DNA from: an uncultured Bacteroidia bacterium
Lineage (GTDB): Bacteria > Bacteroidota > Bacteroidia > Bacteroidales > UBA932
Length of the DNA stretch: 64,000 nucleotides
Direction of reading: 5' to 3'
NCBI GenBank assembly: GCA_902785785.1
Contig: CADAAA010000007.1
Span: 62,001-126,000, forward strand
Below, piece after piece: positions 1 through 64,000 of this stretch. The position numbers and the translations under genes were made by a program. How positions within the stretch are numbered: the stretch's first letter is position 1; every line of letters starts with the position of its first letter. The notes under the pieces were generated by a model. The model was not told the DNA's origin, ran no database searches, and was given only the letters and a program-made list of their open reading frames with translations.

Positions 1-423
1 CGGGTTGCGATCACCTACATCCGCAAGAATGCGGAGAAGTATGGTGTCAACCCCAAGGCGATAGGCATCATCGGTTTCTCCGCAGGCGGCAATATCGTCT
101 ATCACGTGGCTCTCGACCATGATGAGATGAGCCGGCCGGACTTCCTCGGCATGATCTATCCGGCGTGGTTCGAGGACAAAGTGCCGGAAGACCCGATGCC
201 GCTCTTCATTGCCGCGAGCACGGGCGAAGCCTCCTCGTCAAATGGTTTCGGCGACACGCCCGCCCTCTACAATGCCTGGAACAAGACCCGTCAGCCGCTG
301 GAGATACACTCTTTCACAAGGGGTTTTCACGGTTTCGGGTACCGCGAGAACGGACAGTCGGTGAATATATGGACCACGCTGTTCTATGATTTCCTTGACA
401 ACTGCAATTTCCTGAAAAAGTGA
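1..423 (+). CDS. alpha/beta-hydrolase esterase, C-terminal part (5' end outside window)
   Basis: The frame is open from the first base, so the gene is truncated by the window edge. The visible 140 residues carry a G-F-S-A-G nucleophile elbow at local residues 25-29 (Ser27) and a C-terminal G-F-H-G-F-G segment that would supply the catalytic His. This resembles the acetyl-xylan/feruloyl esterase class of Bacteroidota. The usual acidic triad residue after the PLFIA strand is not obvious: the strand is followed by Ser/Thr/Gly/Glu. The stop overlaps the GTG of the GH32 gene by four bases, so the two are probably translationally coupled and this esterase belongs to the same carbohydrate operon. 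The natural substrate cannot be read from the fragment. Confidence 0.8.
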   Translation, partial: RVAITYIRKNAEKYGVNPKAIGIIGFSAGGNIVYHVALDHDEMSRPDFLGMIYPAWFEDKVPEDPMPLFIAASTGEASSSNGFGDTPALYNAWNKTRQPLEIHSFTRGFHGFGYRENGQSVNIWTTLFYDFLDNCNFLKK

Positions 424-2210
424 CGAGACTGTTGAAGTGCTTTCTGGGGCTGCCCTTGCTTCTTCTGTTGCTTGACTGTAACGGAGGGAGCGGCCGGTAT
501 ATGGTCATTCCCATCCGTGAGACGAATGGAGAGGTGACCCTTACCATTGAGAAGGGAGGTGAGACATTGTATGTCGCTGACATCCGCCTTGCCGGGGAGG
601 GGGAGGAGGCAGATTACTGCGTGCCCCTCGACCTGGAGCATTTCGGCGCATCGAAGCGCGACGTACATTTCTCCGGGATAGATGCGGCGCAGGCATGGAA
701 GCTCATCTCCTTCTCCGATGCTCCTCCTGAAGTTCCGGCAGAGAAATACCGGCCCGTCTATCATCACACGCCTCCCTATGGCTGGATGAACGACGCCAAC
801 GGCCTGTTTTACAAGGATGGTGTGTATCATCTTTACTATCAGTACAATCCGTTCGCCTGCGTCTGGGGCAACATGCACTGGGGACATTCTGCCAGCACGG
901 ATATGGTCCACTGGGAGCATCAGCCGGTAGCGCTCTATCGCGACGCCTATGGCCACATTTTCTCCGGCAGTTCGGTGGTGGACATCGACAATACCGCCGG
1001 TTTCGGGGCCGGGGCTATAGTCTCCTTCTATACATCCTACAATACTGAGCGTGAATATATCCAGACGCAGTGCCTTGCGTACAGTCTGGACGACGGCATG
1101 ACCTTCACCAAGTATGAGGGCAATCCCGTCCTTGTGCCCTTCGACGGTATCAAGGATTTCCGGGACCCCAAGGTCTTCTGGTACGAGCAGGAGAGCAAAT
1201 GGATAATGATCGTATCGGCGGATAAGGAAATGCGCTTCTATTCCTCGAAGAACCTTCGGGAGTGGGAATATATGAGCGCCTGGGGCGAGGGATACGGTGT
1301 GCAGCCGCGCCAGTTCGAGTGTCCGGACTTTTTCCAGCTGACGACTGCTGAAGGGGAGACCAAGTGGGTGATGATAGTCAACGTCAATCCCGGTTGCTAT
1401 TTCGGCGGGAGCGCTACGCAGTATTTCGTCGGGGAGTTTGACGGCAGGGAATTCACCTGCGATTCTCCGAAGGAGACGGTCAAATGGCTCGACTGGGGCA
1501 AGGACCACTATGCGACCGTCTGTTTCTCCAACACGGGCGACAGGGTGATTGCGGTTCCGTGGATGAGCAACTGGCAGTACGGGACCATTGTCCCGACCAG
1601 ATATTTCCGGAGCGCAAACGCCATTCCCAGACAACTCGGACTTTTCAAGGATGGAGGAGAATACTATGTGAGCGCATATCCCGTCGCGGAGCTTTCTAAG
1701 CTTGAGAAAGAGTCCCGTACCCTCAGCGGCGTTTCCACCACGAGGCTCTTTGATACTACCGACGGCGCATACGAGCTGGATCTGGACCTCACGGTCCCGG
1801 CTGCCGGCCGATCAGGCTTCCGCCTGACGAATGCAGCCGGGGATGTCGTGGACCTTTATTTCGATGCCGCCCTGCAGCGTTTCGTCTTTGACCGTACGAA
1901 GAGCGGCATCGTAGATTTCGGTGAGAGAAGCACCACGCATGAGATCGAGAACCACGGCAGGAGAAAGACGTACTCGATGGACTACGTAAACGATTTCGCG
2001 CTCGCGACCTGGGCGCCCATGGCCGTGAAGGGCGCGCACAGGATGAAGATCCTGTATGACCTGACTTCGCTGGAAGTATTCATAGACGGCGGCAGGGTGG
2101 CGATGACCAACCTGGTCTTTCCGAACGAACCCTATGACCGTCTGGAAGCATATTCCGACAAAGGCGGCTTTACTGTAGACAGACTGACCATAACCCGCCT
2201 GGGACTGTAA
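420..2210 (+). CDS. GH32 beta-fructosidase (levanase/inulinase-type) lipoprotein
   Basis: A 596-residue glycoside hydrolase family 32 protein that would hydrolyse fructose polymers or sucrose-type linkages. The three family signatures are present: WMNDANG with nucleophile Asp125, FRDP with Asp249 as transition-state stabiliser, and ECP with Glu300 as acid/base. The five-bladed propeller spans roughly residues 110-420 and is followed by the usual C-terminal beta-sandwich. The N-terminus has a Leu-rich signal ending L-L-D-C, so it is probably a lipoprotein. The start is GTG within a four-base overlap with the upstream stop. The following permease and fructokinase fit a fructan-utilisation operon, and the order resembles the Bacteroides thetaiotaomicron fructan locus as I remember it. 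Endo or exo mode cannot be decided from sequence. Confidence 0.93.
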   Translation: MTRLLKCFLGLPLLLLLLDCNGGSGRYMVIPIRETNGEVTLTIEKGGETLYVADIRLAGEGEEADYCVPLDLEHFGASKRDVHFSGIDAAQAWKLISFSDAPPEVPAEKYRPVYHHTPPYGWMNDANGLFYKDGVYHLYYQYNPFACVWGNMHWGHSASTDMVHWEHQPVALYRDAYGHIFSGSSVVDIDNTAGFGAGAIVSFYTSYNTEREYIQTQCLAYSLDDGMTFTKYEGNPVLVPFDGIKDFRDPKVFWYEQESKWIMIVSADKEMRFYSSKNLREWEYMSAWGEGYGVQPRQFECPDFFQLTTAEGETKWVMIVNVNPGCYFGGSATQYFVGEFDGREFTCDSPKETVKWLDWGKDHYATVCFSNTGDRVIAVPWMSNWQYGTIVPTRYFRSANAIPRQLGLFKDGGEYYVSAYPVAELSKLEKESRTLSGVSTTRLFDTTDGAYELDLDLTVPAAGRSGFRLTNAAGDVVDLYFDAALQRFVFDRTKSGIVDFGERSTTHEIENHGRRKTYSMDYVNDFALATWAPMAVKGAHRMKILYDLTSLEVFIDGGRVAMTNLVFPNEPYDRLEAYSDKGGFTVDRLTITRLGL

Positions 2211-2228
2211 TGAACAAAACAAAGAAAT

Positions 2229-3389
2229 ATGGGAGATAACAAATCCAACCTTTCCCGCCTGGCGCCCGTAATGCTGGCGTTCTTCACGATGGGATTCGTG
2301 GACATGGTAGGCACCGCGACCAACTATGTCAAGGCCGATTTCGCACTGTCCGACACGATGGCCAACTTCCTGCCGTCGATGGTGTTCCTGTGGTTCTTCT
2401 TCCTGTCCATACCTATTGGACTGATGATGAACAAGATAGGGAAGCGCAAGACTGTCCTTCTGAGTCTTGTGGTCACAGCGCTGGCATTCATCCTTCCCCT
2501 GTTTTCATACTCCTATCCTGTCCTGCTGCTGTCTTTCTGCCTGCTGGGCATCGGCAACACGCTGATGCAGGTATCCCTCAACCCTCTGATCACCTGCGTC
2601 GTGAGCGGGGAGAAGTTGGCCAGCACGCTGACATTCGGGCAGTTCGTAAAGGCGATAGCTTCCCTCATCGCTCCCCTCATCGCCAGCTGGGCTTCCGTGA
2701 AATTCAACAACTGGATGCTGCTCTATCCCATCTTCCTGGTGTTCGCCATCATAGCCGCGATCTACCTGGGTATGACTAAGATAGAGGAGGAGATCCCGAA
2801 GGACAGGTCGTCAAGCTTCATTGACTGCCTCAGGCTCCTTGGAGACACGACCGTCCTGCTGTTCTTCCTCGGCATCATCTCCCATGTGGGCATTGATGTC
2901 GGAGTGAACACTTGCGCTCCCAAGATCATCATGGAGCGGCTCGGACTTCCTCTCGAGAAAGCCGGCATAGCGACGAGCATATATTTCCTGTTCAGGACCT
3001 TGGGCTGTTTCTCCGGGTCGTTCATACTGGCGAGGTTCCCTCTTCCCAAGTTCTTTGCGATCAGTGTGTTCTGTATGGTGCTGTCGATAATCGGGCTTGT
3101 AGTCTGCCACACGTTGGCCGGGCTGTATGTGTCCATCGCTCTTGTCGGTTTCGGCAACTCCAACATCTTCTCGATGATATTCTCCCGCGCCCTCCTGTAT
3201 ATGCCCGAGAAGAACAATGAGCTCTCCGGCCTGCTGATAATGGGCTTGATCGGAGGAACCATCTTCCCGCTTCTGATGGGGGTACTCTCCGATGCGCTCG
3301 GCTCGCAGGTCGGTTCGGTCATAGTCATCAACCTGGGAGTGGTCTATCTCATATATCTTGCATACATGTTAAAGAAAGGAAAGGCATGA
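2229..3389 (+). CDS. MFS sugar permease, FHS (fucose/hexose:H+ symporter) type
   Basis: A 386-residue polytopic membrane protein of the major facilitator superfamily with about twelve hydrophobic segments, a G-K-R-K-T loop between TM2 and TM3, and a long cytoplasmic loop near residues 180-200. It resembles the FucP/GluP-like sugar:H+ symporters used by Bacteroidota for monosaccharide import. It lies 18 bp after the GH32 gene and overlaps the fructokinase start by four bases (ATGA). The likely role is therefore inner-membrane import of the fructose released by the fructanase. Substrate assignment is by context only. Confidence 0.88.
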   Translation: MGDNKSNLSRLAPVMLAFFTMGFVDMVGTATNYVKADFALSDTMANFLPSMVFLWFFFLSIPIGLMMNKIGKRKTVLLSLVVTALAFILPLFSYSYPVLLLSFCLLGIGNTLMQVSLNPLITCVVSGEKLASTLTFGQFVKAIASLIAPLIASWASVKFNNWMLLYPIFLVFAIIAAIYLGMTKIEEEIPKDRSSSFIDCLRLLGDTTVLLFFLGIISHVGIDVGVNTCAPKIIMERLGLPLEKAGIATSIYFLFRTLGCFSGSFILARFPLPKFFAISVFCMVLSIIGLVVCHTLAGLYVSIALVGFGNSNIFSMIFSRALLYMPEKNNELSGLLIMGLIGGTIFPLLMGVLSDALGSQVGSVIVINLGVVYLIYLAYMLKKGKA

Positions 3390-4231
3390 AGAAGATAATA
3401 GTAGGGATCGGCGAGATCCTTTGGGACATGCTCCCTTCGGGAAAGGCGCTCGGCGGCGCCCCGGCCAATTTCGCATATCATGCCGGCCGCCTCGGAGAGG
3501 AGGGCTGGGCCGTCAGCGCTGTCGGGGACGACGCTCTGGGCCGCGAAATTCTCGACCTTGTGGCTTCGAAAGGCCTTCACAGCATGATTGCCGTGACGGA
3601 CAAGCCGACTGGTACCGTTCAGGTGGAGTTGGATGACCGCGGCGTTCCGGCATACAATATAATGGAGGATGTTGCCTGGGACAATATCCCATTTACCCCG
3701 GAGATGGAGGAGCTCGCGAAGCGGGCTGATGCAGTCTGCTTCGGCTCGCTCGTCCAGCGCATGAACTCCCGTTCGTCCGTCATGCGCTTCATCCGCGCCA
3801 TGCGGCCTGATGCGCTCAAGGTCTTCGACATAAATCTCCGCCAGCATTATTACTCTTGTGAGGTCATCGTGGAGTCGCTCATGCTGGCTGACATCCTGAA
3901 GATCAATGACGAAGAGATACGCATCGTAGCCGGGATGCTCGGGCTGAGCGACGATGCCGTCACCGCATGCCGGGAGCTGATCGGGAGTTTCGGCCTCAGG
4001 CTGGTTATCCTGACCAAGGGACCGGAAGGCAGCGAGGTCATCACCGCCGACAAGGTCATCCCGCAGGGTGTGGATGACGTGGAGATCGTCGATACTGTCG
4101 GTGCCGGAGACTCGTTCACCGCAGCCTTCACCGTGGCTTACCTGCGCGGGGACACGCTCGCGGAAGCCCAGCGGCTCGCATCTGCGACCGCCTCTTATGT
4201 CTGCTCCCGCAAGGGGGCCATGCCGGAATAG
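3386..4231 (+). CDS. PfkB-family carbohydrate kinase, probable fructokinase
   Basis: A 281-residue ribokinase/PfkB-family kinase that would phosphorylate imported fructose with ATP in the cytoplasm. The N-terminal G-G-A-P-A-N-F substrate-binding motif and the C-terminal D-T-V-G-A-G-D-S-F anion-hole/catalytic-base motif (Asp242) are intact. Length is typical. Its ATG sits in a four-base overlap with the permease stop, which argues for strict co-expression. Fructose is preferred over ribose or adenosine because of the GH32 neighbour. The kinase class itself is certain, the sugar is inferred. Confidence 0.9.
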   Translation: MKKIIVGIGEILWDMLPSGKALGGAPANFAYHAGRLGEEGWAVSAVGDDALGREILDLVASKGLHSMIAVTDKPTGTVQVELDDRGVPAYNIMEDVAWDNIPFTPEMEELAKRADAVCFGSLVQRMNSRSSVMRFIRAMRPDALKVFDINLRQHYYSCEVIVESLMLADILKINDEEIRIVAGMLGLSDDAVTACRELIGSFGLRLVILTKGPEGSEVITADKVIPQGVDDVEIVDTVGAGDSFTAAFTVAYLRGDTLAEAQRLASATASYVCSRKGAMPE

Positions 4232-4257
4232 GAATAACACTGAAACTTAATGATATC

Positions 4258-5613
4258 ATGAAAGCAAAATCGTTGATTGTGATCTGTCTTGCACTGCTCT
4301 TCACGGGCAGCGCCTTTGCAGGCAACCATGTCCGTGGCCAGCTGAAAGTCGGCGCCGCTAAAGTGGACGTCACCCCGGGTCCGGACCAGCTCGGCCGTAA
4401 TTCGTATGGAATCCTCGACCATACCCACTTCCGTGTGATCCTCTTCTCGAACGGCACCACCATCGCCGGCCTGGCCAACGTTGACGGCAACGCCAACCAG
4501 CGTTGTGTCGATGCCGTCAACGAACGCATCGAGAAGGATTTCGGCATCCCTCAGGGCAATATCATCTACAACGGCACCCACTGCCATTCCACTGGCACCG
4601 TACCTGCAGACGAACTGACCGAGAGGATGTACCAGGCCATCAAGCAGGCATACGAGAACATGGCTCCGGCCAAGGTAGGAGTCGGCAACGGCGTCTGTTA
4701 CCTCAATGTCAAGCGCGACCTCTTCGATCCCGAGCGCGGGACCTGGTGGGAGGGTCCCGACTATGACGGCAAGTCGGACAAGACCGTGGGAGTACTCTAC
4801 TTCGAGACCCTCGACGGCAAGCCCATCGCGACCTATTACAACTATGCGATGCATGCCGTCATCACCGGCCAGCTAGACATGATCACCGGCGACTTCCCCG
4901 GCAAGTCCGAGGAGTACATCGAGAGCCGCTACGGAGATGATTTCGTCGCAATATTCTCCTCCGGAGCCGCAGGCGACCAGAATCCCCTGTATTTCCAGCA
5001 GACCTTCGACCTTCGCGACATCCGTATCGCGGAGTATGCCAAGCGCGGCGAGGACATCTCCAACAGGATGCCTCCCGGAGGCCAGGGCCTCGACCGCAAC
5101 GACCCTGAAGTACATCGCCTGATGGAAGAGCAGAAGAAAATGGCTGAGAGCTACGGCCAGATCCTCGGAGAGGAAGTCAAGTATGTCATAATGATGATGC
5201 GCCGCTTCGAGACCGACGTGACTTTGGAGGCGGCACGTACGCATGTCACGTGCCCCGGACGCCGCCAGACCAACGGCGGCGGCCGTGCCGGCTATGCCGG
5301 CGAATATGAGGACGCCGACGACATATCCCTCGAACTGGGTCTGGTGATGCTGGACGACATCCCCGTCTGCGCCATCTCCGGCGAGCCATACAATCAGATT
5401 GCCGTCGAACTCAAGAGCAAGTCGCCGTATAATTTCACGATAGTGACTACAGTGACCGACGGTCACAACAAAGGCCGCGGCGGCTATATCCCGGATGACG
5501 AGTCCTACGGCGCCCAGGTGTTCGAGGTCCTCAGTTCCGGATACAAGCAGGGCTATGCCCAGAAGGCCATAGTCGACGGTCTCTTGGACCTGATTCACGA
5601 CGCAACCCATTGA
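4258..5613 (+). CDS. neutral/alkaline ceramidase-like N-terminal domain hydrolase, secreted
   Basis: A 451-residue protein with a clear signal peptide (cleavage near A-F-A-G). It belongs to the neutral/alkaline non-lysosomal ceramidase N-terminal superfamily. Likely metal-binding segments are G-T-H-C-H-S-T, Y-A-M-H-A, G-E-P-Y-N and G-G-Y-I-P. In true ceramidases, as I recall, a G-D-x-S-P-N motif carries the nucleophilic Ser. Here the equivalent is G-A-A-G-D-Q-N-P, with no Ser. The long C-terminal domain of ceramidases is also missing. It sits 26 bp after the fructokinase, so it may act on a decorated carbohydrate or another ester/amide rather than ceramide. Function is open. Confidence 0.75.
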   Translation: MKAKSLIVICLALLFTGSAFAGNHVRGQLKVGAAKVDVTPGPDQLGRNSYGILDHTHFRVILFSNGTTIAGLANVDGNANQRCVDAVNERIEKDFGIPQGNIIYNGTHCHSTGTVPADELTERMYQAIKQAYENMAPAKVGVGNGVCYLNVKRDLFDPERGTWWEGPDYDGKSDKTVGVLYFETLDGKPIATYYNYAMHAVITGQLDMITGDFPGKSEEYIESRYGDDFVAIFSSGAAGDQNPLYFQQTFDLRDIRIAEYAKRGEDISNRMPPGGQGLDRNDPEVHRLMEEQKKMAESYGQILGEEVKYVIMMMRRFETDVTLEAARTHVTCPGRRQTNGGGRAGYAGEYEDADDISLELGLVMLDDIPVCAISGEPYNQIAVELKSKSPYNFTIVTTVTDGHNKGRGGYIPDDESYGAQVFEVLSSGYKQGYAQKAIVDGLLDLIHDATH

Positions 5614-5639
5614 CGAACCGGAAAACGTTCGTATCTTTG
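5609..5639 (+). promoter_or_regulatory. Bacteroidota-type promoter for the DUF2723 gene
   Basis: A -33 element ending TTG at 5610-5612 and a -7 box TATCTTTG at 5632-5639 are separated by exactly 19 bp, matching the TTTG-N19-TAnnTTTG consensus apart from one base in the -33. It lies partly over the end of the preceding gene and about 53 bp upstream of the chosen ATG, so the DUF2723 gene is probably its own transcription unit. Confidence 0.75.
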
Positions 5640-5691
5640 TAAGTTGCTTGGGTGAAGAAGATACGTTGCTTTGCCCGGAATGACAGAGAGT

Positions 5692-8600
5692 ATGGACAAC
5701 AAGAAATTCAACCTGTGGAACAGGATCGCGGCGGCTGCCGTCTTCGTGGTTTCGGCCTTCACGTACCTTTCCACCATAGAACCCACTGCATCCTACTGGG
5801 ATTGCGGCGAGTTCATCGCTTCATCGTATAAACTTGAGGTAGGTCACCCCCCGGGGAACCCCGTTTTCCAGCTTATAGCCAGGATATTCACGATGTTCGG
5901 GGACAATATGCACGCCGCGTTACTCGTCAACGTGATGAGCGCGCTGTGTTCCGCCCTGACCATATTCCTGCTGTATCTGACCATAGCTTTCTTCGCAAAG
6001 CGTCTCGTGCGTCCGGGCAGTGACGGCAATTATACCGCCGGCGGCGCCATTGCCGTTATCGGCAGCGCCGCGGTCGGAGCACTCGCATACTGCTTCTCCG
6101 ACACTTTCTGGTTCTCTGCAGTCGAAGGCGAGGTCTATGCCATGTCGTCCTTGTTCACAGCCCTTGTTTTCTGGGCGATGACCAAGTGGTACGAGCAGGC
6201 AGACAGGCCTTACGCCAACCGTTGGATCGTCCTCATCTCCTTCTTGATGGGATTATCCATCGGCATCCACCTGCTGAACCTCCTGACCATTCCCGCCCTC
6301 GTATTCATGTATTATTACAAGAAGCGCGAGGACGGCAAATACGGCGCCTGGGAGCTCGTGAAGATATTCGCCGTGTCGGTAGTGATACTCGCCGTCATCC
6401 TTTTCCTCATCATCCCCTGGCTGCCCAAGCTCGCGGCGTACATGGACCTGTTCTTCGTGAACGTCCTCGGCCTTCCGTACAACTCAGGAGCGGCATTCTT
6501 CATGGTTGCTCTGCTCGCGCTCTGCTTCTGGGGCCTGTTCAGGACCTTGAAGAACAACAAGGTGTTCTGGAACACCGTCATGCTGTGCCTCACGACCATC
6601 ATCATCGGTTTCTCCATATTCAGCATCGACATCATCCGCTCGTGCGCCAAGACCCCGACCAACGAGTATCAGCCGGACAACGCTTTCACGCTGGTGCGCT
6701 ATCTCTCGCGTGAGCAGTATGGTTCCACGCCTATCGTGTACGGGCAGTATTTCGACGCTCCGTACGAGCTTGATGCAGCAAAGTACTGGGCTCCCCTGAA
6801 CGGGAAATACGTCCATGCCGATGCGCCTGTCGACGCAAAATACACGGCCGCCGGCAAGATGCTTTTCCCTCGCATGTGGAGCGGGACCGACCAGCGCAGC
6901 ATCGACTTCTATGAGTCGTACATGAAGGGCAAAGGCCACCGCGTTGCCGGCCGAACGCACCGCAAGCCCACGATGGGCGCCAACCTCGCATTCTTCTTCG
7001 ACTATCAGTTGAACTGGATGTACTGGCGTTACTTCATGTGGAACTTCGTCGGCCGCCAGAACGAGATTCACGGCCAGATACCCGGCGACATGTTCTATGG
7101 CAACTGGGAGAGCGGTATCGGATTCATCGACAAGCTCAGGCTTGGCGACCAGTCGGACGCTCCTATCATCCTCGCTGAAAACAAGGGCAAGAACCACTAT
7201 TACTTCCTCCCTCTGCTGCTCGGCCTCCTCGGCCTGTTCTTCCAGTTCGACCGGGACAAGCGCGGCAGCTGGCTGGTGTTCCTGATGTTCTTCATGACCG
7301 GTATCGCCATCGTGGTGTACCTGAACCAGCCTCCGTTCCAGGTCCGTGAGAGGGACTATGCCTATGCGGGCTCGTTCTATTCCTTCTCGATATGGATAGG
7401 ACTGGGAGTCGCGGCGCTCTACAACTGGCTGGACGGCGCCCTCAAGGGGCGCAACTCCACCGCTGTGGCCGCCGCGGTGTCAGTCGTCTGCCTGTTCGTT
7501 CCGGCCTTGATGGCCGCCGAGAACTGGGACGACCACGACCGCTCGAACCGCAGGACTTCCACCGAGATGGCCTCGAACTACCTCAATTCGGTGGGCAAGG
7601 ACGGTATACTGATCACTCACGGTGACAACGATACCTTCCCTCTCTGGTATGCCCAGGAAGTCGAAGGCGTCCGTACCGACGTCCGTGTCGTCAATACCTC
7701 TTTGCTCGGTACCGACTGGCATATCGACCAGATGAAATACGCCGTCAACGAGTCCGCTCCGCTCCCGCTCACGGTGGGACCCGAGCAGTACCTTTACGGC
7801 ACCAACGAGTACATCATCATCAATGATACTCGCGAGCAGCCCATGCTCCTCTCGGACGTCATGGCTGTGTTCAAGCATCCCGAGATCAAGGTGACGCTGA
7901 GCGGCGGCAAGAAAGCCGACTATATCGTCGCCCGCAAGCTCATCGTTCCGGTCAACAAGGCGAATGCTCTCAAGAGCGGCATCGTCAGCCCGAAGTTTGC
8001 GGACGCAGTTCCGGACAGCATCGTGCTGGAGATTCCCAAGGACAAGGATTATCTGACCAAACCCGAACTGTTCATGCTTGACCTTCTCTCCAACTATCAG
8101 TGGGACAGGCCGTTGCATGTGCTCAACCAGGGTGGTGACCTGAATATCGGCATCAAGGATTATCTGATGTATGAGGGCTATTCCGCCAAATTCGTCCCGT
8201 TCAAGAACAGGATGACGACCACTGATCCCGGCATCGTCGATACCGACAGGCTCTACGACCTGATGACCAACGTGTTCAAATGGGATGCTATCTCTCGGGA
8301 TGACTATTTCGTGGATTACCAGAACCTTTACACCCATCTGGGCGTCATGTCCCAGCGCAGCCTCTTCGTCAATGCAGCCCAGGCATTCATTAAGGCTGGC
8401 GAGAGGGACAGGGCGAAGGAGATGCTGGACAAGTGCCAGAGGGTGATCCGTCGCGAGTCATATCCTCTGGAGACCATTCCCATCGGCTTCTCGGGCAATG
8501 ACTACATGGTCTGCGAGATGGTAGATCTGTATTACAAGCTCGGAGAGCCTGACAAGGCACGCGAGCTTGCCATCGAACTGTTCAACAACCTCCTGGTGTC

Positions 8601-8814
8601 CTCGCGTTTCTATCTTGAATTCTACGATTACGCGCAGTCCGACTTCGAACTGTGCGGGCAGTATGTCTATTATCTGCAGGATATCGTGAATTCCGCCGGG
8701 GACAAGGAGCTTGCCGGCCAGATCGGTAAGAATTTCGAAGCGCTGATGGACTTCGTCAACGGCGGATCCGGGAGCATAGACGAGGCCGACAGCCTGACGG
8801 TAGGCGAAGGTTAG
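5692..8814 (+). CDS. DUF2723 polytopic membrane protein (GT-C/O-mannosyltransferase-like)
   Basis: A very large membrane protein, 1040 residues from the ATG at 5692. In-frame TTG 5671 and ATG 5680 are alternatives. The N-terminal DUF2723 domain has TM1 followed by Y-W-D-C-G-E-F, which resembles the first-loop acidic motif of GT-C glycosyltransferases, then about ten membrane segments. The last 400 residues are mostly soluble, with a helical, TPR-like end. Members are widespread in Bacteroidota. The eukaryotic relative TMEM260 is an O-mannosyltransferase, so a role in protein O-glycosylation is plausible but inferred. The gene ends in a four-base convergent overlap with the methyltransferase gene. 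It has its own consensus promoter. Confidence 0.85.
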   Translation: MDNKKFNLWNRIAAAAVFVVSAFTYLSTIEPTASYWDCGEFIASSYKLEVGHPPGNPVFQLIARIFTMFGDNMHAALLVNVMSALCSALTIFLLYLTIAFFAKRLVRPGSDGNYTAGGAIAVIGSAAVGALAYCFSDTFWFSAVEGEVYAMSSLFTALVFWAMTKWYEQADRPYANRWIVLISFLMGLSIGIHLLNLLTIPALVFMYYYKKREDGKYGAWELVKIFAVSVVILAVILFLIIPWLPKLAAYMDLFFVNVLGLPYNSGAAFFMVALLALCFWGLFRTLKNNKVFWNTVMLCLTTIIIGFSIFSIDIIRSCAKTPTNEYQPDNAFTLVRYLSREQYGSTPIVYGQYFDAPYELDAAKYWAPLNGKYVHADAPVDAKYTAAGKMLFPRMWSGTDQRSIDFYESYMKGKGHRVAGRTHRKPTMGANLAFFFDYQLNWMYWRYFMWNFVGRQNEIHGQIPGDMFYGNWESGIGFIDKLRLGDQSDAPIILAENKGKNHYYFLPLLLGLLGLFFQFDRDKRGSWLVFLMFFMTGIAIVVYLNQPPFQVRERDYAYAGSFYSFSIWIGLGVAALYNWLDGALKGRNSTAVAAAVSVVCLFVPALMAAENWDDHDRSNRRTSTEMASNYLNSVGKDGILITHGDNDTFPLWYAQEVEGVRTDVRVVNTSLLGTDWHIDQMKYAVNESAPLPLTVGPEQYLYGTNEYIIINDTREQPMLLSDVMAVFKHPEIKVTLSGGKKADYIVARKLIVPVNKANALKSGIVSPKFADAVPDSIVLEIPKDKDYLTKPELFMLDLLSNYQWDRPLHVLNQGGDLNIGIKDYLMYEGYSAKFVPFKNRMTTTDPGIVDTDRLYDLMTNVFKWDAISRDDYFVDYQNLYTHLGVMSQRSLFVNAAQAFIKAGERDRAKEMLDKCQRVIRRESYPLETIPIGFSGNDYMVCEMVDLYYKLGEPDKARELAIELFNNLLVSSRFYLEFYDYAQSDFELCGQYVYYLQDIVNSAGDKELAGQIGKNFEALMDFVNGGSGSIDEADSLTVGEG

Positions 8815-9746
8815 CGGCTGAGACGCACGAAGATCGAGAGCGGGAGGGCTTTGCCGAAGCTGTCAAGCAGGGCGAGCTCCCCGCTTTCCATTTCATATCC
8901 GTCTTTTCCTTTCAGCCCGAAGGCTTCCTTGACGACTGTTTCGCCCAGTAGGGCGGAGTATCCGTTGGAATAGAGGTTGAGGACCATGAACGAATCCTTC
9001 GGGGCGAGGATCTGGGAGACGGTCTTGAGCATGTCGAAGAGACACTCGTCGAGCTTCCACCTCTCTCCATCCGGGCCGTGCCCGTATGCAGGGGGGTCGA
9101 GGATGATCCCTTGGTAGAGGTTGCCCCTGCGGGCTTCCCTGCGGGCGAATTTCATGGCGTCCTCTACGACCCAGCGTATGCCGTCCAGGCCGCTGGCTTC
9201 CATGTTCTCCTTGGCCCAGGTGACGACCTGGCGGACTGAATCGAGATGAGTGACGTCGGCTCCGGCCGCCTTGGCGGCGAGCGAGGCCGCGCCGGTGTAT
9301 GCGAAGAGGTTCAGCACCTTGGGGCGCGGCCTCCCTTCGGCCTCCGCCTGTCGTACGAGCCTGCCCGTATGTTCGTATATGTACTCCCAGTTGGGCGCCT
9401 GCTCGGGGAAAACGCCTACATGCTTGAACGAGGTGAGTCCCAGACGCAGCCGGAGGTTGAGGCCGGCCTGCATGCCGCGGTAGCCGATGTACCACTGGTC
9501 GTCCATCTTCTTCAGACGCTCCCAGGTGCCGCTGTCTTCCTTTCCGGCTTTGCCGAAACCGGCGCCCGGCGCGAAGCGCGTATGCATGAGCCGGGCCCAT
9601 TCGGCGTCGCCCATGGACTTGTCCCAGAGTGCCTTCGGCTCGGGACGCGCCATGACATAACGGCCGTAGCGCTCCAGCTTCTCACCTCTGCCGGAATCTA
9701 TGATCTCGTAGTCCTTCCAGGACGCTGCCGGATACTCAATTTTCAT
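8811..9746 (-). CDS. class I SAM-dependent 23S rRNA methyltransferase (RlmI/RlmK-like)
   Basis: A 311-residue cytoplasmic methyltransferase. The SAM-binding motif N-L-F-A-Y-T-G lies near residue 150, followed by an acidic residue at the end of the next strand (T-H-L-D) and the catalytic-region motif D-P-P-A-Y-G. This combination is typical of the RlmI/RlmK-C group of rRNA base methyltransferases, which modify 23S rRNA. No PUA domain is evident at the N-terminus, so it is not a full RlmI. It is transcribed divergently from pgk across 95 bp containing back-to-back -7 boxes. The exact target base is unknown. Confidence 0.85.
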   Translation of the reverse strand: MKIEYPAASWKDYEIIDSGRGEKLERYGRYVMARPEPKALWDKSMGDAEWARLMHTRFAPGAGFGKAGKEDSGTWERLKKMDDQWYIGYRGMQAGLNLRLRLGLTSFKHVGVFPEQAPNWEYIYEHTGRLVRQAEAEGRPRPKVLNLFAYTGAASLAAKAAGADVTHLDSVRQVVTWAKENMEASGLDGIRWVVEDAMKFARREARRGNLYQGIILDPPAYGHGPDGERWKLDECLFDMLKTVSQILAPKDSFMVLNLYSNGYSALLGETVVKEAFGLKGKDGYEMESGELALLDSFGKALPLSIFVRLSR

Positions 9747-9766
9747 CGTTAATCGATTTATTGCTG

Positions 9767-9774
9767 CAAAGATA
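9767..9774 (-). promoter_or_regulatory. -7 promoter box for the rRNA methyltransferase gene
   Basis: On the minus strand the bases read TATCTTTG, a perfect TAnnTTTG box about 20 bp upstream of the methyltransferase start. No convincing -33 TTTG lies 19 bp further upstream, so the assignment rests on the -7 box and its position. Confidence 0.5.
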
Positions 9775-9796
9775 GTGGTTATTCGGTTAAAATTGT

Positions 9797-9804
9797 TAAT
9801 TTTG
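9797..9804 (+). promoter_or_regulatory. -7 promoter box for pgk
   Basis: TAATTTTG fits TAnnTTTG and lies 37 bp before the pgk ATG in an AT-rich stretch, consistent with a highly expressed glycolytic gene. The -33 position is not a good TTTG. Confidence 0.5.
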
Positions 9805-9841
9805 TGCTTGCCGAAAATGGAAATATTTAATTTTTATACTT

Positions 9842-11095
9842 ATGCAACAGTACATTGATTCTTACGATTTTACCGGCAAGAAAGCCATCGTCCGCGTAGA
9901 TTTCAACGTTCCTCTGAACGAGAATTTCGAGATCACCGACGACACCCGCATCCGCGCAGCCATCCCCACGCTTAAGAAAGTCCTCGAGAAGGGCGGTTCC
10001 CTCATCATCATGTCCCACCTGGGACGTCCCAAGAAGGTGGACCCCAAGTTCTCCCTCAAGCACATCGTGGCCCGCGTGTCCGAGCGCCTCGGCGTCCCGG
10101 TGCAGTTTGCCGACGATTGCATGAAGGCCGACGCACAGGCCGCCGCCCTCAAGCCGGGCGAGGTCCTGCTGCTCGAGAATCTCCGTTACTATGCAGAGGA
10201 GGAGGGCAAGCCCCGCGGACTCGCAGAGGACGCCTCCGACGAGGAGAAGGCCGCAGCCAAGGCTGCCGTCAAGGCCAGCCAGAAGGAGTTCGTGAAGCAT
10301 CTCGCTTCCTACGCTGACTGCTACATCAACGACGCTTTCGGTACCGCCCACCGCGCTCACGCCTCCACCGCCCTCATCGCCAAGTATTTCCCGAATGACA
10401 AGATGTTCGGCTACCTGATGGAAGGCGAGATCAAGGCCATCGACCACGTGCTCCACGAGGCCGAGCGCCCGCTGACGGCCATCGTCGGAGGCTCCAAGGT
10501 CTCCTCCAAGCTCGCTGTCCTTAAGAACCTCGTCGGCAAGGTCGACAACCTCATCATCGGCGGCGGCATGGGTTACACCTTCATCAAGGCCCAGGGCGGC
10601 AAGATCGGCAATTCCCTGCACGAGGACGACCTCATGCCGGATGCACTCGCCATCCTCGAAGAGGCCAAGGCCAAGGGCGTTAAGGTATACCTCTCCACCG
10701 AGGCCGTCGGCACCCAGGAGTTCTCCAACGAGGCCGAGACCAAGGTCTTCCCGTCCTGCGACATCCCTGATGATTGGGAGGGTGTGGATGCCGGCCCTCA
10801 TACGCTGGCTGCATGGAAGAAGGTCATCGATGCTTCCAAGACCATCCTCTGGAACGGTCCCGTCGGCGTCTTCGAGATCCCTCAGTTTGCCAAGGGTACC
10901 CTCCGCATCGCCCAGGACCTCGCCGAGGTCACTGCCGCCGGCGCGTTCACGCTCGTAGGCGGTGGCGACTCCGTTGCAGCAGTCACCCAGATGGGCTTCG
11001 CCGACAAGGTGAGCTACGTCTCCACCGGCGGCGGCGCCATGCTCGAGGCCATCGAAGGCAAGGATCTCCCCGGCATCGCTGCCATCAGGGAGTAG
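9842..11095 (+). CDS. pgk: phosphoglycerate kinase
   Basis: A 417-residue cytosolic glycolytic enzyme that transfers the phosphoryl group of 1,3-bisphosphoglycerate to ADP. The N-terminal signature R-V-D-F-N-V-P-L is present (residues 18-25), as are the substrate-binding S-H-L-G-R-P motif and the nucleotide-site G-G-G-D-S segment near the C-terminus. Length is typical. A short Ala/Lys-rich insertion near residues 127-145 is also seen in other Bacteroidota homologues. It is monocistronic: a promoter lies upstream and a strong intrinsic terminator directly follows. Confidence 0.98.
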
Positions 11096-11112
11096 TCTCC
11101 GATTGACACAGA

Positions 11113-11151
11113 CCGCCCTGGAACACATGTTGTCCCGGGGCGGTTTTTTTT
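11113..11151 (+). terminator. intrinsic terminator after pgk
   Basis: A nine-base-pair GC-rich stem (11113-11121 with 11135-11143, one G-U pair) with a 13-nt loop is followed at once by eight T residues. It separates pgk from the sigma-factor operon. Confidence 0.9.
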
Positions 11152-11180
11152 GCTTTTTTTCAATTTAATCAGACTTGACG

Positions 11181-11675
11181 ATGACATCCACCGAGATCGG
11201 TACCCTTTATAAGCAGTATTTCAGGCAGCTCTGCCTGTATGCGCTGCATTATGTGGGCAATCTCGATGAATCCAAGGATATCGTCCAGGAATGCTTCGCC
11301 TCCCTTATCAAGAATAATCCTGCCCTCTCAAATCCCAAGGTCTATCTCTACAACTCTGTCCGGAACCGTTGCATCGATCTGTTGAGGTCGAGGAAGAAAG
11401 AACGGATCGCCCCTATGGATGACCTGTCGTATATAAGTGATGAAGAGGCTCAGAGACGTTCCGAGATAGAGGTCCAACTTTGGGAGGCTGTCGATTCCCT
11501 CCCGCCCAAGCGTCGCGAACTGTTGCTTCTCAATAAAAGGGATGGCCTGAAATACAGTGACATAGCCCGTCTCAAAGGGCTTTCGGAGAACACTGTCCGC
11601 AACCAGATCTTCAGGGCAATCGAGTCTCTTCGAAATAATTCTAAAAAGATCCTGAGCTTCCTGTTCTGCCTGTAG
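11181..11675 (+). CDS. ECF RNA polymerase sigma factor (FecI-like)
   Basis: A 164-residue sigma-70 family protein with only regions 2 and 4. Region 2 spans roughly residues 8-75, including the D-I-V-Q-E-C-F segment. Region 4 spans about 105-160 and has the helix-turn-helix Y-S-D-I-A-x-x-K-G-L-S-E-N-T-V-R-N. The ATG at 11181 is preferred over a TTG six bases upstream. The next gene is a FecR-type anti-sigma factor and then a receptor with an STN domain, so this is the cytoplasmic end of a trans-envelope signalling chain that should switch on the receptor operon when its ligand binds. Confidence 0.92.
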   Translation: MTSTEIGTLYKQYFRQLCLYALHYVGNLDESKDIVQECFASLIKNNPALSNPKVYLYNSVRNRCIDLLRSRKKERIAPMDDLSYISDEEAQRRSEIEVQLWEAVDSLPPKRRELLLLNKRDGLKYSDIARLKGLSENTVRNQIFRAIESLRNNSKKILSFLFCL

Positions 11676-11740
11676 TATCTTTTTTTTGAGTGGGGAGTGG
11701 TATATTCTGCCGCTTTTTCCGTCTTATCAGAAAAAAGAAT

Positions 11741-12520
11741 ATGCAGGAGAATATGGATCGTATGCTTGGCTTCGTGCTCAAGCACTACCGTCAAGATGCA
11801 TTCGACAGCGAAACAAAGGCGGAATCTCGGAAGGTCCGTCGTTTCCCTATATGGAGATATGCTGCAACTTTCACTGCCGTGGCAGCCGCAGTGCTCCTTT
11901 TTGTATTCCTTTTCCATTCGGGTCCGTCTGTATCGGAATATATGGCGGCCGACTCTTCCATCCAGGCTGAGCTTCCGGATGGCAGTTCCGTCATACTCCA
12001 TCCTGGAACCAGGGTGAAGTATTCTGACTCTAAGGGAGGCAGGAACGTCGAGATGGAAGGGACGGCTTTGTTCAAAGTGACCAGGGATGAGAGCCGTCCG
12101 TTCAAGGTCGATGCTGGTGAATCCGTAGTCGAAGTCCTTGGAACCGTGTTTCAGGTGAAGCAGTCTGCCGGAGATGTCTACGTGGATGTCCTTGAGGGCA
12201 AAGTCCTCTTCGCTGGCAGCGAGGACGGAGTAATACTGATCCCGGGCATGGAGTCCGTCCTCCGGGAGGGGGCTTCTGTCCCTGAAGCGGTGGAAAACGC
12301 CTTTCCCAATCCCATCGCCTGGGCAACAGGCATATTCAAGTATGAAGGAACTCCCCTGGAAACCGTGCTGGCAGAATTGTCCGATTACTTCGGAAGGGAG
12401 TTCATCGTCTCTCCCGATACTGAGGGAAGGACCCTGACGGGGTCGTTCTCTACGGAGGATCCCGAAACCATCGCCGAGGCTATCTCTGCTGCGCTCGAAA
12501 TCGTAGTATCCGTAAAATAA
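11741..12520 (+). CDS. FecR-family anti-sigma factor
   Basis: About 259 residues from the ATG at 11741; an in-frame GTG at 11690 would add 17 unlikely residues. A short basic cytoplasmic N-terminus is followed by one membrane segment (residues about 37-58) and a periplasmic FecR domain (about 70-170). The C-terminal 70 residues match the DUF4974 module common in Bacteroidota FecR proteins. It should bind and hold the FecI-like sigma factor encoded 65 bp upstream, and contact the receptor STN domain in the periplasm. Confidence 0.9.
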   Translation: MQENMDRMLGFVLKHYRQDAFDSETKAESRKVRRFPIWRYAATFTAVAAAVLLFVFLFHSGPSVSEYMAADSSIQAELPDGSSVILHPGTRVKYSDSKGGRNVEMEGTALFKVTRDESRPFKVDAGESVVEVLGTVFQVKQSAGDVYVDVLEGKVLFAGSEDGVILIPGMESVLREGASVPEAVENAFPNPIAWATGIFKYEGTPLETVLAELSDYFGREFIVSPDTEGRTLTGSFSTEDPETIAEAISAALEIVVSVK

Positions 12521-12536
12521 CCTGAACGTCCGACTT

Positions 12537-15071
12537 ATGAAGAATCTATTTAAACTGCTTGTTCCAGTACTGGCGATCACTGTCCTCGCTGGAGTGGAGG
12601 CTTTCGCACAGAAAGCCTCCCAAGCAACTTTGAAAGAACGCATGGCCTGGATCGAGGAAGCATACGGAGTGAGTTTCATCTATGATTCCAACGTGAACCT
12701 GGATATCCCGTATAAAGGTTCCGGAACAAGGGATGCTTCCGTCGAGCTGAAGGATGTTCTACGGGACCTTTTCAGCGGGACCGGAATGGAATGGGACGTC
12801 AAGCGCAAATACATCGCCGTGCGTGCGTACAAACCGTCCATTGAGAACATTCATGCTGTCATTGACCCTGAAACGTTGCTGGACACTCTGGCGGCTTCCA
12901 GGATCACTTCGTACATCGACAGGGACCTCAATACTACCCAGACGGGTCTCACTAAGATTGACGGAAAAGCATTCAACAGGGGTTTCGCCGTGCTGAGCTC
13001 TCCGGATGTGATCAAGACCCTCCAGGTCCTTCCGGGAGTCGCTGCCGGCACGGAGCTTATGTCAAGCCTGTATGTGCACGGCGGAGACGGCAGCGATAAC
13101 CTTTTCCTCCTAGACGGAGTACCGGTTTACCAGGTCAGCCACTTGATAGGTCTCTATTCGGCTTTCAATACAGATGCGGTCGAGAGCCTTGACTTCTACA
13201 AGAGCGGTTTTCCGGCAAGGTTCGGCGGCCGTACTTCTTCCGTCGTGGACATGGCGACGAAGCAAGGGAGTTTCGACTCTTATTCCGGGACGTTCTCGAT
13301 AGGCCTCATCAATGCCCAGATGCAGTATGGCGGTCCGATAATAAAGGACAGGACATCGTTCAGCATCGCCCTCCGGCGCAGTTGGCTCGACACATTCAGC
13401 TGGCCAGTTTTCAAGTTCATAGTTTCCTCCGATCACGAGAAGTATTCCGGCGGTTACCGGCTCTATGACATCAACCTCAACCTTACGCATAAGTTCAGCG
13501 ATAGGAGCGTGCTTTCCTTGAATTTCTATGACGGTAAAGACGTGCTGAGTTATGGGAAGCACTCCTGGGGAGGCAGGGATGGACAAAGAGAAGGCGACGG
13601 TGAGTTTGCATTCGACCTGACCTGGAACAGGGATGAGAAAATGGATGCCCGCCTCAAATGGGGAAATATTGTCGGGAGCGCAGTGTGGAATGTGGACTTC
13701 TCCCCGGTTTTTTCCATGAGACTCACGGCCTACCACACCGGGACCATGGGACTGGTCAATTATGGGGAGGACAATTACAGGAAGTTTGTTTATACATACA
13801 TTCAACATAAACAGTTCGACAGAACGGAAGAGCACAAGGGCTCTTACGATACGTCGAACTATTCCAGGATAAGGGATTATGCACTGAAGGCCGACTTCGA
13901 TTACATACCCTCCAATGTCCATCACGTCAGGACGGGATTGGGCTACCAGCTGCACAATTTCCGCCCGGAAAGGACGACTGTCAGTTCATCGAATGACTTC
14001 GTGCAGATAGATACCACCATTACTGACGGCTATCTGTACAGATATATCGGTCATGAAGCCTCTCTTTATGCCGAGGACGAGATGACACTGTCGAGGAGGC
14101 TCAAGCTGAATGCAGGTCTCAGATATACTCTGTATGCCATCGACGGCAAAGCATCGAATCATCTCGAGCCCAGGTTTGCGGTCAAGTACCAGTTCTCCGA
14201 TTTCGGCTCCGCCAAGCTGTCCTACACCCAGATGAACCAGTTCGTTCATCAGGTCACTACGTTCTATGTGGAATTGCCCACATCCCTTTGGATGCCGTCC
14301 ACGAGCAAAGTGGCTCCCATGCACTCTTCCCAGATTGCGGGAGGCATATACACGGATCTCCCCGGAGGTTTCCATGTCGATCTGGAAGGATGGTACAAGA
14401 CCATGTCCCATCTGTTGGAATACTCCGGCAAGCTGACTTTCTTCCCTCCGGTGGACAGTTGGGAGAAGTCTTTCTGCGAAGGTATCGGACGGTCCTACGG
14501 AGTCGAGACTACGGTGTCATATACCAAGGGAAAGATGGAGGCGACTGCCGGCTACACCCTTTCCTGGAATGAGAGGAAGTTCGACGACATCGCTGTCGAT
14601 TGGTACGCGGACAGGAACGACAACCGTCATAAGCTCAACCTCACGCTTACGTACCGGCCTTCCCGCAAGGTCGACCTCTATGCGGGATGGCTGTTCCATT
14701 CGGGCAGCAGGATCACCATTCCTACCCACGGAGTAAACAGGGAGTTCTACTTCGAGGAGAGCCCTGAAAGGGTATGGTTCCCGGACAGGGACTATTCCGA
14801 CCTGTACGTCGGCCCCTACAATATGAGGATGGCTCCGTACCACAGGCTGGACCTCGGAGCGAATTTCCGGCACGTGACGAAGAGGGGCAATGAAGGGATA
14901 TGGAACATAAGCATCTACAATGCCTACTGCAGGATGAATCCCATTACGGCGACCGTATATGACAGGGTTGAGATAATATTCCCAAAGAAAGTCACTTATT
15001 TCGGGGAGTCCTTCGAAGGGATCTCCGTGATCCCGATCATTCCCACGGTCAGTTATACGATCAAATTCTAA
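12537..15071 (+). CDS. STN-domain TonB-dependent receptor (DUF4249-partner type)
   Basis: An 844-residue outer-membrane receptor. A signal peptide (cut after A-F-A-Q) is followed by an STN/secretin-like signalling domain (about 27-95), a plug with the segments L-Q-V-L-P-G-V and G-G-R-T-S-S-V-V-D, and a 22-strand-type barrel ending in a terminal Phe. It is unusual in lacking the carboxypeptidase-regulatory-like domain that normally sits between STN and plug in this subgroup. The STN domain and the upstream FecI/FecR pair support ligand-dependent transcriptional control. The following DUF4249 lipoprotein is the usual partner. The ligand is unknown. Confidence 0.92.
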   Translation: MKNLFKLLVPVLAITVLAGVEAFAQKASQATLKERMAWIEEAYGVSFIYDSNVNLDIPYKGSGTRDASVELKDVLRDLFSGTGMEWDVKRKYIAVRAYKPSIENIHAVIDPETLLDTLAASRITSYIDRDLNTTQTGLTKIDGKAFNRGFAVLSSPDVIKTLQVLPGVAAGTELMSSLYVHGGDGSDNLFLLDGVPVYQVSHLIGLYSAFNTDAVESLDFYKSGFPARFGGRTSSVVDMATKQGSFDSYSGTFSIGLINAQMQYGGPIIKDRTSFSIALRRSWLDTFSWPVFKFIVSSDHEKYSGGYRLYDINLNLTHKFSDRSVLSLNFYDGKDVLSYGKHSWGGRDGQREGDGEFAFDLTWNRDEKMDARLKWGNIVGSAVWNVDFSPVFSMRLTAYHTGTMGLVNYGEDNYRKFVYTYIQHKQFDRTEEHKGSYDTSNYSRIRDYALKADFDYIPSNVHHVRTGLGYQLHNFRPERTTVSSSNDFVQIDTTITDGYLYRYIGHEASLYAEDEMTLSRRLKLNAGLRYTLYAIDGKASNHLEPRFAVKYQFSDFGSAKLSYTQMNQFVHQVTTFYVELPTSLWMPSTSKVAPMHSSQIAGGIYTDLPGGFHVDLEGWYKTMSHLLEYSGKLTFFPPVDSWEKSFCEGIGRSYGVETTVSYTKGKMEATAGYTLSWNERKFDDIAVDWYADRNDNRHKLNLTLTYRPSRKVDLYAGWLFHSGSRITIPTHGVNREFYFEESPERVWFPDRDYSDLYVGPYNMRMAPYHRLDLGANFRHVTKRGNEGIWNISIYNAYCRMNPITATVYDRVEIIFPKKVTYFGESFEGISVIPIIPTVSYTIKF

Positions 15072-15080
15072 CCCTTGAGT

Positions 15081-16070
15081 ATGATGAAGCGAATGAAACA
15101 TATAATGCTTGTAATGCCCGTCGTTGCACTGGCCCTGACGCTCATTCCATCCTGCGTGATGATAATGGATAGCGGAGAGGACGGTAGAAGCGTCATCTAT
15201 GTGGAGTGCATCCAGGGTATGAGCGACACTACCGCCATTACCGTGATGGCAACCGCTCCCAAGTTCGGATACGATAAGAGCCGTGTCCTGTCCGACGTGG
15301 ATGTGACCTTGAAGGCGGGAGGACGCGAGATCCCTCTCAGCAATGCCAAGGTTGAGGTGGAGCTGTTTCCCTTGGGCGCATACTACACTACCGAGAAGAT
15401 ACCGGGAGGTCAGACTCTGGAGATAACCGTGTCCGGAGGTGGTCTTGACCCTGTGACGGCCACTACTTTCAAGCCAGAGGACCTTAAACCATTCAAGGTG
15501 GATATTGATAAAGCATTCATCTATTTGGACGGATCCCCGGGCAATGGCCAGAGGGTGATCAAGATGGAGATAACACCTGACGACCCGGATATAGCCGATC
15601 ACTATTATGCGGTCGTTTTCGAAGAGAGAAGATTCAGCAGTGAGGGGAAGGTCAGGTATCTCTATCCGGCGCCCATACTTGACTCGGAAGGTTTCATCTA
15701 TTCATCCGAATTCGGGGATGACCTCGTAGTCAAAGCGGGTTTCTCGTCCTGGTCCTTGTTTAAGGACGGTAGAGCTAATGGCAATGTCGTCCCGGTATAT
15801 ATGTGGAGAGGGGCTTCATTGATGAAGGATGGAACCATCACCGTGTATTTCGACGGGCGGAATGATACCTCGGAGATGAGGGTTCACCTGATGGAGATCT
15901 CCCCGGAGGTATACCGCTATGCAAAAACTCTGGAATATCGGGAAGACTATACGGAGGCGCTTGTTCCGTTCGTCCCCTCTTCATATTCATATTCCAACGT
16001 CAAGGGCGGCTGCGGCGTTTTCGGCGCAGTGAGCCGCCTTGAAGGAGACTGGATCGAACTTCCTGAATGA
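15081..16070 (+). CDS. DUF4249 lipoprotein
   Basis: About 329 residues, starting at ATG 15081; an upstream TTG at 15075 and a second ATG at 15084 are alternatives. A hydrophobic signal ends I-P-S-C, a lipobox. The body is beta-rich and contains the S-N-V-K-G-G-C-G-V-F-G-A segment near the C-terminus that is characteristic of DUF4249 proteins. The family pairs with the receptor subgroup encoded directly upstream and probably acts as its surface-exposed ligand-binding or lid component, like SusD. It is nine bases from the receptor stop. No ligand is known for the family. Confidence 0.85.
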   Translation: MMKRMKHIMLVMPVVALALTLIPSCVMIMDSGEDGRSVIYVECIQGMSDTTAITVMATAPKFGYDKSRVLSDVDVTLKAGGREIPLSNAKVEVELFPLGAYYTTEKIPGGQTLEITVSGGGLDPVTATTFKPEDLKPFKVDIDKAFIYLDGSPGNGQRVIKMEITPDDPDIADHYYAVVFEERRFSSEGKVRYLYPAPILDSEGFIYSSEFGDDLVVKAGFSSWSLFKDGRANGNVVPVYMWRGASLMKDGTITVYFDGRNDTSEMRVHLMEISPEVYRYAKTLEYREDYTEALVPFVPSSYSYSNVKGGCGVFGAVSRLEGDWIELPE

Positions 16071-16077
16071 CAACGCT

Positions 16078-16533
16078 ATGAAAGCCAATTCAAGTTTTAT
16101 AATCCCGGTTCTGTCCCTTATGATCCTGCTCCTGCCTTCCTGCTCGAAGGAGAAGGCGGACATAACCGTCCATTATTATCTGACGAATGCATCGGATTAC
16201 GACCTCAGGATACGGACCTCGAAGTCAATTACGCTGGACCTTCCAGTACAGGCTACCGGCAGCATCACCGATGTCACCGAGGGTATCGACTACCACGGCT
16301 CGTGCAGCTTCAGTTCAGCCTTTGAAGAGGGATGCATACTCACGATAACATATGAGGACAAGGAGTACGATTACGATATGACACGAAGCACCTGGGGATT
16401 CAAGGATATCCGTTCCTACAAGGTCCATAAGGATGCTCCCAGGGAATTCACGGCTGAATACACCATATACAGCGGAGAGATCGTCGAGCACCTTGTCGAT
16501 CTCGGAGTTATTGGAAGAAGGGACGATTATTGA
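16078..16533 (+). CDS. small hypothetical lipoprotein of the FecI/FecR uptake operon
   Basis: A 151-residue protein whose ATG at 16078 follows the DUF4249 stop by seven bases. The signal peptide ends L-P-S-C-S-K-E, a lipobox. The rest is predicted beta-sandwich-like, rich in Tyr, Thr and Asp, with no motif I recognise. Position makes it the last member of the sigma/anti-sigma/receptor operon, so it may be an accessory surface component. Confidence 0.7.
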
Positions 16534-16561
16534 CCGGGCGCGCTCACTCCGCAGTTTTTGT

Positions 16562-16569
16562 TATCTTTG
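16562..16569 (+). promoter_or_regulatory. -7 promoter box for the GH95 gene
   Basis: TATCTTTG lies 22 bp before the GH95 ATG, just after the preceding operon ends. The expected -33 region is GC-rich and does not match, so strength may depend on an activator. Confidence 0.5.
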
Positions 16570-16591
16570 TAAAATTGTAGGAGTGAGTGCT

Positions 16592-19084
16592 ATGAAACAA
16601 ATACTGTTGATACCGATCGTGGCGGCGCTGATGTCGATGGCGGCGTCGGCGCAGGTCATGAGATACGACCGTGAGGCGGCGAGTTTCAATGAAGCGCTGC
16701 CGCTTGGCAACGGCCATATCGGCGCCATGGTCTATGGCGGAGTGGACGATGACCTGATAAATCTCAATGAATCTACCCTGTGGGGAGGATGCGGCGCTGA
16801 CAACAATCCCGCGCCCGATGGCCCGGAGATCCTCCGGCAGGTGCGCGAAGCGCTGTTCGCCGAGGACTGGCAGGGGGCGCGGAAGCTGCTGGTGCCCCTT
16901 CAGGGGCCCAACGCTTCGGCATACCTGCCGATGGGCAACCTTCATATACGCCAGACTTATCCTGCGCCGAGAGAGTTGATGGGCCGGCGCGGCCGGCCGG
17001 GGGCACAGCTTGCGCAGGCCCCGGCCGACTCCCTGCCGGACAGTTATCTCCGGACACTGGATCTCGGTACTGCTGTAGCCGTGACCGAGATCGTCCGCAA
17101 CGGCATCAAGTACACCCGCGAGTATTTCGTATCATATCCAGACCGCGTGATGGTGATACGTATCACCGCTTCACGTCGCGGTGCGCTCAACTTCTCATTG
17201 GATGGTGATTCGCCATGGAGGGGAGTGAAGGTTGAGGGCGTTTCCGACAACGAATTCACCGTCAGCGGACAGCTTGGCTACAGGATGGGCACCGACGGGC
17301 AGTATCCATATATCTGGGAGGGCCCCTACGGCGAGAAAGGCATGCGATACCAGTACCGCGTAAAGGCTGTACAGTGTGACGGAGAAGTGTATACGGCTCC
17401 GGGGCTTAGGGTAAGCCGTGCAACCTCGGTCACGATAATGGTCAGCGCTGCGACCAGTTTTGCCGGCTTCGACCGCGATCCGGATTTCCACGGATTGGAC
17501 GAGAAGGCTTTGGCGAAGCAGTGGATGGATGCCGCCGAGGGCAAGGATCCGGATGCCATGCTCGAAGCGCATATCGCTGATTACAAGTCCATTGCCGACA
17601 GACTGGAGTTGAGGCTTGCCGGCGATGATGATCCCGCCCTTGCGGAAATGCCTACCGACAGGCGTCTGGCCCGCTATGCCGAAGGCGCCGCGGACCCCGG
17701 CCTGGAGATGATGTATTTCCGTTTCGGCCGCTACCTGCTGATAAGCAGTTCGCGGGCCGACGGCGTTCCGGCAAATCTCCAGGGCATCTGGAATGCCGAC
17801 CGCTATCCCGCATGGGGGTCCGACTATACGACCAACATCAACCTCCAGATGAATTACTGGCCGGCCGAGCCGCTCGCCATGAGCGACCTTACCGCTCCGC
17901 TGCACCGCTTCATCAAGGACGCTTCCGTCAATGGCGCGCAGATAGCCCGCAACATGTACGGCATGCGCGGCTGGACGGTCCATCACAATTCCGACATCTG
18001 GGCGGCTGCCAATCCTGTCGGAGAGAAGGAGGGTGACCCTATGTGGGCCAACTGGGCCATGGGAGGAGCCTGGCTCTGCCAGCATCTGTTCGAGCACTAT
18101 CGTTTCACCCTGGACGGAGAGTTCCTCCGGACCATGGCGTACCCGCTCATGAAGGGTGCCGCGGAGTTCCTGCTCGACTGGCTTGTGGAACGCGACGGGG
18201 AGTTCTTTACAGCCCCGTCAACATCTCCCGAGAATGCTTTCATCGATGAAAACGGCGCCAAGGGAGTGGTGACCATAGGGTCGGCCATGGACCTGGAACT
18301 GTCATGGGACCTGCTGACCAACTGCATCGAGGCCAGCGAGGTTTTGGGAGTGGATGAACGCCAGCGTGAGATATGGCGGGACGTGCGTGCCAGGCTGCAC
18401 CCTCTGCAGATCGGGGCAAAAGGCAATCTCGTCGAATGGTACAAGGACTGGGAAGACGACGATCCCCAGCACCGTCATGTCTCACATCTTTTTGCCCTCT
18501 ATCCCGGACATCAGATATCTCCGCTGAACACTCCCGAGCTTGCTGCCGCAGCCCGCAAGACCTTGGAAATCAGGGGTGACGGCGGGACCGGATGGAGCAA
18601 GGCATGGAAGGTCAATTTCTGGGCGAGGTTGCTTGACGGCGACCACTCCTACCTGATGTACAGGGAGCTGCTGAGCAAGTCCACCCTTCCCAACCTCTTC
18701 GACAGCCATCCTCCGTTCCAGATAGACGGCAATTTCGGAGGTATTGCGGGTGTGGCCGAGATGCTGCTCCAGAGCCAGAACGGTGAGCTGCACCTGCTGC
18801 CCGCCCTGCCTTCGGCCTGGGCCGAAGGCAGCGTCAAGGGCATGCAGGCCAGGGGAGCTTTCACCGTAGACCTTGACTGGAAAGGCGGCCGCCTGAAAGG
18901 AGCGGTCATCCGCTCCCGGGCAGGCGGCAGCTGCCGGGTCCGCACGGCGGCCCCGGTGGTGGTGACGCGCGCCGGCGGCGCCAGGGGCCGGGCGGTCTCC
19001 GCCCGGACGGAGCGCGACGGAGCGTGGTATGTCACTATGTTCAGGACGGCTCCGGATACGGAATACTTTTTGATAGCAAATTAA
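16592..19084 (+). CDS. GH95 glycoside hydrolase (alpha-L-fucosidase/L-galactosidase type)
   Basis: An 830-residue secreted enzyme. The ATG at 16592 begins a clear signal peptide (cut near A-S-A-Q); an in-frame extension to 16433 overlaps the previous gene and is rejected. The N-terminal GH95 signature [11 protein letters not shown] is followed by the (alpha/alpha)6 catalytic domain. N-I-N-L-Q-M-N-Y-W supplies the two Asn that activate water in the family, S-T-S-P-E-N the probable general acid Glu, and Q-I-D-G-N-F-G the probable base Asp. Inverting removal of alpha-1,2-L-fucose or L-galactose from glycans is expected. No fucose genes are adjacent, so it is an isolated enzyme here. Confidence 0.92.
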
Positions 19085-19101
19085 TGCTTATATTTGCATT
19101 T

Positions 19102-19989
19102 ATGTTTGAATTTCTTGCAGTTCACTGGAACGTCGACCCTGTCATATTCCACATAGGCCGTCTCGGGATCAGGTGGTATTCCCTCCTGTTCATCTCCGGA
19201 TTCATACTCGGCTGGTACATATTCAAATGGTTCTTCAAGCGTGAAGGCGTGTCCGAGAAACTTCTCGACCCGCTCCTTTACACGCTCCTTATAGCCACGA
19301 TAGTGGGCGCGCGCCTCGGGCACTGCCTGTTTTACCAGCCGGATTATTATCTCGGCAGCTGGAAAGGCTTCTGGGAGATCTTCCAGCCGTGGAAGGGCGG
19401 GCTCGCCAGCCATGGCGGCGCCATAGCGCTTATCCTTGCCATGGTCTGGTTCGCCCGCAGGTACGGCCACAAGGAGGGTTTCGACTACCTGTGGATAATG
19501 GATCACCTCTGTATCGCCGTGGCTTTCGCCGGATGTTTCATACGTCTTGGCAATCTTTTCAATTCCGAGATTTACGGTGACGTGACGTCGCTGCCCTGGG
19601 GCTTCATCTTCGAGCGCAACGGCGAGACCGAGCCCAAGCATCCCACGCAGCTGTACGAGGCCGGGTCCTATCTCATCCTCGGCCTGGTCCTTATCGGACT
19701 GTACTGGAAGAAGCTCGACCGTATTCCCAGGGGATTCTTCTTCGGCGCTTTCCTCATCGGCTGCTTCGGCATGCGTTTCCTCATAGAGTTCATCAAGGAA
19801 CCTCAGGTCGGTTTCGAAGAGGGCATGGCGCTGAACATGGGCCAGCTGCTGTCCATACCGTTCATCCTCGCCGGCATAGCCATCCTGGTATATGCCTATT
19901 CCCGGAAGACGCCGGCCAGGGCGGTGCGCCCCGAGCCGCAGAAACCTGCGAAGAAGGAGCCCACCCATTATGCCAAACCGCTTAGATAA
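19102..19989 (+). CDS. lgt: prolipoprotein diacylglyceryl transferase
   Basis: About 295 residues; integral inner-membrane enzyme that transfers diacylglycerol from phosphatidylglycerol to the lipobox Cys, the first step of lipoprotein maturation. Seven hydrophobic segments, the A-S-H-G-G-A motif and the G-x-F-I-R-L-G-N-L-F-N-S-E signature are present. The ATG at 19102 gives a typical N-terminus (W-N-V-D-P-V-I-F within the first 20 residues). ATG 19084 overlaps the GH95 stop by one base and is the alternative. The C-terminal tail is basic and Pro-rich. It would process the many lipoproteins encoded in this window. Confidence 0.95.
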   Translation: MFEFLAVHWNVDPVIFHIGRLGIRWYSLLFISGFILGWYIFKWFFKREGVSEKLLDPLLYTLLIATIVGARLGHCLFYQPDYYLGSWKGFWEIFQPWKGGLASHGGAIALILAMVWFARRYGHKEGFDYLWIMDHLCIAVAFAGCFIRLGNLFNSEIYGDVTSLPWGFIFERNGETEPKHPTQLYEAGSYLILGLVLIGLYWKKLDRIPRGFFFGAFLIGCFGMRFLIEFIKEPQVGFEEGMALNMGQLLSIPFILAGIAILVYAYSRKTPARAVRPEPQKPAKKEPTHYAKPLR

Positions 19990-20016
19990 TAAACAGAATC
20001 ATCAATAGACTCACGA

Positions 20017-21429
20017 ATGAAAAAACTTGCGATACTGGCGGTCCTTTTCGGAATGGTATTTCCGTCATCCAGGGTATCCGCTCAGGAAGAATCCGCACCT
20101 ACGGTCCTTACGCTTGAAGAGGCCATACGCATAGCATTGAGCGAAAACATAGCCATCCGCGTGGCTGACAAGGATATCGAGCGTGCCGAATATGCCCGCA
20201 AGGGCTCTTACGCTTCGCTCTTCCCCCAGGTGGACGGTTCTGGATCATACTCCCGTACCATCAAGAAACAGGTCATGTACATGGACTTCGACATGGGGGC
20301 CATGATGGGCGGCGGCGGTAAGGAAGAGGAATCCGGCGCCGAGACCAAGGCCGGAGGCGGCGGCGCTTCCAAGGGCGGCGGCATCGAGGTCGGACGTTGG
20401 AATACCTTCTCGACGGGTATCCAGGCTTCCATGCCCCTTGTGAACGCACAGCTTTGGAAAAGCATCAAGATCTCCGGGCAGGATGTGGAGCTCGCCGTCG
20501 AGCGCGCGCGTTCCTCGCGTCTCGAGACCGTCACACAGGTCAAGCAGGCCTTCTACGGCGTGCTTCTGGCAAAGGAGGCTTTCAATGTCTATAAGGAAGT
20601 GTACGAGAATGCTTTGGACAACTTCCAGCAGACCGAGAAGAAATACAACGTGGACAAGGCTTCCGAGCTGGAGTACCAGCGCGCCAAGTCCACGGTCCAG
20701 AACGCCATCCCCAACGTCTATGATGCCGAGAACAGCGTGGTGCTCGGACTCTGGCAGCTCAAGGCCGTCATGGGTATCGACCTCGATGAGGACATCGACG
20801 TGGCGGGATCCCTGATGGACTACTCGCTGACCATGTTCCGCGACATACACGAGAATGACGATGTAACGCTCGAGAGGAATTCTTCGCTGCGCCAGCTCGC
20901 CATTCAGGCTGAGGAGCTGGCCAATACGATCAAGATGCAGCAGTATGCCTCGCTCCCGAGCCTCGCGCTGACTTTCTCATACAGCATCAACGCCATGACC
21001 AACGACTTTGTCTTCAAGGAGTTCAACTGGTCGCCGTATTCGGCCGCAGGCCTAAGCCTGTCCATCCCTATCTTCGCGGGCGGGCGCCGCAGCAATGCCG
21101 TCAAGCAGGCCCGCAACCAGCATGAGCAGCTCGTGCTCCAGACGGAGAACACCGAGCGTCAACTCAGGGTCGCCATCCGTCAGTACCTGAACCAGATGGA
21201 GACCGCCATGAAGAACTTCGACGCCGCCGGAGCCGGCGTGGAGACTGCCCGGAAGGCATACGACATTGCCGCCAAGTCGTACAACCTCGGCCGGAGCACC
21301 ATCACCGAGCTCAACGACGCCCAGCTGGCGCTGACCCAGGCCCAGCTCGCGCAGTCCCAGGCCGTTTACAATTTCATCGTGGCCAAGGCCAACCTCGAGC
21401 AGACCCTGGGCAACGACATCGATGCATAA
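20017..21429 (+). CDS. TolC-family outer-membrane efflux channel
   Basis: A 470-residue protein with a signal peptide (cut near V-S-A-Q) and two repeated outer-membrane-factor halves rich in heptad helices, which form the periplasmic alpha-barrel. It is the exit duct of the tripartite pump encoded next. Odd feature: a low-complexity insertion in the first half (roughly residues 88-125) rich in Met, Gly, Glu and Lys, where a short surface loop would be expected. The adaptor and RND permease genes follow at once. Confidence 0.92.
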   Translation: MKKLAILAVLFGMVFPSSRVSAQEESAPTVLTLEEAIRIALSENIAIRVADKDIERAEYARKGSYASLFPQVDGSGSYSRTIKKQVMYMDFDMGAMMGGGGKEEESGAETKAGGGGASKGGGIEVGRWNTFSTGIQASMPLVNAQLWKSIKISGQDVELAVERARSSRLETVTQVKQAFYGVLLAKEAFNVYKEVYENALDNFQQTEKKYNVDKASELEYQRAKSTVQNAIPNVYDAENSVVLGLWQLKAVMGIDLDEDIDVAGSLMDYSLTMFRDIHENDDVTLERNSSLRQLAIQAEELANTIKMQQYASLPSLALTFSYSINAMTNDFVFKEFNWSPYSAAGLSLSIPIFAGGRRSNAVKQARNQHEQLVLQTENTERQLRVAIRQYLNQMETAMKNFDAAGAGVETARKAYDIAAKSYNLGRSTITELNDAQLALTQAQLAQSQAVYNFIVAKANLEQTLGNDIDA

Positions 21430-21451
21430 CCTGAAAACAAGAGAACAAGAT

Positions 21452-22498
21452 ATGAAAACGAATGTAAGATTCTTGCTTTGCGCCGCGACGGCGCTGTTGG
21501 CTTTATCCTGCGGAAGCAGGAAAGACGGATCCGCTCCTTCCCCCGGCGGTCCCATGATGATGATGGACCCGAACGCTCCCGTGAACGTCGAGATAGCCGT
21601 CACCGAGTACCGTGACGTCCCCCAGGACGAGACCTATACCACGACCGTGCAGGCTTATGCCGTCAACAATGTCGTCCCCCAGGCCGGATCCCGCATCAAG
21701 AAGATCAACGTGGAGGTCGGCGATTTCGTCTCGAAGGGACAGATACTTGCCGAGATGGACCAGACCAGCCTGGAGCAGACCAAGCTCAAGCTCGACAACG
21801 ATGCCCTCGAACTTTCACGCCTCAAGGAACTCTATGAGGCCGGAGCGCTCTCCAAGTCCGATTATGAAGCCATGCAGCTCTCATACAACGTGAGCAACTC
21901 GCAGTACCAGAACCTCGTCGAGAATACCATCCTCCGCTCGCCCCTCACAGGTGTGATTACCGCCAGGAACTATGATGTCGGCGACATGTACGCCATGTCT
22001 TCCCCCATCTACGTGGTCCAGCAGATCACGCCCGTCAAGCTCCTTGTCGCCATGTCCGAGACGGATTATTCCAAGGTCAAGAAGGGTGACAGCGTGGACA
22101 TCACCGCCGACGCCATCCCCGGACGCACCTTCGTGGGCAAGGTCAACCGCATCTATCCGGTCATCGACCCGGCTTCGCATACCTTCACCGCGGAAGTGGT
22201 AGTACCCAACAACGACAGGGTTCTCCGCCCCGGCATGTTCGCCCGTGCCAAAGTCACCTTCGCCATCAACCACAGCATCGTGGTTCCGGACATTGCCGTC
22301 GTCAAGCAGCAGGGCTCCGGACAGAAGTCCGTCTTCGTGCTGAACGGCGACAATACCGTCTCCAGCCGCATCGTCACGCTTGGACGTCATACCGGTTCGG
22401 ATTACGAGATCCTGGAAGGCCTCGGTGAAGGCGAGAAGATTGTCACCAAGGGACATACCTCGCTCCGCAACGGTTCCGAAGTCAATGTAATCAACTAG
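21452..22498 (+). CDS. RND efflux periplasmic adaptor (membrane-fusion protein)
   Basis: About 348 residues. ATG 21452 is chosen because it opens directly into a signal peptide ending L-A-L-S-C, a lipobox; an ATG at 21422 would overlap the TolC gene and add a hydrophilic tail. Barrel-sandwich hybrid halves flank a short alpha-hairpin, followed by beta-barrel and membrane-proximal domains, as in AcrA/MexA. Just after the lipobox is a Pro/Gly segment with four consecutive Met. It links the inner-membrane pump to the TolC-like channel. Confidence 0.92.
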   Translation: MKTNVRFLLCAATALLALSCGSRKDGSAPSPGGPMMMMDPNAPVNVEIAVTEYRDVPQDETYTTTVQAYAVNNVVPQAGSRIKKINVEVGDFVSKGQILAEMDQTSLEQTKLKLDNDALELSRLKELYEAGALSKSDYEAMQLSYNVSNSQYQNLVENTILRSPLTGVITARNYDVGDMYAMSSPIYVVQQITPVKLLVAMSETDYSKVKKGDSVDITADAIPGRTFVGKVNRIYPVIDPASHTFTAEVVVPNNDRVLRPGMFARAKVTFAINHSIVVPDIAVVKQQGSGQKSVFVLNGDNTVSSRIVTLGRHTGSDYEILEGLGEGEKIVTKGHTSLRNGSEVNVIN

Positions 22499-22511
22499 TG
22501 GAGGAGCACTT

Positions 22512-25500
22512 ATGAGCATCTACAGATCGTCGGTGAACCACCCCGTCACTACGGCCCTGGTATTCATCGCATTCATGATCTTCGGCATCTTCTCCCTGGT
22601 GAAGACGTCCATTGCGCAGCTCCCCGAGTTCGACGCAAACACCATCATGGTGATGTCCTCGTATCCGGGAGCGAGCGCCGCCGATATCGAGAACAACCTG
22701 ACGAAGGTCCTGGAGAACTCTTTGAACGGAGTCAGCGACCTGAAGAGCCTGACTTCGACTTCGCGTGAGAACACTTCGCTCCTGACGCTCGAGTTCCGCT
22801 ACGGAATCGATATCGATGAGGCTACGAACAATGTCCGCGACAAGCTGGACATGGTGAATTCTTCCCTGCCTGACGGAGTCACCGTCCCTGTCATCTTCAA
22901 GTTCAGCGCGGACGACATGCCTATCATGATCCTGTCCGCCACTGCGGATGAAAGCCTTCCCGGACTGGACAAGATCCTTGATGACAAGTTGGCCACGCCT
23001 CTGGCACGAGTCTCCGGCGTGGGTACGGTCTCCGTATCCGGAGCCCCTACGCGCGAGATCCAGGTCTATTGCGATCCCCAGAAGCTCCAGGCTTACGGCT
23101 TGTCCGTCAGCACGATATCCTCTATCATCGCAGCCGAGAACCGCAATCTCCCTTCCGGAAGCATCGACATCGGTTCGGATGTCTATTCGCTGCGCGTGCA
23201 GAAGGAGTTCACCGATCCGCGTGAACTGCTGGACATCGTCCTGGGCTCCGTAAACGGTCGTGTGGTCTACCTCAGGGATGTCGCCACCGTGCGCGACGGC
23301 AGCCAGGAGAAGGAGATGGAGTCCTACACCAACGGTGTCCGCTCCGCCCAGATCGTCATCCAGAAACAGTCTGGAGCCAACACCGTCAACGTTATCAAGA
23401 ACATCAAGAAGCAGTTGGTGGAGATCAAGGAGACCCTTCCTTCCGATATCGAGATCACCACCGTCGTCGACTCTTCCGACAATATCATCAATACGATCAA
23501 CACCCTCAAGGAGACCATCCTGATCACATTCCTCGTGGTCATGCTCGTGGTGTTCGTATTCCTCGGCCGATGGAGGGCCACGTTCATCATCGTGCTGTCC
23601 ATCCCGATGGCGCTGCTTGCCTCGCTGGTATATCTCTTTGCAACGGGCAATACGCTGAACATCATCTCGATGTCGGCATTGTCGATAGCCATAGGAATGG
23701 TCGTGGACGATGCAATCGTCGTGCTGGAGAATGTCTCCACGCACTTGGAACGCGGTGAGAAACCCAAGGAGGCGGCTGTCCACGCTACTTCCGAGGTCGC
23801 CATCTCGGTTATCGCATCGACCTTGACCATGCTCTGCGTGTTCCTGCCTCTCACCATGATGACCGGCATGGCAGGCATCATGTTCAAGCAGCTGGGCTGG
23901 ATCGTCAGCATCATCATGATCGTCTCGACGACCGCCGCGCTTACCCTCGTGCCGATGCTGTGTTCACGCATGCTGAAGGCCGGTCCGAAGACGGGCAAGC
24001 TTCACAATGCCATCTTCGGCCCTATTAACAAGGCCCTCGATGCGATTGCCAGGGGTTATGCACGCCTGATCGGCTGGGCAACCTCGCACCGCAAGACAGT
24101 CATATTCGGGGCGCTGGGCATTTTCGCCCTGACCCTTGTACTCTTCCTTCCCGGTCTTGAGACAGAGTTCTTCCCCCAGTCCGACCAGGGCCGCCTGACG
24201 GTAAATGTCGAGCTCCCCGCCGGTACCTCTCAGGAGGTCACGGGCGAGTTCGCCCGCAGGCTTTACAACCAGATCATGGAACAGGTGCCGGAAGTCCAGC
24301 GTCTCAGCTTTACCTACGGCCAGGCGGACGCCAGCAACACTTTCGCCAGCATGCGCTCCAACGGCGCTAACGTGATGTCGATGAATATCAACCTCGGAAG
24401 CATGGAGGACCGTGACCGGAGTACGGCCGAGATCGCGGACGTCATCCGCGCTGACCTTGCCATGTACCCCGAAGTCAAGAAGGGTATGGTAAGCGAAGGT
24501 ATGGGCGGCATGGGTGGCGCATCCACTATCGATGTCGAGATCTATGGTTTCGATTTCGAGACCACCGACAGGGTGGCGCAGGAGATCAAGGAGAAACTCC
24601 TTGCCGATCCGGCCTACGCCCAGGTGACTGTCAGCCGCGACGAATACACTCCCGAGTTCCAGATGGACTTCGACAGGACCAAGCTTGCGCTTAACGGCTT
24701 GAATTCGACGACCGCCGGCTCCGCGTTCAGCGCGGCCATGAACGGATCGACGGGTTCGTTCTACCGCGAGGACGGTGAGGAGTACGGCATCCGTGTACGT
24801 TACGCCCCTGAGTTCAGGACCAGCATCGAGGATATGGAGAACATCGTGGTGTACAATGCCGCCGGCCGTCCCGTCCGCATGAAGGACCTCGGCACGGTCG
24901 TGGAGTCCAAGGTGCCTCCTACCATCGAGCGCAAGGACCGTGAGCGCGTGATCACCGTGAGGGGCATTGTCGCGCGAAAGGTTCCGCTCAGCCGTGCGGT
25001 AGCCGTGGCTGAGAATGCCATCAATTCCACTGACATCCCGTCTGAACTCACCGCGGTCGTTGCCGGTGACTATGAGGACCAGCAGGAGATGTTCGGGGAC
25101 ATGTTCCTCCTCATCGTCCTGATCATCCTCCTTGTGTATATGGTGATGGCTTCGCAGTTCGAGTCGTTCATGAGCCCGTTCGTGATCATGTTCTCCGTGC
25201 CGTTTGCCTTCGTGGGCGTGCTGCTCGGGTTCTGGGTCACCGGGTCGGCGCTCGGAATGATGTCGATGGTCGGTATCATTATCCTTTTGGGTATCGTCGT
25301 GAAGAACGGTATCGTGCTCATCGACTATACCATCCTCTGCCGTGAGCGCGGCATGAGCGTGGCGGAGGCTTCGGTCACCGCCGCCCGCAGCCGTCTCCGC
25401 CCTATCCTCATGACCACCCTCACCACGGTGCTCGGTATGCTCCCGATGGCACTCGGAAGGGGAGAGGGATCGGAGATGTGGAACTCTCTGGGAGTAACGG

Positions 25501-25616
25501 TCTGCTGGGGTCTGTCTATCTCAACCCTTGTGACCCTCGTGCTTATCCCGACCATCTACTGCGCACTGGCTACCAGGCAGGAGAAGAGGAAAAACAAGAA
25601 ACTTGCAAGATCATGA
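22512..25616 (+). CDS. RND multidrug efflux permease (HAE1/AcrB type)
   Basis: A 1034-residue inner-membrane proton/drug antiporter with twelve membrane segments and two large periplasmic loops. TM4 carries the proton-relay motif G-M-V-V-D-D-A-I-V-V-L-E-N, with the paired Asp typical of the hydrophobe/amphiphile group rather than heavy-metal pumps. A Met/Gly-rich stretch (G-M-V-S-E-G-M-G-G-M-G-G) occurs in the second periplasmic loop. The gene is 13 bp after the adaptor and overlaps the next start by four bases. Substrate range cannot be predicted. Confidence 0.95.
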   Translation: MSIYRSSVNHPVTTALVFIAFMIFGIFSLVKTSIAQLPEFDANTIMVMSSYPGASAADIENNLTKVLENSLNGVSDLKSLTSTSRENTSLLTLEFRYGIDIDEATNNVRDKLDMVNSSLPDGVTVPVIFKFSADDMPIMILSATADESLPGLDKILDDKLATPLARVSGVGTVSVSGAPTREIQVYCDPQKLQAYGLSVSTISSIIAAENRNLPSGSIDIGSDVYSLRVQKEFTDPRELLDIVLGSVNGRVVYLRDVATVRDGSQEKEMESYTNGVRSAQIVIQKQSGANTVNVIKNIKKQLVEIKETLPSDIEITTVVDSSDNIINTINTLKETILITFLVVMLVVFVFLGRWRATFIIVLSIPMALLASLVYLFATGNTLNIISMSALSIAIGMVVDDAIVVLENVSTHLERGEKPKEAAVHATSEVAISVIASTLTMLCVFLPLTMMTGMAGIMFKQLGWIVSIIMIVSTTAALTLVPMLCSRMLKAGPKTGKLHNAIFGPINKALDAIARGYARLIGWATSHRKTVIFGALGIFALTLVLFLPGLETEFFPQSDQGRLTVNVELPAGTSQEVTGEFARRLYNQIMEQVPEVQRLSFTYGQADASNTFASMRSNGANVMSMNINLGSMEDRDRSTAEIADVIRADLAMYPEVKKGMVSEGMGGMGGASTIDVEIYGFDFETTDRVAQEIKEKLLADPAYAQVTVSRDEYTPEFQMDFDRTKLALNGLNSTTAGSAFSAAMNGSTGSFYREDGEEYGIRVRYAPEFRTSIEDMENIVVYNAAGRPVRMKDLGTVVESKVPPTIERKDRERVITVRGIVARKVPLSRAVAVAENAINSTDIPSELTAVVAGDYEDQQEMFGDMFLLIVLIILLVYMVMASQFESFMSPFVIMFSVPFAFVGVLLGFWVTGSALGMMSMVGIIILLGIVVKNGIVLIDYTILCRERGMSVAEASVTAARSRLRPILMTTLTTVLGMLPMALGRGEGSEMWNSLGVTVCWGLSISTLVTLVLIPTIYCALATRQEKRKNKKLARS

Positions 25617-25906
25617 AAGCGATATTCATAGCATACAACCAGGCCTACAACGAAGAGATCGTCGAGGTGCTCGAGGCCAACGGCCAGCGGGGCTATACAG
25701 CATGGCAGGACATCCAGGGCAGGGGCAGCACCGACGGCATCCCGCATCTGGGCAGCCATGCATGGCCGGAGATGAACTACGCCATCCTCTCCATGGTGGA
25801 CGATGACAAGGTGGACGGCATACTCGCCGACTTGCGTGAAAAGGATGAGACTTACCGCGACCTTGGCCTCAGGGCCTATGTCTGGAACATCGAGCGGGCT
25901 CTGTGA
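25613..25906 (+). CDS. PII-like transporter-associated protein (PG0541 family)
   Basis: A 97-residue protein whose ATG lies in a four-base overlap with the RND permease stop. It resembles the small ferredoxin-like, PII-related proteins that accompany RND pumps in Bacteroidota, known as the PG0541 family. Visible features are an alternating beta-alpha pattern, a Q-G-R-G-S-T-D segment, and a conserved H-x-W-P-E-M-N that may face a trimer interface. By analogy with PII and transporters, it may bind a small molecule and gate or sense pump activity. That function is inferred. Confidence 0.75.
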   Translation: MKAIFIAYNQAYNEEIVEVLEANGQRGYTAWQDIQGRGSTDGIPHLGSHAWPEMNYAILSMVDDDKVDGILADLREKDETYRDLGLRAYVWNIERAL

Positions 25907-25910
25907 CCCA

Positions 25911-25941
25911 TTTGTTTTACAACCATAAATTGTTATATTTG
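25911..25941 (+). promoter_or_regulatory. consensus promoter for thioredoxin gene
   Basis: TTTG at 25911-25914 and TATATTTG at 25934-25941 are separated by exactly 19 bp, a full match to the Bacteroidota housekeeping promoter. The thioredoxin ATG is 33 bp downstream. Confidence 0.88.
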
Positions 25942-25974
25942 TGGTTGTATCTTTTTAAATTATTACGAAATACT

Positions 25975-26289
25975 ATGGCAAAAGTAGTAACCAATACCAA
26001 CATTTCCGACATCCTGGCAAGTGACTTGCCCGTGATGATTGATTTCTGGGCTTCCTGGTGCGGTCCCTGCCGCATGCTCGCCCCCACCGTGGACGAGATC
26101 GAGGCCGAATACGAAGGCCGCGTGGTCGTGGCCAAGTGCAACGTCGACGATGCCGATGAAGCTTCCATGCAGTTCCGCATCCGCAACATCCCTACGCTCC
26201 TTTTCTTCAAGGGCGGAGAGATGGTGAACCGCCTCGTGGGAGCCGTCTCCAAGCAGGAGATTACCGCCATCCTCGATTCCCTCATCTGA
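25975..26289 (+). CDS. trxA: thioredoxin
   Basis: A 104-residue cytoplasmic thiol-disulfide reductant with the active site W-C-G-P-C at residues 29-33 and the cis-Pro loop R-N-I-P-T-L. Length is that of a single-domain thioredoxin. ATG 25975 is chosen: the frame is open further upstream, but the promoter lies there. It has its own consensus promoter. Confidence 0.96.
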   Translation: MAKVVTNTNISDILASDLPVMIDFWASWCGPCRMLAPTVDEIEAEYEGRVVVAKCNVDDADEASMQFRIRNIPTLLFFKGGEMVNRLVGAVSKQEITAILDSLI

Positions 26290-26317
26290 GACAAACATTC
26301 TTAATCACAGAAATAAC

Positions 26318-26914
26318 ATGAAAAGATTATTCTTTGTCATCGCTTTCGCGTTCATCGCGCTCAGCGCTTCCGCGCAGCAGATAGGTGTCATCGCCGGTAT
26401 CACCGGTGCAAGCAGCGAGCTCAAGGGCAGTGAGATCGGTACCTTCGACCAGTATCACGCAGGTCTCGTGGCCAATTTCCCTGTCATGGAAGGCTTCCGT
26501 CTGCAGCCTGAACTCATCTACAAGGTCAAGGGTACCGCCGTCAACACCATCGGTACCGACCAGGCCAAGGTCGACATGAAGGTCGGGTTCCTTGAGTTCG
26601 GTCTCGAGGCCCAGGCCGGTATCGGCCGTGAGTTCCTCCGCGTCTACGGTCTCCTCGAGCCGTTCATCGGCTACAATATCCACGACATGGACTTCAAGGG
26701 CAAGGATCTGGTCGACAACCTTTCCTGGAACAAGACCGAGTACGGTTTGGCCCTCGGTGCAGGTGTTGAACTCTTCCAGCACGTCCAGGGTTCCGTGAAG
26801 TATTTCTGGAACATGGGAGCCGTCAACGTCAAGGACGAGTCCAAGAAGATCGTCAACGGAGACGAAGTCCGCAACTTCAACGGAGTCACCCTCTCTCTCG
26901 CCGTCCTGTTCTAG
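26318..26914 (+). CDS. outer-membrane beta-barrel protein (porin-family, OMP_b-brl type)
   Basis: A 198-residue protein with a signal peptide (cut after A-S-A-Q) and about eight amphipathic beta-strands with alternating hydrophobic residues. It ends in L-A-V-L-F, a terminal Phe typical of outer-membrane insertion. It resembles the small barrel family common in Bacteroidota. It lies 28 bp after trxA and 5 bp before the LOG gene, so it may be co-transcribed with either. No specific function is known. Confidence 0.85.
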   Translation: MKRLFFVIAFAFIALSASAQQIGVIAGITGASSELKGSEIGTFDQYHAGLVANFPVMEGFRLQPELIYKVKGTAVNTIGTDQAKVDMKVGFLEFGLEAQAGIGREFLRVYGLLEPFIGYNIHDMDFKGKDLVDNLSWNKTEYGLALGAGVELFQHVQGSVKYFWNMGAVNVKDESKKIVNGDEVRNFNGVTLSLAVLF

Positions 26915-26919
26915 GAACT

Positions 26920-27453
26920 ATGCCTGAGAAGAAAGCGGTTGTTTTCTGCTCGGCGAGTTTCGACATCGATGAAAGATTCAACGACCTCGCCCGGGATGTC
27001 GTCCGCATTCTTTTTGGGTGTGGGTACGGCATGGTGTCCGGGGGGACGGTCAAGGGTACAATGAACGTCATAGCCGGGGAGGCCCTGAGGCTCGGAATGG
27101 AGCACAAGGGCGTCCTCCCCGTGTTTATGAAGGGGGTTGAGTATCGTGGCCTGACGGAGCTTGTGTGGACGGAGACGATGGCCGAGCGCAAGGAAGAGAT
27201 GCGGGCAGGCACTTGCCTGGCTGTCGCGCTTCCAGGAGGCATCGGCACATTGGACGAAGTCATCGAGACCCTTACGCTTGCTAAGCTGGGCCGCTATCCC
27301 GGCAAGGTCGTCGCTTTCAATTTCGAAGGTTTCTACGAGCCGCTGAAGGCACTGCTTGACCATTATGTCGAGACCGGGATGCTGGACAGGCCTTCGAGGA
27401 GGCTGATCTATTTCCCGGAGACATTGGATGATTTCCTCGCTTGCGTGCAGTGA
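26920..27453 (+). CDS. LOG-family protein (TIGR00730; nucleotide phosphoribohydrolase-like)
   Basis: A 177-residue Rossmann-fold cytoplasmic protein with the LOG signature P-G-G-I-G-T-L-D-E and the upstream nucleotide-binding G-G-T-V-K-G. Family members hydrolyse nucleoside 5'-monophosphates to base and ribose 5-phosphate, and in plants they activate cytokinins. The bacterial role may be cytokinin release or nucleotide turnover. It is the first gene of a tightly spaced run with the polyprenyl synthase and holB. Confidence 0.88.
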   Translation: MPEKKAVVFCSASFDIDERFNDLARDVVRILFGCGYGMVSGGTVKGTMNVIAGEALRLGMEHKGVLPVFMKGVEYRGLTELVWTETMAERKEEMRAGTCLAVALPGGIGTLDEVIETLTLAKLGRYPGKVVAFNFEGFYEPLKALLDHYVETGMLDRPSRRLIYFPETLDDFLACVQ

Positions 27454-27454
27454 T

Positions 27455-28435
27455 ATGGGCAGAAAGGCTATCCTGGATTATCTCGGGAACGATTGGACGC
27501 GGACGATGTCGCTGATCAGCTCTTCGCTGGACAGCGATATCGACCTGCTGAACCACATCAACTCCTACATCATGGAGCACGGGGGCAAGCAGCTCCGGCC
27601 TATGCTCTCCCTGCTGATGGCCAAAGCATGCGGGGAAGGTCGTCTGACGGACGACAGCATCCGCTATGCGGCTGCCACCGAGCTCCTGCACAACGCCACG
27701 CTCCTGCATGACGACGTGGCCGACGGAAGTAAGACCCGCAGGGGAGCGCCCACCGTGGCTTCTTTCCTCGGGGCGAGCAACTCCGTCCTTGTAGGGGATT
27801 ACTGGCTGGTCAAGGCCGTCGACCTGGTGATGGGAGCCGACCGCGCTGTGATGGAGGTCTTGGGCCTTTTCGCCGGCACGCTTTCTTTACTTGCTTCAGG
27901 AGAGATGCTCCAGCTTCAGAAAGCGGCCAGCGGCGATACCACCGAGGACGATTATCTCAGGATCATCCGGTCCAAGACCGGGACCCTTTTCGAGACTGCA
28001 TGTGAGTCGGCGGCGATCTCCGTCGAGGCCTCTGACGAGGCCAGGCAGGTTGCGGGCATCTATGCCCGCTATCTCGGATACGCCTTCCAGATCAAGGATG
28101 ATATCCTCGACTATACGGGAGGCGATATCGGGAAGCCAGCGGGTGTGGACATCCGTGAGCGCAAGATCACGCTCCCGCTCCTCGGCGCCATGAGCCGGGT
28201 GGATGCGAAGCGTCAGGAGGAGGTCAGGGAGATGGTGCGCGGAGTGTCGGACCATCCGGAGAATGCCGGGCTTCTCATAGGGTTCGTGATGGACAATGAC
28301 GGCATCTCCTATGCGCAGGACCGTCTCAAGACATATTCGCATCAGGCCATACAGGCGCTTTCAGTGCTGCCTGCGAGCCCTGCGGTGGATTATTTAGTGG
28401 AACTGGCCAATTTTACGGCAGACAGGGACAGATGA
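27455..28435 (+). CDS. polyprenyl diphosphate synthase (octaprenyl-type)
   Basis: About 326 residues from ATG 27455, directly after the LOG stop; ATG 27428 would overlap the LOG gene. Both Asp-rich motifs of trans-prenyltransferases are present: D-D-V-A-D in the first and D-D-I-L-D in the second. It condenses isopentenyl diphosphate units into a long polyprenyl chain, probably the menaquinone side chain. Its stop overlaps the holB ATG by four bases. Confidence 0.92.
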   Translation: MGRKAILDYLGNDWTRTMSLISSSLDSDIDLLNHINSYIMEHGGKQLRPMLSLLMAKACGEGRLTDDSIRYAAATELLHNATLLHDDVADGSKTRRGAPTVASFLGASNSVLVGDYWLVKAVDLVMGADRAVMEVLGLFAGTLSLLASGEMLQLQKAASGDTTEDDYLRIIRSKTGTLFETACESAAISVEASDEARQVAGIYARYLGYAFQIKDDILDYTGGDIGKPAGVDIRERKITLPLLGAMSRVDAKRQEEVREMVRGVSDHPENAGLLIGFVMDNDGISYAQDRLKTYSHQAIQALSVLPASPAVDYLVELANFTADRDR

Positions 28436-29517
28436 TATTCGATGAGACCATAGGAAACGGAGACGTGAGGAAGGCCCTTGCCGGCATGGTTGGCAGCGGC
28501 CGGGTCCCGCACGCCCTGATGTTCTATGAGAACGATGGGTGCGGGGCGCTCCTGCTCGCCCTCGGTTTCCTGGAGTGCCTGACAGGCTCTCAGAAGGTGG
28601 GCCGGCTCATCCATCCGGACGTCCATTTCATCTTTCCCGTTACGAAGGGGTCCAAGGTTACGACTGACAAGCCCACGTCGGAGTCTTATCTCCAGTACTG
28701 GCGCGAACTCGTCAAGGCCAATCCCTATTTCCTTGAAAATGACTTGAATGAGGCTCTCGGTATAGAAGGGAAGTCTTCGGTCATCGCGATAGCCGAGGCC
28801 CGCTTCATCATGGACAAGCTTTCGTTCCATTCCCTCGAGGGCGGGTACAGGGCCGTTGTGGTCTATCTGCCCGAAAAGATGAACAAGGATACGGCCAACC
28901 GCTTGCTCAAGAGCATCGAGGAGCCGCCGGAGATGACGCAGTTCATCTTTATCACACATGCTCCCGAGAAGGTTCTGACGACCATCTCGTCGCGCTGCCA
29001 GGGCATCCGTGTCCTGCCGTTGACCAAGGAGGAGGTCTCCGAAGTGCTCCAGGAGCGCTTCGGCTATTCGGAGCAGCAGGCTGCCGCGGCGGCGGAAGTA
29101 GCCGGCGGCAGCGTCGGGCGGGCCCTGGCCTACCTCTCCGAGAGCGGAGAGGCCGGGGCGGAGGCCGCCCTGTTCGCCTCCCTCATGGAGGCGCTCCTGG
29201 CGCGCGACCTGCTGGCCGCGCAGGATGTCGGCGAACAGCTGGCAGCCCTGCCTTCGCGGGAGCGCGCCAAGGCTTTCTGCCGCTACGCGGCCGAGGCCTT
29301 GCGCAAGGTTTTCATGCTCCAGCAGGGCATGGACCGTATCGCCGGGGTCGCCCCGGCCGAAGCAGGCGTCTTCGCCGATTACGCCTCGCGATGCCGCAAG
29401 AGCTTTTCCCGCAAGGCATTGCCCCTGCTCGACAACGCCATGATGCTGATCGAGCGCAACATCAACCTGAAAATCCTTTTCTGCGACCTTGTCGACAGAC
29501 TTTATATGCTGATTTGA
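28432..29517 (+). CDS. holB: DNA polymerase III delta-prime subunit
   Basis: A 361-residue AAA+-like clamp-loader subunit. Identifying features are G-C-G-A-L in the degenerate P-loop region, H-P-D-V-H-F-I-F-P, K-S-I-E-E-P-P, and the S-S-R-C sensor-1-type motif. Odd feature: the Cys cluster that normally binds zinc between the P-loop region and H-P-D is absent, leaving only about a dozen residues there. The neighbour ricT recalls the holB-yaaT order of Bacillus subtilis. It is translationally coupled to the prenyl synthase. Confidence 0.9.
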   Translation: MIFDETIGNGDVRKALAGMVGSGRVPHALMFYENDGCGALLLALGFLECLTGSQKVGRLIHPDVHFIFPVTKGSKVTTDKPTSESYLQYWRELVKANPYFLENDLNEALGIEGKSSVIAIAEARFIMDKLSFHSLEGGYRAVVVYLPEKMNKDTANRLLKSIEEPPEMTQFIFITHAPEKVLTTISSRCQGIRVLPLTKEEVSEVLQERFGYSEQQAAAAAEVAGGSVGRALAYLSESGEAGAEAALFASLMEALLARDLLAAQDVGEQLAALPSRERAKAFCRYAAEALRKVFMLQQGMDRIAGVAPAEAGVFADYASRCRKSFSRKALPLLDNAMMLIERNINLKILFCDLVDRLYMLI

Positions 29518-29518
29518 A

Positions 29519-30739
29519 ATGGACGACAATACCAATAACGAATCCTTGTACTTCGACTGCAGCCGCGGTTGCACCACATCCTCCGATCCGGAGACCGGAG
29601 ACGTAGTGTGCAACTACCGTCAGGGCTGCTGCAAGCTCAAGGACTATGACTGGCTGGGCGGTGTGTCCCGTGCCGAATACAACGGCTTTTTCGAGGTGCG
29701 CTTCAAGAACACCCGCAAAGGCATCTATGTCAACGCTTCCGGCCAGAACGTCAAGGTCGGCGACCTCGTGATAGTCGAGGCCGCCAACGGCCACGACCTC
29801 GGCATCGTCACGCTCGAGGGCCCTGTGGTCGGTCGCCAGATGCGTTGCAAGGGCATCAACCCCGAGACTTTCGAGTTCAAGAAAATCTACCGCAAAGCCA
29901 GGCAGAACGACATAGTCAAGTGGCAGGAAGCCATTGCCCGTGAGCAGGATACGATGATCAAGGCCAGGCGCATCGCCGCTGAGATGGGCCTGGAGATGAA
30001 GATCGGTGACGTGGAGTTCCAGGGAGACGGCACCAAGGCCATATTCTACTATATCGCCGACGGCCGCGTGGACTTCCGCCAACTGATCAAAGTTTTCGCC
30101 GAGGAGTTCCGCATCCGCATCGAGATGAAGCAGATCGGCGCACGCCAGGAGGCCGGCCTTATCGGCGGCCTCGGCGTGTGCGGCCGCGAGCTCTGCTGCG
30201 CCAACTACATCACCAATTTCCAGTCCATCACGACTTCCGCTGCTCGCTGCCAGGACCTTTCTCTGAATCCGCAGAAACTGGCGGGGCAGTGCGGCAAGCT
30301 CAAATGCTGCCTGAACTACGAGGTCGCCACCTATCTGGATGCCCAGTCGCGTATCCCTAAAGTCAGCGAACCGCTTGAGTTCGAGGACGGGCAGGCATGG
30401 CTGGTCAAGACCGACATCCTCAAGGAGATCATGTATTTCTCCTACGAGAAGGGTTCCCTGGCCAATGTCTATGCCTTGGATGCGTATGAGGTTCAGGAGA
30501 TCATAAAGATGAACCGCAACGGCATCAAGCCCGAGTCGCTCAAGACCGAGCCTGAACCGTATATGCCTGAGTTCATTACGGCCGTGGGTGACGACAGCAT
30601 CACCCGTTTCGACAATCCCGAGCGCAAGCGCTCCAAGTCCCGCCGCCGCGGCCAGCGCCAGAACGGCGGCCGCAAGGGCGACAGCCGCCGCGGGCATGGC
30701 CGCAAGGGCTCCGGAGCCGCCAAGGAAGCAGGGGAGTGA
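29519..30739 (+). CDS. ricT: PSP1-domain protein RicT (YaaT-like)
   Basis: A 406-residue cytoplasmic protein with a central PSP1 domain (about residues 75-290). It has many Cys, including C-G-R-E-L-C-C and G-K-L-K-C-C motifs that coordinate an Fe-S cluster in the Bacillus Ric complex, where RicT stimulates RNase Y-dependent mRNA processing. The last 40 residues are a highly basic Arg/Gly/Lys tail, suggesting RNA binding. It starts one base after the holB stop, an order shared with Firmicutes. The Bacteroidota role is inferred. Confidence 0.88.
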   Translation: MDDNTNNESLYFDCSRGCTTSSDPETGDVVCNYRQGCCKLKDYDWLGGVSRAEYNGFFEVRFKNTRKGIYVNASGQNVKVGDLVIVEAANGHDLGIVTLEGPVVGRQMRCKGINPETFEFKKIYRKARQNDIVKWQEAIAREQDTMIKARRIAAEMGLEMKIGDVEFQGDGTKAIFYYIADGRVDFRQLIKVFAEEFRIRIEMKQIGARQEAGLIGGLGVCGRELCCANYITNFQSITTSAARCQDLSLNPQKLAGQCGKLKCCLNYEVATYLDAQSRIPKVSEPLEFEDGQAWLVKTDILKEIMYFSYEKGSLANVYALDAYEVQEIIKMNRNGIKPESLKTEPEPYMPEFITAVGDDSITRFDNPERKRSKSRRRGQRQNGGRKGDSRRGHGRKGSGAAKEAGE

Positions 30740-30745
30740 CAAGCC

Positions 30746-31234
30746 ATGAGAAGGTCGCTGGTCAAGGTTCTTTGCATGATGATGCTCGCTGCCGTCGCGG
30801 CGGCGGGCGTTTCGTGCTCCCGGCCGATGTCCTATGAAAAGTTCGTCAGTGTCGAGGACAGGGAGGCCAACGGCCTGTACAGCTACACCATCGACCTGTC
30901 CGATTCCCTCTGTACCTATGACGTATCGTTCTACTCGCGCATAGATGCCACCCGGTTCAAGGAGATGCACTCCCGTGATTTTTCCTTGATGGTTACCTGG
31001 ACGGCACCGTCCGGGCAGCGTTACCGCGAGACGGTGTATTTCGGCCTGTTCGATGACAGCACGGGGTCTGACTCCTATTCCCGACAGTATGTCAAGCCTT
31101 ACAGGAAATCCCTAGTGCCGGTAGAGTACGGGACCTGGAATATCGAAGTGCTGGTCAATTCCGGAGCCGAGGTTCCCGGTTTCAGGGGATTGGGCATCAT
31201 CTGCAAGAAAAACATTCCCGATGGGGCACGGTAA
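30746..31234 (+). CDS. gldH: gliding-motility-type lipoprotein GldH
   Basis: A 162-residue lipoprotein with a signal ending V-S-C-S, a lipobox, and a beta-sandwich body. It matches the GldH family by length, an aromatic/acidic N-terminal region, and position directly after ricT, where gldH is commonly found in Bacteroidota. Non-gliding relatives also keep it, so it does not prove motility. Its end overlaps the trmB start by 14 bases. Confidence 0.8.
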   Translation: MRRSLVKVLCMMMLAAVAAAGVSCSRPMSYEKFVSVEDREANGLYSYTIDLSDSLCTYDVSFYSRIDATRFKEMHSRDFSLMVTWTAPSGQRYRETVYFGLFDDSTGSDSYSRQYVKPYRKSLVPVEYGTWNIEVLVNSGAEVPGFRGLGIICKKNIPDGAR

Positions 31235-32060
31235 ACTCAAGAAATTCGCCGAGAACGAAACGTTCCGCTGCCTTCTGCAGCCCTCTGCGGAGGAAGTGCT
31301 GGCGGATGGTTTCTTCAATCTCAGGGACCATGCGGTCAAGGGGCATTGGAACGAAACGATGTTTGACGCTCCGCGTCCCATAGTCCTTGAACTGGGCTGC
31401 GGTAAAGGGGAGTACACCATAGACCTCGCCCAGCGCAATCCAGCATTCAACTATATCGGCGTGGACATCAAGGGCGCTCGACTGTGGAAAGGCGCAAAAT
31501 ATGCCACCCAGCACGGTATGGGTAATGTCGCGTTCCTCCGTACGCGCATCGAGTTCATCACGGCTTATTTCGCTCCGGGGGAAGTGTCGGAGATATGGCT
31601 TACTTTTTCCGACCCCCAGTTCCGCAGCGAGAACAGCCGCCTGACCTCCCCGCTCTTCCTCGAGCGTTACCGCTCGTTCATGAAGCCGGGAGGCATCGTC
31701 CACCTCAAGACCGACAGCATGTTCCTGCACCGGTACTCGCGAGCGGTCGCAGAGCGTAACGGCCTCCGGATCCTCGGCTGTACCGAGGATCTCTACGGCA
31801 CGCCCCAGTCTGATCGTCGTCTGCCCGAATTGCCTGCCGAAACGGTCGAGGCGCTGTACGAGGTCCAGACTTTCTATGAGAAGATGTTCCTGGAGCAGGG
31901 GTACAAGATCACGTATCTTTCTTTCGTCATCGACCATGACGGCCCTTACGAGCATCCCGATTTCGATGAGGAGTACTGGCGCTCCGTCGAAGGTCCCCGC
32001 CTCCTTTTCGGCCACGACTCCGCCGAAACCCGCCGCCAGAAACTTCACCCAAAGGATTAG
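31221..32060 (+). CDS. trmB: tRNA (guanine-N7-)-methyltransferase
   Basis: A 279-residue SAM-dependent enzyme that makes m7G46 in tRNA. The SAM motif E-L-G-C-G-K-G is followed by G-V-D-I-K-G. The family Asp-Pro motif appears as F-S-D-P-Q-F, a variant of the proteobacterial D-P-W-P-K-K that I associate with Bacteroidota TrmB. A C-terminal extension of about 40 residues is present. It is the last gene of the housekeeping operon; no terminator was recognised before the pyrimidine-rich tract. Confidence 0.9.
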   Translation: MGHGKLKKFAENETFRCLLQPSAEEVLADGFFNLRDHAVKGHWNETMFDAPRPIVLELGCGKGEYTIDLAQRNPAFNYIGVDIKGARLWKGAKYATQHGMGNVAFLRTRIEFITAYFAPGEVSEIWLTFSDPQFRSENSRLTSPLFLERYRSFMKPGGIVHLKTDSMFLHRYSRAVAERNGLRILGCTEDLYGTPQSDRRLPELPAETVEALYEVQTFYEKMFLEQGYKITYLSFVIDHDGPYEHPDFDEEYWRSVEGPRLLFGHDSAETRRQKLHPKD

Positions 32061-32276
32061 TTTCCTGCTTTGCTTGGCACACTCTTGCTTCACCTTACTC
32101 AGCACCTTTTCGCCATAACCTTTCTCCGCTCAGTCCCCCCCAAGCATCCTGTCCCCGCACAGCCCTCTTTCTCCACACAGCCCCCTTTTATTCCTCCTTC
32201 ATACAGCCCCCCAAGCACCTTTCTTCGCCCAGCTCGTAAGTATCCTTTCTCCGCCCCCCCCTTTATACTTCCTCCG
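32061..32276. repeat. polypyrimidine tract with degenerate ~26-bp tandem repeat
   Basis: The plus strand is overwhelmingly C and T for about 215 bases, with runs of seven or eight C. From 32168 to 32272 four imperfect units of 27, 25, 26 and 27 bases can be laid out, each opening with a TTTCTCC-like or TCCTTC-like block followed by a C-rich core and ending in TCC or ACC. More degenerate units begin near 32121. Short ORFs across it have low-complexity translations and are not credible genes. Such tracts can form triplex or H-DNA. Confidence 0.7.
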
Positions 32277-32277
32277 C

Positions 32278-32412
32278 AAATCGTTCCGGGCGTGGATGCC
32301 GCCTAGGTGGGTCTAGGAGCGACATCACTGTTCCTGACCTCAGGAATTTCGTTGGGTCTCGGACAAGGAATGGCTTCACAGGCTACTCAGAACTGTACCC
32401 GTGTTCTCGACG
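32278..32412. repeat. left 135-bp imperfect direct repeat flanking the RAYT-like gene
   Basis: This block and 33466-33600 begin with the same 12 bases (AAATCGTTCCGG), end with the same 11 bases (TGTTCTCGACG), and have the same total length. The middle carries a 37-base hairpin-forming segment (32329-32365) that matches the right copy at 33 of 37 positions. The left hairpin keeps pairing through G-T wobbles. REP-like target sequence is the likely identity. Confidence 0.75.
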
Positions 32413-32545
32413 GTTTGTGGAGGATAGGGTATCCGGTCCTGTCAGGGCCATTGATCTATAAAAAGATAATTTTCTTCGGAAAACCCCTCTGCGGGAGATT
32501 AGAATTATGTTCCCTTATACTATCTTTTCGGAAAACTGTTTGACT

Positions 32546-33442
32546 ATGGAAAAGAAGTATTATCATTTTTACTCGGAAGGGAAAAAGGCGGCGGAACTGT
32601 TTCTTTCCAAATCCGATTTCGTTTCGGCGCTGAACCGTTTGGCGGTGTGTGCGTTACGTTTCCCGAATGTAGTGGTAGTCGCCTTTACCTTTGAAGATAC
32701 CCATGTACACTTCCTGCTGTACTGTCTGGAGGAAGAGGGGAAAGCTTTTTGCGATTTGTTCAAAAGGCTGACAATGATATATATAAGCCATGCGAGAGGA
32801 GGAAAACCCGAGGGACTTCAGTTTATCTTCGATGTGGAGGAGGTAGAGGGTGAGTCTTATCTTAAAAAAGTCGGGGCGTATGTCCTCGTGCAGCCTACCA
32901 AGGATGGGAAGGGGATTATGCCTTACGATTATCCATGGAGTTCGGCACCTTTGTATTTCAGAGGGGAGAAGGTTGTCCCGGTATGGTGTGTCGACAGGCA
33001 TGGAGTTGTGCAGGAAGCGGTACGCATAGGGAACATGACATGCCGGGAAAGGAAGAAACAGTTCAGGACAGATGTCCCGCTTCCGGACAATTGGTTGACC
33101 TGCAATGGTATAATCCTTCCGGCCAATTATGTGGATGTCAATCGTTTCGAACAGATATACAGGACTCATAACGCATTCCGCGCATTCCTGTCCCGATCGT
33201 CGGACAGCGAGATGATACGGCAGACAGCTATGGTGAAAGGTGTATCTCTGCCTGACCATGAAATGAGGGAAGCCTGCCGGAAGGTCTGCCGGGAAATCTT
33301 CGGAGTACGAGACGTCCGAGTGCTGGATTCAACGAAACGGCTGGAGCTGGCACGTAAGCTGCGACGCCGGTATCTGATCTCCAGCAAACAGTTGTCCAGG
33401 ATCGTTCATGTCCCGGTCGATGAGATTGAAAGGCTTCTTTGA
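32546..33442 (+). CDS. REP-associated tyrosine transposase-like protein (HUH/Y1 family)
   Basis: A 298-residue protein; ATG 32546 is preferred over an in-frame ATG at 32507. H-V-H at residues 53-55 is the HUH metal-binding motif, and G-A-Y-V-L-V-Q-P aligns with the catalytic-Tyr helix of Y1 transposases (Tyr112 candidate), followed by Y-P-W-S-S. The C-terminal 40 residues form a probable helix-turn-helix. This architecture is that of RAYT proteins, domesticated relatives of IS200/IS605 transposases that act on REP hairpins. The gene is clearly more AT-rich than its neighbours, suggesting transfer. Flanking direct repeats with hairpins support the call. Protein family matching remains to be confirmed by profile search. 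Confidence 0.72.
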   Translation: MEKKYYHFYSEGKKAAELFLSKSDFVSALNRLAVCALRFPNVVVVAFTFEDTHVHFLLYCLEEEGKAFCDLFKRLTMIYISHARGGKPEGLQFIFDVEEVEGESYLKKVGAYVLVQPTKDGKGIMPYDYPWSSAPLYFRGEKVVPVWCVDRHGVVQEAVRIGNMTCRERKKQFRTDVPLPDNWLTCNGIILPANYVDVNRFEQIYRTHNAFRAFLSRSSDSEMIRQTAMVKGVSLPDHEMREACRKVCREIFGVRDVRVLDSTKRLELARKLRRRYLISSKQLSRIVHVPVDEIERLL

Positions 33443-33445
33443 GCC

Positions 33446-33463
33446 CGGCAGCTTTGTCTGCCG
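33446..33463 (+). terminator. hairpin after the RAYT-like gene
   Basis: A perfect six-base-pair stem (33446-33451 with 33458-33463, loop of six) lies three bases after the stop codon. No T-tract follows, so it may be a weak terminator or a structural part of the flanking repeat. Confidence 0.4.
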
Positions 33464-33465
33464 AC

Positions 33466-33600
33466 AAATCGTTCCGGACAGAGACGTCGTCTCGAAATAT
33501 CTGTAGGTCATATCGGTGTTCCTGACCTCGGGAATTCCGTCAGGTCTCGGACAAAGCACCGCCCCACAGACCGCTTAGGGCAATTCTTCTGTTCTCGACG
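33466..33600. repeat. right 135-bp imperfect direct repeat flanking the RAYT-like gene
   Basis: Partner of 32278-32412. Its 37-base hairpin block at 33517-33553 has an outer stem TGTTC/GGACA, an inner perfect stem CTGAC/GTCAG, a 3' bulge GTCTC and a palindromic GGAATTCC in the loop. A further near-palindrome lies at 33481-33493. Confidence 0.75.
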
Positions 33601-33751
33601 ATTTAAGGAGATGATCACAGCTAAGGCTTGAGCCGGCGAAACAATGCTGGATAGGTTATGTCGATATCCTTGAAGGCTGAGAAGGGTTCCGACCGGTATC
33701 TTGATGAGATCAAGTAATCTGCGCTGGGGGGATTAGGTGATTAGGCGCTGG
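33601..33751. other. non-coding remainder between the repeat and miaA
   Basis: With the hairpin and repeat upstream this completes the 309-base gene-free stretch 33443-33751. I see no ORF, RNA gene or promoter here, only small direct repeats (two GATTAGG copies near 33730 and two GCGCTGG copies). It may be the decayed edge of the mobile island. Confidence 0.5.
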
Positions 33752-34534
33752 TCAGGGTTCGGTCCAGTGGATGACGATGCCGTCGCGTTCCATGCCGCGG
33801 AACCAGGTCATCTGGCGTTTGGCGAACTGGTGGATGGCGTTGGCGAGGAGGGTGCGCATCTCATTGTAGGATAGGATGCCGAGGACGTGCTGGGTGACGA
33901 ATTTGTATTCCAGACCGTAGTAGATAAGGGTTTCTGCGGGGACGCCGGCGTCGAGAAGGCCGCGGACTTCGTCCACGAGGCCTTCTGCCAGGCGGGCGTC
34001 GAGCCGCGCGTCGATGCGCGCATTGCGCGTTGCACGGTCGACCAGCGTGCCGATGTAAAAGGTATTGTGCGGAAACAGCGCAGGGTCGACCGTCGGGTAA
34101 CGTTTGTCGAAATCGTAGCCGCAGGTGGCGGCCTCTATGTAGAGGCCCGTGCCGCCGCAAAGCAGCGGCACCCGGCCGCGGCTGCGGATGTTCTGGTAGG
34201 CTTTCACGAAATCCTTCTGGAATTCGTATACGTTGTATTTCGCTCCGGCAGGCTGGATATCGATGAGATGGTAGGGGACATCGCCGTATTCGGACAGGTC
34301 CTTGCCGGTACCGATGTCCATCCCGCGATAGACCTGGCGGGAGTCAGCCGAGATGATCTCGGCACCGAGCCGACGGGCAAGCGACACCGCGTAGCGGGTC
34401 TTGCCCGAGGCCGTCGGCCCGAGCACGCAGACGAGATCGACGCTCCCGTCGCGCAGCGACGCGGCGAGCGCCTCCTCGTCGATCGTCTCGGGAGCCGGGA
34501 GCTCCGCTATCATCGGCATCCTTTTCTTGGGCAT
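33752..34534 (-). CDS. miaA: tRNA dimethylallyltransferase, short form
   Basis: A 260-residue protein of the MiaA family, which adds a dimethylallyl group to A37 of tRNAs reading UNN codons. The P-loop G-P-T-A-S-G-K-T, the D-S-R-Q-V-Y-R-G-M-D-I-G-T motif and G-G-T-G-L-Y-I are present. After G-T-G-L-Y-I the helical insertion domain that clamps the anticodon loop is largely missing, and the sequence soon reaches the R-L-D-x-R-L helix. G-T-G-K-D replaces the usual G-T-A-K-P. This matches a short second MiaA type found in Bacteroidota, and activity on tRNA is less certain. It lies last in the metK-smpB-miaA run. Confidence 0.82.
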   Translation of the reverse strand: MPKKRMPMIAELPAPETIDEEALAASLRDGSVDLVCVLGPTASGKTRYAVSLARRLGAEIISADSRQVYRGMDIGTGKDLSEYGDVPYHLIDIQPAGAKYNVYEFQKDFVKAYQNIRSRGRVPLLCGGTGLYIEAATCGYDFDKRYPTVDPALFPHNTFYIGTLVDRATRNARIDARLDARLAEGLVDEVRGLLDAGVPAETLIYYGLEYKFVTQHVLGILSYNEMRTLLANAIHQFAKRQMTWFRGMERDGIVIHWTEP

Positions 34535-34541
34535 ATCTCCT

Positions 34542-34991
34542 TTAACCGCGTTCCATTTCGCGGCGCATGTCCTTTTCCTTGATGGTCTGGCGTTTGTCGA
34601 ACTCCTTCTTTCCCTTGGCCAGGGCGATGCGGAGCTTGGCGTAGCCGTTCTCGGCGATATACGCGCGGACGGCTACTATCGTAAGGCCCTTCTGCTTGAC
34701 AGCTTGCTGGAGGTGCCGGAGTTCGCGCTTGGTGAGCAGGAGCTTGCGGTCGCGTGCCGGCTCATGGCTGTTCCACGATCCCCAGAAGTATGTGGAAATG
34801 TTCATTCCCTTTACATACAACTCTCCGTTCACGAAGTAGCAGAACGCATCAGCCAGCGACGCCTTGCCCAGGCGCAGCGACTTGATCTCGGTGCCTACCA
34901 GCACGATACCGGCGTCGTACGTCTCGAGGAACTCGTAGTCGTACGACGCGCGGCGGTTCGTGATCTGTATCTTGCTTTTGGCTTTGGGCAT
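34542..34991 (-). CDS. smpB: SsrA-binding protein
   Basis: A 149-residue tmRNA-binding protein for ribosome rescue. The N-terminal N-R-R-A-x-Y-D-Y-E-F, the G-T-E-I-K-S-L-R segment and the basic C-terminal tail with K-K-E-F-D-K-R are family hallmarks. It lies six bases downstream of metK and seven bases upstream of miaA, so the three are co-transcribed. Confidence 0.96.
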
Positions 34992-34997
34992 GGTTCC

Positions 34998-36278
<1,281 letters not shown>

Positions 36279-36282
36279 AAAT

Positions 36283-36315
36283 AAAAAACTCCAACGTAAA
36301 ACATACGCGGAGAGT
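36283..36315 (-). terminator. leader terminator immediately upstream of metK
   Basis: On the minus strand a stem pairs CTCCG-CGT with ACG-TGGAG (one bulged base) and is followed by six T at 36283-36288, right before the start codon. The 5' arm (CTCTCCGC) is also complementary over eight positions, with one G-U, to the 5' side of the upstream aptamer, so terminator and antiterminator are mutually exclusive. Confidence 0.75.
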
Positions 36316-36332
36316 CACTAAACGAAGCTATA

Positions 36333-36386
36333 TGGAATTTTAGCATTTTTTAGTGTGGTTGCAAGCAATCAAATCTCTCCACATTC
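36333..36386 (-). promoter_or_regulatory. candidate SAM-II-type riboswitch aptamer in the metK leader
   Basis: In the metK leader RNA, P1 pairs TGTGG (36383-36379) with CCACA (36358-36354). The loop contains GATTT and ends TTGCA, and the 3' side carries AAAATGCTAAAA (36349-36338). These match the conserved blocks of the metX SAM-II aptamer as I remember it. The pseudoknot can be formed by GATT in the loop with AATT after the GCTAA block, which would be a covarying replacement for the published AACC/GG pairing. A downstream CACTAAA/TTTAGTG pairing would compete with the aptamer 3' side. The call rests on pattern matching by eye. Confidence 0.65.
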
Positions 36387-36392
36387 GGACTG

Positions 36393-36423
36393 CAAAGATA
36401 CGGCAAAATTGCAGATATGCAAA
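36393..36423 (-). promoter_or_regulatory. consensus promoter of metK-smpB-miaA
   Basis: On the minus strand TTTG (36423-36420), a 19-bp spacer and TATCTTTG (36400-36393) fit the Bacteroidota consensus exactly. The transcript would begin almost at the first base of the aptamer. Confidence 0.88.
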
Positions 36424-36515
36424 AGAAAACCGCCTTAATGGCGTATGTATCGATTTAACAATGAAATAGGGCCAAGAATTGTCCCTGAATACTCGGATTG
36501 TTCGGAAAAAACCAG

Positions 36516-36523
36516 TAAATTTG
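36516..36523 (+). promoter_or_regulatory. -7 promoter box for the Oar-like receptor operon
   Basis: TAAATTTG fits TAnnTTTG and lies 45 bp before the receptor ATG. The upstream ATTG at 36497-36500 is too close (15 bp) to be an ideal -33 element. Confidence 0.5.
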
Positions 36524-36568
36524 TACTTTGTTTTGGAAGAGGAATACTATTATTTTTCATATTCAATT

Positions 36569-39500
36569 ATGTACCAAACATTCAAAAGATTTCTGACCGT
36601 CATCGCGGTCATGCTGGTGGGAATCTCTGCATTCGCACAGGTCACCACCTCATCGCTTAACGGAAAGGTCACGGACACTACCGGCGAACCCGTCGTCGGC
36701 GCCGCCGTGATCGCCGTTCACAATCCTTCCGGTACGCAGTACTATGCCGTGGCGAATGCCGAAGGCCGTTTCGCCATCAACGGTATGCGTTCGGGCGGTC
36801 CTTACTCTGTCGAGGTCAGCTGCCTTGGTTACCAGTCGGTTACCTACACTGATATCACCCTCCTTCTGGGTGAGGCCTATGCGCTCAACGCCGAGATGCC
36901 GGACGATTCCGAGATGCTTTCCGAGGCCATCATCATCTCCACTGCATCTTCCAAGTTCACCACCGAGAAGACAGGTGCGGCTACCAATATCAACAACAGC
37001 CAGATCGTTTCCCTTCCTACCGTCAGTCGCAGCCTCACCGATGTGACCAGGCTCTCGCCTTACGGCGGAAACGGCATGACCTTCATGGGTTCTGACGACC
37101 GTACTTCCAACTTCACCATCGACGGCGGTAACTTCAACAACAACTTCGGTCTCTCCGGCAACCTCCCCGGCGGCGGCAACCCCGTTTCGCTTGACGCCAT
37201 CGAGGAAATGCAGGTCGTCATCTCGCCTTATGACGTCCGCCAGACCAACTTCATCGGCGGTGGTGTCAACGCCATCACCAAGTCCGGTACCAACACCGTC
37301 AAGGGCTCGGCCTATGTGTATCACAGGAATGAGTTCATGCGCGGCAACAATGTTGCCGGTCTCGAGCTCGGTGACCGTGACCCTGAGCGTACCACTACCT
37401 ATGGTATGACCCTCGGCGGCCCCATCATCAAGAACAAACTCTTCTATTTCGTCAACTTCGAGTACATCCCCCATCCGGAGGAGACCTCCCGCTGGAAACC
37501 CTCTACCAACGGCGTAGCCAATCCTGCCCTTTACATTTCCCGCACTACAGTGTCCGACATGCAGAAGGTCAAGGACTATGTCATGAACAAGTACGGCTAT
37601 GACACCGGTTCCTATGACAATTTCAGCGGCAACGAGTCGAACATGAAGGCCCTTGTCCGTCTGGATTGGAACATCAACGACAATCACAAGCTTGCATTCC
37701 GTTACAACTACACCATTTCCAAGGAGTGTTTCTTCACGAATGCTTCGTCATCCGATTGCGGACAGCGTACGACCGAGGCCCGTCTCTCGCAGTACTCGAT
37801 GACCTTCGCCAACTCGTTCTACACCTCGGACAATCTCGCCCAGGGCTTCTCGCTTGACCTGAACAGCAGGTTCTCCGACAACATGGTGAACCAGTTCCTG
37901 GCCACCTATTCCAAGCTTGACACTTCCCGCGGCACCCCTTCCGCCTACTTCCCGTTCATCGACATCCTCGACGGTACCGGTACCATCACTCCGTACATGT
38001 CGCTCGGTTATGAACTCTTCACCTGGCAGAACGGTTACCACAACAACGTCGTCAATATCAAGGACGACTTCACCATCTACTCCGGCAACCACAAGTTCAT
38101 GACCGGTATCGCCTACGAGTACCAGATGGCTGACAACGCATATCTCAGGAACGGTACGGGTTACTATCGTTACAACTCCCTCGATGACTTCCTCAACGGA
38201 GCTACCCCCGAGACTGTCAATTTCACTTATGGCTACGAGAACCTCATGCGTGACGATCCGGCCAGCCGTGTCGTCTACCACAAGGCCAGCGCTTACGTCC
38301 AGGATGACTGGGACGTGACCGACCGCTTCAAGCTCACCGCCGGTGTCCGTCTCGATTCGTACATCTTCGACAACAGCAACATCATCACCAACAAGGCTGT
38401 TTACGATCTTGAATATCCTGATGCTCAGGGCAATATCCGTCACATCGATACCGGCAAGTGGCCTGCTGCCACTCCGATTGTCTCCCCCCGTATCGGTTTT
38501 ACCTGGGATGTATTCGGTGACAAGAGCTTCAAGGTCCGCGGCGGTACCGGTCTCTTCGCTGGACACGTTCCGCTCGTCTTCCTTACCAACATGCCTTCGA
38601 ACTCTTCGATGAACCAGTATGCCGGTATCATCACCACTACGTACAAGGATGGTGTGGCAACTCCTGACCCGCTTCTTGAGCAGTTCAAGGGTGACCTGAT
38701 CACCGACCGCGAGCAGATGAGGGAGAAGTGGTACGGCCTCGGCTTCCCTAAGGAGATCTCCTCCGCAGACGGCAAGATTCCTAAAAAACTCGCTGCGGTA
38801 GATCCTCACTTCAAGATGCCTCAGGTATGGAAGACCTCGCTCGCCATCGATTATGCCTTCCCGACCGCTTTCCCGTTCACCGTTACTGTAGAAGGTATCT
38901 TCAACCAGAACATCAATGCCTCCACCATGGAGGACTGGAACATGATCCCCGTCGACGGTTTCGCACGCTTCAAGGGTGCTGACAGCCGTCCGGTCTATCC
39001 TACCAACTACACTTATACCAAGTCTCCTGCATATGTGCTGACCAATACCCATCTCGGATACACCTATTCCGGCAACATCACCGTGAACATGGCTCCGACC
39101 GAGGGCCTCAGCATCATGGCTGCCTACACTCACACCGTGAACAAGGAGCTCACCTCCCTTCCCGGTTCCGACCCTGCATCGATCTTCAACTATGTTCCCA
39201 CCGTCGCCGGTCCGAACTATACGACCCTGCACCTCGCCCAGAACAATACTCCTGACCGTTTCGTGGCCTCCCTTACCCACCATGACAAGAGCCACAACCA
39301 CTACGGATTCATCTTCGAAGCCTGGAGAGGCGGTTACAACTACACTTACATGCTCACCAACGACATGAATGGTGACAACTACAAATACGACTCCCTCTTC
39401 ATCCCTACCGAAGAGCAGATCAACTCCGGTGAGTTCCGCTTCGTCTCCAATGACGACCGCGACCGCTTCATGGCTTTCGTGAACAACGATGCTTACCTCA

Positions 39501-39862
39501 GCAGCCACAAGGGTCAGTATGCAGAAGGCTACTCCGTTTACAATCCTTGGGTCAACAGGCTTGATTTCAGCTACAAGCATGACTTCCAGGTAAAGGTTGC
39601 CAACAGCATCAATACCCTTCAGCTCAGCCTTGACATCAGGAACCTCCTTAACCTGTTCAACTCCAGCTGGGGTGTCAGTAAGTACATGAATCCTGACCTC
39701 AACTCCGGCCGTATCCTCCAGTACGAAGGCGTGGATGCACAGGGCTATCCCGTGTTCTCCACCCCTGAGGCCGTCAGCGGTTCCACCCAGACCTGGGTGC
39801 CCAACACCGCTATCGGACAGTGCTGGTATGCTTCTGTCGGTATCAAGTATATGTTCAACTAA
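36569..39862 (+). CDS. Oar-like TonB-dependent outer-membrane receptor
   Basis: A 1097-residue receptor from ATG 36569, where a clear signal peptide begins (cut after A-F-A-Q); the open frame upstream contains the promoter. A carboxypeptidase-regulatory-like domain (about residues 28-110) is followed by a plug-like domain with S-R-S-L-T-D-V and F-T-I-D-G-G-N-F-N, and a very long barrel ending Y-M-F-N. The G-G-x-V-N-A-I-T-K-S-G-T-N segment is typical of Oar-type proteins. Aromatic and Asn-rich strands suggest a large ligand. A BACON/OB-fold lipoprotein follows at 18 bp, arguing for a Sus-like receptor/lipoprotein pair. Confidence 0.92.
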   Translation: MYQTFKRFLTVIAVMLVGISAFAQVTTSSLNGKVTDTTGEPVVGAAVIAVHNPSGTQYYAVANAEGRFAINGMRSGGPYSVEVSCLGYQSVTYTDITLLLGEAYALNAEMPDDSEMLSEAIIISTASSKFTTEKTGAATNINNSQIVSLPTVSRSLTDVTRLSPYGGNGMTFMGSDDRTSNFTIDGGNFNNNFGLSGNLPGGGNPVSLDAIEEMQVVISPYDVRQTNFIGGGVNAITKSGTNTVKGSAYVYHRNEFMRGNNVAGLELGDRDPERTTTYGMTLGGPIIKNKLFYFVNFEYIPHPEETSRWKPSTNGVANPALYISRTTVSDMQKVKDYVMNKYGYDTGSYDNFSGNESNMKALVRLDWNINDNHKLAFRYNYTISKECFFTNASSSDCGQRTTEARLSQYSMTFANSFYTSDNLAQGFSLDLNSRFSDNMVNQFLATYSKLDTSRGTPSAYFPFIDILDGTGTITPYMSLGYELFTWQNGYHNNVVNIKDDFTIYSGNHKFMTGIAYEYQMADNAYLRNGTGYYRYNSLDDFLNGATPETVNFTYGYENLMRDDPASRVVYHKASAYVQDDWDVTDRFKLTAGVRLDSYIFDNSNIITNKAVYDLEYPDAQGNIRHIDTGKWPAATPIVSPRIGFTWDVFGDKSFKVRGGTGLFAGHVPLVFLTNMPSNSSMNQYAGIITTTYKDGVATPDPLLEQFKGDLITDREQMREKWYGLGFPKEISSADGKIPKKLAAVDPHFKMPQVWKTSLAIDYAFPTAFPFTVTVEGIFNQNINASTMEDWNMIPVDGFARFKGADSRPVYPTNYTYTKSPAYVLTNTHLGYTYSGNITVNMAPTEGLSIMAAYTHTVNKELTSLPGSDPASIFNYVPTVAGPNYTTLHLAQNNTPDRFVASLTHHDKSHNHYGFIFEAWRGGYNYTYMLTNDMNGDNYKYDSLFIPTEEQINSGEFRFVSNDDRDRFMAFVNNDAYLSSHKGQYAEGYSVYNPWVNRLDFSYKHDFQVKVANSINTLQLSLDIRNLLNLFNSSWGVSKYMNPDLNSGRILQYEGVDAQGYPVFSTPEAVSGSTQTWVPNTAIGQCWYASVGIKYMFN

Positions 39863-39879
39863 TCAGACGCCTTACGAAT

Positions 39880-42063
39880 ATGAAATTCAGATATTTTCTC
39901 GCCGCTTTGTTCCTCTCTCTCGCAGTCGGCTGCGTGCAGGAGGAGATAGGCACCCTTTCCGAGATTCAGGTTTCTGAGTCTTATGTCTCCATCGACGTCA
40001 ACGGTGGCTCCGCGTCAGTGAACGTTACTGCTTCCGAGAGCTGGCAGGTCGATGCGAGCTCCGTTCCGTCCTGGCTTACGGTTTCCCCCATGTCAGGGGC
40101 CGCCGGCAATGCCCAGGTAACTTTCTCCGCGGAATCCACAAAGGCCACCAACAAGGCCGAGGTCAAGATCGTATGCGCAGGTCAGACCCAGTATGTCAAT
40201 GTCATACAGTATGCCACCAAGGTCGACCCTCCCATCTCAACGGCCGCCCAGGTCATTGCGGGTGACGACGGAGTGACTTTCCGCATGTCTGGTGTCTGCT
40301 CGCGCTATGATTCCGGCAATGCCAATGCTGTCCTTTACGGCAACTGGTATATCACCGACGAGACCGGTACCGTCTATATTTACGGTACCCTCGACAAGAA
40401 GGGCCAGACCAAGGGCAATCCCCTTACGGCTTGGGGTATCGAAGTCGGCGACCATGTCGTCATCGAAGGTCCCAAGTCCACTTACAACGGCACTGTGGAG
40501 CTCGTTGACGTTACCGTCATCTCCATTACCAAGTCGCTCATCAGCGTGGGTGATTTCGATTTCGATGAGCTTCCTTGCACCGACACGACCTTCAACATGA
40601 CCGTCAGCGCCAAGGAGAGTCCGATACTCGTGACCAGCGATTCCGACTGGCTGCAGATCGTCGACGTCAATGCAGACGGATCTTACAAGCTGCACGCCAA
40701 CGCCAACGACCGTACTGCCAAGCGTACCGCTACCATCAGCATCAAGGGCCCCACCGCTCTCAAGAGCGTTGAGATCGCACAGGCCGGAACCCCCGCCACC
40801 GGTGCTTCCATTACCGAAATCGTCGCTGCAGACGATGACGATCAGGTCCAGACCCTGCCCAATTCCGTGGTCGTGGCTCTCACTACCCGCGGCGCTGTCC
40901 TCTCTGACGGTACCAGTGCCATCTATGCTTACGGCAACTCCGCCGCCGCCCTCAAGCTCGGTGACGGTGTGAAGATGTCCGCCAGGAAGACCACTTACAA
41001 CGGAGTTCCCGAGCTCACCGACATTACTGATGTATTCGTCGACAGCGAGGGCAATGCAGTTTCCTATCCCGATGCCAAGGATATTACCGCCAGTGTCGAG
41101 ACTTACGAAGCATCCGTAGCCGAGTACATCAAGTTCAGCGGTACCCTGACCGTTTCCGGCAATTACTTCAACATCGCTTTCGACGATGTCGATCCCGATG
41201 TCAAGCAGGGCAGCATCGTATATCCGATCGATGCTCTCGACGCCAAGTCCTTCGACGGCAAGAAGATCACCGTTACCGGTTACTTCAACGGCCTCAGCAG
41301 CAAGGGCAAGTTCGTCAATGTCGTCGCTACCAAGATCCAGGAGTTCGTCGACAATCCTAAGGGTACCCTCCGCAATCCTTACGAGGCTACGGAGATTGCC
41401 AGCCTCATCAAGGGCGGCACCATCCCCGAGGGCAAGGTCTACGTACGCGGTATCATCAATAAGATCGACAATGTGAACACCTCCTATGGAAATGCCCAGT
41501 ACTGGCTTTCCACGGATGGCGCTACCGCTGACTTCGAGGCCTATCGCAGCTACTATTACGGTGGTGAGAAATGGACCGAGGACAACAAGGATGCCATCAA
41601 GGAGGGTGACGAGGTGCTTCTCTACGGTGAAGTCACTTACTATGCCGCCAACGATGTCGCCGAGTTCAAGCAGGGCAACTACCTTGTGACCATCAACGGC
41701 AAGGCTCTCCCCGAGGGCGACGGCACCGAGGCTTCCCCTTACAATGTCACCAAGCTCGCTGAAATGCTGCTTGCAGGCGAGACATTCGAAGGCGAAGTAT
41801 ATGCGAAGGGCCTCATTTCCCAGATCGACAATGTCAACCTCCAGTATGGCAATGCCCAGTATTGGATCTCCGACGACGGAACCAAGCTCTTCCAGATGGA
41901 GATTTACCGCGGTTTCTGGTTCGGTGGTGAGAAGTTCACCTCCGAAGACCAGATCGCTCTCGGCGACGAGGTCGTGGTCTTCGGAAAAGTGAAGGTCTAC
42001 AAGGAGATCCCCGAGTTCGATGCAAATAACAAGATCATATCCCTGAACGGCAAAATCGAATAA
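39880..42063 (+). CDS. BACON- and OB-fold-repeat surface lipoprotein
   Basis: A 727-residue protein. ATG 39880 opens a signal ending A-V-G-C, and the acidic V-Q-E-E after the Cys suggests surface export. Two BACON domains (about 30-115 and 240-310) alternate with about five OB-like modules. The last two share the pattern G-x-x-x-x-P-Y, V-Y-V/A-R/K-G, Y-G-N-A-Q-Y-W-x-S and G-D-E-V-x-x-x-G with the repeats of the gene at 52090. No catalytic motif was seen. It probably binds the ligand of the Oar-like receptor. OB-folds of this type are associated with secreted nucleases, so nucleic acid is one candidate ligand; glycan or protein remain possible. Confidence 0.82.
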   Translation: MKFRYFLAALFLSLAVGCVQEEIGTLSEIQVSESYVSIDVNGGSASVNVTASESWQVDASSVPSWLTVSPMSGAAGNAQVTFSAESTKATNKAEVKIVCAGQTQYVNVIQYATKVDPPISTAAQVIAGDDGVTFRMSGVCSRYDSGNANAVLYGNWYITDETGTVYIYGTLDKKGQTKGNPLTAWGIEVGDHVVIEGPKSTYNGTVELVDVTVISITKSLISVGDFDFDELPCTDTTFNMTVSAKESPILVTSDSDWLQIVDVNADGSYKLHANANDRTAKRTATISIKGPTALKSVEIAQAGTPATGASITEIVAADDDDQVQTLPNSVVVALTTRGAVLSDGTSAIYAYGNSAAALKLGDGVKMSARKTTYNGVPELTDITDVFVDSEGNAVSYPDAKDITASVETYEASVAEYIKFSGTLTVSGNYFNIAFDDVDPDVKQGSIVYPIDALDAKSFDGKKITVTGYFNGLSSKGKFVNVVATKIQEFVDNPKGTLRNPYEATEIASLIKGGTIPEGKVYVRGIINKIDNVNTSYGNAQYWLSTDGATADFEAYRSYYYGGEKWTEDNKDAIKEGDEVLLYGEVTYYAANDVAEFKQGNYLVTINGKALPEGDGTEASPYNVTKLAEMLLAGETFEGEVYAKGLISQIDNVNLQYGNAQYWISDDGTKLFQMEIYRGFWFGGEKFTSEDQIALGDEVVVFGKVKVYKEIPEFDANNKIISLNGKIE

Positions 42064-42075
42064 ACTTAATTCGAT

Positions 42076-42519
42076 ATGAAAAGATTTATCACTATCGTAG
42101 TTGCAGTCCTCTGCCTGGCAGCGGTTGCAAACGCACAGCCGAAGGCTATCGGCCTTCGTGCCACCTATGGCGCCGAACTTTCCTATCAGCATTATGCAGG
42201 AGGTTCCAACTTCTGGGAGTTCGACGCGGGTCTTTTTGACAACCTCCTGGATGTCGTGGCCATCTACGACTTCAGCATCGCCCCCGTCGGCCCGTTCAAT
42301 TTCTATATGGGCCCCGGCGCATTCCTCGCTATATGGCCTGGAAATAAGCACGACGATCACGCCAATATGCAGGTTGGTCTGGCAGGACAGATCGGACTCG
42401 AATACACCTTCGATTTCCCTCTCCAGATCTCCCTTGACTGGCGTCCTTGCTTCAACCTGATGAACGGCTTTGCCTGGGCTCCGTATGGCGCAGCCCTCGG
42501 TATCCGTTACGCGTTCTGA
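42076..42519 (+). CDS. small outer-membrane beta-barrel-like protein
   Basis: A 147-residue protein with a signal peptide (cut near A-N-A-Q) and about six to eight amphipathic strands rich in Gly and aromatics, ending Y-A-F. It follows the OB-fold lipoprotein by 12 bases, so it completes the Oar-receptor operon. No defined family function. Confidence 0.75.
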   Translation: MKRFITIVVAVLCLAAVANAQPKAIGLRATYGAELSYQHYAGGSNFWEFDAGLFDNLLDVVAIYDFSIAPVGPFNFYMGPGAFLAIWPGNKHDDHANMQVGLAGQIGLEYTFDFPLQISLDWRPCFNLMNGFAWAPYGAALGIRYAF

Positions 42520-42536
42520 CGGTAGATCAATACTTG

Positions 42537-42575
42537 AAAAAAGGCTGACCGGTGTGTTCCGGCCAGCCTTTTTTT
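42537..42575. terminator. bidirectional intrinsic terminator
   Basis: A ten-position stem (42543-42552 with 42559-42568, one A-C mismatch) is flanked by six A on the left and seven T on the right, so it can terminate both converging operons. It abuts the stop codon of the minus-strand gene. Confidence 0.9.
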
Positions 42576-44235
42576 AGAAGGTGGAACTCGTGGAGACGGG
42601 GCCGCCGGAGGCTGTGAGGCCTTCGGCCACGGCCTCGAAGCGACCTGGGTACACCGGCATCTTGCAATCGATCTCCATGCTTTCCCCGGGTCCGAGCGTC
42701 AGCAGGGGATGCCAATAGAGAGTCTGGCGGTAGTCGGGATACTCTTTGCCTACGCCCTCGCAGGTATAGGCGAGGGGATAGGACGTACCCTGGAAGTCCA
42801 CTATACGCACGTTGTCCTCGAATACCATCGAGGGGAGCGTGCCCTTGTAAGTCACGAAATTGACTATACCGGAGAATCCGCGTATACCGACGAAATAAGA
42901 GTCGGGATAGATGTCGATGCGCTTGACCAGCAGCGGGTCGTAAGAGAGTATCTTCTCATGGTCCAGGACGGGTACTCCGTCCAGCATGACGAGTGCAGTG
43001 CCGCGCGTGAAACGATAGTTGCCGCGCGAGTCGGTCGCCAGGACTTGGATTTCGCGGCGTCCATCCGCCTGTCTGGTGCGGATTTCGGGAATAAACTCGA
43101 CGAACAGTTCTTCCATCACAGGGAACCGGGTGTAGTCATCAAGGATGTAGCTCTTCCGGGATTCAGTGTCGAAAGTGGTATACTCCTTTATCGGGATCGC
43201 AGAATACAGCGTGTCTGCGTTGAATGCCCTTTCCAACTGCATTCCCAGCCCCCGGAGTTCGAGCGCTTTCCCGTAATCGCTGCAAAGTGCGAGTGAGGGA
43301 ATGCTGCCAGGGTCAAGGTTGAGGAAAGGACTTGTCAGTTCGAGATGGCATACGTTGTCACGGTCCGTACCCTCTATCTCCAGGAACATCTCCTGCTCTC
43401 CATAGATGTTTGATGTAAAGAAAGTCACATATCCGTTTTCATCAATGGAAGAGATATAAACGTTACTCCCGTCTCCGGGTGAAGAAATGAAGGCGAACTT
43501 GTCCTGAAGTGCATGGATGCCGTCTGCATCCGTTCCTGTAACGCGGGCGCGGATGATTTCCCCTTCATATTCTGGAATGATTTCAGAATTGAAGCCACTT
43601 GCTGCAGGCATGGTTCGCAGCGCTCCGACGAAGTCCGCAATGTGCGCTCCCTGCGGAGCAGGTATACCGTCACTGTGGCGGACGGTCAGGTTGAAACTCA
43701 CCGCTTCAGTTCCTTTGTTGAAAACCACAACCCGGCCGGGATCCGCCTTCACGTCCAGAGCACCGGTTTGCTGCGTAGCCACTATGGCAGGTATCTCCTG
43801 TACTACTTCGACTCCGCCTTCTATCCGCTCATTGCTGATAGTGTTGAAAACTGACAGGGTTCTGGCCCCTAACGTTGCATCGAAACCATCTTCAGAAGCC
43901 CCGAGTGCAGTATAGGCAATAAGTTTGTAATTGCCGGTAGGAATGGTGTTGGGAAGCATCAGTTTCCCTCCTCCCCGGCCTCCATCAAGGGCTATCTTGG
44001 CAGTCTGCACCATCCCTGAAGCGGAGTGGACTTCTACATAGGCTGTCTTGCTGAAAGTGGAGAGGTGGCCCGTCGAGGCATCCACGCAGAAGGCTGACAG
44101 CCATACGGCGTCGCCTGCGACATAGACCTCCCGGTCTGTCGAGATATAGACGCGTTCGCGTATCCTGGTCTGTCCGTACATGATTTGGACGGAAAACAGC
44201 AGCGAAAACAGCAGAAGTATATATATCCTCTTCAT
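42574..44235 (-). CDS. MG2-like protein with receptor-plug-like domain, no barrel
   Basis: A 553-residue secreted protein (signal cut near Y-G-Q). The N-terminal region T-D-R-E-V-Y-V-A-G-D-A-V-W resembles the macroglobulin MG2 domain, followed by several Ig-like beta domains. Near residues 415-465 is a segment like a TonB-receptor plug (M-L-D-G-V-P-V, then G-x-R-G-F-S-G-I-V-N-F-V-T), but no barrel follows. This composition recurs next to receptor/DUF4249 pairs in Bacteroidota. It is last in the minus-strand operon, ten bases after DUF4249. It may be a periplasmic or surface accessory; its role is unknown. Confidence 0.75.
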   Translation of the reverse strand: MKRIYILLLFSLLFSVQIMYGQTRIRERVYISTDREVYVAGDAVWLSAFCVDASTGHLSTFSKTAYVEVHSASGMVQTAKIALDGGRGGGKLMLPNTIPTGNYKLIAYTALGASEDGFDATLGARTLSVFNTISNERIEGGVEVVQEIPAIVATQQTGALDVKADPGRVVVFNKGTEAVSFNLTVRHSDGIPAPQGAHIADFVGALRTMPAASGFNSEIIPEYEGEIIRARVTGTDADGIHALQDKFAFISSPGDGSNVYISSIDENGYVTFFTSNIYGEQEMFLEIEGTDRDNVCHLELTSPFLNLDPGSIPSLALCSDYGKALELRGLGMQLERAFNADTLYSAIPIKEYTTFDTESRKSYILDDYTRFPVMEELFVEFIPEIRTRQADGRREIQVLATDSRGNYRFTRGTALVMLDGVPVLDHEKILSYDPLLVKRIDIYPDSYFVGIRGFSGIVNFVTYKGTLPSMVFEDNVRIVDFQGTSYPLAYTCEGVGKEYPDYRQTLYWHPLLTLGPGESMEIDCKMPVYPGRFEAVAEGLTASGGPVSTSSTF

Positions 44236-44244
44236 CTTAAAAGC

Positions 44245-45423
44245 TTAAATATGGTCATTAGGCCAGTATGAAGGTTTGTCCTTTGTCCCACCTACAGACG
44301 TGCAGTCAAGGCATCTCCTGGCTCCCCAAAGGTATACTTCTCCACTATCCAAATCCAGGTAGTGGTCGTAAGGTATATAATCTTGGCTGTAATATAGCGC
44401 GAATTCGTCCGGCCTTACTTCGAAGAATTCGAAGTTGCTGTCTCCCTTGTAGAACTGTTCGACGGAATTGTCATAATACATCTCGGCTTCAGTTTGTTCG
44501 GCTGCATTGATGAAACCGATAACAAGTACGGAAGGGTCTGAGATACAGTGGATGTTACCTGACATCTGGCTCGGAATAGGAGAGAATATAGTCCCTTGAT
44601 TCTGTGAGTTCTCGCGAATGTTCTGCCAGTAAGCGTAGGCGTCCTCGTTGAGAGCTTCCAGGTAGACCTTGATTTGATAGAGGACCTGAAGACGCTTGTC
44701 AGTGCGTTGTATGCGGTGGAACTCCAGGTCAACGAAACGGTCATCCACCTGGTCCTTCGTGGAGAATATCTTGATGGATGGCGAACTGTTATATCTCCAG
44801 CAATAGAAGATGTTCTGATTTTCAGGGAAATCCTGGATCATATTGGTACTGGGAACATAATAGCAGATGGCTTTGGCATCAGCCCGGTACTCCCAGACCT
44901 CGTCGAAGTGCCAGCGGAAATGGCTTCTTCCGTTGCAGTGCATGCTCAACGCCACGTTAAGCTCTCCCCGGTCCTTGTCCAGGATATAACTCAGATCGTC
45001 TATTACCGGAGGCGGACAGACCTCGATCCAGTCAGATTCGTAGACGGCTCCGGATTCCTGATCCTTGAAACAGAGGCGATACTTCTGGTCGGCGGTAAGA
45101 TCCCTTGTATCGAAAGATAAGGAAAAACTGCCATACTCCGGACTTGAACCGTATCCGTCATACGGTTTGGAAGTTGACTGCACCCTGGTTCCGTCCTCAC
45201 CTTCGATATAGCCTTCAACTATCGGGGTTGTTATGGCAGAATCATCAGCATAAATGGGATATACCCGTGAGAAGGTAAAAGTGGATATACTCCCTATATG
45301 GATGTCGCCCTCCACGACCATCCGCCCGTCCATGGATTCTATGACGGGGTCGAAGGGATAAATGCAGGCGGACACGGCCAGTATCGAAGCGGCTAATGCC
45401 GCAAATAGATTGAGATGTTTCAT
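44245..45423 (-). CDS. DUF4249 lipoprotein
   Basis: A 392-residue lipoprotein with the signal ending S-A-C-I. The start of the mature part, C-I-Y-P-F-D-P-V-I-E and V-V-E-G-D-I, is the classic DUF4249 N-terminus. Beta-rich throughout; a C-D-C-like pair near the C-terminus (R-R-C-L-D-C) may form a disulfide. It is encoded five bases after its receptor. Probable ligand-binding partner of that receptor. Confidence 0.9.
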   Translation of the reverse strand: MKHLNLFAALAASILAVSACIYPFDPVIESMDGRMVVEGDIHIGSISTFTFSRVYPIYADDSAITTPIVEGYIEGEDGTRVQSTSKPYDGYGSSPEYGSFSLSFDTRDLTADQKYRLCFKDQESGAVYESDWIEVCPPPVIDDLSYILDKDRGELNVALSMHCNGRSHFRWHFDEVWEYRADAKAICYYVPSTNMIQDFPENQNIFYCWRYNSSPSIKIFSTKDQVDDRFVDLEFHRIQRTDKRLQVLYQIKVYLEALNEDAYAYWQNIRENSQNQGTIFSPIPSQMSGNIHCISDPSVLVIGFINAAEQTEAEMYYDNSVEQFYKGDSNFEFFEVRPDEFALYYSQDYIPYDHYLDLDSGEVYLWGARRCLDCTSVGGTKDKPSYWPNDHI

Positions 45424-45428
45424 GGCCG

Positions 45429-48086
45429 TCAGAATTTCAGGTTAAGATTGATGTAAGGTATGGGGCAGGCGAAAACGGAAAGCATGCGTCCTGAAACTTT
45501 GTTGCCTTCGCTTGTGTCGAAGAAAACCGAATAGGCGTTCTTCCGCCCCGTGGCATTGTATACTCCCACCGTCCAGGACATGTGAGTAAGCTGCTTCAGA
45601 TAGTGTCCTGGTTCGATGTTGATGGCGAGGTCCAGCCTGAAATAGTCCGGGATCCTGTAGCTGTTGCGCTCAGAATAGGCCAGGCGCCACCCTCCTCCGT
45701 AGCTGTAGATTCCTACGGGCAGCGTGACCGGCCTTCCGGTGGCGTAATCGAGGTTGACTGAAAGGGAGTACCGGTGCGTAAACTTGTAGTTGGCCACCAT
45801 CTTTGCCTCATGCGGTTTATCGTGAGGGGCGTTGTACCAAGCTCCTCCGTTGATGGTCTCCACTCCGCGGTCATACATCTCGCGAAGCATGGAACGGGCG
45901 TATGAATACGATACCCATCCTGTAAGCTTGCCGGATGTTTTCTTGGCCATAAGCTCCACGCCGTAGGCTTTTCCGTAGGTTTCCACGAGGTCTTCGGCCA
46001 GATGCTCGTTCATCATCAATGTCGCTCCGGACTTGTAGTCAAGATAGTGCGAGGTATGCTTGTAGTACGCTTCCAGCGAGAGGTCTGCCTGCCCTCCGCC
46101 TATCGTCCAGTACAGGCCCGATGCTGCCTGCCATCCGTTCTGGGGGCGGATTTGAGCGTTGCTCAACTGCCAGCTGTCGATGGGGGAGATGGACGAAGTG
46201 TTCGATATGAGGTGTATGTACTGGCTCATCGTATTGAAGCCTGCCTTCAGCGAAAGGTCGTCCCGGAAGGAATACTTGCCGGAGATCCTCAGCTCGGGGT
46301 TCGAGTAGAATTTGGAAGGATTGAAAGCCGCCAGGCCACTGACGCGTACGCCGCCTTCGAGCATAAGCGCAGGTGTTACCGACCATGTATCACTGAAATA
46401 CACCGCTGGTTCGAGGGCGTTCTGCGTGTTCAGACGGCGCTCCGCTATGAGGCTGTTTTCATGGAGTGGTGATAGCTCTCCGGGCATGAGGTCATACCAT
46501 ATGGCCGATGCTCCGTAGGTGAAGTTATGCGCGCTTCCTGCGGCATAGTGGAATGTAGCCTTGGCGAATCCTTGCCTGATGGTCACTCCTATCCGGTATC
46601 CGGACATCTCGTTGAAATCGTTGTCGAACTGCGCTCCATACTGGTCGTATCCCGCTGAGGCAACGAGGTCCAGGCGGTTTCCGATCCGGCTTCTCCACTT
46701 CATGGAAACATCGAGGTTGGAGTAGCGGAAGGTAGTGTCACGACTGAAGGAGAATCCGTCCCTGGACCAGTAGGCGTACGCCTGGAATGTGTTCTTGTCA
46801 TTGACCTTGTGGGTAAGGCTGGCATTCAGGTCGCTGAAATCCGCGCTCCCTCCGTGGAAGTTGCTGTAGGCGGGCATCAGGTTCAGCAACCAATTGGAAT
46901 ATGTTGTCCTTCCTCCCATTATGAATGTGGTTTTCCCTTTCAAGATGGGACCTTCAAGGTGGAAGCGGCTCGTCAGCAGGCCGAGTCCGAGTGAGCCTGT
47001 GACCTTGTTTGAGTTGCCTTCCCGTCCCCGGACGTCCAGAACAGAAGAGATTCGTCCACCGAACTCGACCGGTATGGAACTCTTGTACAGCTCCACCTCG
47101 CTGATGACGTCTGGATTGAAGGCCGAGAAGATGCCGAAGAGATGGGTGGGATTGTACAAGATACCGTCATTGAAAAGGATAAGGTTCTGGTCTGTCGAAC
47201 CACCGCGGACGTTGAAACCGCTTGAAGCCTCGCCTACGGATTTCACTCCTGGAAGGGTAAGCACGGCCTTTATGATATCCCCTTCGCCAAAGGCCGAAGG
47301 GATCTTGGAGACGATGTTGATGCGCATCCTCTCCAGCCCTATCTTGGTGTCTCGGTGGTAAGAAACGGCATCGGCAGAGATGACTGCTCCGGACAGTGCC
47401 GTGACCTTCTCTTTCATCACTACATCGAGGGTGCCGTCATCGAACAGCTTGAGATTGAGGTGCATGTCGTCCAGGGAATAACCGCTGAGACTCAGCTGCC
47501 CGTCTCCGACCGGCAGGGAGATGCGATAGAAGCCGTCAGCATCCGTGACGGTATAGGCCCCGCTCGCAGTGTCATAAACCGAGACCCCCGTCAAGGGCTC
47601 TCCGCTGGATACATCCCTGACATGTCCGCTGAGATATACCTTTCCGCTTCGTCCAGCCCCTGGATCACCTATTTCGTATGTTTTATTGGCAAAGGTAACC
47701 ACCATGTTCTGTTCCGCAAGGAAGCGTTCCATCTCGGTGTTTTCCTTGTCTGGTGAATTGTCCTCGAAATATCCGGCGGGAAGAGAGGTAAAGACAGTCT
47801 TGCTATTGAGAATAAAGCAGGCGTTTCCGTAATAACTGATGATATACCCTTTTTCTCGGATCTGGTCAAAAGCTTGTTCCAGGAAACTGTCACGCGGAGC
47901 GCTGACGGTGAATGAGGACTGCTCCTTCTCGTCCATGATGAAGTATATCTCCGGATTGAATTCCTTGCGGAGGAAATGGACCAATGAGTCAAGCCCGACC
48001 CGTCTGACTTCCAGCGCCTCTTGCGCACTTGACATGCCCGATCCCAGGGCAAGTACCGTCAGAATGGTGAAAATGTATCTTTTCAT
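45429..48086 (-). CDS. TonB-dependent receptor with STN-like and carboxypeptidase-regulatory-like domains
   Basis: An 885-residue outer-membrane receptor of the DUF4249-partner subgroup. A signal peptide is followed by an STN-like domain (about 25-95), a carboxypeptidase-regulatory-like beta-sandwich (about 150-225), a plug (L-T-L-P-G-V-K-S-V-G-E, R-G-G-S-T-D-Q-N-L) and a barrel ending L-K-F. Despite the STN-like domain, no FecI/FecR genes lie next to it, so any signalling partner is elsewhere or lost. It overlaps the upstream gene by four bases. Confidence 0.92.
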   Translation of the reverse strand: MKRYIFTILTVLALGSGMSSAQEALEVRRVGLDSLVHFLRKEFNPEIYFIMDEKEQSSFTVSAPRDSFLEQAFDQIREKGYIISYYGNACFILNSKTVFTSLPAGYFEDNSPDKENTEMERFLAEQNMVVTFANKTYEIGDPGAGRSGKVYLSGHVRDVSSGEPLTGVSVYDTASGAYTVTDADGFYRISLPVGDGQLSLSGYSLDDMHLNLKLFDDGTLDVVMKEKVTALSGAVISADAVSYHRDTKIGLERMRINIVSKIPSAFGEGDIIKAVLTLPGVKSVGEASSGFNVRGGSTDQNLILFNDGILYNPTHLFGIFSAFNPDVISEVELYKSSIPVEFGGRISSVLDVRGREGNSNKVTGSLGLGLLTSRFHLEGPILKGKTTFIMGGRTTYSNWLLNLMPAYSNFHGGSADFSDLNASLTHKVNDKNTFQAYAYWSRDGFSFSRDTTFRYSNLDVSMKWRSRIGNRLDLVASAGYDQYGAQFDNDFNEMSGYRIGVTIRQGFAKATFHYAAGSAHNFTYGASAIWYDLMPGELSPLHENSLIAERRLNTQNALEPAVYFSDTWSVTPALMLEGGVRVSGLAAFNPSKFYSNPELRISGKYSFRDDLSLKAGFNTMSQYIHLISNTSSISPIDSWQLSNAQIRPQNGWQAASGLYWTIGGGQADLSLEAYYKHTSHYLDYKSGATLMMNEHLAEDLVETYGKAYGVELMAKKTSGKLTGWVSYSYARSMLREMYDRGVETINGGAWYNAPHDKPHEAKMVANYKFTHRYSLSVNLDYATGRPVTLPVGIYSYGGGWRLAYSERNSYRIPDYFRLDLAINIEPGHYLKQLTHMSWTVGVYNATGRKNAYSVFFDTSEGNKVSGRMLSVFACPIPYINLNLKF

Positions 48087-48817
48087 CTGGAGGCTATTCT
48101 AAGAAGTTCCTTGCAGAAAGTATCGAGGTCAACTCCCGGCATGTCCAGCCCGGCAGCTGAAATGGCCTTGCGGATCTCCTTGCGCCGCTCCGGGAACTTT
48201 TTCCTGAGATCCCCCTTGCTCCGGAAACGGCTTACGTGACCTTCACTATCCACGAAATAGTAAGTCTTGGTAATACCGAAATAGTTGTTGAGATTGGAAT
48301 TGTATGACGGGTCGTAATAACCTATAGGGTCTCCGTTCACGTTCTGTGAACTGTTCATCAGCCTCTTGGAGACATGTTTGTATACTTTCTCCGGCCCTTC
48401 CCCGAAAACCTCGTAGAACCCTTTGGGCAGTCCTGCCATGTCATCTCCTATGCCTACGAACAGCCTGCCTTCAGTCATGATGCTGCTGACGGTCTCGGGA
48501 CGGAGGGCAACGGCGACAGGGTTGTCACCCTTACGTACAAGTGCCAGGTCAGCCACGGCGTCGATGTTTACGAAAATGTCGTCGTAGAAATTTCCTTGGT
48601 ACGTAATCTGTCCCGGAGAGAATGTCGTAGAAGCCCAGTAAGGATTACCGTTGGCCGCATGTTCGTAGGTGGTGGCCTGTTTCCCCCGGAAGAGGACGGA
48701 GCCGTTTCCGGCTGCATTCTCGAAAGCCTTGAGTTCAGTGGTCGTCTGTGCCGAAGCAAAAAGGCTTGACAGTGCCAGGAAAAGACAGGAGGCTATTGTA
48801 ATAAATTCGTTTTTCAT
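48083..48817 (-). CDS. secreted hypothetical protein heading the second DUF4249 operon
   Basis: About 244 residues from the ATG at 48817, which opens a signal peptide (cut near A-S-A-Q). An ATG at 48850 lies within the upstream hairpin and is rejected. The C-terminal third is rich in Lys, Arg and Glu (S-K-G-D-L-R-K-K-F-P-E-R-R-K-E) and ends in helices. No named domain recognised. The four-base overlap with the receptor start indicates translational coupling, so it probably serves the receptor. Confidence 0.75.
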   Translation of the reverse strand: MKNEFITIASCLFLALSSLFASAQTTTELKAFENAAGNGSVLFRGKQATTYEHAANGNPYWASTTFSPGQITYQGNFYDDIFVNIDAVADLALVRKGDNPVAVALRPETVSSIMTEGRLFVGIGDDMAGLPKGFYEVFGEGPEKVYKHVSKRLMNSSQNVNGDPIGYYDPSYNSNLNNYFGITKTYYFVDSEGHVSRFRSKGDLRKKFPERRKEIRKAISAAGLDMPGVDLDTFCKELLRIASR

Positions 48818-48823
48818 GTGGCC

Positions 48824-48831
48824 CAAATATA
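48824..48831 (-). promoter_or_regulatory. -7 promoter box with very short or absent leader
   Basis: The minus strand reads TATATTTG with only six bases between the box and the ATG at 48817. If transcription starts at the usual distance, the mRNA would be leaderless or nearly so. No -33 match is visible. Confidence 0.5.
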
Positions 48832-48835
48832 CAAC

Positions 48836-48862
48836 AAAACCTGCGTTCATAACGCAGGTTTT
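48836..48862. terminator. hairpin terminator after the carboxylesterase pair
   Basis: A perfect 12-base inverted repeat (48836-48847 with 48851-48862, three-base loop) ends in TTTT on the minus strand, 31 bases after the stop of the esterase gene. It separates that operon from the receptor operon. Confidence 0.75.
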
Positions 48863-48892
48863 GATAAAAAAACTGCAAGTAATGCAATGTCT

Positions 48893-50461
48893 TTACTCCG
48901 ACTGGTGGAGGCGGTTGAACTCATCCAGTTGCTTGAAGCAGCAGGCGTTCAGTATCTCCTGGAGCGGACGGTCGAAGTTGTTCCGGACGTAGCACTCGTG
49001 GTCGAAGACGAAGCATTCGCCGTTCGCGGCAGTGTAAGGACGCCAGGCCGGGAGGCCTTCGACGTTCGGGTCGCCGGTGATGGCGAAATTGGCCCAGCTC
49101 CGGCTCATGTTGTCGGCCAGCTTCCAGTCGGCGTCGGTGACCTCGGGGAGCGTGCGGCCGTGACGGTCGGGAGTATTGAAGCAGAAGTTCAGCTCGTAGC
49201 CGTGGACGGACCCCTGGTCAGCCGGGGATTTCCATGTGAACATGTACATGTACATCGGGGCTTTCCTTTTGGCATAGATAGCATCCGCAGTGATCAGGGT
49301 TTTGGGACGGAACATCATGTCGATGGAGAGGAGGTCCTGGGGAGTGTAGTCCGGCCATGCCTCGGCAAAGGCCGCCACATACTCGTCCACGCGGTCCCCG
49401 AAGGTGGGCTTCAGCTGCTCTTTGGCCTCGTCAAGTGTCATGGGAGTGCCGTAGACGCGCCTCTGGAGCTCGTTGAAGGTGGTCCCGATCATCAGCGGAA
49501 CGTCATCGGAGATGCTGGCGAAATCCGGCTGGAAGGGCTGCTGGAGCAGCACTTCGCCGTCCGGCGCAGGGCCGAAGCCCCACATCATCGGCGTACCCGG
49601 GGACCGGGTGCCGATGCTGGCGGCCATGGCCCTCTGGCCGGCCGCGACAAGCTCGCCGTACGGCACGTCCTTCATCTTGTCCACCTCGTCAGGGCCGAAG
49701 CCCAACTGCTCCACCACCGCGCGGCCGAGCTCCTCGGCCATGGCCTTGGTGTTGACGTTGAGGATCGTACCGCTCATGATGATGGCCTTGTGGAACAGGC
49801 CCTTGGCGGCGGGCATGCACATCAATGTGCCGACCTTGCCGCCGCCTCCGGACTCGCCGAAGATCGTGACGTTGGACGGGTCACCGCCGAACGCCTTGAT
49901 ATTGTCCCTGATCCACTCCAATGCCTGCACGATGTCGAGCATGCCGACCATTCCGGAGTGTTTGTATTTCTCGCCGAAAGAGGAGAGATCCAGGAATCCG
50001 AGGATGTTGAGGCGATGGTTGAGGCTCACTACGACGACGTCCTGCTTGGCGAGACCATAACCGGGATTGCCGGCGGCCGAGCCGGAGTCGAAGCCGCCGC
50101 CGTGGATCCACAGCATCACTGGCTTGCTGGCCTTTGTGTCCGTCGTCCAGACATTCAGCACGCAGGAGTTCTTCTCGGACATTACGCTCTCGGGCATCTC
50201 ACGCCTGCCGTTGCCCTGCATCACCTGCGGCCCGAAGTGGTCGCAGACCATCACTGTGTCCCATTTGTCCACCGGCAGGGGAGGCATGAAGCGCTCAACC
50301 TTTGCATATGGGATGCCCATGAAAGCCATGGTACCATCCTCTTCAATACCCTTGACCTTTCCGTCCTTCGTACGAACTATGAGCGGGTCTGAAGGAGCGC
50401 AAGAGCAAACAGCCGCCGTCAGGGCGGCTGTTGCGAATATCAGCTTGAAAAGCGTTTTCAT
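48893..50461 (-). CDS. type-B carboxylesterase-family lipoprotein
   Basis: A 522-residue alpha/beta hydrolase. The oxyanion segment W-I-H-G-G-G-F and the nucleophile elbow G-E-S-G-G-G (Ser204) match the carboxylesterase/lipase type-B family. The usual F-x-E-D-C-L-x-L-N signature is altered to K-N-S-C-V-L-N-V-W. The signal ends C-S-C-A, so lipid attachment is likely. Its ATG overlaps the upstream esterase stop by one base (TAATG). Substrate is unknown: esters on plant polysaccharide or host compounds are possible. Confidence 0.9.
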   Translation of the reverse strand: MKTLFKLIFATAALTAAVCSCAPSDPLIVRTKDGKVKGIEEDGTMAFMGIPYAKVERFMPPLPVDKWDTVMVCDHFGPQVMQGNGRREMPESVMSEKNSCVLNVWTTDTKASKPVMLWIHGGGFDSGSAAGNPGYGLAKQDVVVVSLNHRLNILGFLDLSSFGEKYKHSGMVGMLDIVQALEWIRDNIKAFGGDPSNVTIFGESGGGGKVGTLMCMPAAKGLFHKAIIMSGTILNVNTKAMAEELGRAVVEQLGFGPDEVDKMKDVPYGELVAAGQRAMAASIGTRSPGTPMMWGFGPAPDGEVLLQQPFQPDFASISDDVPLMIGTTFNELQRRVYGTPMTLDEAKEQLKPTFGDRVDEYVAAFAEAWPDYTPQDLLSIDMMFRPKTLITADAIYAKRKAPMYMYMFTWKSPADQGSVHGYELNFCFNTPDRHGRTLPEVTDADWKLADNMSRSWANFAITGDPNVEGLPAWRPYTAANGECFVFDHECYVRNNFDRPLQEILNACCFKQLDEFNRLHQSE

Positions 50462-51921
50462 TACTGTCTTGCATTAGGGGAAAGAGGCTCGCCGAAGAAC
50501 GAAGCCTCGTTGTCATTCTCGTCGAGGCAGAACACCATGAAGCTCGGATCCTCCTTGGTGCAAGGCTTCCAGTCTCCCTGGGGATCGCTGTACTTGGCGA
50601 AGTTGGTCCATGCGGTGACCATCTTCTCGGCAAGGGCCCAGTCACCGTCAGTCCAGGGACGCCAGCAGTACTTGAGGGTCTTGAATACGAACCAGAGGTC
50701 GGAGGAGTGGAACGCTCCGCGCAGACGCTGGGTGACCTGAGGATGCTTGCCGTCGTCCGGCAGGGGACGCGCGAACTGGTAGGCGTATGCCTTGTTGCCC
50801 TTCTCCTGGCGGTCCTGGCAGAAAGCGGCGATGCCCGGAGGCATGTTGCCGGAGTCGTTCAGGGTGCAGCCTATCATGTAAGGGACATTGGCGAGGTTGC
50901 CTGACTTGGCAGCCGTGTCGAAATCCTGCTTGCAGACATATCCGTCAATGACAGGGGCGAACATGCCCATGCCGCCGCGCACTTCGTTGACGCGGTTGTA
51001 GATGTTCACGATGCTGAAGATCTCCTCGGTGGATGCTGCGCGCATCTTGTCGAGGTTGTCAAGCTTGGCCCAGTCCATGATCTCCTTATAATGATTCGCC
51101 TGTTCCTCGAGAGTCTGGGCGGGAGCTGGCTGGCGTGTGGGCATGCCGGGGATGGCCGGAGCCGGCATGGCGAAGCCCTGGGCGCTCATAATCACCGCCT
51201 TGTGGAAGAGGCCGCGGGCGATGGGGGACTCGCTGAGTGTGCGGGTGCTGCGGCCGCCGCCGCTCTGTCCGAAGATCATGACATTGTCGGGATCGCCTCC
51301 GAACTGTGCGATGTTCTTCTGGATCCACTTGAGGGCCTGGACCTGGTCCATGATGCCGTAGTTGCCGGAGGATCCGTGCTCGTTCTCCGCGATCAGGTCG
51401 GGATGCGACATGAATCCGAACATGCCGAGGCGGTAGTTGATGGTCACGAGGACCACGTCCTTGGAAGCGAACTCGTCACCGTAGAACTCGGGCTCGAAGC
51501 CCCAGCCTTCGCGCAGTCCTCCGCCATGGATCCACATGGCGACAGGAAGTTTGGCGTCAGGCTTTCCAGGTGCGGTCGTATAGACGTTGAGGTACAGGCA
51601 GTCCTCGCTGTACGCGGGCTCCTCGCCATAGCCCCATTCATCGGTATAGCCTCCGGGATAGTGCGTGACCTGGAATCCGGGATGGCCGAACCTGTCACAG
51701 ACCTTCACGCCCTCCCACGGGACGACGGGCTGAGGCTCCTTCCAGCGCAGCTGGCCGATCGGAGGAGCGGCATAAGGTATGCCCTTGTACACATAGACAC
51801 CTTTCTTCTCGGTGGATTTGATGCCCTGGACCTGGCCGCCTTCGATGGTCAGGACAGGATTGTACTCCTTGCACGCGAATAGTGCAAGGGCTGCCGCTAG
51901 GCAGATGACGATGCGTTTCAT
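50461..51921 (-). CDS. type-B carboxylesterase-family lipoprotein
   Basis: A 486-residue paralogue of the next gene. It keeps the family signature S-E-D-C-L-Y-L-N-V-Y, the oxyanion W-I-H-G-G-G, the nucleophile elbow G-Q-S-G-G-G (Ser220) and the His region G-A-F-H-S-S-D. The signal ends L-F-A-C-K, a lipobox. It is the first gene of a two-esterase operon, read divergently from the OB-fold/nuclease locus. A third homologue is cut by the right window edge. Confidence 0.92.
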   Translation of the reverse strand: MKRIVICLAAALALFACKEYNPVLTIEGGQVQGIKSTEKKGVYVYKGIPYAAPPIGQLRWKEPQPVVPWEGVKVCDRFGHPGFQVTHYPGGYTDEWGYGEEPAYSEDCLYLNVYTTAPGKPDAKLPVAMWIHGGGLREGWGFEPEFYGDEFASKDVVLVTINYRLGMFGFMSHPDLIAENEHGSSGNYGIMDQVQALKWIQKNIAQFGGDPDNVMIFGQSGGGRSTRTLSESPIARGLFHKAVIMSAQGFAMPAPAIPGMPTRQPAPAQTLEEQANHYKEIMDWAKLDNLDKMRAASTEEIFSIVNIYNRVNEVRGGMGMFAPVIDGYVCKQDFDTAAKSGNLANVPYMIGCTLNDSGNMPPGIAAFCQDRQEKGNKAYAYQFARPLPDDGKHPQVTQRLRGAFHSSDLWFVFKTLKYCWRPWTDGDWALAEKMVTAWTNFAKYSDPQGDWKPCTKEDPSFMVFCLDENDNEASFFGEPLSPNARQ

Positions 51922-51967
51922 AATGGATTGGTATTTGATGTTGGTTTAGTCCGTGTAGTGGTTTGTA

Positions 51968-51975
51968 CAAATATA
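51968..51975 (-). promoter_or_regulatory. -7 promoter box for the carboxylesterase operon
   Basis: TATATTTG on the minus strand, 46 bases upstream of the ATG at 51921. The CAAA (TTTG on the minus strand) at 51988-51991 is only 12 bp away, so the -33 is not standard. Confidence 0.5.
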
Positions 51976-52033
51976 GCCATATTATTTCAAAGAAAATGTC
52001 CGTGCCGGCTCATCTTCTTTCACAAATAATCCG

Positions 52034-52041
52034 TATCTTTA
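52034..52041 (+). promoter_or_regulatory. degenerate -7 box for the OB-fold/nuclease operon
   Basis: TATCTTTA differs from TAnnTTTG only in the last base and lies 48 bp before the first gene of the locus. No -33 match is seen, so activation by a regulator is possible. Confidence 0.4.
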
Positions 52042-52089
52042 TACCCTTAAGAGACAAAACTAATAATCAATAAAAAGCAACAGATAGTT

Positions 52090-55020
52090 ATGAACATCAA
52101 ACACATTGTATTAGGCTTCTTTGCAGCGACCGCAGTCCTCGTCGGCTGCCAGCCCAAGGAAGAGGATTTCGGCGTGGCCAAGATCGAGGTCAGTACCGGC
52201 CAGCTCACATTCGGCCCTGCATCGGGTTCGCAGACCCTCCAGGTCACCGCTTCCCGTGACTGGACCGTCACGGGCCTTCCTGAGTGGATTGCCGTCGATC
52301 CTGCAGGCGGGGCTCCCTCCAAGAGCGCCCAGACCGTCACCGTCACTGTCATAGCCAATGACGGATACAACCGCGAGGCTGACGTCACCTTCTCCATCGG
52401 CCTGATGAAGGAGTACGTCAAGGTCTTACAGACCGGCCAGAAAGGCGAGTATGACACCGGCAACGGTACCAAGGAGCGTCCGTACTCCGCTTCCGCCGCC
52501 GCTGATTACGTGAGTTCACTTCCGGCTGACACCGAGTCTTCCGATGCCATTTACATCAAGGGCATCATTTCTTCTGTCGGCACTACCTACGAGGCCAGCG
52601 GCAACTATGGCAACGCCAGTTTCTACATTTCGGATGACGGCTCCTCCACCGGTACGCAGTTCTATGTATTCCAGACCTATTATCTAGGTAACAATAAGTG
52701 GAAAGCCGGTGACGACGACGTCAAGGTTGGAGACGAAGTGATAGTCTATGGCAAGGTCATCAATTATAAGGGCAATACCCCTGAGACCGTTGGCAAGGGC
52801 GCCAGCTACGTCTATTCGCACAATGGCAAGACTGCCGGTGATAACCCCAACCCTCCCGCAGGTGATCCTAAGGGTACAGGCGTCAAGGATGACCCGTACA
52901 ACCCTGCCGCCGCCATCAATGCCGTGAAGGACCTTACCTGGACCGACAACAATACTTATGATGCGACCGGTGAGGTTTATGTCAAGGGCAAGATCTCCCG
53001 TATCGCCGACAAGGGCACCTTCACCGACGGTGGTACTTACGGCAACGCCTCCTTCTATATCTCCGAAGACGGCACTTCCGCCGGCGAGTTCTACTGCTTC
53101 CGCGTGCTTTACCTTGGCAACAAGAAGTTCGAGTCCGGCCAGACCGACATCAAGGTCGGTGACGAAGTCATCATCTGCGGCCAGTTGATGAACTACAAGG
53201 GCAATACTCCTGAGACGGTAGCAGGCAAGGCCTACTTGTATTCCCTCAATGGCAATACCGGTGGCGGTGACACTCCTCCTCCGGCAGGTGATCCTAAGGG
53301 CACAGGTGTCAAGGATGATCCGTACAACCCTGCCGCCGCCATCAATGCCGTGAAGGACCTTACCTGGACCGACAACAATACCTATGATGCGACCGGTGAG
53401 GTTTATGTCAAGGGTAAGATCTCCAAGATCGCCTCTGGCGGCACCTTCACCGAAGGCGGTACTTACGGCAATGCCTCCTTCTACATTTCCGAGGACGGCT
53501 CTTCCGCCGGCGAGTTCTACTGCTTCCGCGTGCTTTACCTTGGCAACAAGAAGTTCGAGTCCGGCCAGACCGACATCAAGGTAGGTGATGAAGTCGTGGT
53601 TTACGGCCAGTTGATGAATTACCGCAACAATACGCCTGAAACTGTGGCCGGCAAGGCATATCTCTATTCGCTCAATGGTGATACCGGCAGCGACACGCCT
53701 CCTACTCCTCCTACCCCTCCTTCTGGCGATCCCAAGGGCACCGGCACACTGGATGATCCTTATAACCCTCTTGGTGCAGTCAATGCCGTCAAGGACCTGA
53801 CCTGGACCAGCAATGACACCTACGATACAACCGCTGAGGTTTATGTAAAGGGCAAGATTTCCCGTATCGCAAACAAGGGGACCTTCACTGAGGGCGGCAC
53901 CTATGGCAACGCCTCTTTCTACATCTCCGAGGATGGCTCAGAGTCGGGTGAGTTCTACTGCTTCCGTGTCCTGTACCTTGGCAACAAGAAGTACGAGTCG
54001 GGACAGACCGACATAAAGGTCGGTGATGAGGTCGTGGTTTACGGCCAACTGATGAATTATCGTAACGATACGCCTGAGACAGTGTCCGGTAAGGCCTATC
54101 TGTATTCCCTGAACGGGAAGACCGAGGATGGCGGTGACACGCCTCCCACTCCTCCTACTCCTCCTTCCGGGGACCCCAGTGGTACGGGTACGCTGAATGA
54201 TCCTTACAACCCTGCAGCTGCGATCAATGCCGTCAAGGATCTGACCTGGACCGACAACAACACTTACGACAAGACCGACAATGTCTATGTAAAGGGCAAG
54301 ATCTCCCGTATCGCAAACAAGGGCACCTTCACCGAGGGCGGCACTTATGGCAATGCCTCTTTCTACATCTCCGCTGATGGCTCGGAGTCGGGTGAGTTCT
54401 ACTGCTTCCGCGTCCTGTACCTTGGCAACAAGAAGTACGAGGCAGGCCAGACCGACATCAAGGTTGGTGATGAGGTCGTGGTTTACGGCCAATTGATGAA
54501 TTATCATAACGACACGCCTGAGACGGTCGCCAATTCAGCATACCTTTACTCCTTGAACGGTAAAACCGAGGACGAAGGTGGCGGCCAGGGTGGCGGCGGC
54601 GAGACTACGGGTGACTTCAAGAGCAATCTGAAGTGGACACTTGGAGAAAACGCATATGACAATGAAGCAACGGTCAATGGAACAGCCGGCGTATCTGTAC
54701 TGAAACTTGGAACGTCTTCCAAGGTTGGAACAGCTACTGTCACTATACCTGCTGGCACTAAGAAGATTTCCTTCTATGGCGTTTCATGGAAGGGTAAGGA
54801 AGCTTCCGTGGCCTTTAAGATCGGCGGCGAAACAGCCTATAAACAAGCATTGAAGCCCAATGATGGCGCTGCCAACAATTCGCCGTTCACCATGACAGTG
54901 ACCAGTTCTGATCAGTACACTTATACTCTTTCAGAGGTTCCTTCATCAGCCGTTACGGCCACTATTACTACTGAGGGCTCCAATACGCGTATCATCATAT
55001 TCGCTTTGAATGCCGAATAG
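52090..55020 (+). CDS. BACON plus five OB-fold repeats, surface lipoprotein
   Basis: A 976-residue lipoprotein (signal ending V-G-C, then Q-P-K-E-E-D, which resembles the Bacteroidota surface-export signal). A BACON-like domain occupies about residues 30-118. Five OB-fold modules follow: a divergent one (about 120-255) and four near-identical ones starting at 52861, 53287, 53725 and 54169. They are joined by Gly/Pro linkers such as P-P-T-P-P-T-P-P. The last 135 residues form a different beta-sandwich. No catalytic motif is visible. It heads a tight operon with two nuclease-type enzymes and a TonB receptor. OB-folds of this kind accompany secreted nucleases, so polyvalent binding of extracellular nucleic acid is my favoured role. 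Confidence 0.85.
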   Translation: MNIKHIVLGFFAATAVLVGCQPKEEDFGVAKIEVSTGQLTFGPASGSQTLQVTASRDWTVTGLPEWIAVDPAGGAPSKSAQTVTVTVIANDGYNREADVTFSIGLMKEYVKVLQTGQKGEYDTGNGTKERPYSASAAADYVSSLPADTESSDAIYIKGIISSVGTTYEASGNYGNASFYISDDGSSTGTQFYVFQTYYLGNNKWKAGDDDVKVGDEVIVYGKVINYKGNTPETVGKGASYVYSHNGKTAGDNPNPPAGDPKGTGVKDDPYNPAAAINAVKDLTWTDNNTYDATGEVYVKGKISRIADKGTFTDGGTYGNASFYISEDGTSAGEFYCFRVLYLGNKKFESGQTDIKVGDEVIICGQLMNYKGNTPETVAGKAYLYSLNGNTGGGDTPPPAGDPKGTGVKDDPYNPAAAINAVKDLTWTDNNTYDATGEVYVKGKISKIASGGTFTEGGTYGNASFYISEDGSSAGEFYCFRVLYLGNKKFESGQTDIKVGDEVVVYGQLMNYRNNTPETVAGKAYLYSLNGDTGSDTPPTPPTPPSGDPKGTGTLDDPYNPLGAVNAVKDLTWTSNDTYDTTAEVYVKGKISRIANKGTFTEGGTYGNASFYISEDGSESGEFYCFRVLYLGNKKYESGQTDIKVGDEVVVYGQLMNYRNDTPETVSGKAYLYSLNGKTEDGGDTPPTPPTPPSGDPSGTGTLNDPYNPAAAINAVKDLTWTDNNTYDKTDNVYVKGKISRIANKGTFTEGGTYGNASFYISADGSESGEFYCFRVLYLGNKKYEAGQTDIKVGDEVVVYGQLMNYHNDTPETVANSAYLYSLNGKTEDEGGGQGGGGETTGDFKSNLKWTLGENAYDNEATVNGTAGVSVLKLGTSSKVGTATVTIPAGTKKISFYGVSWKGKEASVAFKIGGETAYKQALKPNDGAANNSPFTMTVTSSDQYTYTLSEVPSSAVTATITTEGSNTRIIIFALNAE
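52861..54590 (+). repeat. four tandem OB-module repeats (142-148 codons each)
   Basis: Units begin at 52861, 53287, 53725 and 54169 (spacing 426, 438 and 444 bp, all multiples of three). Units one and two share long identical DNA stretches, for example across the A-A-A-I-N-A-V-K-D-L-T-W-T-D segment, while units three and four resemble each other more. This indicates recent in-frame duplication and possible copy-number change. The end coordinate is approximate. Confidence 0.9.
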
Positions 55021-55023
55021 CAG

Positions 55024-56211
55024 ATGAAACTTCGTAGGATCATAGCGGCGCTGGGCGCCGGGCTGCTCGTGCTCGGGTCATGTCAAGGACCCGAGCCTGA
55101 AGAGCCCGTGCTGCCCGCCGCGCTGACCACGCCCGTGCTGCAGCTGGAGCCTGCCTCCGGCAGCGTGTTCCTGTCGGTGACGGCGAGCAAGGACTGGAGC
55201 ATCACCACGTCCTACTCCGGCGACTCCGGCTGGGCCACTGTATCGCCAGCGACAGGCTCTGGCAGCCGCAACAGCGTGATCTTCTCATATGGGGCGAACG
55301 AGAGCGAGGAGGCGCGCAGCGTCACGCTGACCCTGACCGCCAACCCCGGCGGCCAGGCTTCGCTGACGCTGACGCAGAAGGGCATCGTCAAGCCCGATGT
55401 CCCTCCGCAGCAGTACGGTTACGGCTACGATGTGGCTAAGGCGCACTGGCTTGAGCTCCCCGCCACGAAGGCCGACGACGGCAAGGAGTGGTTCGCCCAC
55501 GACATGAGCGGCGGTGATTATTTCTCCAAACCGAACAACAAACGCAACTGGTCCTTCTACTACGATTACGACTCCTATCTCGCCACCTGGGTAGCCTATC
55601 CGCTCAACAAGGCACTTATCGGCAACGGAAGCCGGACCAATGCCTGGGGGTATGATCCTCTCCTCCCGTCATCTTGGCAGCAGGCCATTGTCAACGGGGC
55701 CTATGGCACCGGCCATACGCGCGGGCATCAGTTACCTTCGGCGGACCGCCTGACCTATGCCGCCAACGTCTCGACCTTCTATGCAACCAACATGACGCCG
55801 CAGGATTATGATTTCAACTGCGGCATCTGGGCTAATCTCGAGAACAAGGTGCGCAGTTATGCCAGTTCCTCCGACACTCTGTATGTCGTCACAGGTTGCG
55901 TCGTAGACGGCAAGTCACCTACGCTGCGTGACCGTGAAGACCATCCCGTCCGTGTCCCGTCCGCCTATTTCAAGGCTCTTCTCCGTTACATGCCTGGCTC
56001 GACGCTAGGTTACGGCGGGTACATGGCATGTGGATTCTTCTTCGCGCATACGTCGAGCATAGCGAATGACAATTTCGTCACCTACATCATGTCCATCGAC
56101 GAGCTTGAGGAGAAGACCGGCATCGAGTTCTTCGTGAACCTCCCGGAGGCGGTCGGCGCAGACAATGCACGAAAGATAAAGTCACAGGAGCCTGTCTCCT
56201 GGTGGAAATAA
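55024..56211 (+). CDS. secreted DNA/RNA non-specific endonuclease with BACON-like domain
   Basis: A 395-residue lipoprotein (signal ending G-S-C-Q). A BACON-like domain lies at about 38-122, then a beta-beta-alpha-metal nuclease domain of the Serratia NucA type at about 150-385. The catalytic motif D-R-G-H appears as T-R-G-H with His235 and is followed by Q-L-P-S-A-D-R. The metal-ligand region F-Y-A-T-N-M-T-P-Q-D, ending in the helix with I-W-A-N-L-E, is intact. It would cut single- and double-stranded DNA and RNA to oligonucleotides. It starts three bases after the OB-fold gene. Confidence 0.9.
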   Translation: MKLRRIIAALGAGLLVLGSCQGPEPEEPVLPAALTTPVLQLEPASGSVFLSVTASKDWSITTSYSGDSGWATVSPATGSGSRNSVIFSYGANESEEARSVTLTLTANPGGQASLTLTQKGIVKPDVPPQQYGYGYDVAKAHWLELPATKADDGKEWFAHDMSGGDYFSKPNNKRNWSFYYDYDSYLATWVAYPLNKALIGNGSRTNAWGYDPLLPSSWQQAIVNGAYGTGHTRGHQLPSADRLTYAANVSTFYATNMTPQDYDFNCGIWANLENKVRSYASSSDTLYVVTGCVVDGKSPTLRDREDHPVRVPSAYFKALLRYMPGSTLGYGGYMACGFFFAHTSSIANDNFVTYIMSIDELEEKTGIEFFVNLPEAVGADNARKIKSQEPVSWWK

Positions 56212-56226
56212 TTAATAACCAATTCG

Positions 56227-57366
56227 ATGAAAAAGTATTTATATAACCTGATCTTCCTTCTCGCTGTTCTGCCGTTCCTCAACGGATGCGGCGCGGCGCG
56301 GTCTGTTTACGCTCCGGAGGAGAACATGTCCGCGCGGATGGGCAGCGCCCCCGTGCAGACGGGCAAGAGCTATGTCATCGGCTTCTACAACCTTGAGAAT
56401 CTCTTCGACACCGTCCACGACGATGGCAAGAACGACTATGAGTATCTACCCGACGGCGCCAACCAATGGACGGAGACCAAGTACCAGAAGAAACTCAGCA
56501 ACATGGCCCAGGTGATAGCCGCCATGAAGCAGGACAACGGCGCTTGGCACACGGTCCTCGGAGTGTCCGAGATTGAGAACCGCCATGTCCTGGAGGACCT
56601 TGTGGCCGACCCTCAGATCGCCGACGCCAATTTCCAGATAGTCCATTATGACGGGCCTGATACCCGCGGAGTGGATGTCGCCCTGCTGTACAAGCCGGAC
56701 CAGTTCACATATCTGGACAGCGAGAGCATCCCGTTCGACTTCAACAGCCAGGCAATTACTTTCAGCAGCATGACGCAGGAGGATAAGGACAGTTTCCGTA
56801 CCCGTGACGTCCTGATGGTCCACGGCCTGATCGACGGCGAGCACTTTGCCATCTACGTGGCCCACCTCCCTTCACGCCGTGGCGCGAAGAGCGGCGACCT
56901 GCGCTCGCGCGGAGGCGAGATCATCTATCAGCATGCGATGCAGATGATGCAGAAGTATCCCGGCATCAAGTGCGTCGTGATGGGCGACATGAACGACAAT
57001 CCCACCGATCCGTCACTGGCTGAGTTCCTCCATGGTAAGGAAACCATCGACGAGGTCGGTCAGGCCGACTTCTTCTCGCCTTTCCTGTCCATGCTCAAGA
57101 ACGGCTACGGCTCGCTGGCATATCAGGGAGAGTGGAACATCTACGACTGCATCCTGGTCAACAACTCCCTCGCGCATCCCGAGGCAGGGACCCTGGGCAT
57201 CATCCCCATCACCAATCAGAAGTTCTACGGACGCATCTTTGCCAAGCCGTTCATGACCCAGCAGAGCGGACAGTACAAGAACACCCCGTTCCGCACCTCC
57301 TCCAACGGCTCATTCATCGGAGGTTATTCCGACCACTATCCGACCTATATCGTCATAAAGAAATAA
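56227..57366 (+). CDS. endonuclease/exonuclease/phosphatase-family lipoprotein
   Basis: A 379-residue protein with the signal ending L-N-G-C-G. All EEP-fold motifs are present in order: Y-N-L-E-N-L-F-D, S-E-I-E-N (metal Glu), R-G-V-D-V-A-L-L-Y, H-L-P-S-R-R-G, G-D-M-N-D-N-P (catalytic Asp/Asn) and Y-S-D-H-Y-P (general-base His). Family members are DNases, RNases and phosphoesterases. In ExeM- and Xds-type secreted nucleases an EEP domain is fused to an OB-fold, which matches this operon's gene content. Fifteen bases separate it from the endonuclease gene. Confidence 0.92.
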   Translation: MKKYLYNLIFLLAVLPFLNGCGAARSVYAPEENMSARMGSAPVQTGKSYVIGFYNLENLFDTVHDDGKNDYEYLPDGANQWTETKYQKKLSNMAQVIAAMKQDNGAWHTVLGVSEIENRHVLEDLVADPQIADANFQIVHYDGPDTRGVDVALLYKPDQFTYLDSESIPFDFNSQAITFSSMTQEDKDSFRTRDVLMVHGLIDGEHFAIYVAHLPSRRGAKSGDLRSRGGEIIYQHAMQMMQKYPGIKCVVMGDMNDNPTDPSLAEFLHGKETIDEVGQADFFSPFLSMLKNGYGSLAYQGEWNIYDCILVNNSLAHPEAGTLGIIPITNQKFYGRIFAKPFMTQQSGQYKNTPFRTSSNGSFIGGYSDHYPTYIVIKK

Positions 57367-57372
57367 CCAGAT

Positions 57373-60309
57373 ATGAAAAGACTCTTAACGACATTGTGTG
57401 CCTTGCTTGCCGGCGTGATGCTGCTGGCGCAGCCGACCGGCGGCGTCAAGGGCGTCGTGGTGAGCCGTGGTGACCGCCAGCCGGTCGAGGGTGCGAGGCT
57501 CGTCCTGCTCCAGGGCGCGGCCGAGCTCACCGAGACCGTGTCGGCAGCCGACGGCTCGTTCCTCATCGAGAATCTTGAGGATGGCATGTACACGCTCGTC
57601 ATCACTTGCGAGGACTTCCTGGAGACGCATGTCCAGGTCACGGTCAACGACGGCTTCGTGAAGAATATGTTCAACCTGTCGCTGACGTCGGCGCAGCGGG
57701 CCATCGAGATCGATGACGATGCTTTCGCCGCTTTCGACATGGATGATTCGGGCTACAACGACAATCCTACCATCCTGTTCGATGCCAACGATGTGTTCAA
57801 CAACATCGCCGGATACAATTTCAGCGCGGTCCGTTTCCAGGCGCGAGGCTATACGTCCGAGTCACAGGATGTCTACCTCGCCGGCGTAAAGATGAACGAC
57901 GCCGTCACCGGCTATTCTCCTTTCTCACTTTGGAGCGGCCTCAACGAGGCCATGCGCTCGAAGGAGACGGTCAACGGCTCCGAGGTCTCGGACTTCGGCT
58001 TCGGCGGCTACAACGGCCTGACCAACATCTTCGCCAATGCTTCCAACGTACGCAAGGGATGGAGGGGGAGTGTCCTGACCAACAGTTCGCTCTACCGCCT
58101 GCGCCTCATGGGCACCTACGCATCCGGCCCGCTTGACAATGGCTGGTCCTATGCGGTCAACGTTTCCGCCCGTCTCGGCGGCAACGACTGGATAGACGGA
58201 GTCTACTACCGTTCTTTCGCATACTATCTCGCCGCGGACAAGAAATTCGGCGACGCGCATCAGCTCGGCTTCGTGTTCTTCTCCACTCCCGGCCAGCGCG
58301 GAGCGCAGAACGCCTCCACGCAGGAGGTCTACGACCTGATGGGGGACAACATGTACAACTCCAACTGGGGCTACCAGAACGGTCGCGTCCGCAACGCCCG
58401 AGTCCGCAAGACGAATGAACCTATAGCGATCCTGAAGTACGACTACACTCCGTCCGACCGTTTCCAGGCATCCGCGACGCTCCTGTACAGATTCGGAAAG
58501 AACGGCTACACCGCCCTCGACTGGTACGATGCCCAGGATCCCCGCCCGGACTACTACCGCAACCTTCCCAGCTATTTCTACGATGCCAATCCTGACATGA
58601 ACAGGAACAATTTCGTGAAATACGCGTGGGCTAAGGAAGTCTGGACACACTCGTCGGACTATCCTAACCTCACTCACATCGACTGGGACCGCCTTTATGC
58701 GGTGAACCGCCTGCAGGGCACCGGCAATGGGGACGCCCGCTCCAAGTATGTGCAGGAGGAGCGTCATGTCGACCAGCGCGACCTCAATTTCGCGGCGACC
58801 TTCAAGGCCCGTCCGTCCGAGACCATCGTCCTCACAGGTGGAGTCAGCGCCAGGATCAACCGCAGCGAGAACTATAAACTGGTCGCCGACTTGCTCGGCG
58901 GAGATTATTTCCTCAACATCGACAACTTCGCGGAGCGCGATTTCGCGTCCACTGCCGCCAAGGTCCAGAACGATTTGGATTATTATATGGCCCACGGGAG
59001 CGCCGAGGTGCTCCATGTCGGTGACAAATACGGCTATGACTACTATGCGCAGGTGCGCAAGGCCGAAGGCTGGCTCAACGGCCGCTTCGCCTTCGGCAAC
59101 CTCAGCGCCAGCATCGGCGGCCGTGTCGGCTTCGAGTCCTTCTGGCGCGAGGGCCTGATGCGGAAGGGCCTTTTCGCCGGCCTCGACGAGAGCGGCAGGG
59201 AGATCATTGTCGACGGAGTGAATCTCACCTCGTATGATTCCAAAGGCAAGGTCATTTCCTCCTATGGCAAGTCTGATGTATCGAGCTATCTCACTTATGC
59301 GGCCAAGGCCGGACTGAGCTACTTGATAGGTGGTACACAGCGCATCTATGCCAACGCCGGATACTTCAACGACGCTCCTAAGTTCAATCAGGCTTTCCTT
59401 TCCGCGCGTACGCGCAATTCCCTTGTGGAAGACCTGAGGCCGATCAAGACTTTCTCGTCCGACATCAACTGGCAGTACGGGTCCAACGGTATCAACATCC
59501 GCGCCACGGCGTTCTATACCACGATCAAGGACCAGACTGACGTGATGAGCGCCTTCGACGACATCCAGAACGCTTTCTCGAACTTCGCGATCAGCGGCAT
59601 CGACCAGCGCAACATGGGTATCGAGTTCGGCTTCAAGGTCCCGACCTATTTCATCCCCAACCTGTCCGTGCAGGGAGTCCTTGCCGCGGGACGGTATGAG
59701 TACACCTCCAATCCACGCATGACGCAGACCGTGGACAACAGTGCGGAGGTCGTCATGGAGAATGTCCTCGTGCCTTACTGGAAGAGTAGTCCGGTCTATC
59801 CCAAGGATGCTTCCGGAAGGATCACCACGACGGATGTTTCCGCTTACGAGCGCATGCAGCAGCATTATGTACCTTCAACGCCTCAGCTGGCTGCGAGTCT
59901 CGGCCTGAGCTACAACTACAACTACTGGTATATCGACGGGGATGTCGAGTATTTTGCAAAGTCCTATCTCGACATGAATCCGCTCTACCGCACCGACTAT
60001 GCGACTTCGGGTCCGGACTACAACGTCACGCCCGAGGAGATCGAGTACATGACTTCCCAGGAAGAGTTCGACCCTGCCTGGCTGGTGAACGCGAGCATCG
60101 GAAAGTCGTGGTACATTAACAACAACCAACTGGGTTTCTCGCTCAATGTCAAGAATCTCCTGAACAACAGGAATGTCAAGACCGGTGGTTACGAGCAGAC
60201 CCGCATCGTGGACAATACCGTCGGCAAGGAGCGCTTCTACCGCTTTGACCCGAAGTATTTCTATATGGCGGGAGCCAATTACATGTTGAACATTTATTTC
60301 AGATTCTAA
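57373..60309 (+). CDS. TonB-dependent receptor of the nuclease/OB-fold locus
   Basis: A 978-residue outer-membrane receptor. A signal peptide (cut near L-L-A-Q) is followed by a carboxypeptidase-regulatory-like domain (about 22-110), a short acidic stretch, a plug with F-Q-A-R-G-Y and N-D-A-V-T-G-Y, and a long barrel ending I-Y-F-R-F. No STN domain, so no FecI/FecR signalling. The barrel is rich in Asn, Tyr and Arg. It is placed between the EEP protein and the DUF5689 lipoprotein with gaps of six and three bases, and is the presumed importer of the products made by the two nucleases. Confidence 0.93.
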   Translation: MKRLLTTLCALLAGVMLLAQPTGGVKGVVVSRGDRQPVEGARLVLLQGAAELTETVSAADGSFLIENLEDGMYTLVITCEDFLETHVQVTVNDGFVKNMFNLSLTSAQRAIEIDDDAFAAFDMDDSGYNDNPTILFDANDVFNNIAGYNFSAVRFQARGYTSESQDVYLAGVKMNDAVTGYSPFSLWSGLNEAMRSKETVNGSEVSDFGFGGYNGLTNIFANASNVRKGWRGSVLTNSSLYRLRLMGTYASGPLDNGWSYAVNVSARLGGNDWIDGVYYRSFAYYLAADKKFGDAHQLGFVFFSTPGQRGAQNASTQEVYDLMGDNMYNSNWGYQNGRVRNARVRKTNEPIAILKYDYTPSDRFQASATLLYRFGKNGYTALDWYDAQDPRPDYYRNLPSYFYDANPDMNRNNFVKYAWAKEVWTHSSDYPNLTHIDWDRLYAVNRLQGTGNGDARSKYVQEERHVDQRDLNFAATFKARPSETIVLTGGVSARINRSENYKLVADLLGGDYFLNIDNFAERDFASTAAKVQNDLDYYMAHGSAEVLHVGDKYGYDYYAQVRKAEGWLNGRFAFGNLSASIGGRVGFESFWREGLMRKGLFAGLDESGREIIVDGVNLTSYDSKGKVISSYGKSDVSSYLTYAAKAGLSYLIGGTQRIYANAGYFNDAPKFNQAFLSARTRNSLVEDLRPIKTFSSDINWQYGSNGINIRATAFYTTIKDQTDVMSAFDDIQNAFSNFAISGIDQRNMGIEFGFKVPTYFIPNLSVQGVLAAGRYEYTSNPRMTQTVDNSAEVVMENVLVPYWKSSPVYPKDASGRITTTDVSAYERMQQHYVPSTPQLAASLGLSYNYNYWYIDGDVEYFAKSYLDMNPLYRTDYATSGPDYNVTPEEIEYMTSQEEFDPAWLVNASIGKSWYINNNQLGFSLNVKNLLNNRNVKTGGYEQTRIVDNTVGKERFYRFDPKYFYMAGANYMLNIYFRF

Positions 60310-60312
60310 GCC

Positions 60313-61488
60313 ATGAAAAGAACGATTATCGCATTTGGCGCCCTCCTGGCGCTCATTTCCTGCCAGAGTCTGAAGGAAGAATGGCAGCCGGTGTTCACCT
60401 TCGACGCCAATGAACCGGCTGAGTTCGTCCCCGTTATGGAGGCGGAGCTGATGTCGCGCTACCATTTCACGGAGTTCACCACCATCCAGGCCCTGAAGGC
60501 CATGTACAAGTCACCAGGCGTCGAGATCACCGGTAATGTCTGGATCAAGGGCCAGGTCATTTCCTCCGACCGTACTGGCAATATCTATCGCGAGCTATAT
60601 ATTCAGGACGGTACCGGCGGCATCGACGTCAAGGTCGGCAAGTCTTCCCTTTATAGCGATTACAGACTCGGCCAGTGGGTATATGTCCGCTGCTCCAGCC
60701 TTACGCTCGGTTCGTATAACGGAATGCCACAGCTGGGCATGGAACCGGATGATACTTCGACCAATGAGTATGAGACGTCCTATATAGACCTTCAGGCCAT
60801 CATCAACGAGCATGTGTTCAAGGGAGCATACGATACGCCCGTGGCTCCGCAGGTCGTCACCGAGGACCAGATCAAGACTGCCATCAAGACCGGTTACAAG
60901 CATGAGTTGTGGGGTAAGTATGTGACGGTCAAGGGACTGAAATACAGCAACGAGGTCTTCGCCCTCCTGTATCCCAACAGCAACCTTCCTCACAAGAGCG
61001 GCAATCCTGAGAACCGTGTGTTCCTCTCAACCCCTCAGAGCGGCGCCGTCCCTGGATTTGACTATACTTGGGGCATCGACTCCTGGGCCCTTTCCAAGGC
61101 CAGATATGTCGAGCTCATCAAGTCGGGCAAGCTGGACCAGGCCGAGGTTGGCAGCGGCGCAACGAGGTACGGCACCATTCTCGGTACCCCGCGCCAGTAT
61201 CTCTCTCCGGGCCGGACGCTCGACAGTTTCGGCACGGATGCCGACCTGACTTACAAGGATATCATGATAAAGTATGCCGGGGCCAATACCATCTCGCAGT
61301 ATTTCAAGCTCGGCTCAACCGATATCCAGATCCGCACCAGCGGATATGCGAAGTTTGCGGACGAGAAGATCGACAGTGACATTGTGAACGGGACTCCGAT
61401 CGACGTCACCGGCATCCTGACCATATACAGTGGATCGGCGCAGTTCACCCTCGTGGACGAGCCTTCCATTTCAGTAATCAAGCATTGA
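60313..61488 (+). CDS. DUF5689 OB-fold lipoprotein
   Basis: A 391-residue lipoprotein whose signal ends I-S-C-Q, followed by S-L-K-E-E, an acidic surface-export-like patch. The DUF5689 domain at about 50-145 has the OB-like pattern I-K-G-Q-V-I-S-S, L-Y-I-Q-D-G-T-G-G-I and G-Q-W-V-Y-V-R-C. A second OB-like region closes the protein (V-T-G-I-L-T-I-Y-S-G). Its place after the receptor is that of SusD/DUF4249-type lids, so it is probably the receptor's surface partner. Confidence 0.85.
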   Translation: MKRTIIAFGALLALISCQSLKEEWQPVFTFDANEPAEFVPVMEAELMSRYHFTEFTTIQALKAMYKSPGVEITGNVWIKGQVISSDRTGNIYRELYIQDGTGGIDVKVGKSSLYSDYRLGQWVYVRCSSLTLGSYNGMPQLGMEPDDTSTNEYETSYIDLQAIINEHVFKGAYDTPVAPQVVTEDQIKTAIKTGYKHELWGKYVTVKGLKYSNEVFALLYPNSNLPHKSGNPENRVFLSTPQSGAVPGFDYTWGIDSWALSKARYVELIKSGKLDQAEVGSGATRYGTILGTPRQYLSPGRTLDSFGTDADLTYKDIMIKYAGANTISQYFKLGSTDIQIRTSGYAKFADEKIDSDIVNGTPIDVTGILTIYSGSAQFTLVDEPSISVIKH

Positions 61489-61492
61489 CAAT

Positions 61493-63532
61493 ATGACAAG
61501 AATGAATCATTTGGCCGGGATAGCCGGCCTGACTCTCATGACCCTCCTTACCGCCTGTACGGGCAACACCCGCGTCAATCCCTTCCTCGAAGAGTGGAAC
61601 ACTCCTTACGGCATACCGCCGTTCGACAAGATCGAATACGCTGACTATGTACCTGCTTTCAAGGCCGGTATCGAGCAGCAGCAGAAAGAGATCGAAGCTA
61701 TCATCGCTAATACCGATGCGCCGACCTTCGATAATGTGATCGGTGCGATGGAGCTGTCCGGCAGCATCCTCAGCAAGGTGCAGGGCGTCTTCTACAACGT
61801 CAGCGAGACCGAGAACTGTCCCGAGCTCGTGGCCATCGAGGAGGAGATCACTCCGCTCGTGTCCGAGCACAGCGACAACATCTATATGAACAAGGACCTC
61901 TACAAGAAGGTCGCTGCGGTGTACAATGCCGACCAGAGCGGTCTCACCCGCGAGCAGCAGATGGTCCTCAAGAAGACCTATGAGGCCTTCGAGCGCAACG
62001 GTATCGGCCTCGACGAGGCCAAGCAGGCCAGGCTGCGCGAGATCAACACCGAGATGTCGGCCAAGACCAACAAGATCGGCAACAACAACCTCGCGGAGAA
62101 CAACGCCTTCAAGGAGCGCTTCGGCATTTCCGTGTCAGCGTATCCGACTGCGATGACCACTACCGAGGACCGCTCTCTGCGTGAGGAGATGTTCATGGCC
62201 TATTCATCCCGCGGACATAACGGCAATGAGAACGACAACCGCCAGCTCGTGCTCGACGTGATGCGCCTGCGCATCGAGAAGGCCAAGCTGATGGGCTACG
62301 ACAATCCCGCCGCATTCATCCTCGAGCCTAAGATGGCCCACGATCCCGAGACCGTGGATGAGTTCCTTGACGGCATCATGAAGGCCTCCGTCGCCAAGGC
62401 CAAGGAGGAGATAGCCGATATGCAGAAAGTCATGGACCAGGACATCAAGGCCGGTCTGCTCCCCGCCGGGACCAAGATCAAGCCGTGGGACTGGTGGTAC
62501 TATGCCGAGAAGGTCCGCAAGGCCAAGTATGACCTCGACGAGGACCTGACTAAGCCTTATTTCGAGATGAAGAACGTGCAGAAGGGTGTCTTCGAGGCTG
62601 CCCATACCCTGTACGGAGTTAACTTCAAGCGTCTCGAGGGCGTCAAGCTTTACAATGACGCTGCCGAGGCTTGGAAGCTGACCGATGCCGACGGCTCGTT
62701 GCTGGGCATCTTCTTCTGCGACTATTTCCCGCGTTCGACCAAGCGCAGCGGCGCATGGATGAACAACTTCCGCGACCAGTATTACGATGCCGACGGCAAA
62801 GAGGTCCGTCCTATCATCGTCAACGTCTGCAACTTCTCGTCACCTGACGAGGACGGCACCGCCCTGCTGACCGTCGACGAGGTGGAGACTGCTTTCCATG
62901 AGTTCGGTCATGCCCTTCACGGCTTCCTTACCAAATGCCACTATCCTTCGGTGAGCGGTACTTCCGTCGCCCGCGACTTCGTAGAGACCTTCTCGCAGTT
63001 CAACGAGAACTGGGCCTTCCAGCCTGAGCTTCTCGCCAAGTACGCCGTCCACTACCAGACCGGCGAGGTTATCCCCCAGGAGCTTGTGGACAAGATCGAG
63101 GCCGCTTCGAAGTTCAACCAGGGCTTCATGACCACTGAGCTTTGCGCCGCATCTATCCTCGACATGAAGTGGCATGAGCTCTCCAGCATCGAGGGTATCG
63201 ACATCGACGAGTTCGAGGCCAAGGTCTGCAAGGAGATGGGTCTGATCGACGAGATCATCCCGCGCTACCGCACGACTTACTTCAACCATATCTTCTCCAG
63301 TGGCTACAGCGCCGGTTACTACGGCTACCTGTGGTCCGAGGTCCTGGACAAGGACGCATTCTCGTTCTTCGAGAAGAGCCCTAACGGTGTCTGGGATCCC
63401 GCTCTGGCCAAGAAGTTCCGCCAGACCTTCCTGGAGAAGGGCGGCAGCGAGGAGCCGATGACGCTCTACCGGCAGTTCGCCGGCCGCGAGCCCGACTCCG
63501 AGGCCTTCCTCCGCGGCCGCGGGCTTAAGTAG
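61493..63532 (+). CDS. M3-family zinc metallopeptidase (peptidyl-dipeptidase Dcp/oligopeptidase A type), lipoprotein
   Basis: A 679-residue thimet-type peptidase with the zinc motif H-E-F-G-H (His469, Glu470, His473 from the ATG at 61493; ATG 61502 is an alternative). The large all-helical fold with the substrate-recognition segment near S-G-Y-S-A-G-Y-Y-G-Y-L-W is conserved. The signal ends L-T-A-C, so it is a periplasmic or surface lipoprotein that trims oligopeptides. It lies only four bases after the DUF5689 gene and may share its transcript, although peptide cleavage has no obvious link to nucleic acids. Confidence 0.93.
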   Translation: MTRMNHLAGIAGLTLMTLLTACTGNTRVNPFLEEWNTPYGIPPFDKIEYADYVPAFKAGIEQQQKEIEAIIANTDAPTFDNVIGAMELSGSILSKVQGVFYNVSETENCPELVAIEEEITPLVSEHSDNIYMNKDLYKKVAAVYNADQSGLTREQQMVLKKTYEAFERNGIGLDEAKQARLREINTEMSAKTNKIGNNNLAENNAFKERFGISVSAYPTAMTTTEDRSLREEMFMAYSSRGHNGNENDNRQLVLDVMRLRIEKAKLMGYDNPAAFILEPKMAHDPETVDEFLDGIMKASVAKAKEEIADMQKVMDQDIKAGLLPAGTKIKPWDWWYYAEKVRKAKYDLDEDLTKPYFEMKNVQKGVFEAAHTLYGVNFKRLEGVKLYNDAAEAWKLTDADGSLLGIFFCDYFPRSTKRSGAWMNNFRDQYYDADGKEVRPIIVNVCNFSSPDEDGTALLTVDEVETAFHEFGHALHGFLTKCHYPSVSGTSVARDFVETFSQFNENWAFQPELLAKYAVHYQTGEVIPQELVDKIEAASKFNQGFMTTELCAASILDMKWHELSSIEGIDIDEFEAKVCKEMGLIDEIIPRYRTTYFNHIFSSGYSAGYYGYLWSEVLDKDAFSFFEKSPNGVWDPALAKKFRQTFLEKGGSEEPMTLYRQFAGREPDSEAFLRGRGLK

Positions 63533-63539
63533 GGCCGGG

Positions 63540-63710
63540 TGCGGCTAAGGCTTTAGCTCCGCATCGCCCCTGCTAAGCACAAAACCCCGTTTTTTGTGCT
63601 TATTCCGCCCGTTTAGCATCGAAAAAAGCACAAATCGTGTTGATTTGTGCTTTTTTTTGTCGGTAATTCCTTGAAACAAGCAAAAACTGACCGGTTTTGT
63701 GCTTGTTTTT
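63540..63710. terminator. cluster of hairpins between the M3 peptidase and the converging carboxylesterase
   Basis: A GC-rich hairpin (63540-63563) is followed by three AT-flanked ones: 63575-63601, 63622-63658 and 63674-63710. The last three share the stem core AGCACAAA/TTTGTGCT (the third with a one-base bulge). The second ends in eight T on the plus strand and begins with six A, so it terminates in both directions. Terminator use is likely; the triple repetition is unusual. Confidence 0.75.
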
Positions 63711-63713
63711 AGG

Positions 63714-64000
63714 CTATTGCCCTCTCTGGAGCGGCTTGCCCATGGCGGAAGCGTCCTTGGTGTTGTCCTCGTTGAGGTTGAAGATCATGTAGTCGGGAGC
63801 GTCGGGCGTCCAGGCTTTCCAGCCTTCGCCGGGATCGCCTGTCTTGACGAAGTTGGACCAGCAGTTGATGACATGCTCCGCGAGGTCCCAGTCGGCCTGG
63901 GTGAACGGGCGGTCGCTGCGGTCGAGCGACTTGAACATGAACCAGAGCTCCGAGGAGTGGAAGGCGCCCTTCATGTCATGCGAACCGGCCTCGTCGTCCG
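63714..64000 (-). CDS. type-B carboxylesterase, C-terminal part (5' end outside window)
   Basis: The minus-strand frame is open to the last base, so only about 94 C-terminal residues are visible. D-D-E-A-G-S-H-D and G-A-F-H-S-S-E-L-W match the catalytic-His region of type-B carboxylesterases and the two esterases at 48893-51921. The end contains a W-S-N-F-V-K-T-G-D-P segment, as in those paralogues. It makes a third member of the group in this neighbourhood. Confidence 0.85.
   Translation of the reverse strand, partial: DDEAGSHDMKGAFHSSELWFMFKSLDRSDRPFTQADWDLAEHVINCWSNFVKTGDPGEGWKAWTPDAPDYMIFNLNEDNTKDASAMGKPLQRGQ

Follow-up and report, generated by a model that had tools for sequence, protein, structure and literature searches.

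A six-gene operon of an uncultured Bacteroidia bacterium as a candidate outer-membrane import system for nucleic acids

To our knowledge, the passage of DNA through the outer membrane of Bacteroidota is an unsolved problem. A stretch of 64,000 nucleotides from an uncultured Bacteroidia bacterium, analysed here as a whole and called the window, contains a run of genes in which nucleases lie beside a TonB-dependent-type receptor, and this raises the question of what that receptor carries. The first-pass annotation read five of the genes as a locus for the capture, cutting and uptake of nucleic acids, laid out like a Sus system, and suggested that it may be new. The five genes are real; all lie on the plus strand between 52090 and 61488, separated by gaps of 3, 15, 6 and 3 bases in the ORF list, in agreement with the 3 to 15 bases originally described. 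A sixth gene continues the run 4 bases after the DUF5689 gene, and the operon is one of six genes, not five.

52090-55020, plus strand: OB-repeat lipoprotein, 976 aa
55024-56211, plus strand: NucA-type endonuclease, 395 aa
56227-57366, plus strand: EEP protein, 379 aa
57373-60309, plus strand: TonB-dependent-type barrel (receptor), 978 aa
60313-61488, plus strand: DUF5689 lipoprotein, 391 aa
61493-63532, plus strand: M3-family peptidase lipoprotein (PF01432, 1.9e-122)
63628-63658, plus strand: terminator-like hairpin with a T-run, 3' of gene 6, from folding of 63615-63665

The folded segment 63615-63665 gave -20 kcal/mol with a z of -5.5; the hairpin was not among the sites listed by a terminator pattern scan. 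Signal-peptide patterns suggest that the OB-repeat protein, the NucA-type protein and the DUF5689 protein are exposed at the surface, and that the EEP and M3 proteins are periplasmic. Pfam backed all five of the original family assignments (OB/BACON, Endonuclease_NS, Exo_endo_phos_3, TonB barrel and DUF5689).

The OB-repeat protein begins with a lipobox whose Cys is followed by acidic residues, and it carries BACON and a tRNA_anti-codon match (5.8e-23) in four stretches. By eye, five OB modules (52459-54594) and a C-terminal domain were recognised, and the gene contains a tandem repeat with a period of approximately 426-444 bases. AlphaFold modelling of the five modules reached a pLDDT of 57.6, too weak for confirmation of the fold, and a Foldseek search with this model gave nothing at E <= 0.001; its top rows include many proteins presumed to contain OB folds, and these were not counted as evidence. 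We propose that this protein may serve as a surface nucleic-acid binder. The NucA-type protein combines BACON with Endonuclease_NS (1.3e-38) and matches the PDB nuclease chain 2o3b_A (5e-24), which we take to be Anabaena NucA. Its RGH motif, the metal-binding Asn of N-x-TPQ and W-x-x-LE are kept in all 23 aligned rows. Judged by this domain and predicted active site, it is probably a non-specific DNA/RNA endonuclease displayed as a surface lipoprotein. The EEP protein matches Exo_endo_phos_3 (PF19580, 9.2e-88), with catalytic motifs conserved across all 36 aligned rows and no match to PDB sequences at E <= 0.01. It probably has a nuclease/phosphatase fold and, to judge from signal sequences, a periplasmic location. 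Seven same-genus genomes have a second EEP copy, and in a tree of EEP proteins those adjacent to a barrel grouped separately from these second copies.

The barrel carries a TonB barrel domain (PF00593, 2.5e-11) and CarboxypepD_reg (PF13620, 3.1e-10), and an alignment of 33 homologues contains 64 near-invariant columns; no PDB sequence matched at E <= 1. The Plug domain scored above the cut-off in one homologue (L092) and not in the window barrel, whose divergent plug region was placed by alignment. Where a TonB box might stand, no clear box was seen, only a conserved acidic stretch. A scan of viral contigs for the barrel gave one pattern-matching stretch, encoding no relative, and a scan of them for the EEP protein gave no match. 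The DUF5689 protein matches PF18942 (1.5e-43), with an OB match just below the cut-off. Its only PDB match was RPA2 at E 0.45, and a single-sequence structure model (pLDDT 30) was useless for the fold. The M3 lipoprotein, a constant neighbour in the loci of relatives, is probably peptidyl-dipeptidase-like and periplasm-facing.

Information on the ligand comes from Riemerella anatipestifer. Its RA0C_RS04915 and RA0C_RS04920 are homologous to the window receptor and DUF5689 lipoprotein, respectively, with only approximately 29-33% identity between barrels and approximately 32% over 140 residues between DUF5689 proteins. Deletion of either Riemerella gene abolishes natural transformation: markerless mutants yielded no transformants, with a limit of 4.2e-10 against 5.4e-5 for the wild type, and a 2021 study described the two as transformation genes with no known mechanism (PMC8459023). 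The same study reports RS04915 homologues only in Flavobacteriaceae and lists the genus Flavobacterium with both homologues (PMC8459023). Under one set of conditions F. johnsoniae could not be transformed, which counts against the import reading. In Riemerella, deletion of tonBA reportedly lowers transformation without a defect in iron uptake. The R. anatipestifer region contains recA, comEC, EEP, barrel and DUF5689 genes, in an order and number that fit RS04870-RS04920 in steps of five, and the window EEP protein is homologous to the gene that occupies the position expected for RS04910. In a quick barrel tree, which carries a long-branch warning for three outgroup receptors, the window and Riemerella barrels fell in one 33-row clade (SH-aLRT 93), with a Riemerella paralogue outside.

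Because the receptor and DUF5689 protein are homologous to these transformation genes, a nucleic-acid ligand has genetic support from a relative. A transformation defect is no proof of DNA passing through the barrel. Literature searches on nucleic-acid import, transformation in the phylum, P. gingivalis competence, Oar and DUF5689 gave no like operon among the matches listed. The reading of the locus with the best support is the capture, cutting and uptake of nucleic acids, but the receptor/DUF5689 pair had already been described through its Riemerella homologues (PMC8459023).

Co-occurrence across Bacteroidota genomes had been named in the first-pass annotation as a check on its reading. In a survey of 60 same-genus genomes, 46 receptor loci were found in 45 genomes, and NucA, EEP, receptor and DUF5689 genes were co-conserved in the same order in 43 of them, the other three being cut by contig ends; this conservation exceeds chance. 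DUF5689 lay downstream of the barrel at 44 of these 46 loci and EEP beside it at 45. At class level, DUF5689 followed the barrel in 19 of 20 regions (five only at E 2e-6 to 1e-5) and EEP adjoined it in 14. NucA was present in only two of the 20, both from the window's own taxonomic order, and was absent from the Riemerella region. In three genomes (G008, G058 and G001), barrel and DUF5689 are jointly missing from between EEP and M3. By this co-conservation and joint absence, the barrel and the DUF5689 lipoprotein are a pair, and they would act as one unit. Relatives without the barrel retain NucA and some retain EEP, with the M3 gene kept after one or the other; therefore NucA and EEP serve something besides the barrel, which counts against the import reading.

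The neighbourhood upstream contains a further barrel:

36479-39862, plus strand: second barrel, CarboxypepD_reg and OMP_b-brl_4, 1127 aa (PF25183, 3.4e-49)
39820-42063, plus strand: BACON/OB lipoprotein beside the second barrel (BACON_2, 4.4e-13)
42574-51921, minus strand: separating block of MG2-like, DUF4249, TonB receptor, an unmatched 255-aa protein and two carboxylesterases (Pfam)

We take the second barrel, for which Pfam gives only OMP_b-brl_4 and CarboxypepD_reg, to be Oar-like. The lipoprotein beside it is given as the listed ORF and its true start is probably further in; tRNA_anti-codon matched at 1.8e-6 over the whole protein, with no single stretch passing. Of the first 20 same-genus receptor regions compared, 10 have a second barrel on the upstream side of the operon, as does one additional locus (L120), and in relatives the BACON/OB lipoprotein gene comes after it. 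In this genome the block of approximately 9.3 kb splits the pair from the operon, and none of the block's six genes was present in 32 regions from relatives. The ancestral cluster probably included the second barrel and its OB lipoprotein, which are detached here. The five genes first proposed stand, and the sixth gene, the second barrel and the transformation link had been missed.

We conclude, with a probability of roughly 0.7, that the operon is an outer-membrane nucleic-acid import system, most likely for DNA, driven by TonB and equipped with its own trimming enzymes. The multi-OB lipoprotein would hold DNA at the cell surface, where the NucA-type lipoprotein may nick or cut it. The DUF5689 lipoprotein and the barrel would then pass it into the periplasm, a step for which a need in uptake is known from the Riemerella homologues only. 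The EEP enzyme, in the compartment that its signal sequence suggests, would trim or dephosphorylate it; we infer this role, like that of NucA, for the operon setting. Periplasmic DNA could proceed to ComEC, which is present here, or be broken down to nucleosides and phosphate. We slightly favour use as food with occasional transformation over a system dedicated to transformation.

It is quite possible, at a little under even odds, that the operon is purely nutritional, with DNA or RNA of lysed cells cut outside, oligonucleotides imported by the barrel and DUF5689 protein and degraded in the periplasm, and transformation playing no part in this lineage. Bacteroidota nutrient loci follow an outside-endo, inside-exo logic, which a surface non-specific nuclease and a periplasmic EEP enzyme beside an importer would fit, and the nucleases persist without the barrel. 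ComEC co-occurrence, tried as a discriminator between food and transformation, was uninformative: 243 of 247 phylum genomes have ComEC, whether or not they have the barrel, and its presence therefore says nothing for transformation. One genome (G215) has a comEC match with two in-frame stops, and its barrel, DUF5689 and EEP genes (L091) are open and look complete, which hints at a ComEC-independent use, an assembly error being possible. However, the only experimental data that searches on DUF5689 and the Riemerella tags found for the pair concern transformation, and a scan of 35 window proteins, of which 29 lie outside the operon, revealed no recognisable gene for the catabolism of nucleosides or nucleotides.

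Less probable, at about one chance in four, is a dedicated transformation machine, in which the operon would be the outer-membrane half of competence and NucA would act like EndA, the entry nuclease of pneumococcus. In its favour, the barrel, DUF5689 and EEP proteins are homologous to those of the Riemerella transformation locus, and this genome has ComEC, DprA and a double-HhH protein that carries a segment resembling a membrane anchor. Against it, the locus lacks NucA in Riemerella and in 18 of the 20 regions compared at class level. Proximity to comEC is no general feature, the distance from the barrel exceeding 0.3 Mb in four genomes with both on one contig (G129, G157, G195 and G203), and RS04910 (EEP) is not among the Riemerella mutants in the tables examined (PMC8459023).

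We regard as improbable an ordinary protein, peptide or glycan receptor that is indirectly needed for Riemerella transformation and adjoined by nucleases by accident: the OB-repeat protein's sole PDB match is a GH16 chain, over the BACON part (residues 29-116), and the constant M3 neighbour would fit peptide use, but the gene order kept at 43 of 46 loci speaks against accident, and Pfam found no glycosidase in the run. Scavenging of phosphate or nucleotides, or import of another phosphorylated polymer, is very improbable, and none of the results favours it specifically. EEP-fold enzymes include phosphatases (by family name only) and phosphate removal reportedly lowers Riemerella transformation, but NucA-type endonucleases are nucleic-acid specific by family and the scan of 35 window proteins revealed no recognisable phosphate-uptake gene.

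The import reading has wider implications. The locus places the pair in another taxonomic order within the class, as judged from kinship codes, and so extends it well beyond Flavobacteriaceae; its physical tie to a non-specific nuclease, an EEP protein and a multi-OB protein offers a plausible mechanism: hold, cut, import, trim. As a tentative generalisation, which we hold to be somewhat less probable than its negation, DNA may enter Bacteroidota through a dedicated barrel powered by TonB, with a DUF5689 OB lipoprotein as its lid, and not by a pilus/secretin. In this lineage a single operon would supply the port together with a protein that holds DNA at the surface, an entry nuclease like EndA and an EEP enzyme for trimming in the periplasm, and would serve both feeding and gene uptake.

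Among known systems, the Sus comparison first made holds for the layout, since Sus/SusCD operons likewise unite surface lipoproteins, a surface enzyme, a TonB-type barrel and a lipoprotein partner. The enzymes here are nucleases, and none of the six operon proteins matched the SusD Pfam family or the SusC NCBIfam model; a SusCD assignment was dropped on that ground. ExeM/NucH nucleases (NF033681) share the EEP domain in a weak partial match of 30.8 bits against a curated cut-off of 300, and in the window OB and EEP are separate proteins. The window NucA shares domain, RGH and Asn motif with Endonuclease_NS nucleases, which we take to include Anabaena NucA, Serratia nuclease and EndA of pneumococcus, and differs in being a BACON-bearing lipoprotein within an outer-membrane transport operon. 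Oar of Myxococcus xanthus is described as a TonB-dependent transporter on which protease secretion depends (PMC6434023). The second barrel, which we take to resemble Oar, differs by its pairing with a BACON/OB lipoprotein. The Riemerella pair and the window share a CarboxypepD_reg barrel of the same clade followed by DUF5689 (3 bases downstream in the window), with EEP adjoining. In Riemerella the EEP gene is divergent, comEC and recA are near and the DUF5689 protein is longer, whereas in the window the EEP gene is co-directional and the single run also includes genes for the OB-repeat lipoprotein, the NucA-type nuclease and the M3 peptidase.

The five genes that the first-pass annotation had described as a candidate locus for capture, cutting and uptake of extracellular nucleic acid were borne out at their positions, all on the plus strand with intergenic gaps of 3, 15, 6 and 3 bases, and Pfam matched the domains claimed for them. 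The gene 5' of this operon is divergent (51921, with the operon starting at 52090).

36479-42063: second barrel pair, an Oar-like barrel and a BACON/OB lipoprotein, beside a metK gene
42574-51921, minus strand: block with MG2-like, DUF4249, TonB receptor and two carboxylesterase genes, separating the second barrel pair from the operon
52090-55020, plus strand: OB-repeat lipoprotein; BACON and four OB (tRNA_anti-codon) stretches by Pfam
55024-56211, plus strand: NucA; Endonuclease_NS and BACON
56227-57366, plus strand: EEP; Exo_endo_phos_3
57373-60309, plus strand: barrel; TonB_dep_Rec_b-barrel and CarboxypepD_reg
60313-61488, plus strand: DUF5689 lipoprotein; DUF5689, and an OB match slightly below the cut-off
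61493-63532, plus strand: Peptidase_M3, sixth gene, beginning 4 bases after the fifth
63628-63658: hairpin with a T-run (fold of 63615-63665, z -5.5)

The hairpin probably ends the operon transcript; it was not among the matches of a terminator pattern scan. Further downstream, a minus-strand frame (63714-63998) resembling the carboxylesterases at 48893-51921 runs past the window end. Counted by eye, the first protein contains five OB modules, set within a tandem DNA repeat with a period of about 426-444 bases; three modules are 81-91% identical to the second, and the first module is 55% identical to it. Nearly identical tandem modules span 52851-54531, and the corresponding ORFs in relatives vary widely in length, suggesting that recombination alters the number of modules.

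We searched 101 genomes for DUF5689, and the 60 same-genus ones for the barrel, NucA and EEP. Leaving out a truncated remnant in genome G019, 46 barrel loci were found in 45 of the 60 genomes, with EEP upstream at 45/46, NucA upstream at 45/46 and DUF5689 downstream at 44/46. The co-occurrence by which the annotation had proposed to check the locus was seen for all three genes at 43 of the 46. At the incomplete loci (genome and contig G046:C134, G040:C82 and G060:C21), the contig breaks off within the barrel, at the side where the missing gene would lie.

A whole barrel was lacking in 15 of the 60 genomes, many of which are incomplete assemblies; of the 25 genomes with a completeness of 90% or more, 22 gave a barrel match, the G019 remnant included. 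A DUF5689 search of these 15 genomes found none except in G002, where a 29-residue piece, left out of the locus counts, sits at a contig end, so that the genes may be present in G002 but missed. We inspected eight regions from genomes lacking the barrel. G008 and G058 retain the Oar-like barrel, OB lipoprotein, NucA, EEP and M3 peptidase, and lack exactly the barrel and DUF5689. The G001 contig starts within NucA and has M3 directly after EEP, G019 holds a 542-aa barrel remnant without DUF5689, and the G015 contig ends inside EEP; G030, G021 and G024 retain NucA and M3, with no EEP at the locus. The barrel and DUF5689 thus behave as one unit, and the nucleases are able to stand without them. 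The M3 peptidase gene keeps its place at the cluster end, also in regions that lack EEP, barrel and DUF5689.

The Oar-like barrel lies upstream in 10 of the 20 first-fetched same-genus barrel regions, in region L120 and in 6/8 barrel-less regions, and some regions without it stop too early to show its presence or absence. In relatives it is generally paired with a BACON/OB lipoprotein, and its metK neighbourhood recurs in L111, L112, L119 and L120. The six genes of the minus-strand block were found in none of 32 searched regions of relatives.

Beyond the genus, the barrel search gave matches at E <= 0.001 in 147 of 247 phylum genomes, mostly weak, and most of these are probably general TonB receptors only. 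Matches at E <= 1e-39 occurred in 39 genomes, every one among the 61 same-class genomes; the best match outside the class was 4.7e-20. Regions were fetched from 20 of the 38 strong-match genomes other than G000. DUF5689 adjoins or just follows the barrel in 19/20 of these regions (in five only at E 2e-6 to 1e-5), EEP adjoins it in 14/20 and NucA in 2/20. The 14 barrel-adjacent EEPs group with the genus EEPs and that of Riemerella anatipestifer. Seven same-genus genomes carry a second EEP copy, and these copies lie outside that group (support 100), as does a long-branched copy in L099; the exception, inside the main group, is L082_non, a further copy about 3 kb away from the barrel-adjacent one of L082. 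From this adjacency and grouping, the ancestral unit looks like EEP, barrel and DUF5689. NucA and the OB-repeat protein were found solely in the window's own order. Second DUF5689 proteins occur in L081 (13127-15790, minus strand, upstream of NucA) and L091 (6424-7134, minus strand, between the barrel and the main DUF5689 gene). In one class-level clade, an MFS transporter replaces EEP upstream of the barrel (L086 6677-7897 and L087 6442-7653, both scanned), and L094 and L098 carry 404-405-aa genes similar to it.

In Bacteroidota, acidic residues after the lipobox cysteine mark surface export. A simple lipobox pattern was present in 17/18 OB-repeat, 18/20 NucA, 20/20 DUF5689, 3/20 EEP and 16/17 M3 rows from 20 same-genus regions; among lipobox-bearing proteins, at least two acidic residues at +2 to +8 were found in 13/17, 13/18, 18/20, 0/3 and 0/16, respectively. 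The presence of this signal would place the OB-repeat binder outside, together with NucA and DUF5689, and its absence would place EEP and M3 inside. The RGH, the Asn of N-x-TPQ and W-x-x-LE of NucA are conserved in 23/23 rows, and the N, E, H, D-x-N and S-D-H motifs of EEP in 36/36; these are the presumed active-site motifs.

The genes, their order and co-conservation, the conserved active sites and the homology to Riemerella proteins essential for transformation are the basis for a proposed route, in which the ligand in the source organism would be DNA. The OB modules would hold it, NucA would cut it, the barrel and DUF5689 would pass it with TonB energy, and EEP would trim the DNA passed. 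The DNA might serve as food or in transformation. The source genome encodes ComEC, DprA and a 337-aa protein with two HhH domains and, by eye, a membrane-anchor-like segment, which matches a Riemerella HhH-type protein (8.4e-18) that may be RS02645. Since ComEC is nearly universal across the phylum, the presence of these proteins does not discriminate between the two fates.

The Riemerella region was located by the comEC primer of PMC8383284 in strain CCUG25054, which differs from the strain named in the transformation screen. The barrel and DUF5689 were identified there by Pfam, EEP by phmmer and comEC by the primer. The gene order is recA, dinB, sdhB, sdhA, sdhC, comEC, a 145-aa gene, a carboxyltransferase-like gene, EEP, barrel and DUF5689, where the names of the first five and of the carboxyltransferase-like gene are presumptive, given from sequence. 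This order fits the tags in the available text of PMC8459023 at steps of five (recA RS04870, comEC RS04895, barrel RS04915, DUF5689 RS04920), which puts EEP at the RS04910 place. By phmmer, the window proteins matched this region at 2e-92 (barrel), 3e-50 (EEP) and 3e-13 (DUF5689). In a quick maximum-likelihood tree of 39 rows, the window and Riemerella barrels fell in one 33-row clade (SH-aLRT 93), which excluded three paralogues (one of them Riemerella's own) and three further receptors of the window; a long-branch warning applies to the latter three. At least 94% of the clade rows share 64 conserved alignment columns. The Plug model gave no match in the window barrel, whose plug region is too diverged; the homologue in L092 exceeds the Plug cut-off over the matching stretch.

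According to the available text of PMC8459023, in which R. anatipestifer transposon mutants were screened for natural transformation, RS04915 is an outer-membrane protein carrying a CarboxypepD_reg domain and RS04920 a DUF5689 protein; markerless deletion of either gave zero transformants (limit 4.2e-10; wild type 5.4e-5), and its authors' speculative model has the two bind DNA and pass it through the outer membrane. The available text of PMC8383284 reports reduced transformation in tonBA and tonBB mutants, with iron acquisition lowered in the tonBB mutant only. A full-text search for DUF5689 gave no paper besides PMC8459023 among the matches listed, and no operon that links the pair with nucleases and a multi-OB binder appeared among the matches listed from open-licence literature without preprints. 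The annotation's suggestion that such an import system may be new stands for the operon layout with nucleases, but not for the barrel and DUF5689, already known from Riemerella in the available text of PMC8459023.
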